64,000 bases of DNA from Sthenelais limicola (lineage: Eukaryota; Annelida; Polychaeta; Phyllodocida; Sigalionidae). The DNA is taken from assembly GCA_942159475.1 (NCBI GenBank), contig OW804102.1, forward strand, positions 20,092,684 to 20,156,683. The letters are read 5' to 3'. Position 1 is the stretch's first letter; each line of letters opens with the position of its first letter. Shown one piece after another: positions 1-64,000 of the stretch. Both the position numbers and the translations under genes were made by a program. The notes under the pieces were generated by a model, which was not told the DNA's origin, did not search any database, and worked only from the letters and a program-made list of their open reading frames with translations.

Positions 1-490
1 GGGAGTAAGTATGAGAGACAAGGAGACAAGAGTGGGGAGAGCGAGGGGGAAGGTGGGGGGAAAGGGAGGGGGAAGGTGGGGAGGGACAGAGAGCAGAGTG
101 GGACAAGAGGGAGCTAGAGAGAACATACAAGTGGGTAAGAGAGAGGGGGAGGGGGAGGGAGGGGGAGGGAGGGGGAGGGAGGGAGAGGTAGAGATTGAGG
201 TAGAGATGGAGGTAGAGATGGAGGCAGAGGGGAGGGACAGAGAAGAAAGGGGAGGGGTTGCAGAGGGAGAAGAAGAGAAGACGGGCAGGGGGAGAAAGGA
301 AAGGGGTAGGGCGAGAGAGGACAAAAGGGGAGGGGGAGAAAAAGAGAGAAGAGGGGGAGGGTTGAAGAGAAAAAGAGATCCATGGAGAGAGTGAAAGAGG
401 ACAGGGCGAGGGGAAGGAAGAAAGAGAGGGACGAGTGGGGGGAAAGGGAGGGCGAGAGGAAGAGGGGAGAGTGAGTGAGATAGGAAGAGG
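1..490. repeat. GA-rich low-complexity tract
   Basis: Almost pure purine sequence on the plus strand, made of GGGA, GAGA and GGGAGG units, with a repeated six-base motif (GAGGTA/GAGATG) near 190-225. Open frames here on both strands reflect base composition, not genes. Confidence 0.9.
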
Positions 491-2090
491 GTGAAAGATT
501 TATATCTAACAGTTCCTTACAATAGGTAGATAATAAAGTCATATTTTAAGCTGTGACAGTTGACAGCAGCTCCTCTGCACCAAGAAAGTTTAGTCCTACT
601 ACTTCTAGAAGTCGCATCATATTCATGACATCACAAATGTTAGTAATTCTAAGAGGCAGGTAACTTTGAAAGTCTGTAACGTCACTAATTTTTGGAGTAT
701 CAACAAAATCTTTTCATTTTTGTACTGCGCATCTCCCCTTCTGTACATCCCCAACATTTGTTATTTGTTTGTACATGTGATGTATCACAGGAAAATGAGT
801 CATGTTGCCATGCGTTTCCATAACAACAGTCACTAGGTTTCTGAAGAAATAATTGGTTCCTGGTTTAATAAAAATTAAGTGATGAAAAAATATTTTGTTA
901 AAAGTTTGTTTACCATTACTGGTGAAACTTATCAAGAAAAATGTTTTAAATAAATGTTATCATCCACTCATCTCACGCCACTCATTATTCATTCATTATT
1001 TAATTATGTGATCACCACACGGTCAATAATTGCATTTGTATTTTGTTTAAGATAGTGCTTTTAAAGGAAATTTAAAGGAAGAAATTTTGTACCTAAATCA
1101 TTTGTTTGTTTGCTTGTCAAACTTTTATTCATCAGATGATTGCGTCAGCCGGTCTCCTCCATTTATTTTTGGAGATTTACATGCCGTGCTGAATTAAATT
1201 TTATTACAGGGCACAATGACAAACAACCATTGGGTATCAGTGGTGGTTTGGAGAAAGCTAAAATGGCAGCTATCAGATTGGCCGATTGAGTTGTGTAGTT
1301 TCATCGGAGACAAATCCTGCTGAATGTGGCTATATAAAGTGCAGTATATTGTCATTAAATACCTGAATAAATATATGTTTTTAAAAAACGACTATTAACC
1401 TGCACACTTAAATATAATAAGCCTATATATAAGACAATATTGAGTTTTGTATAAATTGTAATCACCTGGAGAGATGAAGACCGTCAAGAGAACACATATC
1501 TGTAATAGTTGCTCACGTACGTACATCTCCATATCCGCGTCCAATGCGGGGATGGCAACCTTGTGTTTTAAATCGTTATACCTGTATGAAACACATATAT
1601 TTAGTGTCTGTATACATATCGCACCAATGCTGATCTATGCCTAATTCCACTGATCCCACTAAGACTTCTCTAACCGATTGTTTAAATAGTCAAAACGGAA
1701 TTTGGATATGACGCAGTCCATGCCAATCCCGTTGCATCATTCATAGGATACAAATTATGATCTGGTACACAGATATTTTAGCGCAAGCATCATTGACAGT
1801 TTTTTCCCAGATGTATCCCTTATGGTATAATGTTCTGCCAATATGCATACCTGTAGACGATGCTCCCGATATTCTAGATGTCGCAGAACAAGAACTTTAG
1901 GCCATACATAGGCCAAACTTTAGGCCGAACTGATATGAATGTAGTGTAATTAGCGAATTCCTTATCTTATCTTATCTCATGAAAAAGAAAATGACATCAA
2001 ATCTGAAAATTTGAAGAAGCTTTGGGTGTATTTCCATCCATGTTCACCAGAAAATGTTAATTATTCACTGAAATGTAAAAGAATAATTCG
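491..2090. other. AT-rich stretch without recognisable genes
   Basis: No open frame with coding character was found. At about 772-812 there is a weak match to the end of the MITE family described at 8567 (GATGT, then GGAAAATGAGTCA), possibly a remnant. Confidence 0.5.
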
Positions 2091-2500
2091 CCAGGATCGC
2101 CGCCACACCATAGGAGTTCATACACAGGTCCCACATAAATGTGTCCTTTCCTTCAATTTCTGTGTTCTGATATAGTTGATCTATATGAGTCAGATCGTTA
2201 GAAAATGTACAATTCGCCTTCACCAATTTTCTCAAATAACACAAATCCAAGACAGAAATGAGGTTCAAAATACATTTACCATAGTCAAAATGATATTCAT
2301 AACCAACACAATACCAAATATACTCACATGTACCTAGTATGTATCCGTTTTCAGCCGAATTTAGCCGAGTTTACTAAATGTGCAAATTATACAGTTTCTG
2401 GTGATCTGACCCATATAGTGAACACATATTCATCAGATAAAGAAGCCCAGAGAGAGTCCACATGTTGTAGAAGTTTCCTGTTATCGGATTCTGTTGCTCT
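2090..2500. repeat. Copy of a dispersed palindromic element (AGATCGTCAGAAAATGTAC family)
   Basis: The left part holds GTCAGATCGTTAGAAAATGT near 2189 and the right part an inverted, diverged counterpart (TTTCTGGTGATCTGACCC near 2396). The same inverted core occurs near 19141-19292, 32630-32888 and 37396-37614, with half copies near 37660 and 38244. I read it as a non-autonomous inverted-repeat element. Its exact ends are unknown. Confidence 0.55.
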
Positions 2501-2599
2501 GACTAGTGAGGATTTTCTTTTTACTGGTGAACGAATTTGCTCTAATGCTATTGCTTTCCATTCGATAATCGAGTAATTGGAGGAGTAATGTCCCAATGG

Positions 2600-4200
2600 A
2601 ACCTATGGACATCTTAATTGATTGATCTGTTTGCATCATAACAGTGTCCACGAACTGACAGTAAATGCGCTCATGCGATCATATGGTGAACGATGAAAGA
2701 TCCTAATCACTTGCTAATGAAAAATTAAAACCTTTTTAATGGCTTCTCTCCCAAGCCATAGTTTATTCTGATTGGCACACTAATGATTTGTTCTGAAAAT
2801 TGGGCAATACAGTTGTGCTTGGACATTTATCAACTATGCAATTCGAATCATAAATCATAATGTATCTTCTACAGTGCCAACCTTCTACTATTGTTGAAAT
2901 TCGTGGAAATCCCTGCTGTTCTTTGCCCTAAGAACGAGATTTTTTTATTTTGATTTTGAATTTTTTTATTCAGGACACAGACATTTCCATACGACAGTAT
3001 GAATATTCCCAGAATAGCCTGATTTTTAAATTTATTTTTAAATTACATCAAGATATTTCTAAGTTAACTCATAAATTTAGTACACAAAAAAGGAATAAGA
3101 AATAAGAAATAAGAAGTAAGAACGAAAAACTGAGTCTAAACTAGTTTTACAACACTGAATTTTTAAATTAAACATTATACCTGCTTAGCGACTGATCAAA
3201 CTATTCTAGTTTACTGTTACTTCTAATAGTAGTACAGTGATACAAATGGGTACATATCTGAATAGCATACAGATAGTTGCACAGCCAATTCATAGGTGCT
3301 CGTTCGTTGGCCATAGAGAGACCTAGGAATACCTTCAAGGTTTTTTCAGGTCTTCTAAACATTCATTTACTGTGCAACAGAGGGTTATTCGTGGCTATCC
3401 CTACTCGTTTGTAGGCCCCAGTGAGGACGGAATGCCGTTCGTTCGTTGAATTACCCCTCACCCTCAGACCACTCCTTCCCCCGCCATTTCGTTCAACAAT
3501 GCTACAATAGGATATGGATTCAAGTTTGCACCTTGATGTTGAGTAATATCACAGACTATAACTATTCTAGTTCTGTGGTAATATATAGCTTCCATATAAC
3601 AGTACCGGTAGGGCAGCTGCAGAGACAAACTTCGTAGAATCAGAATTACAAAATTTATGTAATTTTTACGAGGTTTCTTGTATATCTATGACACATCTGA
3701 GAGTGCACTGCTGATAGTGAAAACTATTATTGCTAGTTGTTAGAATGTGCCACTAGCCCGGGCCACTAGGCTTATTAGTAATTGTGCAATATCCTTATTT
3801 GTTAAGACAGATCTTAACATACCATATGATCACCTCTACAACTCTACAGCGTTGGGTGAAAGTTGTTCTATCTGGAGTATGTGAACAGATGGTGGTACCC
3901 CATACGAAGTTCTCAAAGGAAATATATAACATTGCTCACTAAATAAAAAAAGGGTCTTGTAGCTCCACAAAATCAATAAAATCTAAATTCGCTGACATGA
4001 TTATTATCCTCATAAACATTGGTAATTGCGGCCTGGACCTCATACAGAAAAATAACTATTATATGTGTAGGCACAATAAGGTAGACCTACTTAAAACCTT
4101 GACATTTTTTTATTATCTTTTACGCTTATAATGTAAGGTTAAAGGACTTTTAGTTTTTAGCATAAGCTTTAGATAAAACTCAGTGGAATATGTAAAATAG
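2600..4200. other. AT-rich stretch without recognisable genes
   Basis: No coding frame, RNA gene or clear repeat was recognised. A short run of AAGAAATAAG units occurs near 3093-3120. Confidence 0.45.
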
Positions 4201-4860
4201 AGAAGCTCGAAAAAAGATGTAATATTTCATTGCTGAGAATCATGTATAGTATGAAAGATAAGATGGTAGACAAAAGGGTCAATATAAGAGAAACCAGACA
4301 ACATGCTGGTTATGTATTTAAAATCGAAAAACCAACCAATGAAAAATTCAAACGAAGCCCATGCTACCAAGGTCCCCAGCCATGGAATAAGCTTGACCAC
4401 CGTCTAAGAAATGGAAAATGGTCCACTCTAAAGTCGTATTTAAAAGACAAAAACGACTGGATGTGAACGAATGGCCAGTTCGTGAAGAAAATGTCTAAGT
4501 GCAAATTATTATATGATGTAAAAATCGTTGAATGATTGACAAAATTCTCTGTAACAATGTTGCTTTTATTTACTCGTACAATTGATATCTATCACAAGAA
4601 TATCTTGCTCTGAAGAGAGGACGCCCATAAAGAAAATATGAAGGGAAAAAATGGTAATTTTGTACATAATCTGTTGAGTTGGTCGAAGGTAAACTAATCT
4701 GATAAAGTTAAAAATCTTAAAAATGTATTATGGTATAAGAAAGATCTGAGATATATTGTTGATTATTTAATATGTTTTCCCTTGAGTCTGTGAGCTATCA
4801 GCATGTATCAGCATTGAAATCAGCTCAATAAAATTTCTTTAAAAAAAATAATAGTTTGTT
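4200..4860 (+). mobile_element. 5'-truncated non-LTR retrotransposon, 3' end only
   Basis: The frame at 4230-4463 encodes a 78-residue tail whose middle (RSPCYQGPQPWNKL, then KSYLKDK) has the form of the C-terminus of CR1/L2/Jockey-type reverse transcriptase proteins, where an aromatic-G-x-x-x-W-N-x-L block precedes a short helix. About 360 bases of 3' sequence follow, then an AATAAA signal and an A-rich tail near 4828-4850. This is what 5' truncation during target-primed reverse transcription leaves. Coding for the rest of the protein is absent. Confidence 0.55.
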
Positions 4861-5870
4861 TACTTTCAACATGCATAGTATTTAACGTATAGCAATTTTC
4901 GTTAAAGGCATCCATTAAATTTGAAATCTACCTATAGAGCCTGCTTCTCAACAGAGAAACTTCCACTATTTAGCCTAGAGTTATATGAGTTATATGATTT
5001 TATAAGTTATGATCATGCAATGGGAGAAAGTACAGGCATTATTTATTGACATTTAATATCTCGAAAATAGCGTCAATGGTATACACATTCAAAAGCGATC
5101 GTCCATTTGAAGTCTTAAAATAGTATTGTTTCAATTTATAATTTACATAATTTTAAGGAGGTAATTTCTCTCTCAGATCATTTATATCGGCAACCAACCT
5201 CCAGTTACTACTAAATCAAAATGTGATGCTACCATAGGAAATTATTAATGTAATCATTCTGTTATCATTGATTTCTTCGAGGACGGCATTTTAGAATTAT
5301 TCGAAAATAATAGATCAATATTGATCCTATTCTGACAGGTTCGCAGTCAAATAGCAATGTGCTTTCCATGACTTTTAGGGAATTAAATCAATACCAACTC
5401 TTGAACAATGTCACATATTGATGGCGGTGATCAGAACTTTAGTTTCCCCTTTTCTTTCTTTACTTGTTCCTTTATTCTTTATCTCCGTCTCTTGGTTTCA
5501 CTTAGGTCCTGAGCTCTTTCAACGGTTTTAAGTATGTCTGTCTGTATGTATGTAGTATATATTTATTTCCGTCAGTGCTACAATAGTTTTTCAGGAAATG
5601 GATATTTGAAAATATAATTTTATCTTCGGTAAATAAATGCCTGTCTTCCTGGCTACCCTTCACATGAATATTGCGTGGAAGACATCTTAATCGTTCAGTT
5701 GTTGGTTTAACAATCTGGGAAGATTTTGATACATATTTTGTAGTATTATTGTTAGTTCTATTCCAACTAGTTACAAGAGATTGGAAAATTTGGTTTATAA
5801 AGAGCATGTGGTCAGACGAACTATTGATAATAAAGACAATAATGTAATTGTAAAATTTTATATTCTAAAG
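4860..5870. other. AT-rich stretch without recognisable genes
   Basis: A 101-codon minus-strand frame at 5502-5807 has no family resemblance and AT-driven composition; I do not call it a gene. Confidence 0.4.
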
Positions 5871-5877
5871 TTTAATT

Positions 5878-5970
5878 CATGGAGTGAACAGCATTGCTGG
5901 AGCTGGAACCAAACCAAGGACCTTTGACTTTCCATACCAATGGTATTTCAACTGAGCTATGCATGCTGCT
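5878..5970 (-). repeat. tRNA-related SINE head or tRNA pseudogene
   Basis: Read on the minus strand, TAGCTCAGTTGAAATACC resembles a pol III A box and GGTTTGGTTCCAGCTCC, about 35 bases later, resembles a B box. A five-base pairing region and a GGAAAGT-type loop lie between them, as in a tRNA anticodon arm. The B box departs from consensus and no clean acceptor stem is visible, so I favour a tRNA-derived SINE or pseudogene over a working tRNA. Any SINE body would run toward lower coordinates. Confidence 0.5.
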
Positions 5971-5974
5971 GAAG

Positions 5975-7550
5975 TTCAGTGGGTTTCAACATGGAGGTCC
6001 TATCACCCAGGACATTGCTAACCAAAACATTACCACATAGGAGAAAGGTGAGCCAGGGTGGCATTAAATGTTGTATCTGGTGTGGGAAAGTGGATGATCT
6101 TAGCCATTAACATTAACATTAGCCACTCAGATAGAAACGGGGATTAAAACTAAATGACGAAGAACTGTCCTGCCACCTGTAGTATCAGTAAGGAAAGAAA
6201 AGAGATCAATCATTGCTGATATAAGATTATAGGAGTCAGAATTGGAAAAAATAATTTCATTGAGATAAATGTATGATTATAGGACGATGACAGGTAATAT
6301 TTATATAATAAATTCTATTAATTATGAAGAGGGTAGGGTAGGATAGGGTATATATAAAAGTTATTTGTTGGTGTGTGAGGAAGTGGGGGTAGGCTACAGA
6401 TTTCTGTGTATTACAGCAGATGTGGGTAGGTGATGTGAGTTAGTACAAACACTCTCCACCAGAGTCAGCAATGATTGGTCAGTGTGTAAAGGCAGGCATG
6501 ACTGCAGAATTCAAAACTATGCGCCCTCTATGTTTTAGGTTGCTTTCTTCATTTTGGATCATTTATAAATCCTCTCACTATCTATATATATATGGATCCC
6601 TGATTCCCATGAGGTCTCGTGGTTCTGAAACAAACATTGCGATTGAAGCACAGGAATTCAATGCATAACTAGCGAGGCAATGCTTAATGTGATTTATTTT
6701 AATTGTTACTCAATAAATGTTCCCATGTGCAATGTGTGCAATCACACAAACCTCGGTTATGACTACCTATAATGTCATACAGACATAACCGTTATAAACA
6801 CAAAGACATTAATGCATGATTTCGTATTAATAATGCGTTAAATATAGGCGTCTGTACCGGAAGACTTGAATATTCTGTTCAGATGTAGATTTCCTATTTG
6901 TTTAGTGCTAGAAAACTAATGAATTCAATTGTAAGGCAAGTATACAGTTAGGCTACGTTATTTCTACAGAGCTATTTCTATCATTCCCACCACTCTGTGA
7001 AGCAATTAATATGAATGAACAAATCATCAAGAATATTTCAGTTAGTATGTATATGGCCATGTAGAATTCTAAGCTGTAAATAGATGTATACATTTAAATA
7101 AATGGTGCTAAATCTTCTTTTCGAAAAAAAGAAATAACACTCGAGTTTTAATATACAGAATAATAATTATTCCTTTCCTGGGCAGAGAAAACAGCTTGCA
7201 TAGTGTAGGCCTATTTATGTATCGGTAAAGATTTGCGTATACCTGTACTAGCTCCGAAAGTACAAGTTAATGAGAATTTGATTCAATGATCATTAATTAC
7301 ATTAATTCCCAGGTCCGTGTGTACTGTACTAGAACTATATTCAACTATTTTCAGCATGGCATTCAGAACAGCATGCACTAACAATGATGATCATATCAAC
7401 TGTGCATCCATGTGATCATTAGTCATGTATTCGTGGCATAAGCAGTAATGGTTATACAATGTGGGCCTATTATTGATGACGTATTTTGAAGTAGATTCAT
7501 CCGGTAAGAGACCATGTGAAAACAATTGATGATGAAATAATAGGACACAG
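5975..7550. other. AT-rich stretch without recognisable genes
   Basis: Nothing coding recognised. The part next to 7550 is probably 3' UTR of the TMED gene on the minus strand. A small GGTAGGGTAGGATAGGGTA run lies near 6330-6350. Confidence 0.4.
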
Positions 7551-7552
7551 AG

Positions 7553-8260
7553 CTATAGTGACTGAGTGGAACTGGTGAGGATTTTATAATTAGATGAAGT
7601 TCTCTGGAGGGTGAAGAAAGCTCTGAGCACAACCACTTGTCCGACACCCGCCATGAAAATCACTCCTGCCTCAAACAGCGACCACCATTGCACCTTATTG
7701 TTCAAATCTTCCGCAGCATGTCGTCCTTTGGCTTCGTTTAACCTATAATCGGTTTGGTAGTTAATAATCATCATGCCAGCTCCATGTATGATCTCTAGAG
7801 CTTCCTCAATGTGCGTATTGACGGTGGGTCGTTCGTCCCCTCCCTCCACTGCCAGGGTGTCAGTGTCTTTAGCAGGCCTTAGCGAGAAAAAGATGATTTT
7901 ATGAGAAAACGTCGAGAACTCGTTGCTAAAGCAGAACTCGTACGTTCCTGGCGACGTCTCGAATGTCACGACGTCGCCGGTCTGTTTCACCTCCTTGTAG
8001 AGGAGTTTCGCGTTTGGTGACGTCAGCTTCGCGTCGACGTCACCGTGACCCCCTGCGAGAACCGTGTACTCGAACACGTGTGGCACCGTCCCTGTGAATG
8101 TCTGGTAAAAACAGCTTTCTTCATTATCTGGAAGTTCAAAGGTCAATGAATGTCGTGCTGTCCGTGTTGGCGATGCTGATAACACACTGATGTGTAGCAT
8201 CAATACAAATATTACACATACATGTAGATCTATCCGTTTGCATTGTCCTATAAAATCCAT
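7553..8260 (-). CDS. TMED/p24 family transmembrane cargo receptor (gamma-like, TMED3/7 type)
   Basis: A single uninterrupted 235-residue protein. Residues about 8-30 form a signal peptide (VIFVLMLHISVLS). Residues about 40-125 form a GOLD domain with the two cysteines typical of p24 proteins (ESCFYQ and YEFCFSN). A coiled-coil stretch follows (HIEEALEIIHGAG, then AEDLNNKVQWW) and one membrane helix (about 193-213) ends in RAFF. The membrane-proximal block resembles TMED3/TMED7 most. These proteins are known to cycle between ER and Golgi and to load cargo into COPII/COPI vesicles. The tail (about 20 residues, ending STQSL) keeps the FF-type motif but lacks a C-terminal dilysine signal, so COPI retrieval may be weaker. 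Vertebrate relatives have introns. An intronless copy could be a retrogene, but the frame is intact. Confidence 0.88.
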   Translation of the reverse strand: MDFIGQCKRIDLHVCVIFVLMLHISVLSASPTRTARHSLTFELPDNEESCFYQTFTGTVPHVFEYTVLAGGHGDVDAKLTSPNAKLLYKEVKQTGDVVTFETSPGTYEFCFSNEFSTFSHKIIFFSLRPAKDTDTLAVEGGDERPTVNTHIEEALEIIHGAGMMIINYQTDYRLNEAKGRHAAEDLNNKVQWWSLFEAGVIFMAGVGQVVVLRAFFTLQRTSSNYKILTSSTQSL

Positions 8261-8566
8261 TGCCGGCCTTATGTAGGCGAATGTTAAACAATAGCAGAAC
8301 CAATTCTTAGTGAATCCTCCTATGTCAGAGTGACAATTAAAACTGGTTGAATAATATAAATATAGTATGATGTTGTTGCCTTATGTCGCCTATAATTAAC
8401 GTAATGCACCTAAGTGTAACGGCATGTCCCTCGCTGGGATGGGTCTGAGGAAGATCTCAAATATGCCCTATAGATGTGTCTCGTGGATCCTGGCAAATAT
8501 AGGTTTTTAAAATATTGGTTCTGCCATTTAACACAGAATAAATATAATTTTATACAAACAAGGCTA

Positions 8567-8972
8567 TATATGCGATGTGTTTCGTGGAAATGAGTCACAC
8601 GTCGCAAAAAATAGATTTTGAGATATTATCATAATATTTTGAAAAAATGAGCCGATTCTAACGATAGTAAAAACTGGACATCTAATAAGTACTTCTATAT
8701 CTTAAGTTTGATATCTTAATTTTTAAAAAAAGTTTGCAATAATTCTGGGCGGACAATTACTAGTAAAATTGCTAAATATAAGATGACCTTAGAAATGCAT
8801 GGATATTTTGAATACACTGTCTTGACATTTGGTACATATATATACACGCTACAGAAAGTATTAAGTAACCTTAAAATGAAAACATTCCAACAAATACATC
8901 TTGTGAATAAATTACGTTGAAAACTATAAATTTTGCGACCTGTGACTCAATTTCCTGAAACACATCATATAG
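8567..8972. mobile_element. MITE, family A, copy 1
   Basis: The ends are inverted: GCGATGTGTTTCGTGGAAAT at left and ATTTCCTGAAACACATC at right, each followed inward by GAGTCAC and GTCGCA-type motifs. The interior carries AGATTTTGAGATAT and a TTCCAACAAATA block. Other copies lie at 22600, 30389, 51114 and 57208. No coding capacity. It lies just upstream of the TMED gene. Confidence 0.75.
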
Positions 8973-8974
8973 GG

Positions 8975-9720
8975 TAATACAACATAGCGCAACATTCTTA
9001 ACATCATTATAGTTTAATTATTTTATTTAGGCGTCGATGTTTGACCTGTTGCCTGTAGTTCTCAGACATATCTAATGGACAGATCTATAGATGATTTTAA
9101 TTGGTAAAATGCAGCTGTAGATTTGACGGTTATTCGTAGTGGGATGACGAGGGGTGGGGGCAGGGCATGGGTTGGACTGCATAGTATGTGGGGATGGGTT
9201 ACCTTTTCTCCCCAACAAAATATTCCAACAGAAATTTTAAAGGGGAGACAGTGGTCTGCTCCTAGAGTGATGAAAGAGCATGGCAAAATAAAATATCATT
9301 AATTTGCTATCTGAAAATATTTAAATCAAATTCCAGAATCATTACGTTAAAAACTCAAATCCTATTGTGTGAAGAATCAAGTAGCTTTGTAATAATGCAA
9401 GAGAATGCCCCCCCCCCCTCCCCACACCCACCCACACACATGTTCAATGCACACACGTAGAGAGAGATGTGAGTAATAACGCACATACTCACACACACAG
9501 ACTGTACACTTGCACAGTCATCACATGTTTAGCAGATATCATGTAGTGGGGGTCAACAAGCCTCGTCCACTATTACAAATAGACGTATTGAACTGCTAAC
9601 ACGTGGCACCTGTTGCACAGCCAGCAGTAGAGAGGATCCCTGCCACGCATGGTTGCACTGCTGCACGCTCATGGTGGACACCAGAGGGCAGCTCGGTCAC
9701 GTGCTATACTCTGTCTGAAT
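8975..9720. other. Intergenic stretch with CA-rich simple repeat
   Basis: A C-run followed by CACACA-type repeats lies at about 9408-9505. No gene recognised. Confidence 0.45.
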
Positions 9721-9722
9721 TG

Positions 9723-10029
9723 TAGTTGACATGGGATTCCTTCAGGCCTTTAAGAAAAGAGAAAAGTGGTGGACTTTTGACTTCAAACTTTGCTCCCCGG
9801 GGTCGTCCTTTGCGATCAACCATGGCCAAATATACAGCTGTATTGTATCGCGCTATGTGCAGCAGCTGTTGTTTTGCTTAGATGGAAGGAAGAGCTGGTT
9901 ATACTGGCCTTGTTCCCCATGGTTGATTGCAAAGAGCGACTCGCTGGCCAAAGGGTTGACATAAATAGAAGTCAAATATCCCCCACTTTTCCCTCTTCTT
10001 AAAGGGAGAAAGGAGTCCCGTGTCAACTA
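9723..10029. mobile_element. Foldback MITE of about 300 bp
   Basis: The whole interval is an imperfect palindrome. The start (AGTTGACATGGGATTCCTT, then TTTAAGAAAAGAGAAAAGTG) matches the reverse complement of the end (CACTTTTCCCTCTTCTTAAA, then AGTCCCGTGTCAACT). Closer to the centre, GATCAACCATGG near 9816 pairs with CCATGGTTGAT near 9917. Open frames inside are by-products of the palindrome. I found no clear target duplication. Confidence 0.75.
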
Positions 10030-10353
10030 CTTTTTGGACAGACTTTAGCATTCAACTGACGTGCTCCAACACGCCATTCCGTATTGGGCACTTCCACTGA
10101 AAGGAATTTAGTTTTAGGTCTTTATTGGATGTGTTTCAATCGGAATCTTAGGGTTTAAAGAAGAGATTTCTGATCATTTCCGATTGTCTGGTGAGGTTTC
10201 TCACTGGTCGGATATAATCCTGTTGACAGCAAATCGAAGATTTATCTTGTATCTTAAAGTATTAGACAGTAGCAGAGCGATACATACAATTGTATGTATA
10301 GCTCTGACAGTAGAATGTGTGAGACCATGAAATTACTTTCCTCTGAAATGCCG
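10030..10353. other. Intergenic stretch, no feature seen
   Basis: Flanking sequence between the foldback MITE and the hAT-like element; nothing recognised. Confidence 0.4.
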
Positions 10354-10424
10354 CAGGGGCGGATCCAGGGGGGGGGGGGGTTCGGGGGGTTCGAACCCCC
10401 CCCCCTTGGGCCCCATGATGCCCT

Positions 10425-10660
10425 TTTTGCCCTCCCCCAAAGTGCCCTTTTCCCGCCCAAAAGTGCCCTTTTTATCCGCCCAAAAGTGCCCTTTTTATCC
10501 GCCCAAAACTAAACAAAAGTGCCCTTTTTAGCTGCCTCAAAGTCCCCTGTTTTTCCGCCCCAAAATGTCTTTTTTCCTGCCCCAAAGTCCCCTTTTTTCC
10601 GCCCCAAAGTGCCATTTTTTCCGCCCCAAAGTGCCCTTTTTCCCATTCCAAAGTCTATGG
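10425..10660. repeat. Minisatellite, about 20-bp unit (AAAGTGCCCTTTTTCCGCCC)
   Basis: About ten diverged copies of a unit reading AAAGTGCCCTTTTT plus CCGCCC or ATCCGCCC lie inside the left end of the hAT-like element. Related units continue at about 10825-10960 and resume beyond the LINE at about 19010-19030, showing that the LINE inserted into this repeat. Confidence 0.8.
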
Positions 10661-10977
10661 CACTCTATGAGGAAATGGCCCATTTTTCACATAGTATTAT
10701 TAAACCAACATAAAACCAACAACTAATGGCTACTGCTACTGTCCCAAAGCTTACTACACATATAGTGCACTGGCAAGGGGGGGGGGTCGGCGACATCCTG
10801 ATCCCCCCTCAAAATTTTCATAAGACTTAGTGCCCTTTTGAATAGCCCAAAGTGCCCTCTTTTACAACCCACTATGCCCCTTTTCGGTTGTAAGTGTTAC
10901 AACCAAAAAGTGTCTTTTTTTATGACCAAAAGTGCCCATTTGAATAGCCAAAAATCTTTTTTATATATATATATATT

Positions 10978-11714
10978 GTATTTTTATTCTGGTCCATTCA
11001 TTAAATCAATTACATCATCCAGAAAATAGGAAGGTGACCTCTGCCTTAGCAGGTCTACCAGGTTCTTCCTAAATAGCTCTATTACAATTTTACTTCATTT
11101 ATAAGAACAACATAGCGATGTGAACATTATTATGTCTGGACCATTGCCAAAATACATACATATCAACAATTATTATAAAAACCCAAAAACCCCCTACCCC
11201 GGCTCGTTAATAGTTATGTTTCATAGCCTTCTTTAGAAGCAATAAACCGTGTCCTTCTTTGTCCTTTCCATGATTGTCATTGTTCTTACTATCATTGATA
11301 GTATTGTTCATTTTTCCTACTGTCTCTAGTTAAGTAATATCACTATATAGAGCCAATCCCTAAACCCAAATACTTAATTTCTAAGACATAATAATAAGAG
11401 TACATGCAACGATCATAATATGTATGGCATACTAAATTGTTACGTTGGTATAGTTACCGTTATATCGGTCTTCAAAATCTAAGGACTTGTTTGCCTTATT
11501 TGCGGGTTATTCTCCACAATCCCGATTTCTCTTAATTCACAAAGTCAAACATCATTACATATTAATAGTCAATAAGTTCAAAAAGTTCAAAAAGTTCACA
11601 CTTTCCCCGTCTATATAGACTTAACAATCTCGAAAAGTTTCGTGCTATATCATAAAAGACATCGTAACCAATTCTTATTAAATATAGTCCTTTTGTATCT
11701 CAAGTTATAGCTAC
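10978..11714 (-). other. 3' UTR of the LINE
   Basis: Non-coding sequence downstream of the RT stop codon, ending at the AT-rich tail near 10977. A short tandem AAAAGTTC repeat lies near 11577-11600. Confidence 0.6.
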
Positions 11715-14624
11715 TCATTCTCGCTCATCTGCTAGAAAAATATCAAAATCATCCAGATATGTCGACCGAAGATAATGTCTAAATTGCATTCTTGTCTTTG
11801 TCATTTGGACATCATTGGATAAGTTATTCCATAATTCTGTCATTCTATAGACATATGATTTCTTAAAAATTTCGTTCTTTGGTCGCGGCACAACCAATTT
11901 CTTTCCCTTTGCCAATCCTCTCAAATTTATTTTCCTGTTATCTACATTTAATTCATCTCTCGTACGCAAGAATGCGATATCTAGGAGATGGCTATTTCTT
12001 CTAGTTTCCAAAGTCGGAATATTCAATTCTTGGTGTACTTCCTTTGTACTTGTCAATTTTGGTAATTTTAATATTATTTTAAGGGCTGAATTTTGAGTTG
12101 TTTGTATCTTTTTTAAAGTGGTCTGAGCCGCTGACCCATAGAACAAATCCCCGTAATCAATCACTGGGAGTATCATTGTTTTAAACAACAATAAAAGTGT
12201 GCTTCTGTCAAATATATTATAAAGCTTGGACATAGAATAAATCTTTGCCCTAACACTAAACAATTTCTTTCTAAGGAAAACATTATAATTCAGCCGATTA
12301 TCCAGCTCTATTCCCAAATATTTATATTCCGGAACATTTTCCAGCGTCTGCTCCGAAATTCTGTAATTCACAACATTGTTTGGGTCATTTTTTGATCGAA
12401 TGGTTAACGTTTTGCACTTATTAATATTTAGCGAGATTTTATTTACCGAACACCACCGAACAATTTTGTCTAGATCATCTTGCAGTTTCAAATTTACCGG
12501 TTCTCCTAATTCTCTCTCCATGAACAAAACAGTATCGTCAGCAAAAAGCTGCACGTTACATTGCTTCACAACCTCTTGTAAATCGTTTATATACACTATG
12601 AACATAAGCGGCCCTAAACTTGTTCCTTGCGGAACCCCGCATGTCACTGGCTTCAGGGAGGAGAGTTCTCCATTTAAAACTACCCTTTGCGTCCTCCCGC
12701 TTAAATAATCTCTAAACCATAATAATTCCTTATCTCTTACTCCAAAGCTCCTCAATTTTGATAATAAAATTTCGTGATCCACCGTGTCGAAAGCTTTTTT
12801 AAAGTCTAAAAATATTAAATCCATTGCTCTCTTTTCATTTAAATTTTCATATACTTTTCTTAGCAGTCTATCTAAAGCGTTATTAATCGATCTACCCCCC
12901 CTGAAGCCGTATTGCTGATCACAAAGAAGTTCATGCCCCTCTAAATATTGGGCCAGTTGTTTTTGTATACATATTTCAAGTAATTTAGCCGGTAATTTGA
13001 TGCACGAAATAGGCCTGTAGTTGCCAGGCATACATTTTTCCCCATCTTTGTACAAAGGCGTTACATTTGCCTGCTTAAAATCTAAAGGTATCTCGGCATA
13101 ATCTACTGTCATATTAAATAAATAAGCAAGTTGCTTCTTAAGTGCTAATAAACATTGTTTAAGGATCTTTGTGGGCATTAGTTTGATCCCCGAGGCCTTG
13201 TAATTACCAATTTTATTTAAAGCCAGTTCTACATCAAGTTCGCTAATCCTTTTAAATTGAAACTGTATACCTGGTTCAGTTCCACGATGAATTCTTTCCC
13301 TTTCTAATTCAATGCTATGGTTGCTCTTAATCTTTTGAGCAAGCTCCGGCCCTATTTCCACAAAAAATTCATTTAATACCCCTGCTGCCTCTTTACCCTT
13401 GGCGCTCTCTCCATTTTTTGAGGTTATAGTAACTTCATCTGCACTATTACTCTTTGTTTTATCTGTAATTAAAGGTTTCAACAGGTTCCAGAACTTATGC
13501 GGTTCTCCTTTCTTTTCTCTTATCTGATCGCGAAGATATATATCCTTAGCCTTCCTTATACTCGTAGTTACCTTGCCTCTCAGTGATCGCGCCTTTGCCC
13601 AATCCTCTTTTGTGTTTGTTAATTTTGCAATCTTAAATGCCTTGTCTCTAGCTTTGGTTGCCTCAATGATATTTACATCATACCACTCAGGGGTGACTCT
13701 AACTCTATTAAACTTTTTTACGGGGCACATCCTATCGACATATTTTTCTATCCTTGAAATGATCATATCCCATGCTGTATTTACGTTTGTGGTCTCATAA
13801 AGCCCACTCCAATCTAAATCAGTCAAAATATCTTTTAATATTCTAATATCTAAATTTTTAGTATTTCTAGCTTCAAAAGATTCAACTTTATAATTTGTTC
13901 TCTCTTTCTTAATTTGTACAAATATTGGCAGATGGTCACTCAAGTTAATTTCTATCGTGCCATTTACACTGACCCACTTCCCATTTGTGTAGATATGATC
14001 AATTGTAGAGATTGACGTCTGACTGACCCGGGTGTGGGTCTTGATTAATTGCTGAAGATTATGTTTACCTAATAAGGCTCTAAATCTATCTGCATTTGCT
14101 GTCGTGCCTTCTTCTATAATTTTATCATCATAATTTATGTCCCCCATTATGAATATTTCCTTTGTGGTATCAAGTTTACATAGAGTCTCATCAATGTGCT
14201 CAATAGCCTGAGCCAACCCCCCCTGAGGTGGCCTATAAACATTTAAGCATACCTTATCCCTAACACACTTTTTCGACAGACCAAAAATCTGTATTTCGAT
14301 GTGTTCATTCGACACCTCGTATTCTTTGAACGATTCATCTATGTCCAAAGATTTGTGTACATATGAAATGAGTCCTCCTCCTCTTCTTTTACTTTTCCTG
14401 TCTTTCCTAATAATATTGTAATCTTGAATGGATAATTTATCATTCCTAACATTTTTTGATAACCAAGATTCCTGAAACGCTAGAACATGAGGCGCAGCCT
14501 CTAGAATAAATTGGCTGACTTGCTCAAACTTCGGTAAGATGCTCCGAATATTCCAGGACGCTAATTTAAGGCCCTTCAATTTTTTGAAAGCCTCCGTATT
14601 TATGCTTACACTTTTCTTATCCAT
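11715..14624 (-). CDS. LINE ORF3: AP endonuclease-reverse transcriptase
   Basis: An intact 969-residue protein. Residues about 19-240 are an exonuclease III/AP-type endonuclease with SWNIRS (N25), QESW (E52), MGDINYD (D162), TIDH (D209, H210) and SDH (229-231), so the catalytic set is complete. Residues about 480-780 are the reverse transcriptase: TPLYKDG, NYRPIS, FLDFKKAFDTVDH (605-617), GVPQGTSLGPL and FADD (694-697). The C-terminal 180 residues match the thumb/tail of CR1-like proteins and end in the WNNL block. The endonuclease nicks the target and the RT primes on it. The start at 14624 is the first ATG of the open frame and leaves a complete endonuclease domain. There is no RNase H. Confidence 0.95.
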   Translation of the reverse strand: MDKKSVSINTEAFKKLKGLKLASWNIRSILPKFEQVSQFILEAAPHVLAFQESWLSKNVRNDKLSIQDYNIIRKDRKSKRRGGGLISYVHKSLDIDESFKEYEVSNEHIEIQIFGLSKKCVRDKVCLNVYRPPQGGLAQAIEHIDETLCKLDTTKEIFIMGDINYDDKIIEEGTTANADRFRALLGKHNLQQLIKTHTRVSQTSISTIDHIYTNGKWVSVNGTIEINLSDHLPIFVQIKKERTNYKVESFEARNTKNLDIRILKDILTDLDWSGLYETTNVNTAWDMIISRIEKYVDRMCPVKKFNRVRVTPEWYDVNIIEATKARDKAFKIAKLTNTKEDWAKARSLRGKVTTSIRKAKDIYLRDQIREKKGEPHKFWNLLKPLITDKTKSNSADEVTITSKNGESAKGKEAAGVLNEFFVEIGPELAQKIKSNHSIELERERIHRGTEPGIQFQFKRISELDVELALNKIGNYKASGIKLMPTKILKQCLLALKKQLAYLFNMTVDYAEIPLDFKQANVTPLYKDGEKCMPGNYRPISCIKLPAKLLEICIQKQLAQYLEGHELLCDQQYGFRGGRSINNALDRLLRKVYENLNEKRAMDLIFLDFKKAFDTVDHEILLSKLRSFGVRDKELLWFRDYLSGRTQRVVLNGELSSLKPVTCGVPQGTSLGPLMFIVYINDLQEVVKQCNVQLFADDTVLFMERELGEPVNLKLQDDLDKIVRWCSVNKISLNINKCKTLTIRSKNDPNNVVNYRISEQTLENVPEYKYLGIELDNRLNYNVFLRKKLFSVRAKIYSMSKLYNIFDRSTLLLLFKTMILPVIDYGDLFYGSAAQTTLKKIQTTQNSALKIILKLPKLTSTKEVHQELNIPTLETRRNSHLLDIAFLRTRDELNVDNRKINLRGLAKGKKLVVPRPKNEIFKKSYVYRMTELWNNLSNDVQMTKTRMQFRHYLRSTYLDDFDIFLADERE

Positions 14625-15565
14625 TGTCCTTAAAGGTCACATATTCTTCATTCAAAGAGGAGGATCCCTCACACATATGAAACATTACACAATAACAGTA
14701 CATGGGTTTCGTCCCTAAACAACTTGGGATCACCCTGCTCACAAACAGTTTCAAACAATTAATTCCTAACACGAACATTTCCAGTATTATCACTACTGGG
14801 CTACCACTTTTGGGGTAGATCCTTGAAGGGAACTTCTATTTTACATTCTCTTTTGAGAGATATACATTCAAATTATTCACTAAACATTTGTTCGTACGTA
14901 CTAGAGTCATACATATTCTCTTTAACTTGATATTTCATAATCTGATAATTATGCAAGAGGGGGAAGTTGGTCCATGTGAGACCATCAATCGATTTTAGGT
15001 TCGAGCGAGCACTAATATCGACCATGATCACATAGGGATATTTCCTCTGTCCACATATCAATATAAATACCAATATCAACCATGATCTCTTACATTAAGT
15101 CTAAACGACCTCAAAATAGTCAATTCTGTATGCCTCAACAATTTTCTTACTTTTAGCTCTGAATGTTTAGCTTTCCATATCGTCATTATTTACTATTCTC
15201 TATTTCAGTGTGGGGTAATAGCCGTATTGTCCGATTCAACTCATATTTTTCTTATTTTCTTTAAAGTCAAGTATATATTGTAACACTACCTCAAGTATTT
15301 AGTGTCCCTTCATCATTTCATGGAACCTCTGGAAGACTTGTGATGCACCGGATTTAGTCTGTGTGGCCCTCAGGCTTTTTCCCTTTTCAGTCTATATTTT
15401 GTAGACTCTCAACTCTATTTTGCCTTGATTTCTTGGACATCATCGTGGAAGGGGGGTGCCAAGAAGTCTGTCTTATACCTGGTGAGACCATTTCGAGTTC
15501 GGGTTCGAGCGAGCACCTGTTACTACTCTGACCCCACCAGTATATACAGGACCTTCACAGCACCA
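14625..15565 (-). other. Long inter-ORF region of the LINE
   Basis: 941 non-coding bases separate the SGNH ORF from the endonuclease-RT ORF. Two diverged copies of a motif of about 35 bases occur at about 14978-15012 and 15482-15518, both containing GAGACCAT and GGTTCGAGCGAGCAC. Two related copies of ATATCRACCATGATC occur near 15016 and 15073. The gap is too long for simple termination-reinitiation, so ORF3 may use an internal entry signal or a separate transcript. Confidence 0.6.
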
Positions 15566-16291
15566 CTAAATCTTTCCATACGCTGCCACTAACCTCTCAG
15601 CTACTTTTATTTTCAACTCCTGGGTGAGGTGACATCCGTCATCAGCCAAGAGGCCGTAGTGATTCTGGAATTTCATTCTTTTGGTAGTTTTGTGTTTTCT
15701 TGAGGCCCGGTGAGGATGAATAAGCGAGCACAAGTATGGTGTCGGTAAATGGTGACTCAGATTAAATCGTTTAACACTATTATTATATGCAAGTATTTGT
15801 CGATTAAGAAGTTCTTGATCTTCTTCTATTGCCATTATCTTATGCGGTGTTAGGATCTTCTTTAACCTCCAGTTGTGTACTGCCGAATGATTATTGTATT
15901 TGACTAGGTCTATGCCAAACGTTGTGGCAAATATTATCTTCGGCTGTGGAGAAAGGGACGAAGGTAGTGTCTGCGTGATAATATTTATCGCTGAAATCAT
16001 ATCATCGGTTGCAGCCGTGTCGACCTCAGTCTCACTTCTGACTCTAAGCCGTACCTCCTTGGATTCACGATCTTTTTCTGTAATGTTACAAATTCCGGCC
16101 ATTACCATAATACATTTTGGTCTACACAACATCAAACAGTTCTTAGCTCCTCTTACCATTGCTGTGGTGCCTGCGCCAGGCTGGAAATATACCTCCGTGT
16201 CTATTCCTGGTGCGATGTTACGCAGAATAGGCTTGAGGCCCGCTCCCCTCGAGTCACAAATTATGAGTAGTTCTTTCCTGTTTAAGTCCAT
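15566..16291 (-). CDS. LINE ORF2: SGNH hydrolase/esterase-like protein
   Basis: 241 residues starting 54 bases after the ORF1 stop. It shows the SGNH blocks: IICDSRG (block I, Ser14 nucleophile), QPGAG (block II, Gly39/41), MAGICNIT (block III, Asn69) and ADDGCHLT (block V, Asp218 and His221). The catalytic Ser-Gly-Asn-His set is therefore present, although block I reads CDSR rather than GDSL. Esterase domains of this fold are known in ORF1 proteins of CR1-like elements, where they are thought to act on lipid or other esters during retrotransposition; the substrate is unknown. Here the domain is a separate ORF between ORF1 and the RT ORF. Confidence 0.8.
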   Translation of the reverse strand: MDLNRKELLIICDSRGAGLKPILRNIAPGIDTEVYFQPGAGTTAMVRGAKNCLMLCRPKCIMVMAGICNITEKDRESKEVRLRVRSETEVDTAATDDMISAINIITQTLPSSLSPQPKIIFATTFGIDLVKYNNHSAVHNWRLKKILTPHKIMAIEEDQELLNRQILAYNNSVKRFNLSHHLPTPYLCSLIHPHRASRKHKTTKRMKFQNHYGLLADDGCHLTQELKIKVAERLVAAYGKI

Positions 16292-16344
16292 TTTGTCCGA
16301 CTACCAGTACTCGCTTCGCTCGTCGGGTATAATTCTACTCTGTC

Positions 16345-18807
16345 TTAGTTATCTCCTTGCAATTCGGCTCTTATTTCATTCAAGATAGTTCCAAATCTGT
16401 TTTCTCCCACGAATGATCGGAGCTTCAACGGAACCCGGCCGCCATTGGCTATTTGGACGCCCCGCACCCAACGGCCCACTCCCCACTTTTTGGAGTTGGT
16501 GATTTCATAGAATTTGACATTTTCAGGTGCCAGCAACAATTCCTTCATTTCTTTATTTTTAGAGAATTTTAGAGTGGCGATTTCTTTCAGTATGTTTTCC
16601 TCTACTCGGCCCCATTCCTCCATTTGCTGCGGAGACATTGCCGCGTCCATCTTAGTGCCTAGCGATTTGGCGTGCGCGGGACTACGCGTGCTGCGTATCC
16701 TACGCGCCATGTCAGGGTTTTCAATGAAGCGCGCTTTCCGCCATTGGTATGCATGTTCGGCCGAGTGAAACAACTTTGATTCATAATCGATGTCAATTCT
16801 GTAAAAATTAGAAAATGGACTGTGGGTTCCATGAAATCCCACCCCTCCACCCTCTATCGGGAAGGTAACAACGTCTACTGGCCTACATCCCTTAGGTAAA
16901 AGATGCATGTCGTCCTGCGAATATACCTTGTCACCTATCTTTACATGACCCAAGATAAGATCAGCTGGGACCTTTTTTAGACGTAAGAGCTTGTGGCAAT
17001 CAACCAGCATTTTGTAGTCTTTCTCGTGTTGGTCAATCGTGATTTTATTAAACCATAACCCAATCCTTGTCCTTCTTCTAAACTCTTTTGCATTGTTTAG
17101 TACAGTTCTTTTCGCCTTGGGGCTTGCCATTTCAATGTAGATCGATCTAGTTTTCCCCTCCTTAGGGATTCCTACTCTGTAAGCATCTACTATCTCATCT
17201 AACTTGATGTCCAGTATGGACGTGAATAGGTCGCCTATGAAATATTTAGTCTTTTCCTTCTTCTGGTCAGTTAAGATATTGGTACGGATTGGATATTTAT
17301 CCCATCCCTCTGGAACTTCTTCAAGAATTAAATGGGTGGACCCGTCTACGCTAGTCTCCTTTTGCAGAGTTGGGAGGCCTAGACTTCGAACGTCCCCTAA
17401 TTCCCCATTAATTTTGTTCAATTTTCCATCCATGTCTTTTAGACCTTTCTGGAGCGACTTCAATTCTTCCTGCCCTTCTTTCAAGGTTTGATTAATTTCG
17501 CAGATCGACTCATTTATGTCATCCTCAAGAGTTTTTAAATCTTGTGTGTTTTGCTTTCTATTTATGCTCTTTTTTGCTTCCTTCTTTTTAAGAGTTTTGG
17601 ATTTGGACTTAGATTTGGATTTACTCTGTTTAATCAGATGTCCCACCTTAATCATTCGTTCTTGTGATTCAGAGATTTTCTCGTTTTTGCCATTTCTAAT
17701 TTGTTCGAGCTCAAGGTGAAGAACCTCGATTTGTTCACTTATCTGTTCTGATTCTTTTCTACATTTTTCTGAGGATTCCTCAACTGTTTTCATTCTGCCT
17801 TCGAGGCCTACTGCTGTTTTTACCTCTTCCACACTCGTTCCTACCTTTGACATAAACATGAGCCTCTCTAAACCAATCGATTTAGAGCTCTCAGCTATTT
17901 TTGGAAAAGTTTCTTCTACATTCTTTATCCTGTCTGCTAATTTTCTATATCGAAGTTCTGCCCAGGCACTCGTGTTATTTACTTTCCTATTCAAGTGTGT
18001 TACTTTCCTGTTCATGGATGAGTTTTCATATTTCAACTCCTTTTGTAATCTGAGCTCCTGACCTATTTTCATTTGTTCGAGAACTTTCCCAACTATCATG
18101 TCTACAAAATCATTCTCTTTGTCCAAACATTTTTCATCGATTTTAGTGCTACTTTCTGTTGTTGGACCCCGGGTGTTAGTAACATTTGTTTGCGGTAATG
18201 GTAATTGATCAGATGTTAGAACAACACTAGCCGCGATATCATTTCGCACTGGCTTTGACGGAGAATCAGAGTGTTCCGTGGTCAACCCTTCGTCGGCAGA
18301 ATGCATCGACATGTCATCATCACTGTCACTGTCACTACAAATGAAAATGCTATTTCCCTCTGTTACAACTTCAGAATTCACTGCATCGGTACACGAAATT
18401 TGTTTGGGGGGTGAGGAGGTATGATCTTGTAAGTTGTTATCACTAGTTTCACCATTTACCGAGTTATGTCCATTGACCTTGGTTGTGACAGCAGATAATT
18501 CATTTGACGACGTAGAAGACGTCATGTCACTATCAATGTTTTGGTCGCTGTCACCTCCACCTTCAGAATCCTCCTTACTTGATTTATCTCCATCACATAC
18601 CTCTTTTTTGAATGTAACCACAATGTCTGATTCATCAAGATCATTTTCCTTCATTTCTCCATCAATTTCTTCAACTATCCCTACCTTAACGGGGGTCTGT
18701 GTCAATCGTTGGCTTACACATTCCATAGTCATGTCGATCAACGACTCAACGACGTGGGACACGACGTCAGCCATAGCTATGGGTTCGCTGTATGTTGTTC
18801 TTCTCAA
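16345..18807 (-). CDS. LINE ORF1: coiled-coil, RRM-like and C-terminal NADAR domain protein
   Basis: An intact 820-residue protein. Residues 1-220 are acidic and Ser-rich (likely disordered). Residues about 230-480 are heptad-rich coiled coil, broken by a basic KSKSKSK tract (395-405). Residues about 490-600 resemble the RNA-binding (RRM-like) part of L1 ORF1 proteins (LILEEVPEG, then DAYRVG, then RSIYIEMASPKAK). Residues about 656-816 are a NADAR (YbiA-type) domain: HSPFSNFY, HSAEHAYQWRKARF (Glu684), an alpha-helical region with EEW, KELLLAPE, KKWGVGRW (Trp775), GENRFGTILNEIR. NADAR enzymes are known to act on NAD-derived ADP-ribose or on ADP-ribosylated substrates. The first two parts suggest an RNA-packaging protein. 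A NADAR domain here may remove ADP-ribose marks placed by host defences; that is inference. Confidence 0.85.
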   Translation of the reverse strand: MRRTTYSEPIAMADVVSHVVESLIDMTMECVSQRLTQTPVKVGIVEEIDGEMKENDLDESDIVVTFKKEVCDGDKSSKEDSEGGGDSDQNIDSDMTSSTSSNELSAVTTKVNGHNSVNGETSDNNLQDHTSSPPKQISCTDAVNSEVVTEGNSIFICSDSDSDDDMSMHSADEGLTTEHSDSPSKPVRNDIAASVVLTSDQLPLPQTNVTNTRGPTTESSTKIDEKCLDKENDFVDMIVGKVLEQMKIGQELRLQKELKYENSSMNRKVTHLNRKVNNTSAWAELRYRKLADRIKNVEETFPKIAESSKSIGLERLMFMSKVGTSVEEVKTAVGLEGRMKTVEESSEKCRKESEQISEQIEVLHLELEQIRNGKNEKISESQERMIKVGHLIKQSKSKSKSKSKTLKKKEAKKSINRKQNTQDLKTLEDDINESICEINQTLKEGQEELKSLQKGLKDMDGKLNKINGELGDVRSLGLPTLQKETSVDGSTHLILEEVPEGWDKYPIRTNILTDQKKEKTKYFIGDLFTSILDIKLDEIVDAYRVGIPKEGKTRSIYIEMASPKAKRTVLNNAKEFRRRTRIGLWFNKITIDQHEKDYKMLVDCHKLLRLKKVPADLILGHVKIGDKVYSQDDMHLLPKGCRPVDVVTFPIEGGGVGFHGTHSPFSNFYRIDIDYESKLFHSAEHAYQWRKARFIENPDMARRIRSTRSPAHAKSLGTKMDAAMSPQQMEEWGRVEENILKEIATLKFSKNKEMKELLLAPENVKFYEITNSKKWGVGRWVRGVQIANGGRVPLKLRSFVGENRFGTILNEIRAELQGDN

Positions 18808-19005
18808 AATTAAACACCCTTGTACGAATGGATTTCCACAAAGTCCACCGATGTTATCTTGGACCGTTTACGAAGCCTCTTGTTGTTTTTCGCTTCAGTA
18901 TATTGGTTCCTTCCAAGGAAATAACCCCATTTGACTCCCAAGATTTGGTTAGCCACTCGTGGTCATTTTCCCGCTCTCATACATGGAACCAAAGGTGTCT
19001 TAATT
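18808..19005 (-). promoter_or_regulatory. 5' UTR / presumed internal promoter region of the LINE
   Basis: About 200 bases between the ORF1 start and the resumption of hAT-like minisatellite sequence. LINEs normally carry an internal promoter here; no specific box was recognised. Confidence 0.4.
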
Positions 19006-19009
19006 TCTT

Positions 19010-20350
19010 TTACAACCAAAAGTGCCTTGCGGTAACAGCTGTAAAAAGCTGTTAAAAGAACTTATAAAATGCTGTTTCCATAGAAACAAAATAAAATGAA
19101 CACTTTCCATGTGTGATTAAATACTGTATTTTGACATTTAGTCAGTCAGATCTTCAGAAAATGCACATTAGGCAGGTCTACAAATTTGTACAATTAGCAA
19201 TCATGCAATGTGTTGTCCTTTAACTTCTGCTAAATTAGACTGAACAGAGAATTATTAATATATCAAAGTAACATTTTCTGATGATCTCTCCCTTGTATGC
19301 CTTTGTGCCCCTCTGGCTCATTTTTGGGGGATGGACTGATGTGCCCTTTTTATTTTGACCCCCCTCATTTTAGACCCTAGATCCGCCCCTGGTGCAGGTT
19401 ACATACATTGTGTTGATCTGTAGTTGTAGCTGTCTGAAATAAATAAGTTTGTGAAACAGAGCTTGCTGTGGGTACTCTCAGTTGTACCCATTTAGTAGGC
19501 AAATCTATTGGGAAATGCTGCATATTTGGGAAAAAATAAAATTGTTTTTACAAAAATACCGAAAAAATAGTGGCATTTTTCAAGATTCTAATTAAAAATG
19601 CATCTGCTAAATATGTCTAGGACTACTTCACCTGAAAAGATAAACTTCAACTTACATGAATTTTGGAAATTCTATTGATTTCCTTATTTTCCGCATAATA
19701 AAATTTGTCATTTGTCATATCTCATTAGAATTTATCAACCCCACATTTAAAATTGGTTTGGTATTTATTCCTAAAATCTATTCAGTTCTGTCTATTGGGC
19801 CTAGATTAAGTTTGTGAACATGGTTGTCGAAATAAGTATTAGAAATATCTATGGACTCTTCACTATTTATCTGTGACTAAATACATTTTTTGTGCTCCCA
19901 AACGCACCAAATGCTCCAAAATTGCACCTTAAATTCCATTTTTTTCCAGGGGGGGCATGCCCCCTGACCCCCCTAGTGGTTTCACAGCCAGCTACACCCA
20001 GCCTGGAAATGTCCCCCCCCCCCCCAGTGACCCCTATACGGGCCTTGACACATCATTGTCAATATCTATTATAATTTCTACATCATCTGGAATGTAATAA
20101 GCAGCAATTCCTAAGCTAAAATATTGTTAACATACATAGGCCTACACTAAAAAAAATATGCTCATCCACTCAAAATGCAGCAGAATTCATCATCTAAGGT
20201 GTATGTTTTGAAAAATTCCCCAAATGAGAACCCTCCCGGACCCTCCTCTGGGGGGCTTCATGCCTTCAGCACTCAGTCCCCAACATGTGCCCTTTTCTCA
20301 GACCTGAACCCCCCCCCCCCCCTTCAGGAAATCCTGGATCCGCCCCTGAA
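19010..20350. repeat. Right part of the hAT-like element, with a nested family B element
   Basis: No coding capacity. An inverted pair (CAGTCAGATCTTCAGAAAAT near 19144 and CATTTTCTGATGATCT near 19272) marks a short copy of the element seen at 2090. A hAT right end finishes at 19391 and the outer right end at 20348. C-runs lie near 20014 and 20308. Confidence 0.6.
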
Positions 20351-21240
20351 TGCGGCCATCCATTTGTTCTGCTGTTATGAGAGATGCAGTCGATTACCAT
20401 TATTGGTCCTTTCTAGAGAACTGTTTATTACTCTAGCCTTAATTCAGCAGTGCAAAGACAGACAGATGTTCTAAATCTATTAAAATAATAAACTATCAAT
20501 CAAATCGAGATGGGTGGTGCTCTATCTATGAAAAGCTGTATTAAGCCATATTTAGGATCCAATTAATGTTTTAAAGGGGAAGTGGTGATGAGGGAAATGA
20601 AATAATAAGGATTTTAAAATTTTAAAAGTTATTCTAGGAAGATAACTATTTTACAGCTTTTTATAAACAAATCATCTGCACCTTTGTGTAAACATAACGC
20701 ACATCAAATCAAACATGCCTACATGTACAAACAACATCTTATTTAATAACATATAAATATATTGTAGTTTTAATTTCCATTATTAACAATCATAATTACA
20801 TGGAAATAGGGCTTACATCGTCTGTATGAATAGGTACAGGTACAAACAATTACAGATAAAGATACAATGGTATTGTTATTTCCACAGATGCTAGATCAGT
20901 TTTGCATAGTTTGTAGCATGGGCAGCGCCATGGCATCGGGTATGTATGTGCCATATGACGTAATACAATGTCCTAACAATATTTATGAATAAGATAAAGA
21001 GAGATCCTGACTTCCCACATTCTATATAACAAACCGTTCCGTTCTTGTAGGAACACCACCCTCAAAAAAGTGCAGAAATCCTTACTGGTTTATATGTGGT
21101 GGTGAAACCCCTAACATCCATATTATTCCACACCTACTCTATACAGTAAAGATCTTTTTATTTTTTTCGGTTCTTGCAGTAACGAGCTGGAGTATTTTCC
21201 TGCCCTCATAACCTCTCAAACTTTTTTACAGATCTATGTT
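20350..21240. other. AT-rich stretch without recognisable genes
   Basis: Nothing coding recognised. On the minus strand it lies downstream of the possible polyadenylation signal of the LDLa gene. Confidence 0.4.
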
Positions 21241-21522
21241 CTCTTTATTGAGACTACAAAGGTAGGCAAGAGGTGCGAATTACGTCTAATATATGAATGG
21301 AAAATGAATCCATCAGTTTACAATGAAGTACATTATTGGATAATGAAGCACATATCAAAACACATTTCATTAACAGTATTTGATTTAATAAGATTCTATT
21401 GTGAAATTGTAATTTGATTTTGTCTCCGTTGTCCCACATGGTCAGTGGTACGTGGTAGGGCCTATCGCCGATTTTTCTCATGTCTTATCATAATTGTTGT
21501 CTTCTACAGCGATCATTTCAAT
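21225..21522 (-). CDS. Possible last exon and 3' UTR of the LDLa-domain gene
   Basis: On the minus strand a pyrimidine-rich acceptor (CCAATTCTTTTTCAG) ends just before 21522. Joined in phase to the LDLa exon, which leaves two bases (AA), the reading continues K-L-K and stops at 21515-21513. An AATAAA signal lies at 21249-21244, about 265 bases later. The same exon has a second open frame that encodes 14 residues before a stop, so the phase is not certain. This join would make a secreted protein of 74 residues. A different downstream exon remains possible. Confidence 0.3.
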
Positions 21523-24500
21523 CTGAAAAAGAATTGGAGCTCTATCTCATACCTCACAATATCATTGTTAGAGAGTAGCAATATCTAAAATGATTAAAGA
21601 AATTATATCTCTGAACGGAATGGATGGCGATAGAAGCATTGAAGACAATTAAGGGACACAATCAATTTAAGAATAAAATGGTGATGATACTTATGATAAG
21701 TAGATGTCATGATGTAAAATAATTGTCTTATATACATGTACAGGAATAGCTAAATATATCGGTACATTGCTACCTGTTGCAACGTGAAAATGACGCACCA
21801 CTTTCGCCGCTATTTACGGATACAACAGGCTTCATGCAACACTGGAAAAATCGTTTTCTTAATATTTCCTTTATATAATGTTAATGCTACGATATCACCA
21901 AAATGGGGTGAAACGGGCCCCAATGGTTAGGACGGGGGCTAATCAGTGACATGGTGGGTCACTGGAGGCAGTAGGTAGAGGCAGTAGGTAGTTGTTGCTA
22001 GGCTGGAATGTAATAGGTGCCCTCCACTATCGGCAAACTTGTAGGATTGCCAATAACGTCACCAATAGATTTTCTATTCGCCACTATACTTGTCGGTCAT
22101 TTGATAACAATCTATTTGCCGCTCTATTGGCTGTTCTATTCACCGCTACTTGCCGATAGTGGAGGCCCCCTATTAGGGGCAAGGTCGACAGGATGTTTAA
22201 GATTGGAGAAAGCAGAGTTTTCTTCTTAAATGAAGATGATAGCAGCCAAAACAAATTGATAGCAGCCTCATACCGTTTGGCTAGATCAAAACTATGCTGA
22301 TGTGAGGCGTCGAGATAAGAGAGAGAATACCAGAGATTGGTGAGTTGTGACTCAGCATCCAGGCAATGGTTGCCTGGTTATTTTGACTTTGAAGTTAGGG
22401 GTGGACCTTGGTGGAAGTGGATACATATTATCATAGCAGGGGGAGAGGGTATCTTTCTTTAGGGGAAAGTGAACCATCCTTCATAAAGTTTATTTGGAGC
22501 TTGAGGTGTAGAGAGCCTTGTTTTGTATCAGTTTTCAGTATTCCAATGCGTGGGCCGTACTACCGGGCTCCAATGACATAAAAGTAATAGAAGTAAATGT
22601 ATGTGATGTGTTACTGAGAAACAAGTTGCAAGAAATGATTTAGAGATACCATCATATTTGAAACTATGACATCAAGCGGATTCCAAAAATAGTAAACATT
22701 GAGGACATCTAATAAGTAGTATTTCTATATATTTATGTTTGAAAACAAGTTAGCAATATTTCTGGGTGGGAAAATACTGGTAAAGTAACTAAATATACTT
22801 TATATATTCAATATAATGTCTTGAAATTTGGTACATTAATACATACTACATGAAGCGCTAAACATCCGAAAAAATGAGAACATTCCAACAAAGAGATTTG
22901 AAAAATATGAATTTTGCGACTTGTGACTTATTTTCCTGTAACACATCACACATATGCGGTTCAGATGTCATTGTTCAGTGGCTGGTTGGCAGCATTGATG
23001 AGGATGGGTGATCCATAATCAATAATTGATAACACGGGGGCCTTGATTATTGGGGAAGGGGAGAGGGTCTCTCAGGTAGGGTTTAAAAGCTTGGTACAAT
23101 TTAAATACGAGTCATACTGAGTGATCACAAGCTATAGTGACATAAGATTAAGTCTCGGCCACCACGAGAGTGTGTGGTCGAGAATAAACGAGATGCGCGG
23201 TCACGTGACTGGTACACTTCAGCGGGATTATCGATTGACTAAAGAGGTGGCTTCAGCGAGTCGGTAAGTAAACTTCGTTTTTAGGACCATCTGGTCTGTT
23301 TACAAAAATTTTTACATTATTAATATTGTTCTGAGAGGTACAGCATTAGCCGAGCAGCTTTTGCACGTTGTTTTCACGGGGATTTTCACTTAAATCTTAC
23401 TTTCGGTTCTGCTTGCAGGGCCTCCCACGTGTTAACGCTTGATCAAGACCTCATTCCGTTACGGGAGCCGCGTTGCTTCGGTGTCACTAATACGGCAAGA
23501 GACTGAGTCATGGTCAGAAAGACCGTCAAAAAGACAAAATCAGCACAATCACTGGAAGAACAGTCAGAAATTATTGCTCACATTTTGTCGGAACCAACTT
23601 CTAGCCGCAGAGGCAGATCAGCCAAGATGGCGGACGATTCGGATAAGAACGGCGCCTCGGGCGAAAATAAGGGGGAAGGCACTGATAAGCCTTCTGACGA
23701 CAGGGAAAAAGACAATACACCCGTCGACGAGCCCCCAAACTGGTTCTTAAACTGGTTAAAATCGCAAGAAGCGAACAAAGAAAAAGTTACTAATAATCCT
23801 AAGGTAACAGAAGGCTCAGCAAAGAAATCTAGCGCCGCTGGAGGCCCGCCTAAACAAGCGCCAGTTAAGTCCTTGTCAAGCGCTCCGTCAGGTAGTCAGA
23901 CGGTAAAAGCCATAGTTCATCATGAACGTGATCAGGTATCAGAATCGGAAGATGGCACCTTCGGTGACGATGATGAGTTATATACGGATGATCCATTTGA
24001 GGAAGCAGGTCCCACAGAGACCAAACTCCGCGAGCTCATGGATAAGATCGAAGGAAAAGGGGAAGCGCCCCCCATTTCAGAATCACTTGCTAGGGTGGTG
24101 AAAGATGCAGCCCAACAACCTGATAAAGATAACGAACTGCACAAAATAGCGATAAACGAGAAAAGAGTAGAGAATCTTAAATTTCTAAACCCGCCTATGC
24201 TTAATAAGCCCATTTGGCAAAATGTGAAAAGATATCACAGAGTATTTGACCAAAAGTGTCAATCCATGCAATGCTATCTAGACGCAGCCATTTCTCTCAT
24301 AGCCCCAGCAGCGGAAGCTATCAAAGCCAGGGAAAATGTTGATAAACACTTAGGACAAAAAGGGGCTCATGTCATTCAGGGACTGAGGCTTATGTCTTTC
24401 GTCCATCAAGAGATTGCTCAACGCAGAAGAGAAGCCCTTAAATCGTGGGTTCACCCCAAATACCACAGGATGTGTAGAAAGCCAGAGGAAGAGAGTTCCC

Positions 24501-27500
24501 TCCTCATGGGTGACAAGTTTGTTGATCTCACCAAAGAATGTGACGAGGAATCGGCAGCTATGGCCAAAATAGCAAGACACACCCCGTATGATAGGAACAA
24601 CAGGGGTAAGAGATTCAATAATCGTAGAAGCAAAGGTCGTGGCCAAGGCAGAGGGAATTGGAATCCCAGGTTCGGACAGCCAAATCAGAACAACTATCAG
24701 TTTCAACAACCTTATCAGCAACAACAGTATTCCCAGTGGCAACAACCTAACTGGCAGGCCCCGCAACAAGCCTTCCAGCCACAGGCACCTTTCCAGCAAA
24801 ACCAACCCAGAGCCCAGAACTCGGGTTTTCGGGGAAGGGGCGGGCAGAAACAATAGTTCCTGAGGTAAGGCCGCTCCTTAAAAATGTTTCAACGTTCAAG
24901 GCTGGTTCCACAGCTTTTCATGATTTAAATTGGTTGCAAACAACGAAAGATCCGTGGGTTCTTAATGCTATCCAGGGAATTAATATCCCGTTTGTAAATC
25001 TCCCGTGTCAACGCACAAAGCCTAGACCCTTTAAACTAAATATGGCGGAATTCACAGCAGTAGACGCAGAAGTAAACAAATTACTCGAGAAAGGAGCGAT
25101 TGAACCGGCGGTTCACGCACCAGATCAAATCATTTCGAATGTTTTCACCAGACCAAAACCTGATGGATCTTTCAGAGTCATTCTTGATTTAACTTGGTTA
25201 AACAAATTGGTACTTTACGAACATTTCAAGATGTTTTCACTTCAAACCGCTATAAACACTGTTTCTCCTGGGTCCTGGTTCGCTTCAATTGACTTAAAAG
25301 ACGCATATTATTCTATTCCTTTAGCTACAGAAGATAGAAAGTTTTGTCGGTTCCTTTGGAAAGATAATCTATTTCAATATGTAGGAATGCCTATGGGCTT
25401 GGCGTGTGCCCCAAGGTTCTTTACAAAAATCCTAACTCCGCCTTTTGCAAATTTGAGAAAAGATGGTCATATGTGCTTTGCATTTTTAGACGATTCCTTG
25501 ATCATGGCGTCAAACCCTTAGCAGTGTGCTGCCTCAACTCTAGCTTTAGTGGACACGTTACAAAATCTGGGATTCTACATCCATCCAGATAAGTCGATCT
25601 TTAAGCCGACACAGAAAATCCAATTCCTAGGTTTCCTCATTGACTCTGTAGAAATGACTGTTTCTCTTCCGAGGGACAAAATTGTAAAAGTCACAGAAGC
25701 TATTATAGAATTAAGAAACAAACCTGTTTTCAGTGTGAGAGATGTAGCAAGGGTTATAGGTCTTTTAATTGCGTACAAAGTAGCAATTGACTATGGCATG
25801 GTTCATACAAAGTGTTTAGAACAAGAAAAGATTAAGGCTCTTGCAGTCAACAAAGGAAATTTTGATGCCACTATGGTTTTATCAGAACAAGCTTGGTTAG
25901 ACCTTCATTGGTGGGAGAAAGCTGTAACTTGGAGAATTAGAAAAATTCGCTTGACTAACCCAGATATTGTCATCACCACAGACGCGTCCTATGCCGGTTG
26001 GGGCGGATCGAGAGACCAGTCTGTGTGTGGGGGTAGGTGGTCGATGAACGACAAACAAAATGACCTTCACATTAATGTTCTTGAGCTACTAGCGGTTCTA
26101 TTTTCTTTACAAAGCCTTTGCAGAGTAAGAGACTCAGTAATAAAAGTGCTCTCAGATAACACAACGACCGTGGCTTATATAAACAATCAAGGAGGGACTA
26201 GGTCCATCATGTGTAACGTTATTGCCAACAAGATCTGGACTTGGGCTGAGGAAAATAATAACTGGTTACTAGCAGCCCACATACCGGGAGTTCTGAACAC
26301 GAAAGCAGACACCGCGTCACGCAAGTTTGCGGACAACCTAGAGTGGGAGTTAAACCCAAAATTGTTTTCTCTTATTTCCTCAAAACTAGGAGTTCCAAAT
26401 TTCGATTTATTCGCTACAAGGGCTAATTCTAAATGTAAGTCATACTGCAGTTGGCACCCGGACCCAGGAGCGTTAATCATTGATGCTTTTTCATTCAAAT
26501 GGTCAGGTAAAAAATTCTATCTTTTCCCACCTTTCAGTCTGGTGGCACGCTGTCTCCAAAACCTGGAAGCGGATCTTACAGAGTGGGCTATCCTCATCGC
26601 CCCAAACTGGCCGGGCCAACCGTGGTATCCGCTGTTGCGTCAGAAAGCAACCACAGTAGTGTCTCTGAGAACTCAGAGAAAGAATCTTGTCCACCCCGCA
26701 GTAGAAAAATGTTGCGAGGAAATTACAAAAACAAGCCTCTTGGCATGCCTCTTTTGCAACAAAAACTAGAAAAATCGGGTATTTCTCAAAAATCCATTGA
26801 ATTTATCGCAAATGCATGGCGTCCGGGTACAAAGAAATGTTACACCACTTACATTAAGAAATGGCAGGTATTTTGTATCCAAAATAATTGTAGTCAACTG
26901 AGCCCCTCACGTAGACAGGTGACAGATTTTCTGCGAACCTTAGCAGAAAAAGGCGCTGGTTATACAGCAATAAACAGTGCGAGGTCAGCTCTCTCAAAGG
27001 TGTGTATTCCCTGGGGTGACACGAATATAGGTAAAGACGAAATCGTTTGTGACCTTGTAAAGGCTTCTTACAACCTCAACCCACCTAAACCCAGATACGA
27101 ACAGATGTGGGACGTTCAGAAAGTGTTCAACACTCTTGTTCAATGGGGTCCAAATTCGAAATTGTCTATCAATTTTCTCACTTTAAAATTGATCATTCTG
27201 ATTCTTCTCACTACGGCACACAGAGGCCAAACGCTGCTAGCACTCAAGACAGACAAACTTGTCTGGCGTGAGGACCAGGTAGCTTTCAAATAAGACACCC
27301 TTTTGAAACATAACCGGTTAGGAGATCCCCTAGACACGGTAAAACTTTACTTTTACAACGATAACCAAAGGTTGTGTGTAGTAAGATGTCTAAGAGAATA
27401 TCTGAAAAGGACGGAAGAATTACGAAAAAGTGAAACACAACTGCTGATCAGTGCGTTCAAACCTCACAGAAAGATCTCCAGGGACACGATATCGAGATAT

Positions 27501-30500
27501 GTTAAACAAATGTTAGGTGCAGCAGGTATTAACACAGCAAAATATAGTGGACACAGCACTAGGGGAGCAGTGGCTTCCAAGGCAACAGCCTTAGGGATAA
27601 ACATTAATGTACTGTTACGACAAGCGTCGTGGAAGAATGAAAAAACATTCGCTAAGTTTTATAACAAAAATATTGATGACCCTACTGAGTCTGTGGCACA
27701 TGTAGTCTTGAACAACAGAAAGAAATAATGGTCAGTAAAGAAACTTAGAGACCCCTTGGTGTATGAGGGTTTGATGTATGTACGACGTGGTCAAATGAAA
27801 GGAACTTAAGTAATTCTCGGGTTAGAGTCTTATTGATACAAAATACTCTCACGACCTGCTGGCCTCCGCAGCGGTTATGGTCGTTAAAATGTAGTAAAAG
27901 GAATTATTATTATTGAGATTGGCTAAGTAGCGATCTGGTAAGCTTTAGAGTCTCGTTTATTCTCGACCACACACTCTTGTGGTGGCCGAGACTTAATTTT
28001 CAAATTAAACGAGACTTACCTTGGGAAGGTGAAGTTTAATTTTAATTTAGTCGAGGACACCACGAGGGGTGTGGAGAATTTGGCTAGAATCACTCTTCGA
28101 GAGCTACTTATAGATGGTTGACAAAGTCAGGAACCATCTAGATATCAGTAAAGTTGACAAGAAAAAAGGGTTTACTAAGAGTTTTGGAGGGCCACCGAAA
28201 TATAAAGGCGGACTTTTATGAATCCATGTAGCAAATGCAACAGAGTAAAATCAATGACTTTCAGATGGGTAGGAGAGGGAACAGAACAAAAGTTAGAAAA
28301 TCTTTAGTTTTCGATCAACTAAGATTTTGCATCTATTTCTAGTTAAATCATCATAGAAATGTACTCCTGTTCCTACTTTGGTTCTATATAGTGCAAGAGT
28401 GTCTGTGTGGTAAATCGTGGCAACTGGTTGCCACAACAGAAAAACAGGAGGGTGCATAATCAAAGTGCTGAGTACATGTCTACCACTATTTACCCACCTC
28501 CCTCTCTGTATACTCACTTGTTGCCTCCATTGCTACAGTTATTCTCATCAGAGCCATCTCCGCAATCCTTGTCTCCATCACACACGTAGGAAATGGGCAC
28601 GCAGTCTTTGTTTGTACAGTGGAATTGGTCCAATCTACATTCTACAACCAAAATTAATATATAATCATTGAACCAATGGAACGCATATTGTGATAATGTA
28701 TTTATTATTATAGAGATACGTATTATTCATGTTGGAATCAGATATGAACGCATTTAGATCTTGTTGGCTGGTATTTACTGCGATCGATGACATAGTTATT
28801 GATTAAGTAATCAAAATATCTTTGAATTGTAAATTAACACTTTTTTACTTTGCCTAGTCAGGAACAATTTGCAGATAGAACATTTTTATTTTACCTACTT
28901 GGAAATTATTGAAATGTAGACAGAAAATATTTGTAATGCCATATTTCAGAAATTGTTATGAACATAGCTAAACTGTGGGATATGTAAGCACTAAAGGTAA
29001 TTGCACTAAATAAGGCCCATGACGTGGACACTTATAGAAATATAAAATTCTACCCTTTTATCTGGAATATCTTAGCTATAATTTGGTATACTTATAATTT
29101 TAGAGCCAAACTTTAAATTCAATTTGTTTTTCAAAAAATTGAAATCACTGATGTAACCATGGCAACCCACTAAACATAACTATTCTTCATTATTTGGTAA
29201 TGCCGTCACTCTGACCATATTTTGGGTTATATTAGCCATTTAACTAGTATTCCAATTGCATTTACATTAGTTTAATTTGCTTTCATTTCTCCCTAGAGCC
29301 AATTAATTGAGAATTCCATATCCTCAATGCATCATGTCATCAATCGAATTTGGACATCAGCCTTATAAAATAGTCTGGGTGGTCTATCACTCTGATTACC
29401 CACAAGATGTTTGCTCATCCCCGATTCCTCCCAAAACCATGCCAAAATAAAGTGTCCACGTCATGGGCCCTCGACCCATTTTCCTCGACTCATACTCTTT
29501 TTATTTATTTAGACAATATTGGAATCACACATGTGATATATCATCAGATGCGGACATTTGTTTATCATAACTTGCAGATATAAAATTAGTTTTTATCAAT
29601 TTTTCATGAAATGGGAGAGATTTGATTTCCAAAAGGTCCTTACTTTTACAATTTCAAAAATTTTCAGAAACAGTTGCCATGGCAACGTGAGCATCAAACA
29701 TAATTTCTAAGAAGTGGCAGGTGTACCAAACTATCTCCCACGTTGTAAGCTCTGATAATATGTATACTTTTTCAGAACTCGTATAAAAAAATATATTAGA
29801 AATTTATGCTGTATTTTTAAATGCTTAACTCTGTATACTTTCAAACTCTACGTTATAATGTACATATGTAAGGTTTTGCACTCTAACCCATGGGAACGGC
29901 TACAGCCTTTCCCTGTGTCTTATGGCAATGAGGAATCAATCAATCGATAGATTGTAGGAAAGGTGCAATGGACTGTGCGTGACTATCCCAGGTACCCATT
30001 GCTTTCATGTAAGCTTGCAGTGTTGGTAGGTCGGTTCTGAGAACTAAACATAATGAAGGCAGTCTAGCGATAAGCCTTCAACCAGTGATATCATTCAACC
30101 TCAGGTAATTGAATTTTTATATAATGCATTTCATTTTGTTTTTCAGATATATTGTGTGTTCGGAGAGCCGGGTCTCCTTAGTACTGTTCTGATAGTGTTT
30201 GATAGATCTCAACAATTTGAAATAGGGTGAGCATTGGTTACAAAACGTCAAACGTTCGAAAACCTCTGATTTGCCACTTCGAACAGTGAAGTCTTTCGTT
30301 TTTAAACATGGGGCTCCTTGTTTTGGAATATTTGGAGGGAATATAGAGGAACGGAAATAGAAAATTAAAAGGGTAGGGAAGGGCGTAATATGTGATGTGT
30401 TTCGGGGAAATGAGTCACAACTCGCAGAATTGATATTTTCCAACGCGATTTATTCACAAGATTTCTTTGTAGGAATGTACTCATTTTCAGGGTATCTAAT

Positions 30501-30901
30501 GACTCTAGTAATATACATGTACCAAATTTCAAGACAGTGTATTCAATATATTCATGCATTTCTAAGGTCATCTTTTAGAGCATATTTAACTACTTCACTA
30601 GTAAATATCCACCCAGAAATATTGCAAACTTTCTTTTCAAAACTACAAGTATCAAACTGAAGATATATAGAAATACTATTACTGTTTACTATCATTAGAA
30701 TCCGCTTGATCTAATCATTTCGAATAATATAATGATATCTCAAAATCCATTCTTTGCGACTTGTGACTCATTTTCCTGTAACACATCACATATGGACAAA
30801 TATAGTTTACCTCGATTAACCGGTACTGCTGCTGGGTTGACCTCTGCCAACAGAAGCACCAGGGCTAAGGAGAAAGTGACAATGTATACACCGTAACGCA
30901 T
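21513..30901 (-). CDS. Small secreted protein with one LDL-receptor class A domain (gene model)
   Basis: Exon 1 (30901-30811) encodes a 30-residue signal-peptide start ([20 protein letters not shown]) and leaves one base. Exon 2 (28641-28518) supplies the other two bases, forming Glu, then encodes a complete LDLa module: six cysteines in the order C-x-x-x-x-F-x-C, then [18 protein letters not shown]. The Ca-binding acidic residues are all present. Exon 3 (from 21522) is tentative. LDLa modules bind ligands or Ca-dependent partners outside the cell. A single module after a signal peptide with a very short tail would be a small secreted factor; if exon 3 is wrong, a larger receptor is possible. 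The DIRS retrotransposon would then lie in intron 2 and a MITE in intron 1. Confidence 0.55.
22012..22178. mobile_element. Short MITE with CCTCCACTATCGGCAA ends
   Basis: GGTGCCCTCCACTATCGGCA at about 22016 and its inverse TTGCCGATAGTGGAGG at about 22151-22166 form terminal inverted repeats around an interior rich in CCAATA/CTATTGGC-like units. TA dinucleotides flank both ends (TA-GGTGCC and CCCCC-TA), fitting a TA target duplication, but the flanks are palindromic so this is not decisive. Confidence 0.7.
22180..22599. other. Short stretch without recognisable features
   Basis: Non-coding sequence between two MITEs; nothing recognised. Confidence 0.4.
22600..22954. mobile_element. MITE, family A, copy 2
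   Basis: Starts ATGTGATGTGTTACTGAGAA and ends TTCCTGTAACACATCACA, with the GCGACTTGTGACT motif just inside the right end. The interior shares the AATATTTCTGGGTGG and CATTCCAACAAA blocks with the other copies. Confidence 0.8.
23147..23193 (+). repeat. DIRS left inverted terminal repeat
   Basis: Matches the reverse complement of 27951-27998 almost base for base; core CGAGAATAAACGAGA. Confidence 0.9.
23264..23418 (+). other. Possible leader intron of the DIRS element
   Basis: A strong donor (TCG, then GTAAGTA) lies at 23264 and a pyrimidine-rich acceptor (GGTTCTGCTTGCAG) ends at 23418, about 90 bases before the gag-like start. Splicing would remove 155 bases of the leader. This is inferred from splice-site motifs only. 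Confidence 0.4.
23510..24856 (+). CDS. DIRS ORF1, gag-like protein
   Basis: An intact 448-residue protein starting at the first ATG after the presumed leader intron. The N-terminus is basic. Residues about 40-170 are charged and low-complexity ([32 protein letters not shown]). A structured region (about 190-350) follows. The C-terminus is basic then Q/N-rich (about 355-448: [24 protein letters not shown]), like an RNA-binding tail. No CCHC zinc knuckle is visible, which is normal for DIRS gag. It presumably packages element RNA. Its end overlaps the open reading frame of the RT region in another frame, so pol may be made by frameshifting or from an internal start. Confidence 0.8.
   Translation: MVRKTVKKTKSAQSLEEQSEIIAHILSEPTSSRRGRSAKMADDSDKNGASGENKGEGTDKPSDDREKDNTPVDEPPNWFLNWLKSQEANKEKVTNNPKVTEGSAKKSSAAGGPPKQAPVKSLSSAPSGSQTVKAIVHHERDQVSESEDGTFGDDDELYTDDPFEEAGPTETKLRELMDKIEGKGEAPPISESLARVVKDAAQQPDKDNELHKIAINEKRVENLKFLNPPMLNKPIWQNVKRYHRVFDQKCQSMQCYLDAAISLIAPAAEAIKARENVDKHLGQKGAHVIQGLRLMSFVHQEIAQRRREALKSWVHPKYHRMCRKPEEESSLLMGDKFVDLTKECDEESAAMAKIARHTPYDRNNRGKRFNNRRSKGRGQGRGNWNPRFGQPNQNNYQFQQPYQQQQYSQWQQPNWQAPQQAFQPQAPFQQNQPRAQNSGFRGRGGQKQ
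24857..26769 (+). pseudogene. DIRS ORF2, reverse transcriptase-RNase H, one in-frame stop
   Basis: One frame runs through RT and RNase H, broken only by TAG at 25519-25521. The RT part shows [51 protein letters not shown] and the catalytic FLDD; the stop falls about ten residues after FLDD. RNase H follows with [35 protein letters not shown] and [14 protein letters not shown], then a DIRS-typical [14 protein letters not shown] block. The open frame extends upstream of the first usable start into the end of gag ([13 protein letters not shown] region). The product would copy element RNA into DNA. The stop may be inactivating or read through. Confidence 0.85.
26583..27728 (+). pseudogene. DIRS ORF3, tyrosine recombinase, one in-frame stop
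   Basis: This frame overlaps the end of the RT-RNase H frame by about 190 bases and is interrupted once, by TAA at 27291-27293. Before the stop are an N-terminal SAM-like DNA-binding domain ([40 protein letters not shown]) and the first catalytic Arg block ([13 protein letters not shown]). After it come LLISAFKPH, the HSTRGAVAS block (H-x-x-R) and the tyrosine region ([11 protein letters not shown]). The R-H-R-Y set is thus complete on both sides of the stop. Such enzymes integrate the circular DIRS intermediate. The true start is probably just inside the overlap. Confidence 0.85.
27729..28100 (+). repeat. DIRS right inverted terminal repeat and internal complementary region
   Basis: The right inverted repeat is 27951-27998. 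Beyond it GAGACTTACCTTGG and a CACGAGGGGTGTGG motif lie before 28080. The outer border cannot be fixed from one copy. Confidence 0.7.
28518..28641 (-). CDS. Exon 2 of LDLa gene (LDL-receptor class A module)
   Basis: On the minus strand the acceptor is TTTTGGTTGTAG and the donor GTGAGTA. The 124-base exon takes up two bases, encodes 40 residues with the LDLa cysteine pattern ([29 protein letters not shown]) and leaves two. The domain is contained whole in this exon, which is usual for LDLa modules. Confidence 0.85.
28642..30388. other. Intron 1 of the LDLa gene, with an inverted-repeat element
   Basis: AAGGCCCATGACGTGGACAC near 29011 and its inverse GTGTCCACGTCATGGGCC near 29452-29469 mark a non-coding element of about 460 bases. 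Two diverged direct copies of a segment containing CCATGGCAAC lie near 29159 and 29677. No coding sequence recognised. Confidence 0.6.
29011..29470. mobile_element. MITE with GGCCCATGACGTGGACAC ends
   Basis: Perfect terminal inverted repeats of about 20 bases at both ends; AT-rich non-coding interior; no clear target duplication. Confidence 0.7.
30389..30792. mobile_element. MITE, family A, copy 3 (inverted orientation)
   Basis: Begins TATGTGATGTGTTTCGGGGA and ends TTCCTGTAACACATCACATA; the interior blocks are in reverse order relative to copies 1, 2 and 5. Its right end lies about 12 bases from the 5' splice site of exon 1 of the LDLa gene. Confidence 0.85.
30811..30901 (-). CDS. Exon 1 of LDLa gene (signal peptide)
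   Basis: ATG at 30901, 30 codons plus one base, then donor GTAAAC. The hydrophobic core [15 protein letters not shown] followed by polar residues is a typical signal peptide. A pyrimidine-rich acceptor (GCTAATTTTCAG) ends at 30925, so an untranslated upstream exon is likely. The phase fits the LDLa exon exactly. Confidence 0.65.
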
Positions 30902-30924
30902 TCTCAGTCCCTCAACTATCCTAC

Positions 30925-32580
30925 CTGAAAATTAGCAACAACGATTATCTTGGTCACGAACAGCATTAGATTATTTATATATTGCATTTGTTTTCTATTA
31001 CAAATTATACTATACATGTATACATTTTATTTAATAATATGGATTACGAATTGGTTACTACAGGTTGTCAACCTTAATGGGTTAATTCATATTAAACCGG
31101 TATAATTGTATAATAGCTCGTAAATAACCATGAAGATCATCTGGAACAGGCTCCAATATTATAGCATATCCTAGGTTGTAAGGACAGTATTGTGCAACCC
31201 TTTCTCCGAGCAAGGTACCAGAGGAATTTTTTAAAAAGATCGCTCACAATTTGCAGGAAATATTTAGATCGCGATGTTTTGTCGTGCATTGGCATCGACA
31301 CTAATTGGCATCGACACTAACTTTTAGGACCTCAGTCATAAAATGCATTTGTCTTACAAATCAGATAATATTTGCTCTTTCACACAAAGCTGCGGTATGT
31401 CTGATGTCCCTATAAGTACCTCACTATTCTCAGCCCGTGCTAACCCTTCCCAAACCAATACACCCATGGCATGTTATACCTTAGCACTGATACATTATTT
31501 GTAGTATATCAGATTTATATATTATAGACAAAATCTAAAAGAAGTACAATTAACAGTATGCTCAGCCTAAATCCTGGTCTCATTGAATATAAAACTCCTG
31601 ATTGATTAGTTGTAAAACGCTACATACAATAGAAACACTTAACCTACCTCGCCCCTCCAGCCCGTGGTCATGATCCTCAATAAATTGCAATTCACTTCAC
31701 TACTTTCTGTAGAGCCTTTTATATTAATCCACAAACTATTGTTATCAGTAATTTCGTTTGATCACAACTGCTCTAATTTAATACTAAAAATATAATCACA
31801 CTTAGTTTTATCTTGTTGTAGTTAGTTTCATGTGTTTATAAACCTCTAAAAGTAATCATTTAATGGGTTCTGATCTGTGTTGCGCAGTTAAAAGGCTTAA
31901 AATTATTCATTTTAGATGAATTGCTCTTTTCCTCAAGATATCTTTTAAAACGTAACTTTTTTGTGTAGCAATATCAATAATCGCAATTTCTAGCATTAAA
32001 TTTTTGCACTTCATCTAATGCACTGAAGACCAACAATAATAAACACAATTGATTAGGCATTATACTCAGTGAACAATTAGTTGACACTAGTCCCAAGTAG
32101 GTTACTTTTTAGTGCTTTTCCTCCAGAATACTAGCGAAAAGCCAATATTTCAGAAACTACTCTGATGAAATTACTCTGATGAATGAATAATATAGTATAT
32201 TGATAGATACCTTCGGTTAGAGTCGATCTGTTCACTGTAACCCAATAATCAAATGGATGAAGAAACACTTGCTGGACGTCTCTCAGATTTGCTAATGCGC
32301 ATTGACTTTTGGACACGTGCCAGGTAGTCGCAGGTACACGTGAACGATACACTGGGAGCGGTAAAACAGGGTCTTTATATAGTGTATGTAATCTAGCAAG
32401 GTCCTATATGGAAACTATAGCGGGATTCAGTTATATGCTTTGTTTCATATACATTCAGGATTGGTGTATTTTCACTTTAAATAATACCATGCCATTTGGA
32501 CATTAATTACAATAATGGTAAAAGCATGGGATCCTTAGACTTTAGGCATTGATATCCACCCAAGATCCCCAAACTTAAAA
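30925..32580. other. AT-rich stretch without recognisable genes
   Basis: May include untranslated exons or the promoter of the LDLa gene (minus strand); nothing specific recognised. A tandem duplication of GGCATCGACACTAA occurs near 31290-31320. Confidence 0.4.
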
Positions 32581-32624
32581 TGGATGGGAATGTGTGTCAT
32601 AAAAGGAGCATACCTATTATATGG

Positions 32625-32895
32625 TGCATATGGGTCAGATCATCAAAAAACGTACAATCGGCAGCTCTACACATTGTACACATTATGCTAAAGTATGCTG
32701 AAAAATGATAAATACTAGGAATATCTAGTCACGTTTTATTGATTTGGTATTTCGTCGATGCTAAATATATGTTTGGTTATGTTGTCAAACTGTATTTGAA
32801 CCACATCCTCTGTCTTAAATTTGGGTTATAAATATAAGAGGACTGGTGAAGGCAAATTGTACATTTTCTGACGATCTAACCCATATATTTTGAAA
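32625..32895. repeat. Family B palindromic element, copy
   Basis: GGGTCAGATCATCAAAAAAC near 32632 and the inverse TACATTTTCTGACGATCTAA near 32862; between them sequence shared with the 2090 and 37396 copies (AATTGTAC, GGTGAAGGCAAATT). Confidence 0.6.
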
Positions 32896-33224
32896 GAAAA
32901 ATATGTCCACATTAGTAATATTGAAGTAATATTAAGATAATGATTGATTTTTTAATGGTAAAAGATGATAAAAGTTCCTAGTAAAATATCCTAGTTAATC
33001 GTGATATCTCAAGTAGCAAATGCAAGGGACCTATTGGGGGGAGGGGAATACAATAACATGACCTTAGTCGCCGCGGTTGTTCCATTGTAAATTATTATCC
33101 TGCATGTAAACATACTGTGGTTATAAATCTAGTCTAGGATTACCAGCCAGGCCCCTATAATACCATTGCAATCTGTCATTAATCTTTCCAGGTATTGCTA
33201 AATTATTGTTGAAAATGAAATAAA

Positions 33225-33370
33225 GGGAAAGAGGGGGGGGGATAGGGGAGAAGAGAAGTGAGGAGGGGAGCGGGGAGGGGGAGAGAATGGACGAGAGAGA
33301 AAGAGGGGAGAGAGGAGTGTGGAGGAGAGAGAGGAGATCTCGAGAGGTGGTGCATGGGAGAGGTTTTGAT
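33225..33370. repeat. GA-rich low-complexity tract
   Basis: Runs of GGGGGA, GAGAGA and GGAGGAGAG units. Confidence 0.85.
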
Positions 33371-33399
33371 TTTGAGATTGACGATGATCTAGATAATGT

Positions 33400-35464
33400 T
33401 TTTTTTGGTTCAAATTTCTTTATTTCCATATTACAAAGCACATCTCAATTTGCGTTGATTTTCATAAGCGCCCTGTAATACCATAAATAGATGATGACAA
33501 TGTTTAATGCATGATGAGAGAATCAATCTCAGGTATTACTTTCGTGTATTTCGATAATCATAAAGGAAACAATTGGGTTCCTCTCCTTATTAATGCCGAT
33601 GTGTGTGATAACCTATATATATATATATAAATTTAACTTGTGAGAAAATACAAATACAAATAGGGACGGGTTATGAGTAAATTCATTGCTACGCACAAAA
33701 ACAACTCCAATAAAAGATTAAATGTTGAATGACCAATAGCAATGCTTAAAAACAAACCAAACCACTTCTATGCATGGTGCAGAGAGAATATCAAACCATA
33801 GAATATAGTTATAAAAGTTAGGGTATACATTATTGTTGTTTCCTGGAGTGGTAGTTAGTTTTTACTGTCCAACTAGCTCTTGACGTTTTTCATTATATTG
33901 GAGCGCTTTAGATTAATTACACTCTCTGGTTTACTTAAGAGTTATTTAGCTTTCACTGGAGAGTGTTGCACCAGGAACTAAGCTTTTAATCATGTGTCAA
34001 GTGCACTACACGTGTATCTATAGGTAATTCCTGCTCTAGTGTTTACCGTGTGTCTTTTTCTACCGCTTTTTCTATTATTCCAAATTGTCTGTGTGGGCGA
34101 ATAGTAGGACATAGATAGAATCTAATGAGAATGTGGTTCTTGGGACATAAACATCTTTTACACATAGTAGTTGTAAAATAAATATGGAATGTAACTCGTG
34201 GCTGTTCTAAACAGTTATAATGGATGTCTGATACGTTATTTTTTACTAACCACTCGGTGCATTCCATCTAAATAAATCTACAATGCAATCCTTTCATGGC
34301 ACCCATTCTGGTTCCAGATTACACCGTAGTCCAAATTCATTTGCCACGATCTATAGACTGGTCATTGATTATGCAATCAAAACTTCCATCCACCCGAATA
34401 CCTCTGCTCAATCTAGGTGCATAATGTAGTAGGGTTGTTTCAATTGTTCAAGCAATGCTAGAGCCTGGTTACAAGAAACAACTGTACACTGTATATATAA
34501 TGTAACGGTGAGAAATGTCTGGTTCATTCATACGGCCCTATTCACACATCCCCATGCATGCCACAGGTGCCAACCCAAACATACACGGCTAGATATATTG
34601 GAATGTTTTTCAACGTAAAAGGTGCTCAATTCCAGTTGGGTGTGTATTGGTGCATGGTTATAGGTAAAGTACCACCCATGAAAACTACCATTTGGAAAAC
34701 CATTATTAGGAAAAGTAGCAACTGAGAAAACCAACTCGAAAACACATTACACTAGAAAAGCAGTTCCCAGAATATCCCATGCGAAATTCATATATAGTAC
34801 CACCTGACATTACATGTACTTTCTGAATAGTTGAATGTCATAACGTAATACATTCAAGCCCAATCGTGTTATACATTGAAGCGAACTAGCAATCAAACCA
34901 TGGGGAGCTAGTGGACCACATACCTAATTTAATATAACAATGTTATAATAAACAATATAGACGTGAAAGATATACTATAACGTAACTTAATATTATTTAT
35001 ATTCATGAATATCAAATAGAATGTTTAATGATTAGATTATATCAACATATTTCCAATTCATTTTTTATATTCTTCGCATTTACCATAGGATGTTATGACA
35101 TACATATGTTTATTATTGAAATCGTCGAGATGTTATTTTAAATTCTCTACAGATACAAGAATGTAGTGGTATGTTCATCAAACGTGGATAAAATCTTTGC
35201 GATTAATAATAATTTAACCAACTTCCATTTTTTAAAACTTAAAATGTATGCTATTGTGATATCAATGAAGATGACAAACGTTGCTATCTATAATATACAC
35301 GAGCAACGTATGTGTGCCTTGTTGCTTGTATGCAAGAGTGCAATTCACCATTTCATGCCCTGCGACAGAGATTAATATAGCCGGAAACTATATATATTTG
35401 GATTTCACACTGATATGCAATTATGACATTAATGTAATTTAATACAATACAGGTTATTTTTCAG
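33400..35464. other. AT-rich stretch without recognisable genes
   Basis: No coding frame with family resemblance. A TA-dinucleotide run lies near 33613-33630. Confidence 0.4.
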
Positions 35465-35730
35465 ATGCAGACAGAGATCGCAAGTACTACTCGTTGTACA
35501 CCCTGGACGGGGATTAAACAACAACAACTTTCATGGAAATGTACATGGACAATATGGTATTGTGATTCCGAATCGACATGGGCTGGGACGAGCACCTTCC
35601 AATCATATAATTATCACATGCACAGAGAGGTTTGTACACCTCTGGCACAACATAGAACAACATAACCAACCGGGTTCCAAACTCCACCGACACAAGAGAA
35701 TTGGAGAAAACCTGTGTAAATTCTATCCAA
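35465..35730 (+). CDS. Possible upstream exon of the fucosyltransferase gene
   Basis: Bounded by an acceptor (GGTTATTTTTCAG ending 35464) and a donor (GTAAGATT from 35731). One frame is open throughout for 88 codons (contains GNVHGQYGIVIPNRHGLG and ENLCKFYP). It joins in frame, through one leftover base, to the exon carrying the fucosyltransferase ATG. It could be a long cytosolic extension, but type II glycosyltransferases have short tails and the ATG at 35925 is better placed, so an untranslated exon is at least as likely. Confidence 0.3.
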
Positions 35731-35924
35731 GTAAGATTATGAAAAAATGATATAGAATTACTAGTGTATGTATACAAAGGAATATTTTCCCCAAAACACA
35801 ATAAATCGGGATGTTGGCGTTCAATGGAAATATTACTTTTCATTGAACAGATGCTCCATCGGTAGTCTGAGCTTAGAATATCCTATTTTATAACACTAAT
35901 GACTGCATTTTATATTAAACAGTC

Positions 35925-37109
35925 ATGATTTCCACAGCCGGAAAAACATCCCTCACTAACATCCAGCATTCACATTCGGGTGGCTTCTTCGTCAACTACA
36001 GCCAAAGGCTCCTGTTTATTGGCCTCTGTTTGCAGATCCCAGTGATCATTTTTCTTAGCATGAAATACCTGAACCAGGCAGAATACGGCAAAGTACATCA
36101 GCACCGGGAAATCAGCACCAGTTCCCTTGGTGTAAATGGAAGCTCATCCCATTCAGGGAGGTTGTCATCTTTTAAAGATATTTCCAAAGATCGTTTCTTT
36201 GTCATTGACAATCGTGGTAGGTTTGGCAATTACTTGTCTATTTATGCAGCTGCGTACTGTATCGCACTGAAGACCAACAGGATTCCCATCATTTGCAAGC
36301 AATCCCAGGTTCTAAGGAACACTTTAATGCCTTTCATTAAATCTATAACATGGGTAGACTGGATGGCCTGTAAGAAAGCCAAGAGGAAATCTCATACGAT
36401 GATATACCAGCGAATAGGACTGACTGCATATGACAGTGAGCTGATCAGGCAATTGAAACAATCGAAAAAGCCATATCTTACAATATTTGGAAATCTCCAA
36501 CACCCTGCCTATTTCAATGAATGTGAAGCAGAAATAAAGCAGGAATTCAAGATATCGGATGTGTATGTTAATTTTGCCAATGATTATTTGTTAAATATCA
36601 CTAAGGACTATTATGGTAAGATTCATAAACATGTTGATATTTACAACACATCTGACACACACAACCAATCGACTGCGTATAATGATTCCACTCGTGGATT
36701 GACTAAAACAGTTGATGAAATTGTGTATGTAGGAGTTCATGTAAGAAGGACGGATAAATTGAAATTAGAGAGGAGGCATGTTCCATCTGGAGCTTACTAT
36801 AGGAAAGCCATGGATCGTTACATGAAGAGGTACAGTCACACAAGGCATGTACTTTTCCTAGTGCTAACGGATGATCTGACTTGGAGTGAAAAGAACATCA
36901 AGGGAAATAATGTCTATTTTACATCGCACATGGTACCAAGGTCAACTAACGAAGATTTTGCCATTGCTTTACAATGTAACCATTCCATTATTAGCATTGG
37001 ATCTTTTAGTTTGTGGATGGGATATTTGACTGGAGGTGGTGTTATATATTTCAATGGCCCAAGTGTTTATCCGTTGTTATATCCATACCATTGGTTGCCC
37101 ATGACTTGA
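35925..37109 (+). CDS. Alpha-1,2-fucosyltransferase (GT11 family), Golgi type II protein
   Basis: A 394-residue single-exon coding region, preceded by an acceptor (TTTTATATTAAACAG, ending three bases before the ATG). A short cytosolic segment is followed by a signal-anchor helix (about 28-47, LLFIGLCLQIPVIIFLS). The catalytic domain starts with VIDNRGRFGNYLSIYAAA, the GDP-fucose-site motif is VGVHVRRTDK, and the C-terminal motif is STNEDFAIALQCNHSIISIG, then FSLWMGYLTGGGVIYF. These are the conserved blocks of GT11. Family members transfer fucose in alpha-1,2 linkage to terminal galactose on glycans in the Golgi. Several N-glycosylation sequons are present (NIT, NTS, NQS, NDS). AATAAA signals lie at 37209 and near 37251. 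Confidence 0.92.
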   Translation: MISTAGKTSLTNIQHSHSGGFFVNYSQRLLFIGLCLQIPVIIFLSMKYLNQAEYGKVHQHREISTSSLGVNGSSSHSGRLSSFKDISKDRFFVIDNRGRFGNYLSIYAAAYCIALKTNRIPIICKQSQVLRNTLMPFIKSITWVDWMACKKAKRKSHTMIYQRIGLTAYDSELIRQLKQSKKPYLTIFGNLQHPAYFNECEAEIKQEFKISDVYVNFANDYLLNITKDYYGKIHKHVDIYNTSDTHNQSTAYNDSTRGLTKTVDEIVYVGVHVRRTDKLKLERRHVPSGAYYRKAMDRYMKRYSHTRHVLFLVLTDDLTWSEKNIKGNNVYFTSHMVPRSTNEDFAIALQCNHSIISIGSFSLWMGYLTGGGVIYFNGPSVYPLLYPYHWLPMT

Positions 37110-37208
37110 TACAAGTGTAAAGATTATAGTCTTGCCATATTTCTTCGTATGTACCAGTATAACGTTGAAAGCCTTATTGACTATGAGAAGTGATATTGGT
37201 GAGGGTCT

Positions 37209-37214
37209 AATAAA
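37209..37214 (+). terminator. Polyadenylation signal of the fucosyltransferase gene
   Basis: AATAAA 100 bases after the stop codon; a second one lies about 40 bases further on. Confidence 0.6.
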
Positions 37215-37389
37215 ATCTGAACAAGTGTCATAAAAAATGCGACTTTTTTAAATAAAGACACGAGACAAAATAATATAGGGTTCTGTTATCGTTGGAGGAA
37301 TGCATAGGTGGGCGTGCAGTTCTGACATTCATGAGTCGATCTAAAAACAAGATTTCTGTGTTCATTGAAAACAATGAACATGAAATGTT

Positions 37390-37770
37390 CAATGTGGGTA
37401 AAATCACCAGAAAATGTACAATTTGCCTTGACCAATCCTCTCAAATCATCGACATTTAAATCAGAAATAGGGTTCAAAATTGAATTCAACATAACCAAAC
37501 AGATTGTTTGAATCAAGGCAATATCAAATATGTACACAGCTAATCTAATTTAGCAGAATTTAGCAAATTATGTAGATCTGCCAATTGTATACTTTCTGAC
37601 GATCTGTGGCCCATGTAGTTGTTTATTAGAGTTTGGCGAAAGGAAAGAATGAGATGAGAATGGTCAGATCGTCAGAAAAATGCAGATAATCGGCAGTTCT
37701 ACGAATCTAGTCAATTCTGCTAAATTTGACTGAAAATGATCAATAGCAGGCATATCTGAGTTTATTTTGG
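37390..37770. repeat. Family B palindromic element, copy plus half copy
   Basis: CACCAGAAAATGTACAATTT near 37406 pairs with the inverse TACTTTCTGACGATCTG near 37588. A further half (GGTCAGATCGTCAGAAAA) begins at about 37660. A single half copy (GGTGAATTGTACATTTACAG) is at about 38294. Confidence 0.6.
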
Positions 37771-38399
37771 GATGCGTTGATTCAAACTCCTTTTGCTTTT
37801 CTTTTGAAGGAAAAATATTGGAAGAGTGTAGATGAACAAGATGAGTTCTGAACATATAAATTTATCTCTGAAAGATGAATAGTTCTTTTTACTGGTCTCC
37901 CCTGTTTTGTTATATAAAAGTCCTTTGAGGACTAGGCGATTGTGAGTGACTAATGAAAAAGCTGCTGCATAAGAATTATTTAGAACGTATTGAAGAATTA
38001 TATAAGAGTATTGGATGTAAGAAGTAATTGCAGCTAAAGATGTGTATAGAAGGCTTTCGTATATTTGTTGATATTGTAATTTGTGGGTATTTAAAATATA
38101 GGCCTAGATAGAATAGAAGGCAACGCAGGAATATATCCACAACGTGGGTACGCGTATGTTCCTAAAGATGAATTGTAAATGTTTGGCCTTATTTGTAATA
38201 AAAAAAAACAAAAAAACTATCTGTTCGGTTTTTTTAATTGATTTCGAACCTCATTTCTGTCTTAAAATTTGGTTGTTTGACGGGATTGGTGAAGGTGAAT
38301 TGTACATTTACAGATGTCTGACCCGGAACAGCGAAAATGATTTTTTAGCGCGGATACGGGCCGGATGTTTCCTTATATTTCCTTACTAACTTTACCGCA

Positions 38400-38935
38400 G
38401 GAGCGTGCATCGTAGGCGGAAAGGATAAAAGTGAAATGAAGAATAAGCCACGTCATCATTACGCATTGATTATTTACCCAATATCACCAGACTTAAAATG
38501 GGAATGTGTATAATAATATATACCATTAAGGCATACGTATGGTGCATACTTATTCAAAGACACATAAGCCTACATTAGCAATGTTGAAAGAAGTATCGTT
38601 CTTTCTTGTTTTATTTTTCCATCTGGTACATTTACTTATGCAGATACAATTGTTGGAATAAAATGGGGTTAGGAAATCTAATGTTTAATGGAATCATGGG
38701 GGCAATAAATTGTGATGTCCAAGCATTATGTGTATTACATGTATAGAGGGGGCAGCACTTACCAAAGGTAAGGCTGGTCCATAGATCTAGGATCTCTGCC
38801 ATAAGTATGTATAATCTAGAGTAATGGGTGGGGCAAGGCATATAATTTGAACCTTTTAAATATAGTATTGACATATAGTATATATGTAAAAGGAGTGAGG
38901 CCCACCTCCTCTTGGTAACAGAAAGGTATAAATAT
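38400..38935. other. AT-rich stretch without recognisable genes
   Basis: No coding frame of any recognisable family. Confidence 0.4.
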
Positions 38936-38939
38936 AAGC

Positions 38940-39060
38940 TCACAATATACACTTCACCTGATGAAGGCCCAGTAAGGCCGACAGCTCGTGTTAAATAAAC
39001 AACATCAACAACCTTATATCTTTTAATGTCAACATCATTTCTACATTTGACTCGATCGGT
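38940..39060 (+). mobile_element. Possible Penelope-like retroelement fragment with CTGATGA core
   Basis: TTCACCTGATGAAGGCCCAG followed by TAAGGCCGACAGCTCGTG resembles the conserved non-coding region of Penelope-like elements, which contains a hammerhead ribozyme. CTGATGA (38958-38964) is followed by a GGCC/GGCC stem, but the expected GAAA reads GACA, so any ribozyme is probably dead. No coding sequence remains. Confidence 0.35.
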
Positions 39061-40120
39061 ATACAGCGATACCCCTTCCCCTTTCAAGACGTGTACATAA
39101 GCAATAAAGGATATATTATATATATATGTAAAGAGCTCTACTTTGGGAAACGATACTCTCTTGTTATCTTGTGATATCTAGGCTCTGCCTATTATAGACT
39201 CGCTATACCTACAATATATCTCGCTTAATTATTGAAACCCAAAGACGGAATAGAACACAATGCAGCAAGATCAAAGTATGTCAGATCATACATGCATGTA
39301 TGCATGATGCATGTAACAGATTTGATTGCAATAAAGAAGAGCTGAACCTGTAAGTTAGTCATTGATTTTGTCTGAGAGAAAGTTTTTTTTACACTAGTCT
39401 TGGATAAAAGAGGAACCTCTTTTAATCGTAGTTCAAGAGGTAGCTATGCCTATACACGTATACGGTGTTCCAGTGCGAGTCTTGGTAAAGTGAATAATTC
39501 TGGTAGGTCTAGTAATTTGGAAACTGAAGATCAAGATTTGGCCCTTTGTGTCTCATTATTTTTCGTATTAAAGATTTGCTTATGAATATTGTTGTAAATA
39601 AATACATTTTGGTCTCATAAACGCCGCGAGAACTTGTATTAAGTAATTCATACATTTCAAACTTGCGTTTGTATCGCATTTTAGTATTTGGGATTTGTTA
39701 ACTTTCGTTGTACATATTCTGACTTCCCGGCCCATAATTAACACACATGGGGACCTGACACATGTTTCTGGCATCATTAGTCAGACATATATTAACTAGT
39801 CAAGGAGTGACATGGTAGTCTGACACGCGGTGAGTGCGATCCGCACTCACCAATGCTACCCATGCACCATCTATCGACTAGCTTTACAACGACCCCATGC
39901 TCGGAAAAAAGTAGAAGGATTTTGTTGACAATAATAGGGACTATCTTCCAGACTATTACTCCCGCTATTACTCCAGACGCTCAGATAGAAGAAAACGTTG
40001 TTTTGTGATACATATTGACAAACATAATTTTATTGACCGAAATGGAACAAAACACTTCAAAAATCATAGATAAAATAGAATCATATAGAATCTGGGGGTG
40101 TTTTCATACATCATATTTGT
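39060..40120. other. AT-rich stretch with one long palindrome
   Basis: No genes recognised. A TATATA run lies near 39113 and a GCATGCATG-type repeat near 39292. The palindrome at 39793-39890 is listed separately. Confidence 0.4.
39793..39890. repeat. Imperfect palindrome with perfect 10-bp central stem
   Basis: GGTGAGTGCG, loop ATC, then CGCACTCACC at 39829-39851. Outward, CATGGTAG pairs with CTACCCATG and CTAGTC with GACTAG. Confidence 0.7.
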
Positions 40121-40179
40121 TTCTACACGCAATAATTATATGAGGGGGAAGGGGTTAATGAGATCACCATGTGACAGTA

Positions 40180-40335
40180 AAGAAAAGAAAGAGGACAGGG
40201 CCCTGGGAAAGTGACAGAAGAGGGAGAGGGAATCATTATGACAGCGAGAGATAGGAATGTGGAGAAGACAGAGCTGGAGTAGGGCACAGAGAGAGAGAGT
40301 GTACATGTGAAGGGCAGAGGCAGGGAGGGAGGTTT
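40180..40335. repeat. GA-rich low-complexity tract
   Basis: Purine-rich runs (GAGGGAGAGGG, AGAGAGAGAGAG) with scattered other bases. Confidence 0.7.
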
Positions 40336-40439
40336 TTTTAGGCATAGTAAGGTCAGTACTACACACGTTATATTTATAAACACACATTATAGAGAGTGGA
40401 GGCAGAGGTAGCAGAAGTATCCGCACACAGGCCACCGTC

Positions 40440-42170
40440 TCTTCTCTCCATCACTGTAAGTAAACACGTTTTTTTTTAAATATTATGTTCGCCTTGAAAC
40501 TTTATTAATCTAACCAACCAAGAGCAGAGCCCCTATCAGTAATACACACATTAAATATCCCTCCCAGTATGAACTCATTGTCGACTAGTATTGTCGACTG
40601 CTCTAAATCCTCGTTAAACGAATGTAGTTATTAGCTTAGAGTTACTCTAAGTTATTAGCAACTCCATCCCCATCGTCATGAAAGTTACAGTAATCTCAAT
40701 GATATTACAAAAACACATAATAATAGGTAAAAGCAGATGTAATCGAAGAGTAGCGGAGAATACAATAGTACTGCATTTATTTTTTGGGTATAACCTATCC
40801 ATCACCCACCCCCATCCCCATTTAACGCCTCCCCCTTTGAATTATTTGTACTACGAATAAACAAACAGACGTGACATAGAAAACTCTCCACTAAAAATAA
40901 AACTTGTTGATCCCTGTCACATATACAGACTGTGTGACTTGTAGACTATGAACAAGTATATGTACAGGTATATGTGGAATACTGCTTCGTCTTCTAAATC
41001 TTTTGATATGTTTTTATGAGGAATGTTTTTATATATAAGGGCTCCTGGTCCTGAAATCTGGGTTTTGTGGTCATATTACCAACTCCATTAATAAGGATTG
41101 GGACCATGGTAATTGCGAACCATCATGCATGTATTTTTATATTGATGATTTGGGTGAAGCAAACCACTCTGCCATCGTCCATTTATCATATCAGAAACAA
41201 TTCAGGTCACCATTGGATCGAATCTGTGTCACGCTGTCCTATAGATATGTACCCTACTATGATAAATTAAAAGGAACTGTAGCAGATGGAGGAGGATGTG
41301 GAGAAGGAGCAGGAGGAGCAGGAGGAGCAGGAGCAGGAGATGGTGGTGGAGGCATAATGTATGGCAATTGTATGAACTAAGGTTAATCTATCACACTAGT
41401 TCTAGTATCATTTATAATGAATAATGAAGTAATTATCAAGTTGAATAAACTTACAACTGAAATGATATAACATGCTGATGATTGTTTATCACATGCAGTA
41501 GACCCCCGAGTAGACCCTACCAGGGAGACCTTTGGTACACGATGCTGAAACTACAGAGATCAATCACGATGCTATCGGGGTTTTTTTTATCCTTTGACGA
41601 GTTCTGTGAGGAGGGGCCCTGGGGAGGGGCATGCCATTGATGTTTGCTGACCTGGATGTGCCCCCGTGTCTTTTTTTTAAAATATTTTATTCATACTTGG
41701 TTTACCGACTCCCCTTTTCGGGGTTAGTTCTGTCGGGCCAAGTCTTGGCGTGCACATGTGTGTGTTTGCATTAGAGATGATATGTCTCACTCAGAATGAA
41801 AAATCTTTTGTTAAAGGTTTGTTTTTTTTATCTAAACTGGGTTTACAGGGTCCTAGGTTGAGGTTATTCTGCAGTTAATGTAGAAAACTTTGTGAAACAT
41901 AAAGAAAAGGGGACAAACTTCTGATAATGTATATCATATTTTTTAAATCAAATATTCTGATTGCTTTAGTGCTAATGGATTGCAAAAAATAGGAGTTATT
42001 TTGATTGAGAGTGAGTTAGGGCAAAACACTCCCCTATTATGTGTTTCATTAAAAAGAACTAATGTAATGCAGCTCCATAGAGAGCTTGGAATGCCTCTAC
42101 TCATTGAGAGAAGAGAAGCACATCTACAAGAATACCGTATATACATGCACATAAATTAAGCAGACATGGA
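40440..42170. other. AT-rich stretch without recognisable genes
   Basis: A GGAGGAGCAGGA trinucleotide-like repeat at about 41288-41352 makes a Gly/Ala-rich frame (41129-41377) that I do not accept as a gene. A donor-like GTAAGTAAAC near 40456 might belong to an untranslated first exon of the transporter. Confidence 0.35.
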
Positions 42171-42172
42171 CC

Positions 42173-42295
42173 CTTTTCCTCAGGATTTCTGTTTTGGTAG
42201 TTTAGAAGTATCGTCCCCAGGTGATATTCCGATCTGATATGTTTGGGTATTCTCTTCTAGTAACAGATTATCATTAATAACACAAACTTATAGAT
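42173..42295 (+). repeat. 123-bp direct repeat, left copy
   Basis: Nearly identical (one mismatch seen) to 47844-47966, in the same orientation. Starts CTTTTCCTCAGGATTTCTGT. Confidence 0.9.
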
Positions 42296-42299
42296 TATG

Positions 42300-42500
42300 A
42301 ACTTAGATAAAAGAAACATTAACTTTAAGAATCTCTCTTAAGGAAAACAAACTTGATGGTACCAAAACAAAATAATAAAAAGTCCCTCATTTACAAAGGA
42401 CCAATACTTTGGAACGGCATACAAAATAGTGTTAAGTCTTATAATTTGAAATGATTTAGATCATATCTAATAATCTTAGGGACTATGTTAGGCGATTACG
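42300..42500 (+). mobile_element. Relic of a non-LTR retrotransposon RT tail
   Basis: The translated stretch KSLIYKGPILWNGIQN, a short gap, then FRSYL has the same C-terminal block as the element at 4200. Stops follow and no other part of the element is recognisable. Confidence 0.45.
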
Positions 42501-43239
42501 AAGCCTGGGTCACCCTCCTTCCTCCTGCTCCACTCCACCAACAGAAAAGCTATTACTACTATTAAAAATCTCTGTATATGGCATACATTATTATTAATGT
42601 TTAATATCACTTATAACATGACTACAAATGTAGACATTTGAATGTAAACCCTATACAAACCAATCACATATATAAACCATAAATGCAGCGGCCCTTGGCC
42701 CCAAAGAAACGATGTTTATATTTATGTTATTTTTTAGGTAAAGTAAGCTTAGAGAGTAGTCAATGGTTAGCTTGGAAACACTGTCACAGACAGAGAGCAC
42801 CAACCCATTTCCGTGTATTGTTTCTATTATTTGTTGGAAATAAGGTTTCTTTCATATATATGATATATAGCTATACAGGCCCAACATAGGCGAAACCCTT
42901 TTTTATTATTCAATCTGATTTCCTTTCATCTGTACATGTATATAAACTACCTAAATTAGTAATGACATTATTAGTTTCTCTTTTTCCAGCCCTATAAAGT
43001 ACAATCAGCCCCTTAATTAGGAAAAGGCTCTTGTGTGCTGTGAACACTCTCGGAGTGGTACGCCCATGGAAGTATACATTAACGGGAGTGATACCGTTTA
43101 TTCGCGATAAATCACTTTATAGCTGCATCTAGGACAGGAGAATAGTGGACGGGATATCTGATATACTATATTGGAATGGAATACGTTGAAAATTAACGTT
43201 TATTATTTATAGTAATAACTCTTATTTGAACTTATAGGA

Positions 43240-43516
43240 ATGGAGGACCCTGAAAACAAAACAATAGAAACGGATCATCTTCCGACGGAACCAATCAGAA
43301 TGGAAGACACTGACAAGAGCCAAAATGAAATGGAACAGGTCAATAAGCCAATGGGAGTGCAGCATGATTCAAATGAACCAATAGGAATTGGGGACGCGGA
43401 GCAGGTAGCAGAAATACTATGGTGCAGAAGGCCTATTTGGCAATTAAGGCTTTACTTAATATTGGCACTCATATTTTTCGCTCACCCATGGTCAGTTTTC
43501 CCATTTGTATTCATAT
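43240..43516 (+). CDS. SLC22-like gene, exon 1
   Basis: Start ATG two bases after an acceptor (TTTGAACTTATAG). Encodes 92 residues: N-terminal tail and TM1 (LYLILALIFFAHPWSVFPF). Donor GTAAGT; one base left over. Confidence 0.9.
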
Positions 43517-46500
43517 GTAAGTATTCTGAGAAGGTTGAGTGGAAATGTATATATAGGAATAGGGCAAAGACACCGCAGGCATTGACCAGGCTAGAAAATA
43601 CCCTACATTTTATTACAAACGCCCTCTAGCTATTATATATGAATACAAGTGGGTTTAATCTTCTTTCAGTATTATACTTTGAGTAAAGCCTGAAAAGAGT
43701 AACAAATAGGTGGACACCTAAAATATGTTATCATGGTGTAATATGATTGAATTGAATTTAAGTTATATTTTTCATAGACTGTTTAAAAACTTATAAAAAA
43801 AAATTGTAAAAGCAAAATGTAGAGGTGATATATATCTTTGGTAGAATGCTACATAAATAAATTCTATTTCAACTTTCTATTTCCCATATAGTTGAGACCC
43901 CAGAGCATCATTGCAAGCTGTCGGATAATGCCACCATCAACAGTTCCATCCCATGGACCCAGACCAAAGAGGGTGATTGGGTGATTGACAGCTGTCACAT
44001 GTACGCTAACTCCTCCCACTACAATGACACCACCCAGTCAGAGGCAGCTACCATTCCCTGTAACGATGGTTACGTGTTCAAATTTGATGGTTCTCAGAGA
44101 ACTGTAGTTAGTGATGTAAGTAATTAAAAACGTTTTTCTCCTTATTACAAACTATATATTATAGTATTGTCAATACCGCAAGTCCACCTTCAGGGCATGC
44201 ATGGCGGAAGATAGGGGTTACCCTAGTCATATGTACAAGAACCTTGCCACCGATATCTTACCTGAATAAAGAAATGTAAAAAAAAAAAAAAAAAAAAAAT
44301 AATGAGTAGCCTTTTTAGCACGCCACGTCAAGTGGAGATTTAGATTTAGGGCATCCAAGGCATAGATTATATTGAACTTTCCTGTTATGTTGGGGAAAGC
44401 AAAATGTCAATTTTGGAATACATTTACATGAATAAACCTTTCCAAACCAAGATAGTAGGGCAGCTTAGCAAATTAATGTGGACGTTTGTGACAAAAGCAC
44501 CAAATTTTTACCATGTGTTGACAATGGCCCTAGCTTTCAATTTTTGGTAGGCACCACTTTCTCCCGATATATTATGGCGGCCATCTTGGATTTTTAAGAT
44601 CGCCATCATGCAAAATCCTACATCTACCAATATCTCAGCTTCTATACCACTTAGGGTCACAATCTTGGTGTCTAAACATACATTTTCAGGGTCAAGGAAC
44701 ATGCCTATACCATTAAAAAAAATATTAGATTGTATTTATTAACACAAAAACAAATATATGACAAAATATCATCATCAGGCCCTATAGCGCCATCACTATG
44801 GTATACAATTATAGCTAAATAGTTATATTGTTGTTAATAACTGTTAGTAAGCATAATATAAATATCAACCATAACAATAGTCAAGTTTAGAGAAGGACTA
44901 CATTGGCGGCCATCTTGGATTTGCATGATCGCCATCATCCAAAAACCTATATCAACTAATATCTCAGCTTCTAAGCCACTTAGGATCATAATTTCTGTAT
45001 CTAAACATACATTTTAAGGGCCAAGGAACACACCTATACAATGTAAAAAAGGATTAGATTGTATTTATTAAAACAAAAACCAAATATGACAAAATATCAA
45101 TCAGGCACTATGTGTTATCACTATAGTATACACAACAGATACCAGTGATCACCTTTGATGCACCACTCTATGCTCTTGCCAAGTTCACACAATGGAGAAG
45201 GTAAATTATTGCAATGTTAGGTGGACTGCACATAAAGATGGCAATGTGGAAAATATTTGGTGACCAATGCACTTACACAAGCATCCATTCCATCATCAGG
45301 CATAGCTGACTGTTTTCTGAGTTTCTAGGGGGTGCAAATGGTCTGACAGAGAATCCTTCAGCCTTCAGAAAATGAATAGTCTCAGGGCCTGGACAAGCAA
45401 GGTTGCTGAAGGAGTTTGAAGAGGAATACCTACCTAAAGATAAAGATTCAGGTTGCTGTTATCATCATGAAGAGGGATTGTCCACACAGATAAGTTTTAA
45501 GGAGCAGGCTGCAAGGAAGTTATAACTTATTGGACATCCTCAAATCATGAGCCAATTTAGAAGAATGCCTTTCCTCTTTTCCATTGTACACAGCCATGCA
45601 AGAACCAAATCAAAACAAGCAGGGAAAATCTTGTTACTTAATAATGGTGTGGTGCTGTTCTCCCACTTGTACATTGTGATGCAGCACAGGATGAGTGACA
45701 TGATTACATTCTTCAGCCATGAGAATCATCCCTTCCTTCCTTCACTATCTCATGGTGGAAAATTGCACTTTGGAAAGAAATCAGATCTGTTAACCATTCT
45801 GACTAAGGACACCCAGAATGATCCTCCAGATTCCATTGATGTGAGGTTTCTTGATTGAGCTGATGTGGTGCTCCCCACTAACAATGTTGTTACATTTGAA
45901 GAGTACGCTATCAGGTCTTTGTTCCACACATCATAAAACAACGAGAAAACTCAAAACAAGTTGATGTAATATGGGACAAATACATCCCTATCAGCATAAA
46001 AGAACCCACCAGAGAAAAGCAAGGAAAGGGAATTCAGAGAAAAGTTGCAGGTTAAAATAAGATCCCAGGAAAGTGAGCATACTTTTTGGGTGGCCCAACC
46101 AAAAAAGAGGAACTGTTTACATTCCTGTCCAACAAGATTGCCACTGTGGATTGCCCCAAAGACAGGGAAATTATCATCACATCTTCTAACAGAACTATTC
46201 TTTGAGGAACTGATTGATCCATGACACTATGTGATCATGAGGAAGCAGACACTAGGCTGCTGATTCGCCTATAGAATGCCGTTATGACAGTACCAACTGT
46301 GTGGTGCACACTGTTGACACAGATGTAGTGGTGATCCTAATTGGCAACATCCATTACCTCATCACCTTGTGCAGAGATGTGAACATTTGAATTGCCTTTG
46401 GTACAGGCAAGAACTTTACATATCATCATATCAATGCCATCTATGACTGCTTGGGTTGAGAGAAGTCCCTCCCTGTCTTCCAGTTTCAGAGGATGTGATA

Positions 46501-49500
46501 CCACATCTTCATTCTTTGGAAGAGGCAAGAAGTCATCATAGGAGGTGTGGCTTTGCTACCAAGATGTGAGACAATCCTTTACAGACATGGCACTCCATCC
46601 TTCCACAGAGGTCAGTGCTTAACATTTCTAGTTGCTTGAACGCTTCACTATTATTCTATATGACAATTAAGGCCAGTGATCTTGAACAAATTGATGATGA
46701 GGCCAGAAAGCAGTTGTTTTGCCAAAAGGGGAAGACAATGGAGAACCTCCCAACAACCCAGGATGCACTATTGCAACACTCCAAGAGAGTTTTATTCCAG
46801 AGTGGAATATGGTAGGCCATTAAGCAAACAGCACATACCTAGTCTAGAAGGTTGGGGCTGGACTATCACCAAGGTTAGGCAATAATTGGTCCCTGTGTGG
46901 ACCACATTACCTGTTACTTCTAAGGCCTGCAATGAACTTGTAAAGTGTAGTTGCAAGAGTTAAAAAGGATGTGGGGCAAGGTGTACATGCAAAAAGGCAT
47001 GTTGGAAATGCACTGAAATCTACAATTGCAGTTGTGAGAAATAAGGTAAATGATGTTAGACCCAATGATGATATATTTTCATGTATTTGGTTTCTGTGTT
47101 GTGAAAAAACAATGTAGTCCTTCTCTTAACTTGACACTATTGTTATGGATGATATTTATATTTTGCTTACTAACAGTTACCAACAACACTATAATTCTTG
47201 CTACAGTTGTATCCTATAGTGATGGCGCTATAGGGCCTGATGATGATATTTTGTCATATATTTGTTTTTGTGTTAATAAATACAATCTAATCTTTTTTTA
47301 AATGGTATAGGCGTGTTCCTTGACCCTGAAAATGTATGTTTAGACACCAAGATTGTGATCCTAAGTGGTATAGAAGCTGAGATATTGGTAGATGTAGGAT
47401 TTTGCATGATGGCGATCTTAAAAATCCAAGATGGCCGCCATAATATATTGGGAGAAAGTGGTGCCTACCAAAAATTGAAAGCTAGGGCCATTGTCAACAC
47501 ATGGTAAAAATTTGGTGCTTTTGTCACGAACGTCCACATCCATCTCAAATATGGCCTTAAGCTGCCCCACTAAGATTAAAACAAGTACAAATGCCCACGT
47601 GTATTGTTAGGGCTGCGATCGCATGGGCTTGGTGATTTACATTAAAAATAGATTTTATCTGTTTGCAGTTCTCTCTGGTGTGTGGAAAAGCTATTCTTTC
47701 AGAAGTCTACATGTCAACCAGCAGTGCTCTTTGGGCAGTTGGTAAGTAACTACGTGATACCTTTTATCAATAAAGCAGTGTGATGAATGCTGTCATCACA
47801 TTTCTTCTATCATATTAGATGAGTTACCAGAGTTTCACTGAGACTTTTCCTCAGGATTTCTGTTTTGGTAGTTTAGAAGTATCGTCCCCAGGTGATATTC
47901 CGATGTGATATGTTTGGGTATTCTCTTCTAGTAACAGATTATCATTAATAACACAAACTTATAGATCTTCTCAACAGTTAGTCAACACATGTTGAATGTT
48001 CATTCTTGGCTTAAAGCTGCATTTTCAGCTATCACGACAAAACAATCTTACTAATGTTACCCATATTATGAATTATAGGGCGGAATTTATCAATATTCTG
48101 CAAATGTTAGATGGTTATACAAAAGTCGAATCAGCCGAGAAAAAACGACCGCCGGTGAGCGATAATTAACTATGAATCCACCACCGAAGGAAAGGTTCTA
48201 GGCGCGTCTTTGAAATATAAATTGTGACTTTTATATTGTGCAGCACTGTAGCAAAAGCAACGCAACAAAATCCTCCAAAATTGTTGTCAAATGAGTTTCA
48301 AAAAGTATATCTTTACTTTTTGGTCTGTGGTAACTGAAACAATGACAAACAATGGCACCAAAACAGGATCCCCACAACTTGTAGAGAAAGAAGGAAACAG
48401 CATATTTCTTTTTCTTCTCGCAAAATTACTGATTTGTACTGGAGTATTACTTTTTTAGCCACAATTATCCACAATTACAATATTTTAATTGCCAGGGCGT
48501 ATCATCGGAAGTACAATGACTGACATCTATGGACGTAAGGTGACACTGCTTCTGTGCCTTATAGGAAGGCCTGTTGTAGGTTTAGCCCGCAGCCTCTCTC
48601 CCAATTTCGCTCTCTTCTGTGCCGCCGACTTTGTAGGAGCCCTAACCACGGCAGTAAGGCAACAGTCACCATATAATAAAACACATTTTATATAGTATCT
48701 TTAACATACAGGTACATACATGGTAGTTCTACATGTATTGCACTCTGTATCCCACCATTTGGTTACGTATCTCAGTAAACGTTTATCATATATTTCTATT
48801 TGAATGTATAGTTCCAAAGTGATGATAGATAGTCTACCAAGTTATAATAAGGCTGCGTTTCCACTGGCTCGCTCTTTTGGACCGCTCATGGCCCGCTCTT
48901 TTTTATTTCCCTAAGCGCATAACAAGTGAAGACAGAGCGAAACCAGAGCCGTCTAATAGAATCGGTTACACCGCTTTCTATACGCTCTTAAAACCGCTAT
49001 TTGCGCTTCTTTTTGACATTGCGCTCATATTTGTTGTGTTTGATATGAGCGCAACTACACGCCACTCTTTCTGCCTGTTAAAGTAGCGGACCAAGAGCGC
49101 AGTGAGAGCGCACCAAGGGATTTACCATTGATTTCATAAGGAAAGAAGCGAACCAGTAGAATCGCTCTGCGCTTGTATTACGCTAAAAATAAAAGCGGAC
49201 CTAGAGCGAATGACAAGTGCACTATAAACAAGCGCAGCAAGAGCGAGGCATGAGCGCATATATAAGCGAACCAGTGGAATCGGACCTTAAGATAATGCTC
49301 GTTTCATAATTGAAGTAAAGGTCCGATTCCACTGGTTCACTTCTATGTGTGCTCATGGCTCGCTCTTGCTGCGCTTGTTTATATTGCGCTTGTCATTCGC
49401 TCTTCGTCCGCTAATATTTTTAGCCCAATACAAGCGCAGAGCGATTCTACTGGTGCGCTTGTTTCCTATATGAAATCAATGGTAAATGTGTTTGTGCGCT

Positions 49501-52500
49501 CTCACTGCGCTCTTGGTCCGCTACTTAAATAGGCAGAAAGAGCGTTGTGATGCTGTGCTCAAATCAAACACGTCAGATATGAGCGCAACGTCAAAAAGAA
49601 GCGCAAATAGCGGTTTTTAAGAGCGTAGAGAAAGCGGTGTAACCGATTCTATTAGACGGCTCTGGTTTCGCTCTGTCTTCGCTTGTCATGCGCTTGGGGA
49701 AATAAAAAGAGCGGGCCATGAGCGGTCCAAAAGAACGAGCCAGTGGAAACGCAGCCTAAGGGACGATCTCGGAGAGGGAGTGAATTTCAAGAAGCCATAA
49801 GCTGAGTAACATATCAGCCAACCACATTCTCTTACTTCTGGCATGTGCAGAGAACGAGTATCATAAGTTTATTAGTATTATACACGCCTATATACACGTA
49901 GATTCCTGTATATATGTTACCTTCTCAAAGCTGTGTCACATGACGTACATATATTATCAATATATGACATTGCATCAGCAATATCAGGTGACGAAACTGT
50001 ACTAATGCCTTGCCTAGTGACAATATTACAATTACTGATAATTATGTGCCATACATTTTACCAAAATCTGCTTGGCAGTGAGTTTCTCCATGGTTTCTTG
50101 GCTAGTTCCTGGGACAGACAGTGTTCATCATGGCCATGGAGTTGGTGCCCAAGCGACACAGAGCTCTCACTGCATCCAGCCTCAACATCTTCTTTGCCCT
50201 TGGCTTCATCATGTCGACCCCCGTAGCGTGGGCACTGAGAAACTGGCGCCACCAGGAGGCGGCACTGTCCGCCCCACTAGTGGGCCTGCTCGCCATCTAC
50301 TGGTGAGGAGTAGAACTAATATAATAAATGTAATAAGGGACTGTTCATAATTAACCACTAGGGGGGGGGGCATGGAAAATTTGCGATAAATTCTTGTGCA
50401 ACATTGTATGACCCCTCTTGTGCAAAATGTCTCCCCACACATACTTTGAAATTTTGTGCAAAAATTCAGGACCCCCGCCCCCTACAATTGTAGTTCTGAG
50501 TCTGTGCTTAAAAAGATGCCCCCCAACACTTTTATAGTCTGCGAGTCCCTTCAGAGTCTGCACAAAAAAGTGTCCCCATCTGAAAATTCTCCTCTCCCCC
50601 ACCCCCCACCCCCACCCACCCAGCGGTTAAAAATGAAGTGCACAAGAGTTGGTCTAAGGCATATTTGCCTCTTATCAATGGGCAAGTAAATGGCTGCCCA
50701 TCAACTGGGGAAATAAATGCAAATTTATACGAAAATATTACATCCCGAAATTCATTCTCTCCAGAAACGGAAAAAATGTGCTAGGGACTGAATCATTATA
50801 ATTATACAAAGATAATTGCGTGTTGCTTCTAGGTTCATCCCCGAGTCCTTCACCTGGCTACTGGCTAAAGGCAGATACAAAGAGGTTAACAAAATAGTAA
50901 AAGCTGGTCAGACGTTCAACAGTCGCTTCAACAAAGATGCTAAAGCCGAGCCAGGAACAGGCGAGGGATTACTAGATGACAGGACCGGGTTGCAATTAGG
51001 AACAAGGGAAGCAAATGGTAAAGAATAATCATAAATGAATTAGTTTATAAGCAGTACATCTGAATGGTAAAATGCCTTGAGAACAGGATGTTATATTATA
51101 GAATCTATTATATATATGTGATGTGCTATAGGAAAATGAGTCGCAAAAAGTCGCAAAAATTTTATTTTTCAATTTTGTCCACCCATTTAGCTATTTTACT
51201 AGTAATTGTCCACCCAGAGATATTGCAAAGCCTATTCTCAAAAATAAAAATATCAAACTTAAAATATTGGGGTACCTTATGTTTACTATCAAATATGATA
51301 GTATCTCAAAATCCATTTTTTTTCGACGTGTGACTCATTATCCTGTAACACATCACACACGAGTATTAAGCTGTCTCTACACCACTCCCGATACCCTCTC
51401 CCGATACTGGCGACACTGGCGATTGCCATTTTGTTCCCGATAGTACAGATTTCCCCGATACAACCTCTCATGTCGGGACCTGTCGGGAATAGCTGTACAC
51501 TGGCGATGTTCGTCGGCCGACTGTCGGCGACGCACACAATATTTCAAACAAGTTAGAAGTGATCGGCGACTGTCGCCGACAGCTGCCGATAGCTTCAAGT
51601 GTTGGGAGGCCGTCGGGAAAGCCTCTACACCACCCCCGACAGTTGGCCGATAAAAGTATTGGTAAGTATCGCCAACTGTCGGCGATGCACAATCGGGATT
51701 GGTGTAGAGGCAGCTTTAGCAATATTGTGTTAGTTCTGCTGGTGGTCTGATATTACTTTCTCATGCCTTTCTACTGGAGAGAAAGAAAGCATAAAATTAA
51801 ATGATGATTTCCATTATTTTTCTCTTGCAATCATTTCCACGCCTCTCAGAGAGTGGGGAGCCTAACGCAGAAGTGGAGATAAGCCGAGTGGTGAGCATGC
51901 GCAGGAAGAGTGTTGCCAACATGAGGAGAGCAAGTGTGAAGACTAAAGCTTCCGCCAGGAGCTTCTCTGCATCTATTCGACTCTTGACGTCGTCACCTAA
52001 GATGAGAATATACGGTCTCATCATGCTATTTTTGTGGTAGGTATTATCGGTATTATACATATATTTCTGACACAAGTATGTTCTTGGTGGTTATCTTAGG
52101 AATGTATAATTATTTGTGGATTTGAGTCTAAAGGAAGGGCAACAATATATGTTGATAATTATAAACATGTTTATAAATAATCTAAGTGGGAAAACTGGGG
52201 ATTGAAAGTTGTCGGAACAACTGGGATTAGTATTTTTCTACAATCGCACCCAAAATATAAGATACAAAAATCTTATATTTATATGCATCGCTGAGAAAAT
52301 ATTGGATAATGACAGAACGGTTTGATTTATACTAATAGGTAATACCACATTTACACTCTAGATCCAAACCCTCAGACCAGATAAGAATGGTATGTCAGCC
52401 CACTTCGCTAATCTGTTTCATATCCTAGAACTCCGCGTTTTAATGGGAATATAATGACATTTTGCGGCCTTAATGGAATTATAATGGCACTTTGTGGTTT

Positions 52501-54377
52501 GAGGCGAGAGGCTTTACCTTCGATTGAAGGGTCTCTCTCAACTTTGGGCCTATACTGTTTAATCGTTCTATCGTCCGGGGGAAATTTGTGAAATATATAG
52601 AGTGATTCTATAATATACTAAGAACCATGAACTTTTATTGGTAGCAATGTGCCCCATGCATGTGTTCTGTTCTTCGTCAGGTTTTCCAACAGTATTATAT
52701 ACTGGGCCCTGAATCTAACTGTAACTTCCCAGTCCGGTGATAAATACCTCAACTATTTCCTCAACGCCCTGGCTGAACTCCCAGCAGCCATACTACAGTT
52801 TTTCCTCCTGCCCAGGTAAACTATTTTCCTTATAAATTGCAAATATATCTGAAAGAATGCCTCTGAATCTGTATGTATTCATTAACTGTCAGTAATTCAC
52901 AGAAAAGAAAGTATATTTAGAAGGTATAGGAAGGCGACTCACATTAATAGTCTCCTTAAGAAACAATAATTATTAATAACATGATACTTCTCTTCAAATT
53001 TAGATATGGTCGGAGGATTCCAACAAGTTTCTTTCATTTCCTGGCCGGATTTGGGTTGTTTTGCACGTTAATTGAGTTAATAGGTTAGATCAAGTTTATC
53101 CATTCTAACTAGCAGTATACTGAATTGTATGCAAATATTTCTGCTCAGGGGAATGAACAATTTCTAAGCTAATTTGATAATGACAATATTTTATAAGATT
53201 TACTTTGTTTTAAATCACACAATATATCTACAGTGACTCTTCATGCATGCACAACAATATTTCCACATAATTTCGTATAATATGTCCAGAGATTAGCTTA
53301 AGGAGTTTATTTCCTTTTATTTCAGACACTGACGTAGACCTTTCCCTTATGGTTACCATATTTAACTTCGTGGGTAAATTAGGAATCTCTACAAGTTATT
53401 GCTGTATCTTTCTATATTCGCCAGAATTATTTCCTACTGATATAAGGTATGAGAAAACGCCTGCTTTGGTTGTTTATAACAAACAATACTCATATATCAT
53501 ATTGCAATCAACAAAATGTTTGTGCATAATTATAATGCTGGTTTTGTGATATGAACTTCTTTAGTGCTCTATCAAGTCATGGGTCATATCAATTGTAGGT
53601 TTTGAAGCAATCTTCCTCCAAGCATTTATTTCATAATAAGATAACACTTACGACATCATCCTTATACTATCTTGCAATTGTTTGGAACGGAAGGTCTTGG
53701 AAATTAATGTTGAAAGACAATATTGTACGTTGTTATGATTTTATTGTGATCTGTCCACGATTAGCAACTACTTTGTATATAAATCAGTTATAAATCAGTT
53801 GGAATACAGACTCCTGGGTCAACTATGTTGAATAATTTCTCTCTTGTTTGCAGAGGTTTTGGCTTTGGCATGTGTGGTTTTATAGCCATGGTGGGTAGTA
53901 TGATCAGTCCTTACTGTCGTCCTTTGGTGAGTGTGTTGTACTTCATGTTCAATCAACATTGTGGTAAACTGACCTTCATAATGAAATACCATAACATATC
54001 GATAATGGTCATAGAATCATCAATATTGATCTTCAAATCAAGGCCTGGCCACAATTCGTATTTATGAGATAATATGTCTGATTTTGTCTATGATAATATG
54101 ATAGTTTCATACGCTATACATGTATAGTCCATTCTTGAAACTCAAGGCAATGTTTTAATTCCCTTTTATACTCTTTATACCACAGGAGAAGTCATACCCT
54201 GGATTGGTCCGTGGCTTGTGTGGCGCCCTCTCAGTAATAGCGGGCTGCCTCGTTCTGGTATTACCGGAAACACTAGGGCGCCCTCTACCTTCCACTGTGG
54301 CGGAAGTAGAAAGTTGGACAAGGAAGGTGCCGCGACGGACGGGAAAGAAAAAGCAGCGGGTTGAAGAAGGAGAATAG
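43240..54377 (+). CDS. SLC22-type organic ion transporter (MFS), 12 coding exons, complete
   Basis: Exons: 43240-43516, 43892-44115, 47669-47741, 48496-48653, 50106-50302, 50833-51017, 51850-52036, 52681-52815, 53004-53083, 53326-53446, 53854-53926, 54186-54377. All have GT-AG borders and compatible phases, giving 1902 bases and 633 residues. The protein has a long acidic N-tail, TM1 (about 69-93), a large extracellular loop with paired cysteines and N-glycosylation sequons, then TVVSDFSLVCGKA, the MFS motif GSTMTDIYGRKVTLL after TM2, ESFTWLLAKGRY after TM6, an extended cytosolic loop rich in R/S, NSIIYWALNL (TM7), LYSPELFPTDIRGFG and LPETLGRPLPST at the end. These are SLC22 signatures. The family moves organic cations, anions or zwitterions across the plasma membrane; the substrate class cannot be told. 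An acceptor just before the ATG implies an untranslated 5' exon. Confidence 0.93.
43892..44115 (+). CDS. SLC22-like gene, exon 2
   Basis: Extracellular loop: ETPEHHCKLSDNATINSS, WVIDSCHMYANSS, IPCNDGYVFKFDG, TVVSD. Acceptor CATATAG, donor GTAAGT, phase 0 at the end. Confidence 0.92.
44457..47569. mobile_element. 3.1-kb DNA transposon with about 350-bp terminal inverted repeats
   Basis: The left arm (44457-44810, starting AGGGCAGCTTA) is inverted at the right (47208-47569, ending TAAGCTGCCCCA). The arms share GACAAAAGCACCAAATTTTT, GGCGGCCATCTTGGATTTTT and AGGCCCTATAGCGCCATCAC. A diverged direct copy of the arm lies at about 44900-45135. The centre holds a decayed coding region (45547-46530). 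The family is unclear, and no clean target duplication was seen. Long inverted repeats within an intron could fold into dsRNA. Confidence 0.8.
45547..46530 (+). pseudogene. Decayed transposon-associated gene
   Basis: The frame at 45547-45855 encodes about 103 residues (SHLYIVMQHRMSDMITFFSH, LPSLSHGGKLHFGKKSDLL) then stops. Beyond several stops and shifts, related pieces continue (TFEEYAIRSLFHTS; HTVDTDVVVILIGN; a broken stretch once like GCDTTSSFFGRGK). I recognise this order from an uncharacterised protein family widespread in invertebrate genomes and apparently spread with transposons, but I cannot name it. At least five stops mean it is not functional. Confidence 0.6.
47669..47741 (+). CDS. 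SLC22-like gene, exon 3
   Basis: FSLVCGKAILSEVYMSTSSA, then LWAVG across the junction (TM2 region). Acceptor CTGTTTGCAG, donor GTAAGT. Confidence 0.9.
47844..47966 (+). repeat. 123-bp direct repeat, right copy
   Basis: Same orientation as 42173-42295, differing at one position in GATNTGATATG. Lies in intron 3 of the transporter gene. Confidence 0.9.
48496..48653 (+). CDS. SLC22-like gene, exon 4
   Basis: Encodes GRIIGSTMTDIYGRKVTLLL, the MFS signature loop, and TM3 up to VGALTTA. Acceptor TTGCCAG, donor GTAAGG. Confidence 0.92.
48851..49756. mobile_element. 906-bp foldback element with TAA target duplication (Harbinger-like)
   Basis: Arms 48851-49288 and 49318-49756 are near-perfect inverses around a 29-base spacer. 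Outer ends read GGCTGCGTTTCCACTGGCTC and its inverse; inner ends read AACCAGTGGAATCGGACCTT and its inverse. Each arm is thus itself bordered by similar inverted ends, a MITE in head-to-head duplicate. CGCTC/GAGCG pentamers recur about every 20-30 bases. TAA lies directly outside both ends, fitting the 3-bp TWA duplications of PIF/Harbinger elements. It sits in intron 4 of the transporter. Open frames inside are by-products. Confidence 0.85.
50106..50302 (+). CDS. SLC22-like gene, exon 5
   Basis: Acceptor TTTCTTGGCTAG. Encodes FLGQTVFIMAMELVPKRHRA through APLVGLLAIYW: TM4 to TM6. Donor GTGAGG, two bases left over. Confidence 0.88.
50360..50640. repeat. G/C-homopolymer-rich repeat in intron 5
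   Basis: Interspersed TTGTGCAAAA and CCCCC-type units with repeated TGCAAAA...CCCCC phrases resemble the GC-run-bordered non-autonomous element at 10354. No clean termini found. Confidence 0.4.
50833..51017 (+). CDS. SLC22-like gene, exon 6
   Basis: FIPESFTWLLAKGRYKEVNK and the start of the long cytosolic loop. Acceptor GTTGCTTCTAG, donor GTAAAG. Confidence 0.9.
51114..51360. mobile_element. MITE, family A, copy 4 (internally deleted)
   Basis: ATGTGATGTGCTATAGGAAA at left and TTATCCTGTAACACATCACA at right; only about 245 bases long, so the interior is reduced compared with the 350-600-bp copies. Lies in intron 6. Confidence 0.8.
51368..51716. mobile_element. 349-bp MITE with TTA target duplication (Harbinger-like)
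   Basis: Ends AGCTGTCTCTACACCACTCC and, inverted, GGATTGGTGTAGAGGCAGCT. TTA lies directly outside both ends. The interior is full of TCGGCGA/TCGCCGAC and CCCGATA units in both orientations, likely transposase-binding motifs. In intron 6, immediately next to the family A MITE. Confidence 0.85.
51850..52036 (+). CDS. SLC22-like gene, exon 7
   Basis: Second half of the cytosolic loop, rich in Arg and Ser (RVVSMRRKSVANMRRASVKT, RSFSASIRLL), with RRKS and RRAS kinase-type sites, then the start of TM7 (MRIYGLIMLFLW). Acceptor CACGCCTCTCAG, donor GTAGGT. Confidence 0.9.
52681..52815 (+). CDS. SLC22-like gene, exon 8
   Basis: FSNSIIYWALNLTVTSQSGD, then KYLNYFLNALAELPAAILQ: TM7-TM8. Acceptor TTCTTCGTCAG, donor GTAAAC. 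Confidence 0.92.
53004..53083 (+). CDS. SLC22-like gene, exon 9
   Basis: RYGRRIPTSFFHFLAGFGLF then CTLIELI. The donor GTTAGA is weak, but the phase fits both neighbours. Confidence 0.88.
53326..53446 (+). CDS. SLC22-like gene, exon 10
   Basis: LMVTIFNFVGKLGISTSYC then LYSPELFPTDIR, a strong SLC22 signature. Acceptor TTTTATTTCAG, donor GTATGA. Confidence 0.92.
53854..53926 (+). CDS. SLC22-like gene, exon 11
   Basis: GFGFGMCGFIAMVGSMISPY then CRPL: TM11. Acceptor TCTTGTTTGCAG, donor GTGAGT. Confidence 0.9.
54186..54377 (+). CDS. SLC22-like gene, exon 12
   Basis: LVRGLCGALSVIAGCLVLVL (TM12), PETLGRPLPSTVAEVESW, a basic tail and stop TAG at 54375. Confidence 0.93.
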   Translation, partial: EKSYPGLVRGLCGALSVIAGCLVLVLPETLGRPLPSTVAEVESWTRKVPRRTGKKKQRVEEGE

Positions 54378-54445
54378 TCGTGTTGTCATTCTTTATGCTC
54401 CACTTTGAATACAAAAAAAATTATTTTATTGTGTTTATTCAGGGA

Positions 54446-54451
54446 ATAAAA
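54446..54451 (+). terminator. Polyadenylation signal of the SLC22-like gene
   Basis: AATAAA 69 bases after the stop codon. Confidence 0.65.
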
Positions 54452-55127
54452 CAAAAAATTCACAGGGCCTAGATACTCACTTGCGTGAAATCCAGTTCTT
54501 ATTAAGTGCATGATTAACTCCCGAAATTTAAGGAGCTACTTCATTGGCATGGTAGAACGTTCTTTGATTACCCTTACCGTACCGATAATTATTTAGAGCG
54601 ACAATTCATTCACGATTCGAGCATGTATTTCAATTAAATTAACCTCAATTATTAAACCCTATATATCTCGCTAATTTTTTCTCAGCACGAATTATTGTTA
54701 TATTTTTTGTATGACACATTTGGCTTGCCATATGCCTAATCATGCCTTATTAATGGACACCTTATCAGATAATTATAATATCTTTTTCATGCATGAATCG
54801 TGTACTATAGGAATAGATCAGAATGTTAGTGACACAACCAGTCCTCAAATCAAAAAGGAAACTACTGATATATTGAGGATAAATCACAAACCCAACTGTA
54901 CACACGATGGGGTCGGCAGCCAAACTGAGGTGGTGGTTAGGGTACAGATATAAAGGGACCCTATGATAGCAACCCAAGGTGACATTACATTAATTCCATA
55001 ACTGTTACATTCATGTGACAATAAATAAGAACCATATATTTCCAAGTTGTAGTTCCAAAGATCATGCTTCAATAATTAGTCGACAACCATTAGGGGAAGA
55101 AATGACTATATAATAGCCGATGTCAGT
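54452..55127. other. Intergenic region between convergent genes
   Basis: Separates the transporter (plus) from the 239-residue protein gene (minus); holds their 3' sequences. The 80-codon frame at 54711-54950 has no recognisable features. Confidence 0.5.
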
Positions 55128-55847
55128 CTATCCTGTGCCTAATGTCCAAATCACTGTCAAAATTAGAAGCACTGACTTAAACACGAGGCCTGTAGATATG
55201 CCCATAGATACTCCAGTGAAAAAGATACTAAGATGTTCTGCTCTAACATTAGAAACAAGCCTTTTTACCCTTCCTTCAGGTCTTTGATTTCTTACATGAT
55301 CTTCCACCTCGGCTAGGAAGTCGAGAGGATCAGAAACAGGTTCAAATATCACCGAATGTCTCTGAATACTGCTCCTCCGTAGTTGTATGTGGGTAGAACT
55401 TTTCCTGCGGACCACCCTTATGCTGTTTCCTGTTACGTCTGACTTCCGGCGCACCAACTGTTTGTCAACGATGTCCAGAGAATCAGATTTAAACTTTTCT
55501 CCGAGATCGGGTCCGCTGTTTCTCCTAACCTTATCAGGGTTTTCACTTTTGTGTTTGTTTATCGCCATGAGCACTATTTCTTTCATCCGGGGCTCTGAAT
55601 TGAGTTTTGAAACGTCCTTGAACTTGTCGCTAGGTGTCCTGCCGTCTGGGTTGGTGATGTTGACTTGTGGAACGGAATTTAGAGCAGTTACTGGTTCTGT
55701 CACTTCCTCTATCGTTGGATTAAGGAATTTAGGCGAGTTTAAGAGGTCTCCCATTTTGGAGCGAGGAGGAGGACGCTTTGCCATCTCTGTTTTCTTTCTA
55801 TCCCTCATGGCGAACGATGATACGTTGGGGATCGTTAAAGATGCCAT
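55128..55847 (-). CDS. Uncharacterised 239-residue protein with RRxS sites and C-terminal membrane segment
   Basis: I do not recognise the family. The N-terminal 200 residues are hydrophilic, Ser/Pro/Lys-rich and probably disordered. Four basophilic kinase-type sites occur: RRNS (108-111), RRKS (133-136), RRKS (147-150) and RRSS (157-160). A short structured stretch (DPLDFLAEVEDHVRNQ) precedes a hydrophobic segment at about 206-236 (LSIFFTGVSMGISTGLVFKS, then VLLILTVIWTLG) with only three residues after it. This looks like a tail-anchored or hairpin membrane protein. The frame is complete, and upstream on the minus strand are acceptor-like TTTTGATCTCAG sequences, so the coding exon is probably preceded by an untranslated exon. 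Coding character is supported by balanced codon use and length; function is unknown. Confidence 0.7.
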   Translation of the reverse strand: MASLTIPNVSSFAMRDRKKTEMAKRPPPRSKMGDLLNSPKFLNPTIEEVTEPVTALNSVPQVNITNPDGRTPSDKFKDVSKLNSEPRMKEIVLMAINKHKSENPDKVRRNSGPDLGEKFKSDSLDIVDKQLVRRKSDVTGNSIRVVRRKSSTHIQLRRSSIQRHSVIFEPVSDPLDFLAEVEDHVRNQRPEGRVKRLVSNVRAEHLSIFFTGVSMGISTGLVFKSVLLILTVIWTLGTG

Positions 55848-55859
55848 GATAAACTTCTC

Positions 55860-57205
55860 TGACTATTCCAAGCCTAGCTGAGTGAATCTGAGATCAAAAT
55901 AGAAAACGTTTGAGATTATTACTCAGTCTTCAATGAGCATATAGATGTTGTAAAGTGAAAACATAAACATAAGGTATATGAAAGATATGCATTTATGAAT
56001 TATCCATGAATGTTCTAAAGGAGAGAACTACAGGCCTACATAATCTACAACCAAATATTTGAAGTTCTTCTTCGGATTTTAAAGTGATATATTTTACCTT
56101 AATACCATTATTTCAAAAAGGCCTTTATAAAGTACATAAATATATATGTTATATATATATTATATATATATATTATATGGTTATATTCCATAAAGCCGCC
56201 CCATTCGTCCTTAACCTGTGTTACGTTCAAGTATATAGATAGTGTATTAATTTAATGGCTAAATCCCATACCATGGATAAAAAGACATGGTTACTTAATC
56301 CATAAAACATCAAACTACAGTCTAAATGATGGGTATAACTATATATAAGGTTACAGGTGGTGAGGGTGTTGTGGAAGTTATATCTCTCTCTTAATTACAT
56401 TCGTTGCAATCCCAATCTACCTCATTGATTGAATGAATCGGTATCGTTCAAGTACAATTACCTTTCACAGATAACTATTGAGAGCTCTATACCTTTGATC
56501 ACCTGATATAGTACTTGAGGATATCTACGCATCAGGTCATTATCGTGGTTATACTATGAAAGCAATTATAGTTACATCTTGTTCACATCCTGTCCCATGG
56601 GGGCACCAAGAGGGATTGAATTATGGCAACGCTTTCCAAAGAAGATTTTTTTGTACATGTAGTTTTGGGGGTTTTTTTAAACATATTTGTATTAGGAAGA
56701 TTTCCACAGTGTGGTAGGTCTCATCCCATACAAAGGTATATGCAATTTTAATTTAACAACTGAGACATTGGTATCATGAAAAGAGCTCTCTACTCGTTTA
56801 CATTAAATTACTAATAGCGACGAAAACATTTTTTTCAGTCACATAGCTCTAAGTACAACATTTTCTTGGTATAGGCCCTTCATTTAAAAGAAATACATAT
56901 TCAATATACACATAATTTCGCTTTTTTGGTAAAAAACGTTTGTTAATTTTGTACACCGATTTTTAGAGTCATAATACAATCATTTCAAAGCATATATACT
57001 TATTAGACTGAATACACAGTATATTTTCCTGTACGTCAGGAGAAAGTCATTAGTTTAAAGCAGGGAAGTATATACTTCCTCGCTCCTTGAAGTAATGTAA
57101 GGATACTTCATGGTATATGGTTATTGCTATTGGTAACGCTCTGATTTTATGGATAATTCTGTCGCTATAATAGAATATTAATTATTGGGTGAGACCATTA
57201 TATAT
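55860..57205. other. AT-rich stretch without recognisable genes
   Basis: Includes a TATATAT run at 56139-56176. Presumably holds the promoter or untranslated exon of the 239-residue gene at its left side. Confidence 0.4.
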
Positions 57206-57207
57206 AA

Positions 57208-57814
57208 TATGTGGTGTGTTACAGGGAAATGAGTCATAAGTAGCAAAAAATAGATTTTGAGATATCATCATATTTGAAAAGATGAGATCATGCGGATTCC
57301 AATGATGGTAAACATTAGGATATCTCATACATGCTTCTATATTTTATGTTTGATATCTTTATTTTTTGAAAAATAAAGTTTGCAATCTTTCTGGGTGGAC
57401 ATTTACTTAGCTAAATATACTCTGTTTGTTTGTTTGTTTTAATTTTTATTGTAAGCTCTCATACATGTATGATATTTTCAGCCTATGTTTATGTTTAAAA
57501 AGAAAAAAAGACGTTACCTTGATATACATGTATATTACAAGTATATATGTCCATAACGAACATCTACCTTCAGAATTATCACATACATATAGTTAAATAA
57601 GATACATTAAAGATGACCTTCAAAATGCATGGATATATTTAGTACACTGTCATGGAAGATGTATTCCTGGGAATACATACATGTATTTATGCTAAGAAAA
57701 GCGTTAAGCACCCCAAAAATGAAAGGATTCCCAGGAATACATCTTGTGAACAATCACTTTAAAAATATCAATTTAGCGACTTGTGACTCATTTTCCTGCA
57801 ATACGTCTCATATA
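57208..57814. mobile_element. MITE, family A, copy 5, with an insertion
   Basis: Left end ATGTGGTGTGTTACAGGGAA; right end TTCCTGCAATACGTCTCATA. The interior matches copies 1 and 2, but about 180 bases (about 57424-57605, starting TGTTTGTTTGTTTG) split the AATATACTC / AAGATGACCTT block. The insertion's TTTG-rich start suggests the 3' tail of a minus-strand retroposon. Confidence 0.8.
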
Positions 57815-57819
57815 TATGC

Positions 57820-60300
57820 GATGATATATCAATGCCGCGGCGCAAGTTCCGAATATATCAAATCATATCTATATTATCTATGCCCCTTTATAATTATAAA
57901 TAAATTTTAACCTTTTAGCACTAACTGAGGGATGCAAGCGCCAAGTATACCATACTTATTGGCACAACCAATGCATTATATATATGATATATCAAGCATT
58001 GAAATATGATTATGATGATTCCATTATACTTGTTTGTCATCTATATTTCCAACGTAATTAATGCTTAATAGAATCCCATCCATGCAACTTGTATTATTTT
58101 TATAATTCCCATAACCAAGACTTATCATCATGAAGCGACAATCCTGTTGGAATATGTGAAGAGCTATCAATTTTAGACTTAATAGAAACTTGTGAACCAA
58201 ACTTGTCACGCGCTTGATTTGTGAACCCAAGCTAAATCCAATTCTACCCTAGCGACCCTTCCTAGCATGGGGCATTGTTCGGTGTAGATATGTTAAGGGA
58301 ATCCACTAAAGGGTTGGTTTACTTAAGCATGACATGGTTGTTTTGCAAGTGAATATAAGTGCAAGTTCCATTAATCCATGCCAGCCAGCTCTTTACCATG
58401 TATTCCATTAACCGAATATCATTGCAGCGATCTGTGTTTGTGTGTAGGTAAACTGAAAGAATGCAATGTAAACAGATAAAGACAATATTGAGGTTTTTGA
58501 GATTTAAGTGATCCACTTATCGAATCAACCAGCCTTCAATTATTAACAACATATCAGTTTATCGTAATTGCATATTTGAAAGCTAATTCTTTCTTCAAGT
58601 TGATGAGGTTCGTTCAATACGTCGTTCAAAATCGTCCAAAGAACAAAATATACTTAGCTTGGAGGCTGGGGTGGGGGATATTACAAAATATTTCTAAAAT
58701 TGTATTTATATAAATAAATATTAAATATATTTAGAGCAATCTGTAGGAATGAGTGGCAATTGATAATGCGCCCCATCCGCTCTAGAACTTTGCCATTCAT
58801 TATTCCTGGACCAAAATGCTTTCGGAGAACTATCTCCATAACTAATTGATGAGGTGACAGGATTGTTTGTTCACTATGTGACTGCCCTGATTATGAACCG
58901 GTTTACATAATATAATTAGTTCCGCGGCGAATAAAGATAGAGGATATCATTGGCTTATTACATATTAAGGTTGGACACACCTGATTTGTTCATGTATATC
59001 TTATGACTATTTGTGTTGTGCCTGTGCCAGTCCGTGTAATTTGTGTAAGGTTTATAATTTATAACATATTACATGTATAGTTCCTATTCATTCTGGAGCA
59101 TTTTGCAATATTTTAAACATGATATATACACATTAATAACCCAGAAGACCAACTAGGACAATGTACATCGATGGATGGCTATCATCAATTTCGTACCAGT
59201 TATTCCATCATTAGATTGATGTACCTAGTATCTATCCTGAATATATCACCACATTTATGGCATGTATATTTGATCTTGCATTACTCATGGCGTTCATCAT
59301 TGTGCCAATGTAACCAAATAATTGTTAAATCTGTCAGCTCTGCGACATATTACCCATTATCACTATGACTATGTTTTAGGGTGACAGAATCCAATTAATC
59401 AATAGTATCTCATATGTTGCGAAAAGGATACTACAAGATTTGACAATGACTTATGTTTATAATTATATATATATACACTCATTGCTTTGAGGACAACGTA
59501 TTTAGAGTGAGTTATGCATAGTGCGTATTTCACTAGTGAGTTATGTGGGGTTGTCAGCATTATAGTAAATCTGTTAACTAACACGTTGGTTAACCTATAC
59601 GTTCACTCACTGCCGCCATGACACATACGGCTCGCCCTACATATAAGATGTTTGTTTGATACTCGTGGTTGATTAGGTACAAACACTTGGTGTCAAAGAT
59701 TATCCAGTCCTTGCACATCTAGATTAAAGACAATACCGAGCATTACATGCATGGACTGTTTTTTTTTTAAAACAAAAGGCCACGTCCGTCAACTAGAGGC
59801 TGCCTATCTTGGATTTATTTGAAGCTTGTAAGCGTCTAGACCTAAATAAACATGATTGAATCATGATATTAAGGGGCGGAGTTCCAATGGTTGCTCTAAT
59901 AAATGGGATAATGTACGAAAATCATATTCACATGTGTGGCACAAAAGAGACATCAGGATTCTGGATATCGAGATTTGGGAATGGGACAATATAGATGAAG
60001 ACTAAACTGGTAAAAATCTCTAATCTAATGCTATTAAAGAGAAAACAATTTATAACTTTTTAAACAAAATATATCGACGTATTCAACCAAACATTACTGA
60101 TTAAGTAGATGACTATAATATTTTACAAACTAAATAGTTTTTAAAACAAATAGGTATTGTATATAGATCTATAGATATATATACATGTACACCTTCCCCG
60201 TCGTGTTTTGCCACCCAATTAAGATGATGTAATGATCTATAAATATAGCTAAAGGCACTTAAAGCCCTAGTACTAGGTGGTAAATAAGTCAGGCTGAAAG
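57820..60300. other. AT-rich stretch without recognisable genes
   Basis: No coding frame of recognisable family, no clear inverted repeats. Confidence 0.4.
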
Positions 60301-60368
60301 GTTATCCACTCCATGAAGGTCCATTCACATTACCACGACCTTCCGGCTGATACTTGCAGGTGTGATAT

Positions 60369-61013
60369 CGAAAAGTGACCCCATCGAAAATTGACCCATG
60401 GGTCACTTTTCGGCAATCGAAAAGTGACCCACCCCATCGAAAAATGACCCACCTATTTATGCAGAGATATATAGACATAACTTTTATACCATATTGAGCG
60501 TTCATTTGTCAGCAATCATGAAGCTACATGGAACTAATGTAACAACATGGAATGTGTTTTAGCTCCCGAATATTGTCGCGCTAAATGTTACACCTATTCA
60601 ATCACCCTAGGTGTTATAATAGGCTGGCTTATTGTAATAATGCCCTCACCGTGTATAAACTGAGGGAGGATAATTGTTACTATTAATAGGTATTATGTAT
60701 CCAGATTATTTTATTAGATTTTAAAACTAGGAAGCGTCTATAGATGTTATGGTAGAAATTACAGTTACTACGGATATTTATTTCTCATTACATTATTATA
60801 TATACGTTATAAGATTATACTCACTAGAAACTTTATGTTAAACTATCTATCAAACAACTGAATTAATATACAATATCAGGCATCGTAATATATTATTTCA
60901 GAACATTAAGTTAGAAAAGAAGAGGGGGTCGATTTTCGATGGGGTGGGTCACTTTAATTTCGATTGCCGAAAATCGACCCATGGGTCACTTTTCGATGGG
61001 GGTCACTTTTCGT
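60369..61013. mobile_element. MITE with CGAAAAGTGACCC ends, nested
   Basis: The left arm (60369-60454) is CGAAAAGTGACCCCATCGAA and further units of GGGTCACTTTTCG/CGATTGCC; the right arm (60926-61013) is its inverse. Arms are about 86 bases, the interior about 470 bases AT-rich. No target duplication is clear. Confidence 0.8.
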
Positions 61014-61844
61014 CATGACACCGGCTCTAATATACGGTGGACGAGAATGGTACATACAAGCCCGTTCCGTTCAGCTCCGTTCCGTCCCGTCCCGTGCCCG
61101 CCCGAAAAAAAATAAAAATGGATGTCGTCATACATTTACTATAGAAATATTCATGACGGGGCCACTTGTATCAGTGGCGGGACGGGACGGCCTCCTAAAG
61201 TTCGGCAACAATTACCGTTCCGTGCCGAACCGCTAAGACGTCCCGTCCCGTCCCGTCCCGCACATTACATTTTTTTCACGGCACTTGATCGGGAAAATTT
61301 CCGAAAAGTACGGGTAACGGCGGGGGACGGGGCGGGACGGGACGGGGGCGGGACGGGACGGAACGGAACGGAAGCCAGGTCGCCAAGGCCCAGTCATGAG
61401 CTTCCCTATGAAGCTCTAGAATGGGGCACTAAGCTCGTATTCTTGGAATTTATATTGATCACTGAACTAATTGAATTCACGAATTCGCTGCAGGATATCG
61501 CCCTGTGATAATGAAAGGATAAAGGTGCAATGATAGTCTCAGCCAGCAGAAGTGATTAATTTCACACGTTTCTCATATGCACCTGTGTTTTAAAAAGAAA
61601 TAAATTAATGAAAAAAATGATGGCAGGTCATTTGTGGAAGCGTCAAAGCAGATAAGTGTGTGGGGCCTTGTGGAGGGGTGTTAAACTTAAAATGGTCTGT
61701 ATTGATGTCAATAATGGACGGATTTTGAAAATTAAAAATTTTCCACAATCATTAGAAGGTACTCTATATTTCTGTGCGTTGGTATTTTTTGCATTTTTAA
61801 ATTTATGGTGACGATTTTTGTAAGGACCATGTTTGTGTCTCTCA

Positions 61845-62010
61845 TCCCGCATCTCTTGTCCCTCATCTCTCACCTCTTGTCCCTCATCTCTTGATATTTC
61901 TCCTTCTCACTCTGCCTCCCTCTCTCTGTCCAGCCCCCCCCCCCCATCCTGTCCCCTTTCCTGTCTCTATGATCCATCTCACCCTCCCATGCCCTCTCTC
62001 CACCTCCCCT
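61845..62010. repeat. TC-rich low-complexity tract
   Basis: Alternating CTCATCTCTTGTCC units, then CTCCC runs. Confidence 0.8.
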
Positions 62011-62024
62011 CAAATTTATGCATA

Positions 62025-62091
62025 CATTATGTATGTATACATGTATATAAGTATACAGGTATGTATCCAAATGTATGTACATATATATATG

Positions 62092-62123
<32 letters not shown>

Positions 62124-62335
62124 TAGGCCTATATGCATGTATATACATATACAATACATATACAATACATATACAATGTATGCATATATAATGTATACAT
62201 ATAAAATATATGCATAATGTGTATACATAAGTATGTACATGTATACATAATGTATGTATGTATGTGTGCATAGATATACATCTATGCATATATATGTGTA
62301 CATAAATTCATGCATGTATGCATAAAATGTATGGA
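62025..62335. repeat. ATGT/ATAC microsatellite region
   Basis: Long stretch of TATG, ATACAT and GTATGTATG units; frames rich in Tyr, Ile and His on both strands are artefacts. Confidence 0.9.
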
Positions 62336-62539
62336 GATGTATACAGAGTGAGTGAGATTGGTTGTTTTACGCCCTTATCGACACATTTAAGATGGTTATA
62401 TCAAGGGCGGGAGAGCTGAGGGGAAGGCAGTTTTTTTATCATACCCAGGAAATAGAGATAGAGAAGAAGGGAAATGGAGACAGAGAAAAAGAGACAGCAG
62501 GGCACTTTAAGGTCTTACCCAGGACCAATGTATGCACAA

Positions 62540-62660
62540 ATACACAAGGATAGAGAGAGGAAGGAAGGGAGGGAGGGCGAGAAAGGGGGGAGAGGTTGGG
62601 GGGGGGGGGGAGAGAGAAGGAGGGAGAGAGGAGAGAAGAGAGAGGGGGAGAAAGTCCAGT
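62540..62660. repeat. GA-rich low-complexity tract
   Basis: GAGAGAGG, GGAAGGGAGGG and a G-run near 62600. Confidence 0.85.
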
Positions 62661-63419
62661 CAGACATATGTGAATAGAGCGGCCCCAATTGTCGGCCATA
62701 TCTTGTACCATGGGAGTATTTGAATCCAATGTAGTATTAACTAAAGGAGTATTGAGTATAAGCATATATCTATATACTATAGTATAATTTGTAATAGTCT
62801 GTGTGTCCCGTTCCGTCCCGTTCCGTCCCGTTCCGTTCCGTCCCGTCCCGCCCCGCCCCCGCCCGCTCCCCCGCCCGCTCCCGCCCCGCTCCCGCCCCGC
62901 TCCCGCCCGTCACCCGTACCGAACCCGTACAGAAGAAGCGGTGTTCGGGATGTACCATTCTCGTCCACCGTACTAATACTTTAACATTGCGTATTTGCCG
63001 TGCGGCGGCCGTACACCAATCGGCCGTTGTAATGTGAATGGGCCTTTAGTTCCAAACTACACCAGTTGGAATTTATGAATATTTTTTTATTTTGATACCA
63101 TCCCTGTTCAATCAAATGTTCGTATCATTTTTTTGATTTTAGATCAACAATGCTTGTTTTTATTTATTGTTCATTCCAGTCTTTAAGTTGCTCATAGATT
63201 CTATACCTTCGATATGGTCCTACTTTGAATCATGCAAAAGTAATATGTTTGGCTCTTTTTTTTACATTTGTCCATGAGGGTTTTAAGGTGACTCAGTAGT
63301 GATTATGTAACGGGGTGCACGCAACGCCTAGCGTGAGTAGCGGGTTACAACTTTTGCCATTTTTCACGCGCCTGTGTGTGTGTGTATTCAATATATATGG
63401 CAGGGAATATCAGCATTAT

Positions 63420-63900
63420 GCAGATGAAGTATGTATATAATTTAGTCTTGATATAAACTATTCAGCCTGCTGATTTTTGGTGTGTGAGTTAGTATCTACA
63501 GTACCTGCATCTATATTAAATTTCATTAAGATTCATGGAGCCGTTTTTGTTCAAATCAAATATTTATCAGGAATTTCATTTTTTTCCCATAAATAAGTCG
63601 TAATATATAAAAATCTAGCCTGGAAAGCCATCCTGATTTTTTGTGTATGAGTTAGCAAATACTGTATCTACATTCATATTAAATTTTAAAAAAATTCATC
63701 AAACAGTTTTTTTTTAAACGCTGATTGTCATCAGCCAAAGTCAATTTTGCTAGTGCCCTATACTGCCACTGGGGGGCTTCCAGGGGGCTAACTCAGGATT
63801 TGAGGGGAAAAAAATTATCTGATGATTAGTATATAATTATATGTTGAATGTCTGGGTGAAATTTGATGTCTGAATTCATGTGAGAACCATTTTAAACGAA
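63420..63900. repeat. Tandem degenerate repeat of about 170 bp
   Basis: Units share GATTTTTGGTGTGTGAGTTA, CTGCATCTATATTAAATTTC and ATTCATNNANCCGTTTTTNT blocks at about 63470-63550 and 63635-63715; a third, weaker unit (GAAATTTGATGTCTGAATTC) is at about 63858. No coding capacity. Confidence 0.55.
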
Positions 63901-64000
63901 TTATGTTAATAAATCACTCAAATGTTGTAAAATCACTCAAATATGATTTATTATTTCTATCTCCATACCGCCATAGCATGAAAGCTAGCCTGGTGACCTA

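Follow-up and report, generated by a model that had tools for sequence, protein, structure and literature searches.

Organization of the LINE

The window, the whole stretch of 64,000 nucleotides analyzed here, contains a LINE with three ORFs on the reverse strand (Table 1). They are arranged in the order ORF1, which carries a NADAR domain, a second ORF for an SGNH-hydrolase-like protein, and ORF2, in which the Pfam scan found both the APE endonuclease and the reverse transcriptase (RT) that define a LINE. These features belong to a single LINE, because the 5' end is common to three copies, the 3' end is common to two, and a further copy is 5'-truncated. In the copy comparison, the window element, L108, and L109 began at the same base and had unrelated 5' flanks, the (TA)n 3' end was common to the window element and L109, and L134 extended from element position 2593 through the final base. 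A long target-site duplication was looked for in two copies and not found; near their ends, they had no more than a 6-nt and a 7-nt word in common. Three further full-length copies of ORF2 were 99-100% identical, and two of them were free of stops; therefore, the LINE family has moved recently.

The listed start of ORF1 is a TTG. The ORF1 protein (ORF1p) has 809 aa, because residue 12, at window position 18774, is its first ATG and an in-frame stop lies upstream of it at 18870. Residue numbers in this work are those of the initial annotation and count from the listed TTG.

Table 1. Positions of the LINE and its parts in the window.
Feature	Position	Strand	Basis
Whole LINE, 8017 bp (~8.0 kb), (TA)n tail at end	10962..18978	-	Near-identical copies L108 and L109, 5'-truncated copy L134
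5' UTR, 204 nt	18775..18978	-	Common 5' start of copies
ORF1 from first ATG, 809 aa	16345..18774	-	ORF reading
Region of ORF1 resembling a coiled coil, residues ~245-480	17368..18075	-	Weak profile matches below cut-off; bounds by eye
Conserved stretch preceding NADAR, residues 490-640, putatively RNA-binding	16888..17340	-	Identity and dN/dS
NADAR domain, residues 661-817	16357..16827	-	Profile matches and model
Glu684 codon (Glu43 of 8bau)	16756..16758	-	Alignment
Lys691 codon (Lys50 of 8bau)	16735..16737	-	Alignment
Glu768 codon (Glu125 of 8bau)	16504..16506	-	Alignment
Trp775 codon (Trp133 of 8bau)	16483..16485	-	Sequence alignment; model pLDDT <50 there
Second ORF, 241 aa, SGNH/GDSL-hydrolase-like	15566..16291	-	Invariant blocks, profile matches
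Spacer, 0.94 kb, conserved motif twice (14999-15012, 15503-15516)	14625..15565	-	Motif repeat
ORF2, 969 aa, APE-type endonuclease and RT	11715..14624	-	PF03372, PF14529, PF00078
3' UTR, (TA)n end	10962..11714	-	End common to two copies

Domains of ORF1p

The C-terminus of ORF1p is a NADAR domain (PF08719, residues 661-817, E 3.5e-21), and its Pfam score of 76.6 bits lies over the curated cut-off of 35.1. The domain was also matched by NCBIfam TIGR02464 (88.5 bits, cut-off 73.7), by PHROG 1017 (E 1.8e-27), and, among PDB sequences, by 8bau (E 5.2e-9) and 2b3w (E 7.7e-7). Its predicted model matches both 8bau, from Phytophthora nicotianae, and 2b3w, the YbiA protein of E. coli, in fold; unlike these YbiA-family enzymes, the NADAR of the window is fused to a LINE ORF1p. 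These results agree with the initial annotation, which had read the gene as a NADAR domain fused to the ORF1 of an intact LINE and had pointed to HSPFSNFY (662-669), Glu684, KKWGVGRW (773-780), and GENRFG (801-806), all of which were found in place. Its description of the remainder of the protein, a coiled coil followed by an L1-ORF1-like RNA-binding part, held in part. Coiled-coil-type profiles of Pfam and NCBIfam matched weakly and below cut-off. By eye, a part that binds RNA is plausible; however, the region before the NADAR domain gave no Pfam or PDB sequence match to an L1-ORF1-type RRM or CTD, and model confidence is low there.

NADAR ORF1s in the same genome

ORF1 was used to search the genome (1.13 Gb, 161 contigs) in six frames. 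Of 6,532 candidates, 55 were scored, and these gave 59 matches, the window included. By a manual count of the table, 47 of the 59 extend to residue 816 or beyond. Twenty relatives were hand-picked from these matches as 10-kb loci, and all 20 showed pieces of a NADAR ORF1, a second ORF, and an ORF2 in this order, with several frames decayed or partial. The window sequence and 19 of the loci were aligned in 20 rows, L109 being omitted for an ORF1 that is frameshifted within the NADAR domain. With L108 set aside, identity to the window protein was 52-72% in the NADAR domain and 9-35% in the N-terminus; in the region preceding the NADAR domain it was 49-81% in 18 of the 19 other rows, and 100% in L108, a near-copy.

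The NADAR domain is under purifying selection. Its dN/dS was 0.05-0.15 in the 11 usable of 190 pairs by the NG86 method, a simple method applied to pairs with a NADAR dS of 0.03-1.6, whose members overlap among pairs and whose dS is near saturation in several. In the same pairs, dN/dS of the N-terminus was 0.52-1.17 where dS was finite, and that of the coiled coil was 0.04-1.33, with both extremes coming from near-identical pairs. The region before the NADAR domain gave 0.06-0.07 in pairs with a dS of 1-2.2; of two near-identical pairs, one gave 0 and the other 0.28, and in four pairs dS was not finite.

When PF08719 was run against the genome, 150 of 5,561 candidates were scored, and all 150 were over the cut-off, at 103.7-119.1 bits; the window element, at 76.6 bits, was not among them. 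As read from the table, 148 of the matches are stop-free within the match. To judge from the number of NADAR matches in this one genome, LINEs that bear the domain can apparently be very successful. Decay is seen in single copies, namely the frameshift in L109 and an Asp in place of Glu684 in L117, as would be expected if the domain were a passive passenger or a chance match. Such an origin is highly improbable in view of the low dN/dS, the NADAR identity of families whose N-termini have diverged widely, and the scores of all 150 PF08719 matches.

Six of the 150 matches were hand-picked with their flanks, and eight were taken as bare NADAR stretches. In L128, L129, L130, and L131, a NADAR ORF1 is followed by an endonuclease-RT ORF2, which ends early in L129, and in L133 it is followed by the start of such an ORF2. 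L132 is a standalone NADAR ORF of 162 aa. The SGNH-like ORF is also present in L129, L130, L131, and L133, and in L128 no ORF of at least 120 aa was found at its place. The ORF2 proteins of L128, L129, L130, and L131 are 25-29% identical to that of the window. The five flank-read matches with an ORF2 represent ORF1s from no fewer than three additional deep LINE lineages. The initial annotation had proposed a search of other LINE ORF1 proteins for the same fusion, which occurs in these lineages as well as in the window-type relatives.

In a NADAR tree of 44 rows, 13 window-type NADARs formed one group (100/99). The window-type NADARs, the five other LINE NADARs, L132 (on a long branch), and L018 from a viral contig stood apart (97/91) from the remaining 24 rows, which comprise viral contigs, bacteria, and P0001. 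For this tree, 26 of 58 comparison loci were offered, 24 passed the length filter, and P0001 was added. In an ORF2 tree of 25 rows, in which long branches and uneven composition were flagged, the references carry no clade names, and 13 of 120 listed relatives were used, 12 NADAR LINEs and four unnamed proteins were separated (97/97) from nine others, including turtle, medaka, and amphioxus RTs and two unnamed RTs. NADAR may thus have been acquired once, long ago, within a larger LINE clade; exchange of NADAR between LINEs is conceivable.

Affiliation of the LINE and previous reports

The RT motif of ORF2 is of the GVPQGTSLGP type; the L1 form of this motif is RQGCPLSP. Among the 120 matches listed, the named animal relatives of ORF2 are RTs of bird, turtle, fish, and amphioxus. 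The window ORF2 was matched by L1 ORF2p at 48 bits and by the best proteins of the protein collection at up to 552 bits, scores that come from different databases. The RT motif and the named animal relatives speak for a position on the CR1/L2 side over the L1/Tx1 side, and the window LINE is probably not a Tx1 element.

The initial annotation was not aware of NADAR as a described LINE feature but allowed for an earlier description, and one exists. A 2025 Ectocarpus paper reports a YbiA-family NADAR in ORF1 of several Tx1 LINE families of Crassostrea gigas, and a NADAR at the start of Pol in Ectocarpus Gypsy elements (PMC12477816). The window element is similar to the former in having a YbiA-type NADAR inside ORF1, and to the latter in having one within a retrotransposon-encoded protein. 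Thus, a NADAR ORF1 in LINEs is not wholly new, since the oyster report precedes ours. However, the oyster LINEs are called Tx1 in that report, from which description the GVPQGTSLGP-type RT sets the window LINE apart, and the account given there of the Tx1 LINEs mentions no SGNH ORF, whereas the window LINE has an SGNH-like one (PMC12477816). In addition, Table 1 of PMC4120745, which covers 448 Jockey-superfamily elements, lists neither a NADAR nor a NADAR/SGNH pair. As far as our literature searches show, a NADAR ORF1 in a LINE with a non-L1-like RT and an SGNH-like partner, under selection and spread over several deep lineages within one genome, is new.

Conservation of the active site

In the alignment with 8bau, Glu684, Lys691, Lys714, Trp732, Glu768, and Trp775 correspond to Glu43, Lys50, Lys75, Trp89, Glu125, and Trp133, respectively. 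Thr718, Glu736, and Ser772 of the window element replace Arg79, Arg93, and Asp130 of 8bau, so that pyrophosphate contacts of this type are not retained; Arg93 is described as such a contact (PMC11543638). The catalytic residue at the last-strand position, Glu768, is a Glu rather than Asp or His, as in the YbiA family. Of the residues expected of a NADAR guanine-ADP-ribose hydrolase, the equivalents of Glu43, Lys50, and Glu125 are present. Of the points that the initial annotation proposed for a structural overlay, the fold was borne out and Glu684 aligns with Glu43, while Trp775 falls in a stretch with pLDDT <50, and its equivalence to Trp133 is a putative one drawn from the alignment.

These residues are kept in other copies. 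Of the 20 window-type ORF1s aligned, 19 have Glu684, with the Asp of L117 as the exception, and all 20 have Lys691, Lys714, Trp732, Glu768, and Trp775; at position 736, 18 have Glu and two have Asn. In the 13 other NADAR domains of the same genome (L132 excluded), the equivalents of Glu684, Lys714, Trp732, Glu768, and Trp775 are invariant, that of Lys691 is Lys in seven and Arg in six, and position 736 is Lys in eight, Ser in two, Glu in two, and Asp in one. According to the initial annotation, loss of the active-site residues in all other copies would have indicated a passive passenger; instead, they are retained in 19 or 20 of the 20 window-type ORF1s and, save for the Lys-to-Arg change in six, in all 13 of the other domains.

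A wider comparison included the window sequence, P0001, and 49 viral-contig or bacterial loci (51 rows); the loci were hand-picked, and 58 of 99 were taken to ORF extraction before 49 and P0001 were aligned. The columns of Glu684, Lys691, and Trp732 are invariant in this alignment, the column of Glu768 is Glu in 45 of 51 rows, and that of Trp775 is Trp in 39 of 51. Position 736 is Lys or Arg in 49 rows, and the two exceptions include the window sequence. The catalytic set is kept and one pyrophosphate contact is reversed in charge, so the substrate may have changed.

Possible function of the NADAR domain

We consider the chances about even that the C-terminus of ORF1p is a functional NADAR-type ADP-ribosyl N-glycosidase, which is carried in the RNP and strips ADP-ribose from the nucleic acid of the element or from target DNA as a counter-defence. 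ORF1 proteins are considered to form a coat on the RNA of LINEs, as in L1. This role on LINE RNA is termed "presumed" in PMC3905857. If ORF1p assembles with the RNA of the element in this way, the NADAR domain at its C-terminus would be concentrated on the retrotransposition particle and travel in it. There it might strip ADP-ribose, most likely from guanine bases of the element RNA, the cDNA, or the nicked target DNA, and would thereby undo a modification with ADP-ribose by which the host blocks reverse transcription or integration. Known NADARs act as hydrolases that take ADP-ribose off guanine (PMC11543638; PMC11125620), and NADARs within polyproteins have been described in invertebrate RNA viruses (PMC9503650). 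The window NADAR also resembles those of the DarT-NADAR and YarT-YbiA toxin-antitoxin systems, which oppose nucleic-acid ADP-ribosylation, in its conserved catalytic residues (PMC11543638; PMC11125620). Unlike in these systems, no ADP-ribosyltransferase domain was found by the Pfam scan in the three ORFs of the element. On the side of the host, the genome gave PARP-domain matches (23 pieces), and an N2-guanine DNA ADP-ribosylation activity is reported from clams, although the clam data may not apply to this host (PMC11209040).

Several observations count against this explanation. The replacement of the Arg93 equivalent by Glu736 or Asn in the window-type elements, together with the replacements at Arg79 and Asp130, argues against a guanine hydrolase, and the low pLDDT around Trp775 and the incomplete conservation of its column add to this. 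In the E. coli C7 NADAR, changing the equivalent of Glu125 or Lys50 costs guanine de-ADP-ribosylation (PMC11543638). At the Glu43 equivalent, Gln inactivates that enzyme and Ala has a minor effect in vitro, and substitutions there give no rescue of cells; Arg at the Lys50 equivalent leaves it active in vitro, likewise with no cell rescue (PMC11543638). The mild in vitro effect of Ala and the failure of Arg to rescue also count against the proposed activity; six of the 13 domains of other families have that Arg. Moreover, some NADARs with in vitro activity on guanosine-ADP-ribose fail to protect cells from DarT1 (PMC11125620). A search of this genome for a Scabin-like guanine ART gave no match, which is a further point against, although no control genome gave one either.

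The domain might instead be a binder and not an enzyme, holding ADP-ribosylated nucleic acid or protein and so steering the particle to PARP-marked nicks or linking the RNP to host RNA factors. The Glu or Asn at the Arg93 equivalent is consistent with a change in binding. The NADAR domains of the nematode protein SNA-3 likewise serve within an RNP, where SNA-3 contacts the cap-binding complex and where mutations of its NADAR domains matter, although its authors leave an enzymatic role open (PMC9303266). We regard a pure binder as unlikely, since it would hardly need Glu768 (20/20 and 13/13) and Glu684 (19/20 and 13/13), which are among the best-kept residues.

The pocket, which differs from that of 8bau at three mapped positions, could also point away from a reversal of macromolecular ADP-ribosylation, to hydrolysis of NAD-derived products of RNA repair, of NAD-capped RNA, or of cyclic ADP-ribose signals. 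Processing of the RNA intermediate has been proposed for retrotransposon NADARs (PMC12477816), and the curated model that the domain passed, TIGR02464, is that of an N-glycosidase of riboflavin intermediates. Riboflavin intermediates would be implausible substrates in a retrotransposon, and the fusion to ORF1 would rather suggest a local nucleic-acid substrate, so that a role of this kind seems improbable to us.

If the counter-defence explanation is followed further, nucleic-acid (guanine) ADP-ribosylation may be a genome defence against retroelements in this animal lineage. In that case, several deep LINE lineages would carry an RNP-borne NADAR that removes ADP-ribose, analogous to the NADARs of phages and RNA viruses, with the SGNH-like protein in the same accessory set. 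We put this forward tentatively, as possible but well short of probable. If the domain is active, it would point to an animal defence against retrotransposons that is based on ADP-ribosylation, and it would provide LINEs with a defined enzymatic counter-measure.

The second ORF

The ORF between ORF1 and ORF2 was not mentioned in the initial annotation. The DSRG, GIC, and D-G-x-H positions, Ser14 and Gly66 included, do not vary among the 17 members aligned, and the Asn of block III is replaced by Asp in the four members from other lineages. Pfam Lipase_GDSL matched one of the 17 members (E 0.078) and did not match that of the window. We therefore refer to the protein as SGNH-like, not as a proven SGNH hydrolase. 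CR1/L2 LINEs with an esterase-type ORF1 are alike in encoding an SGNH-like protein upstream of ORF2 (PMC3905857; PMC4120745), whereas in the window element it is a separate second ORF behind the NADAR ORF1. The top PDB match of a profile made from the 17 members was the GDSL-like lipase 3p94 (whole-sequence E 0.023, with the alignment covering the third block), which is also the top match given for a group of L2 esterases (PMC4120745).

Spacer motif and possible surrounding repeat of the NADAR LINE

The spacer between the second ORF and ORF2 of the window LINE contains two copies of the motif GTGCTCGCTCGAAC (see the table) about 0.5 kb apart, against a chance expectation of 0.09 matches. Similar pairs, with at most 4 mismatches, were found in the spacers of the related LINE loci L108-L118 and L127 of the same genome, and the spacers of L119-L126 lacked such a pair and had only stray single matches. 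In another NADAR LINE lineage, the interval from the second ORF to ORF2 carries long open frames (L130, reverse complement 3713-4969; L131, 3144-3800), and their peptide is internally repeated.

GTGCCCTTTT-like units flank the window LINE on both sides. Because these units and the inverted arms lie on either side of the element, the sequence suggests that the LINE was inserted within an older DNA-transposon-like or satellite-like repeat.

Table. Features in the window and at a further NADAR locus
Feature	Position	Strand	Remarks
GTGCTCGCTCGAAC motif, two copies	window 14999-15012 and 15503-15516	minus	spacer 14625-15565, between second ORF and ORF2
22-nt inverted arms	window 10349-10370 and 19375-19396		86% complementary
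L132, NADAR match	G000:C1:94855254-94855679	minus	162-aa open frame; standalone ORF
Second retroelement, broken-looking	window 23510-27293	plus	RT (PF00078) and further ORFs
p24/EMP24 family protein	window 7553-8257	minus	likely host coding sequence
Glycosyltransferase family 11 protein	window 35925-37106	plus	likely host coding sequence

Other NADAR copies and retroelements

Further NADAR matches lie in 162-aa open frames at G000:C1:89380390 and C1:66983187; of the three loci, L132 was the one read with its flanks. Together with L132, they may represent a family of host genes, or else copies that were captured. In the tree, the viral-contig NADAR L018 (IMGVR_UViG_3300033571_028100) grouped with the NADARs that occur in this genome in LINEs and as a standalone ORF, apart from the other viral-contig and bacterial rows, and its own joining branch was weak (87/54).

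By eye, the second retroelement in the window appears DIRS/Ngaro-like, and one of its segments gave a sub-threshold match to Dam methylase.
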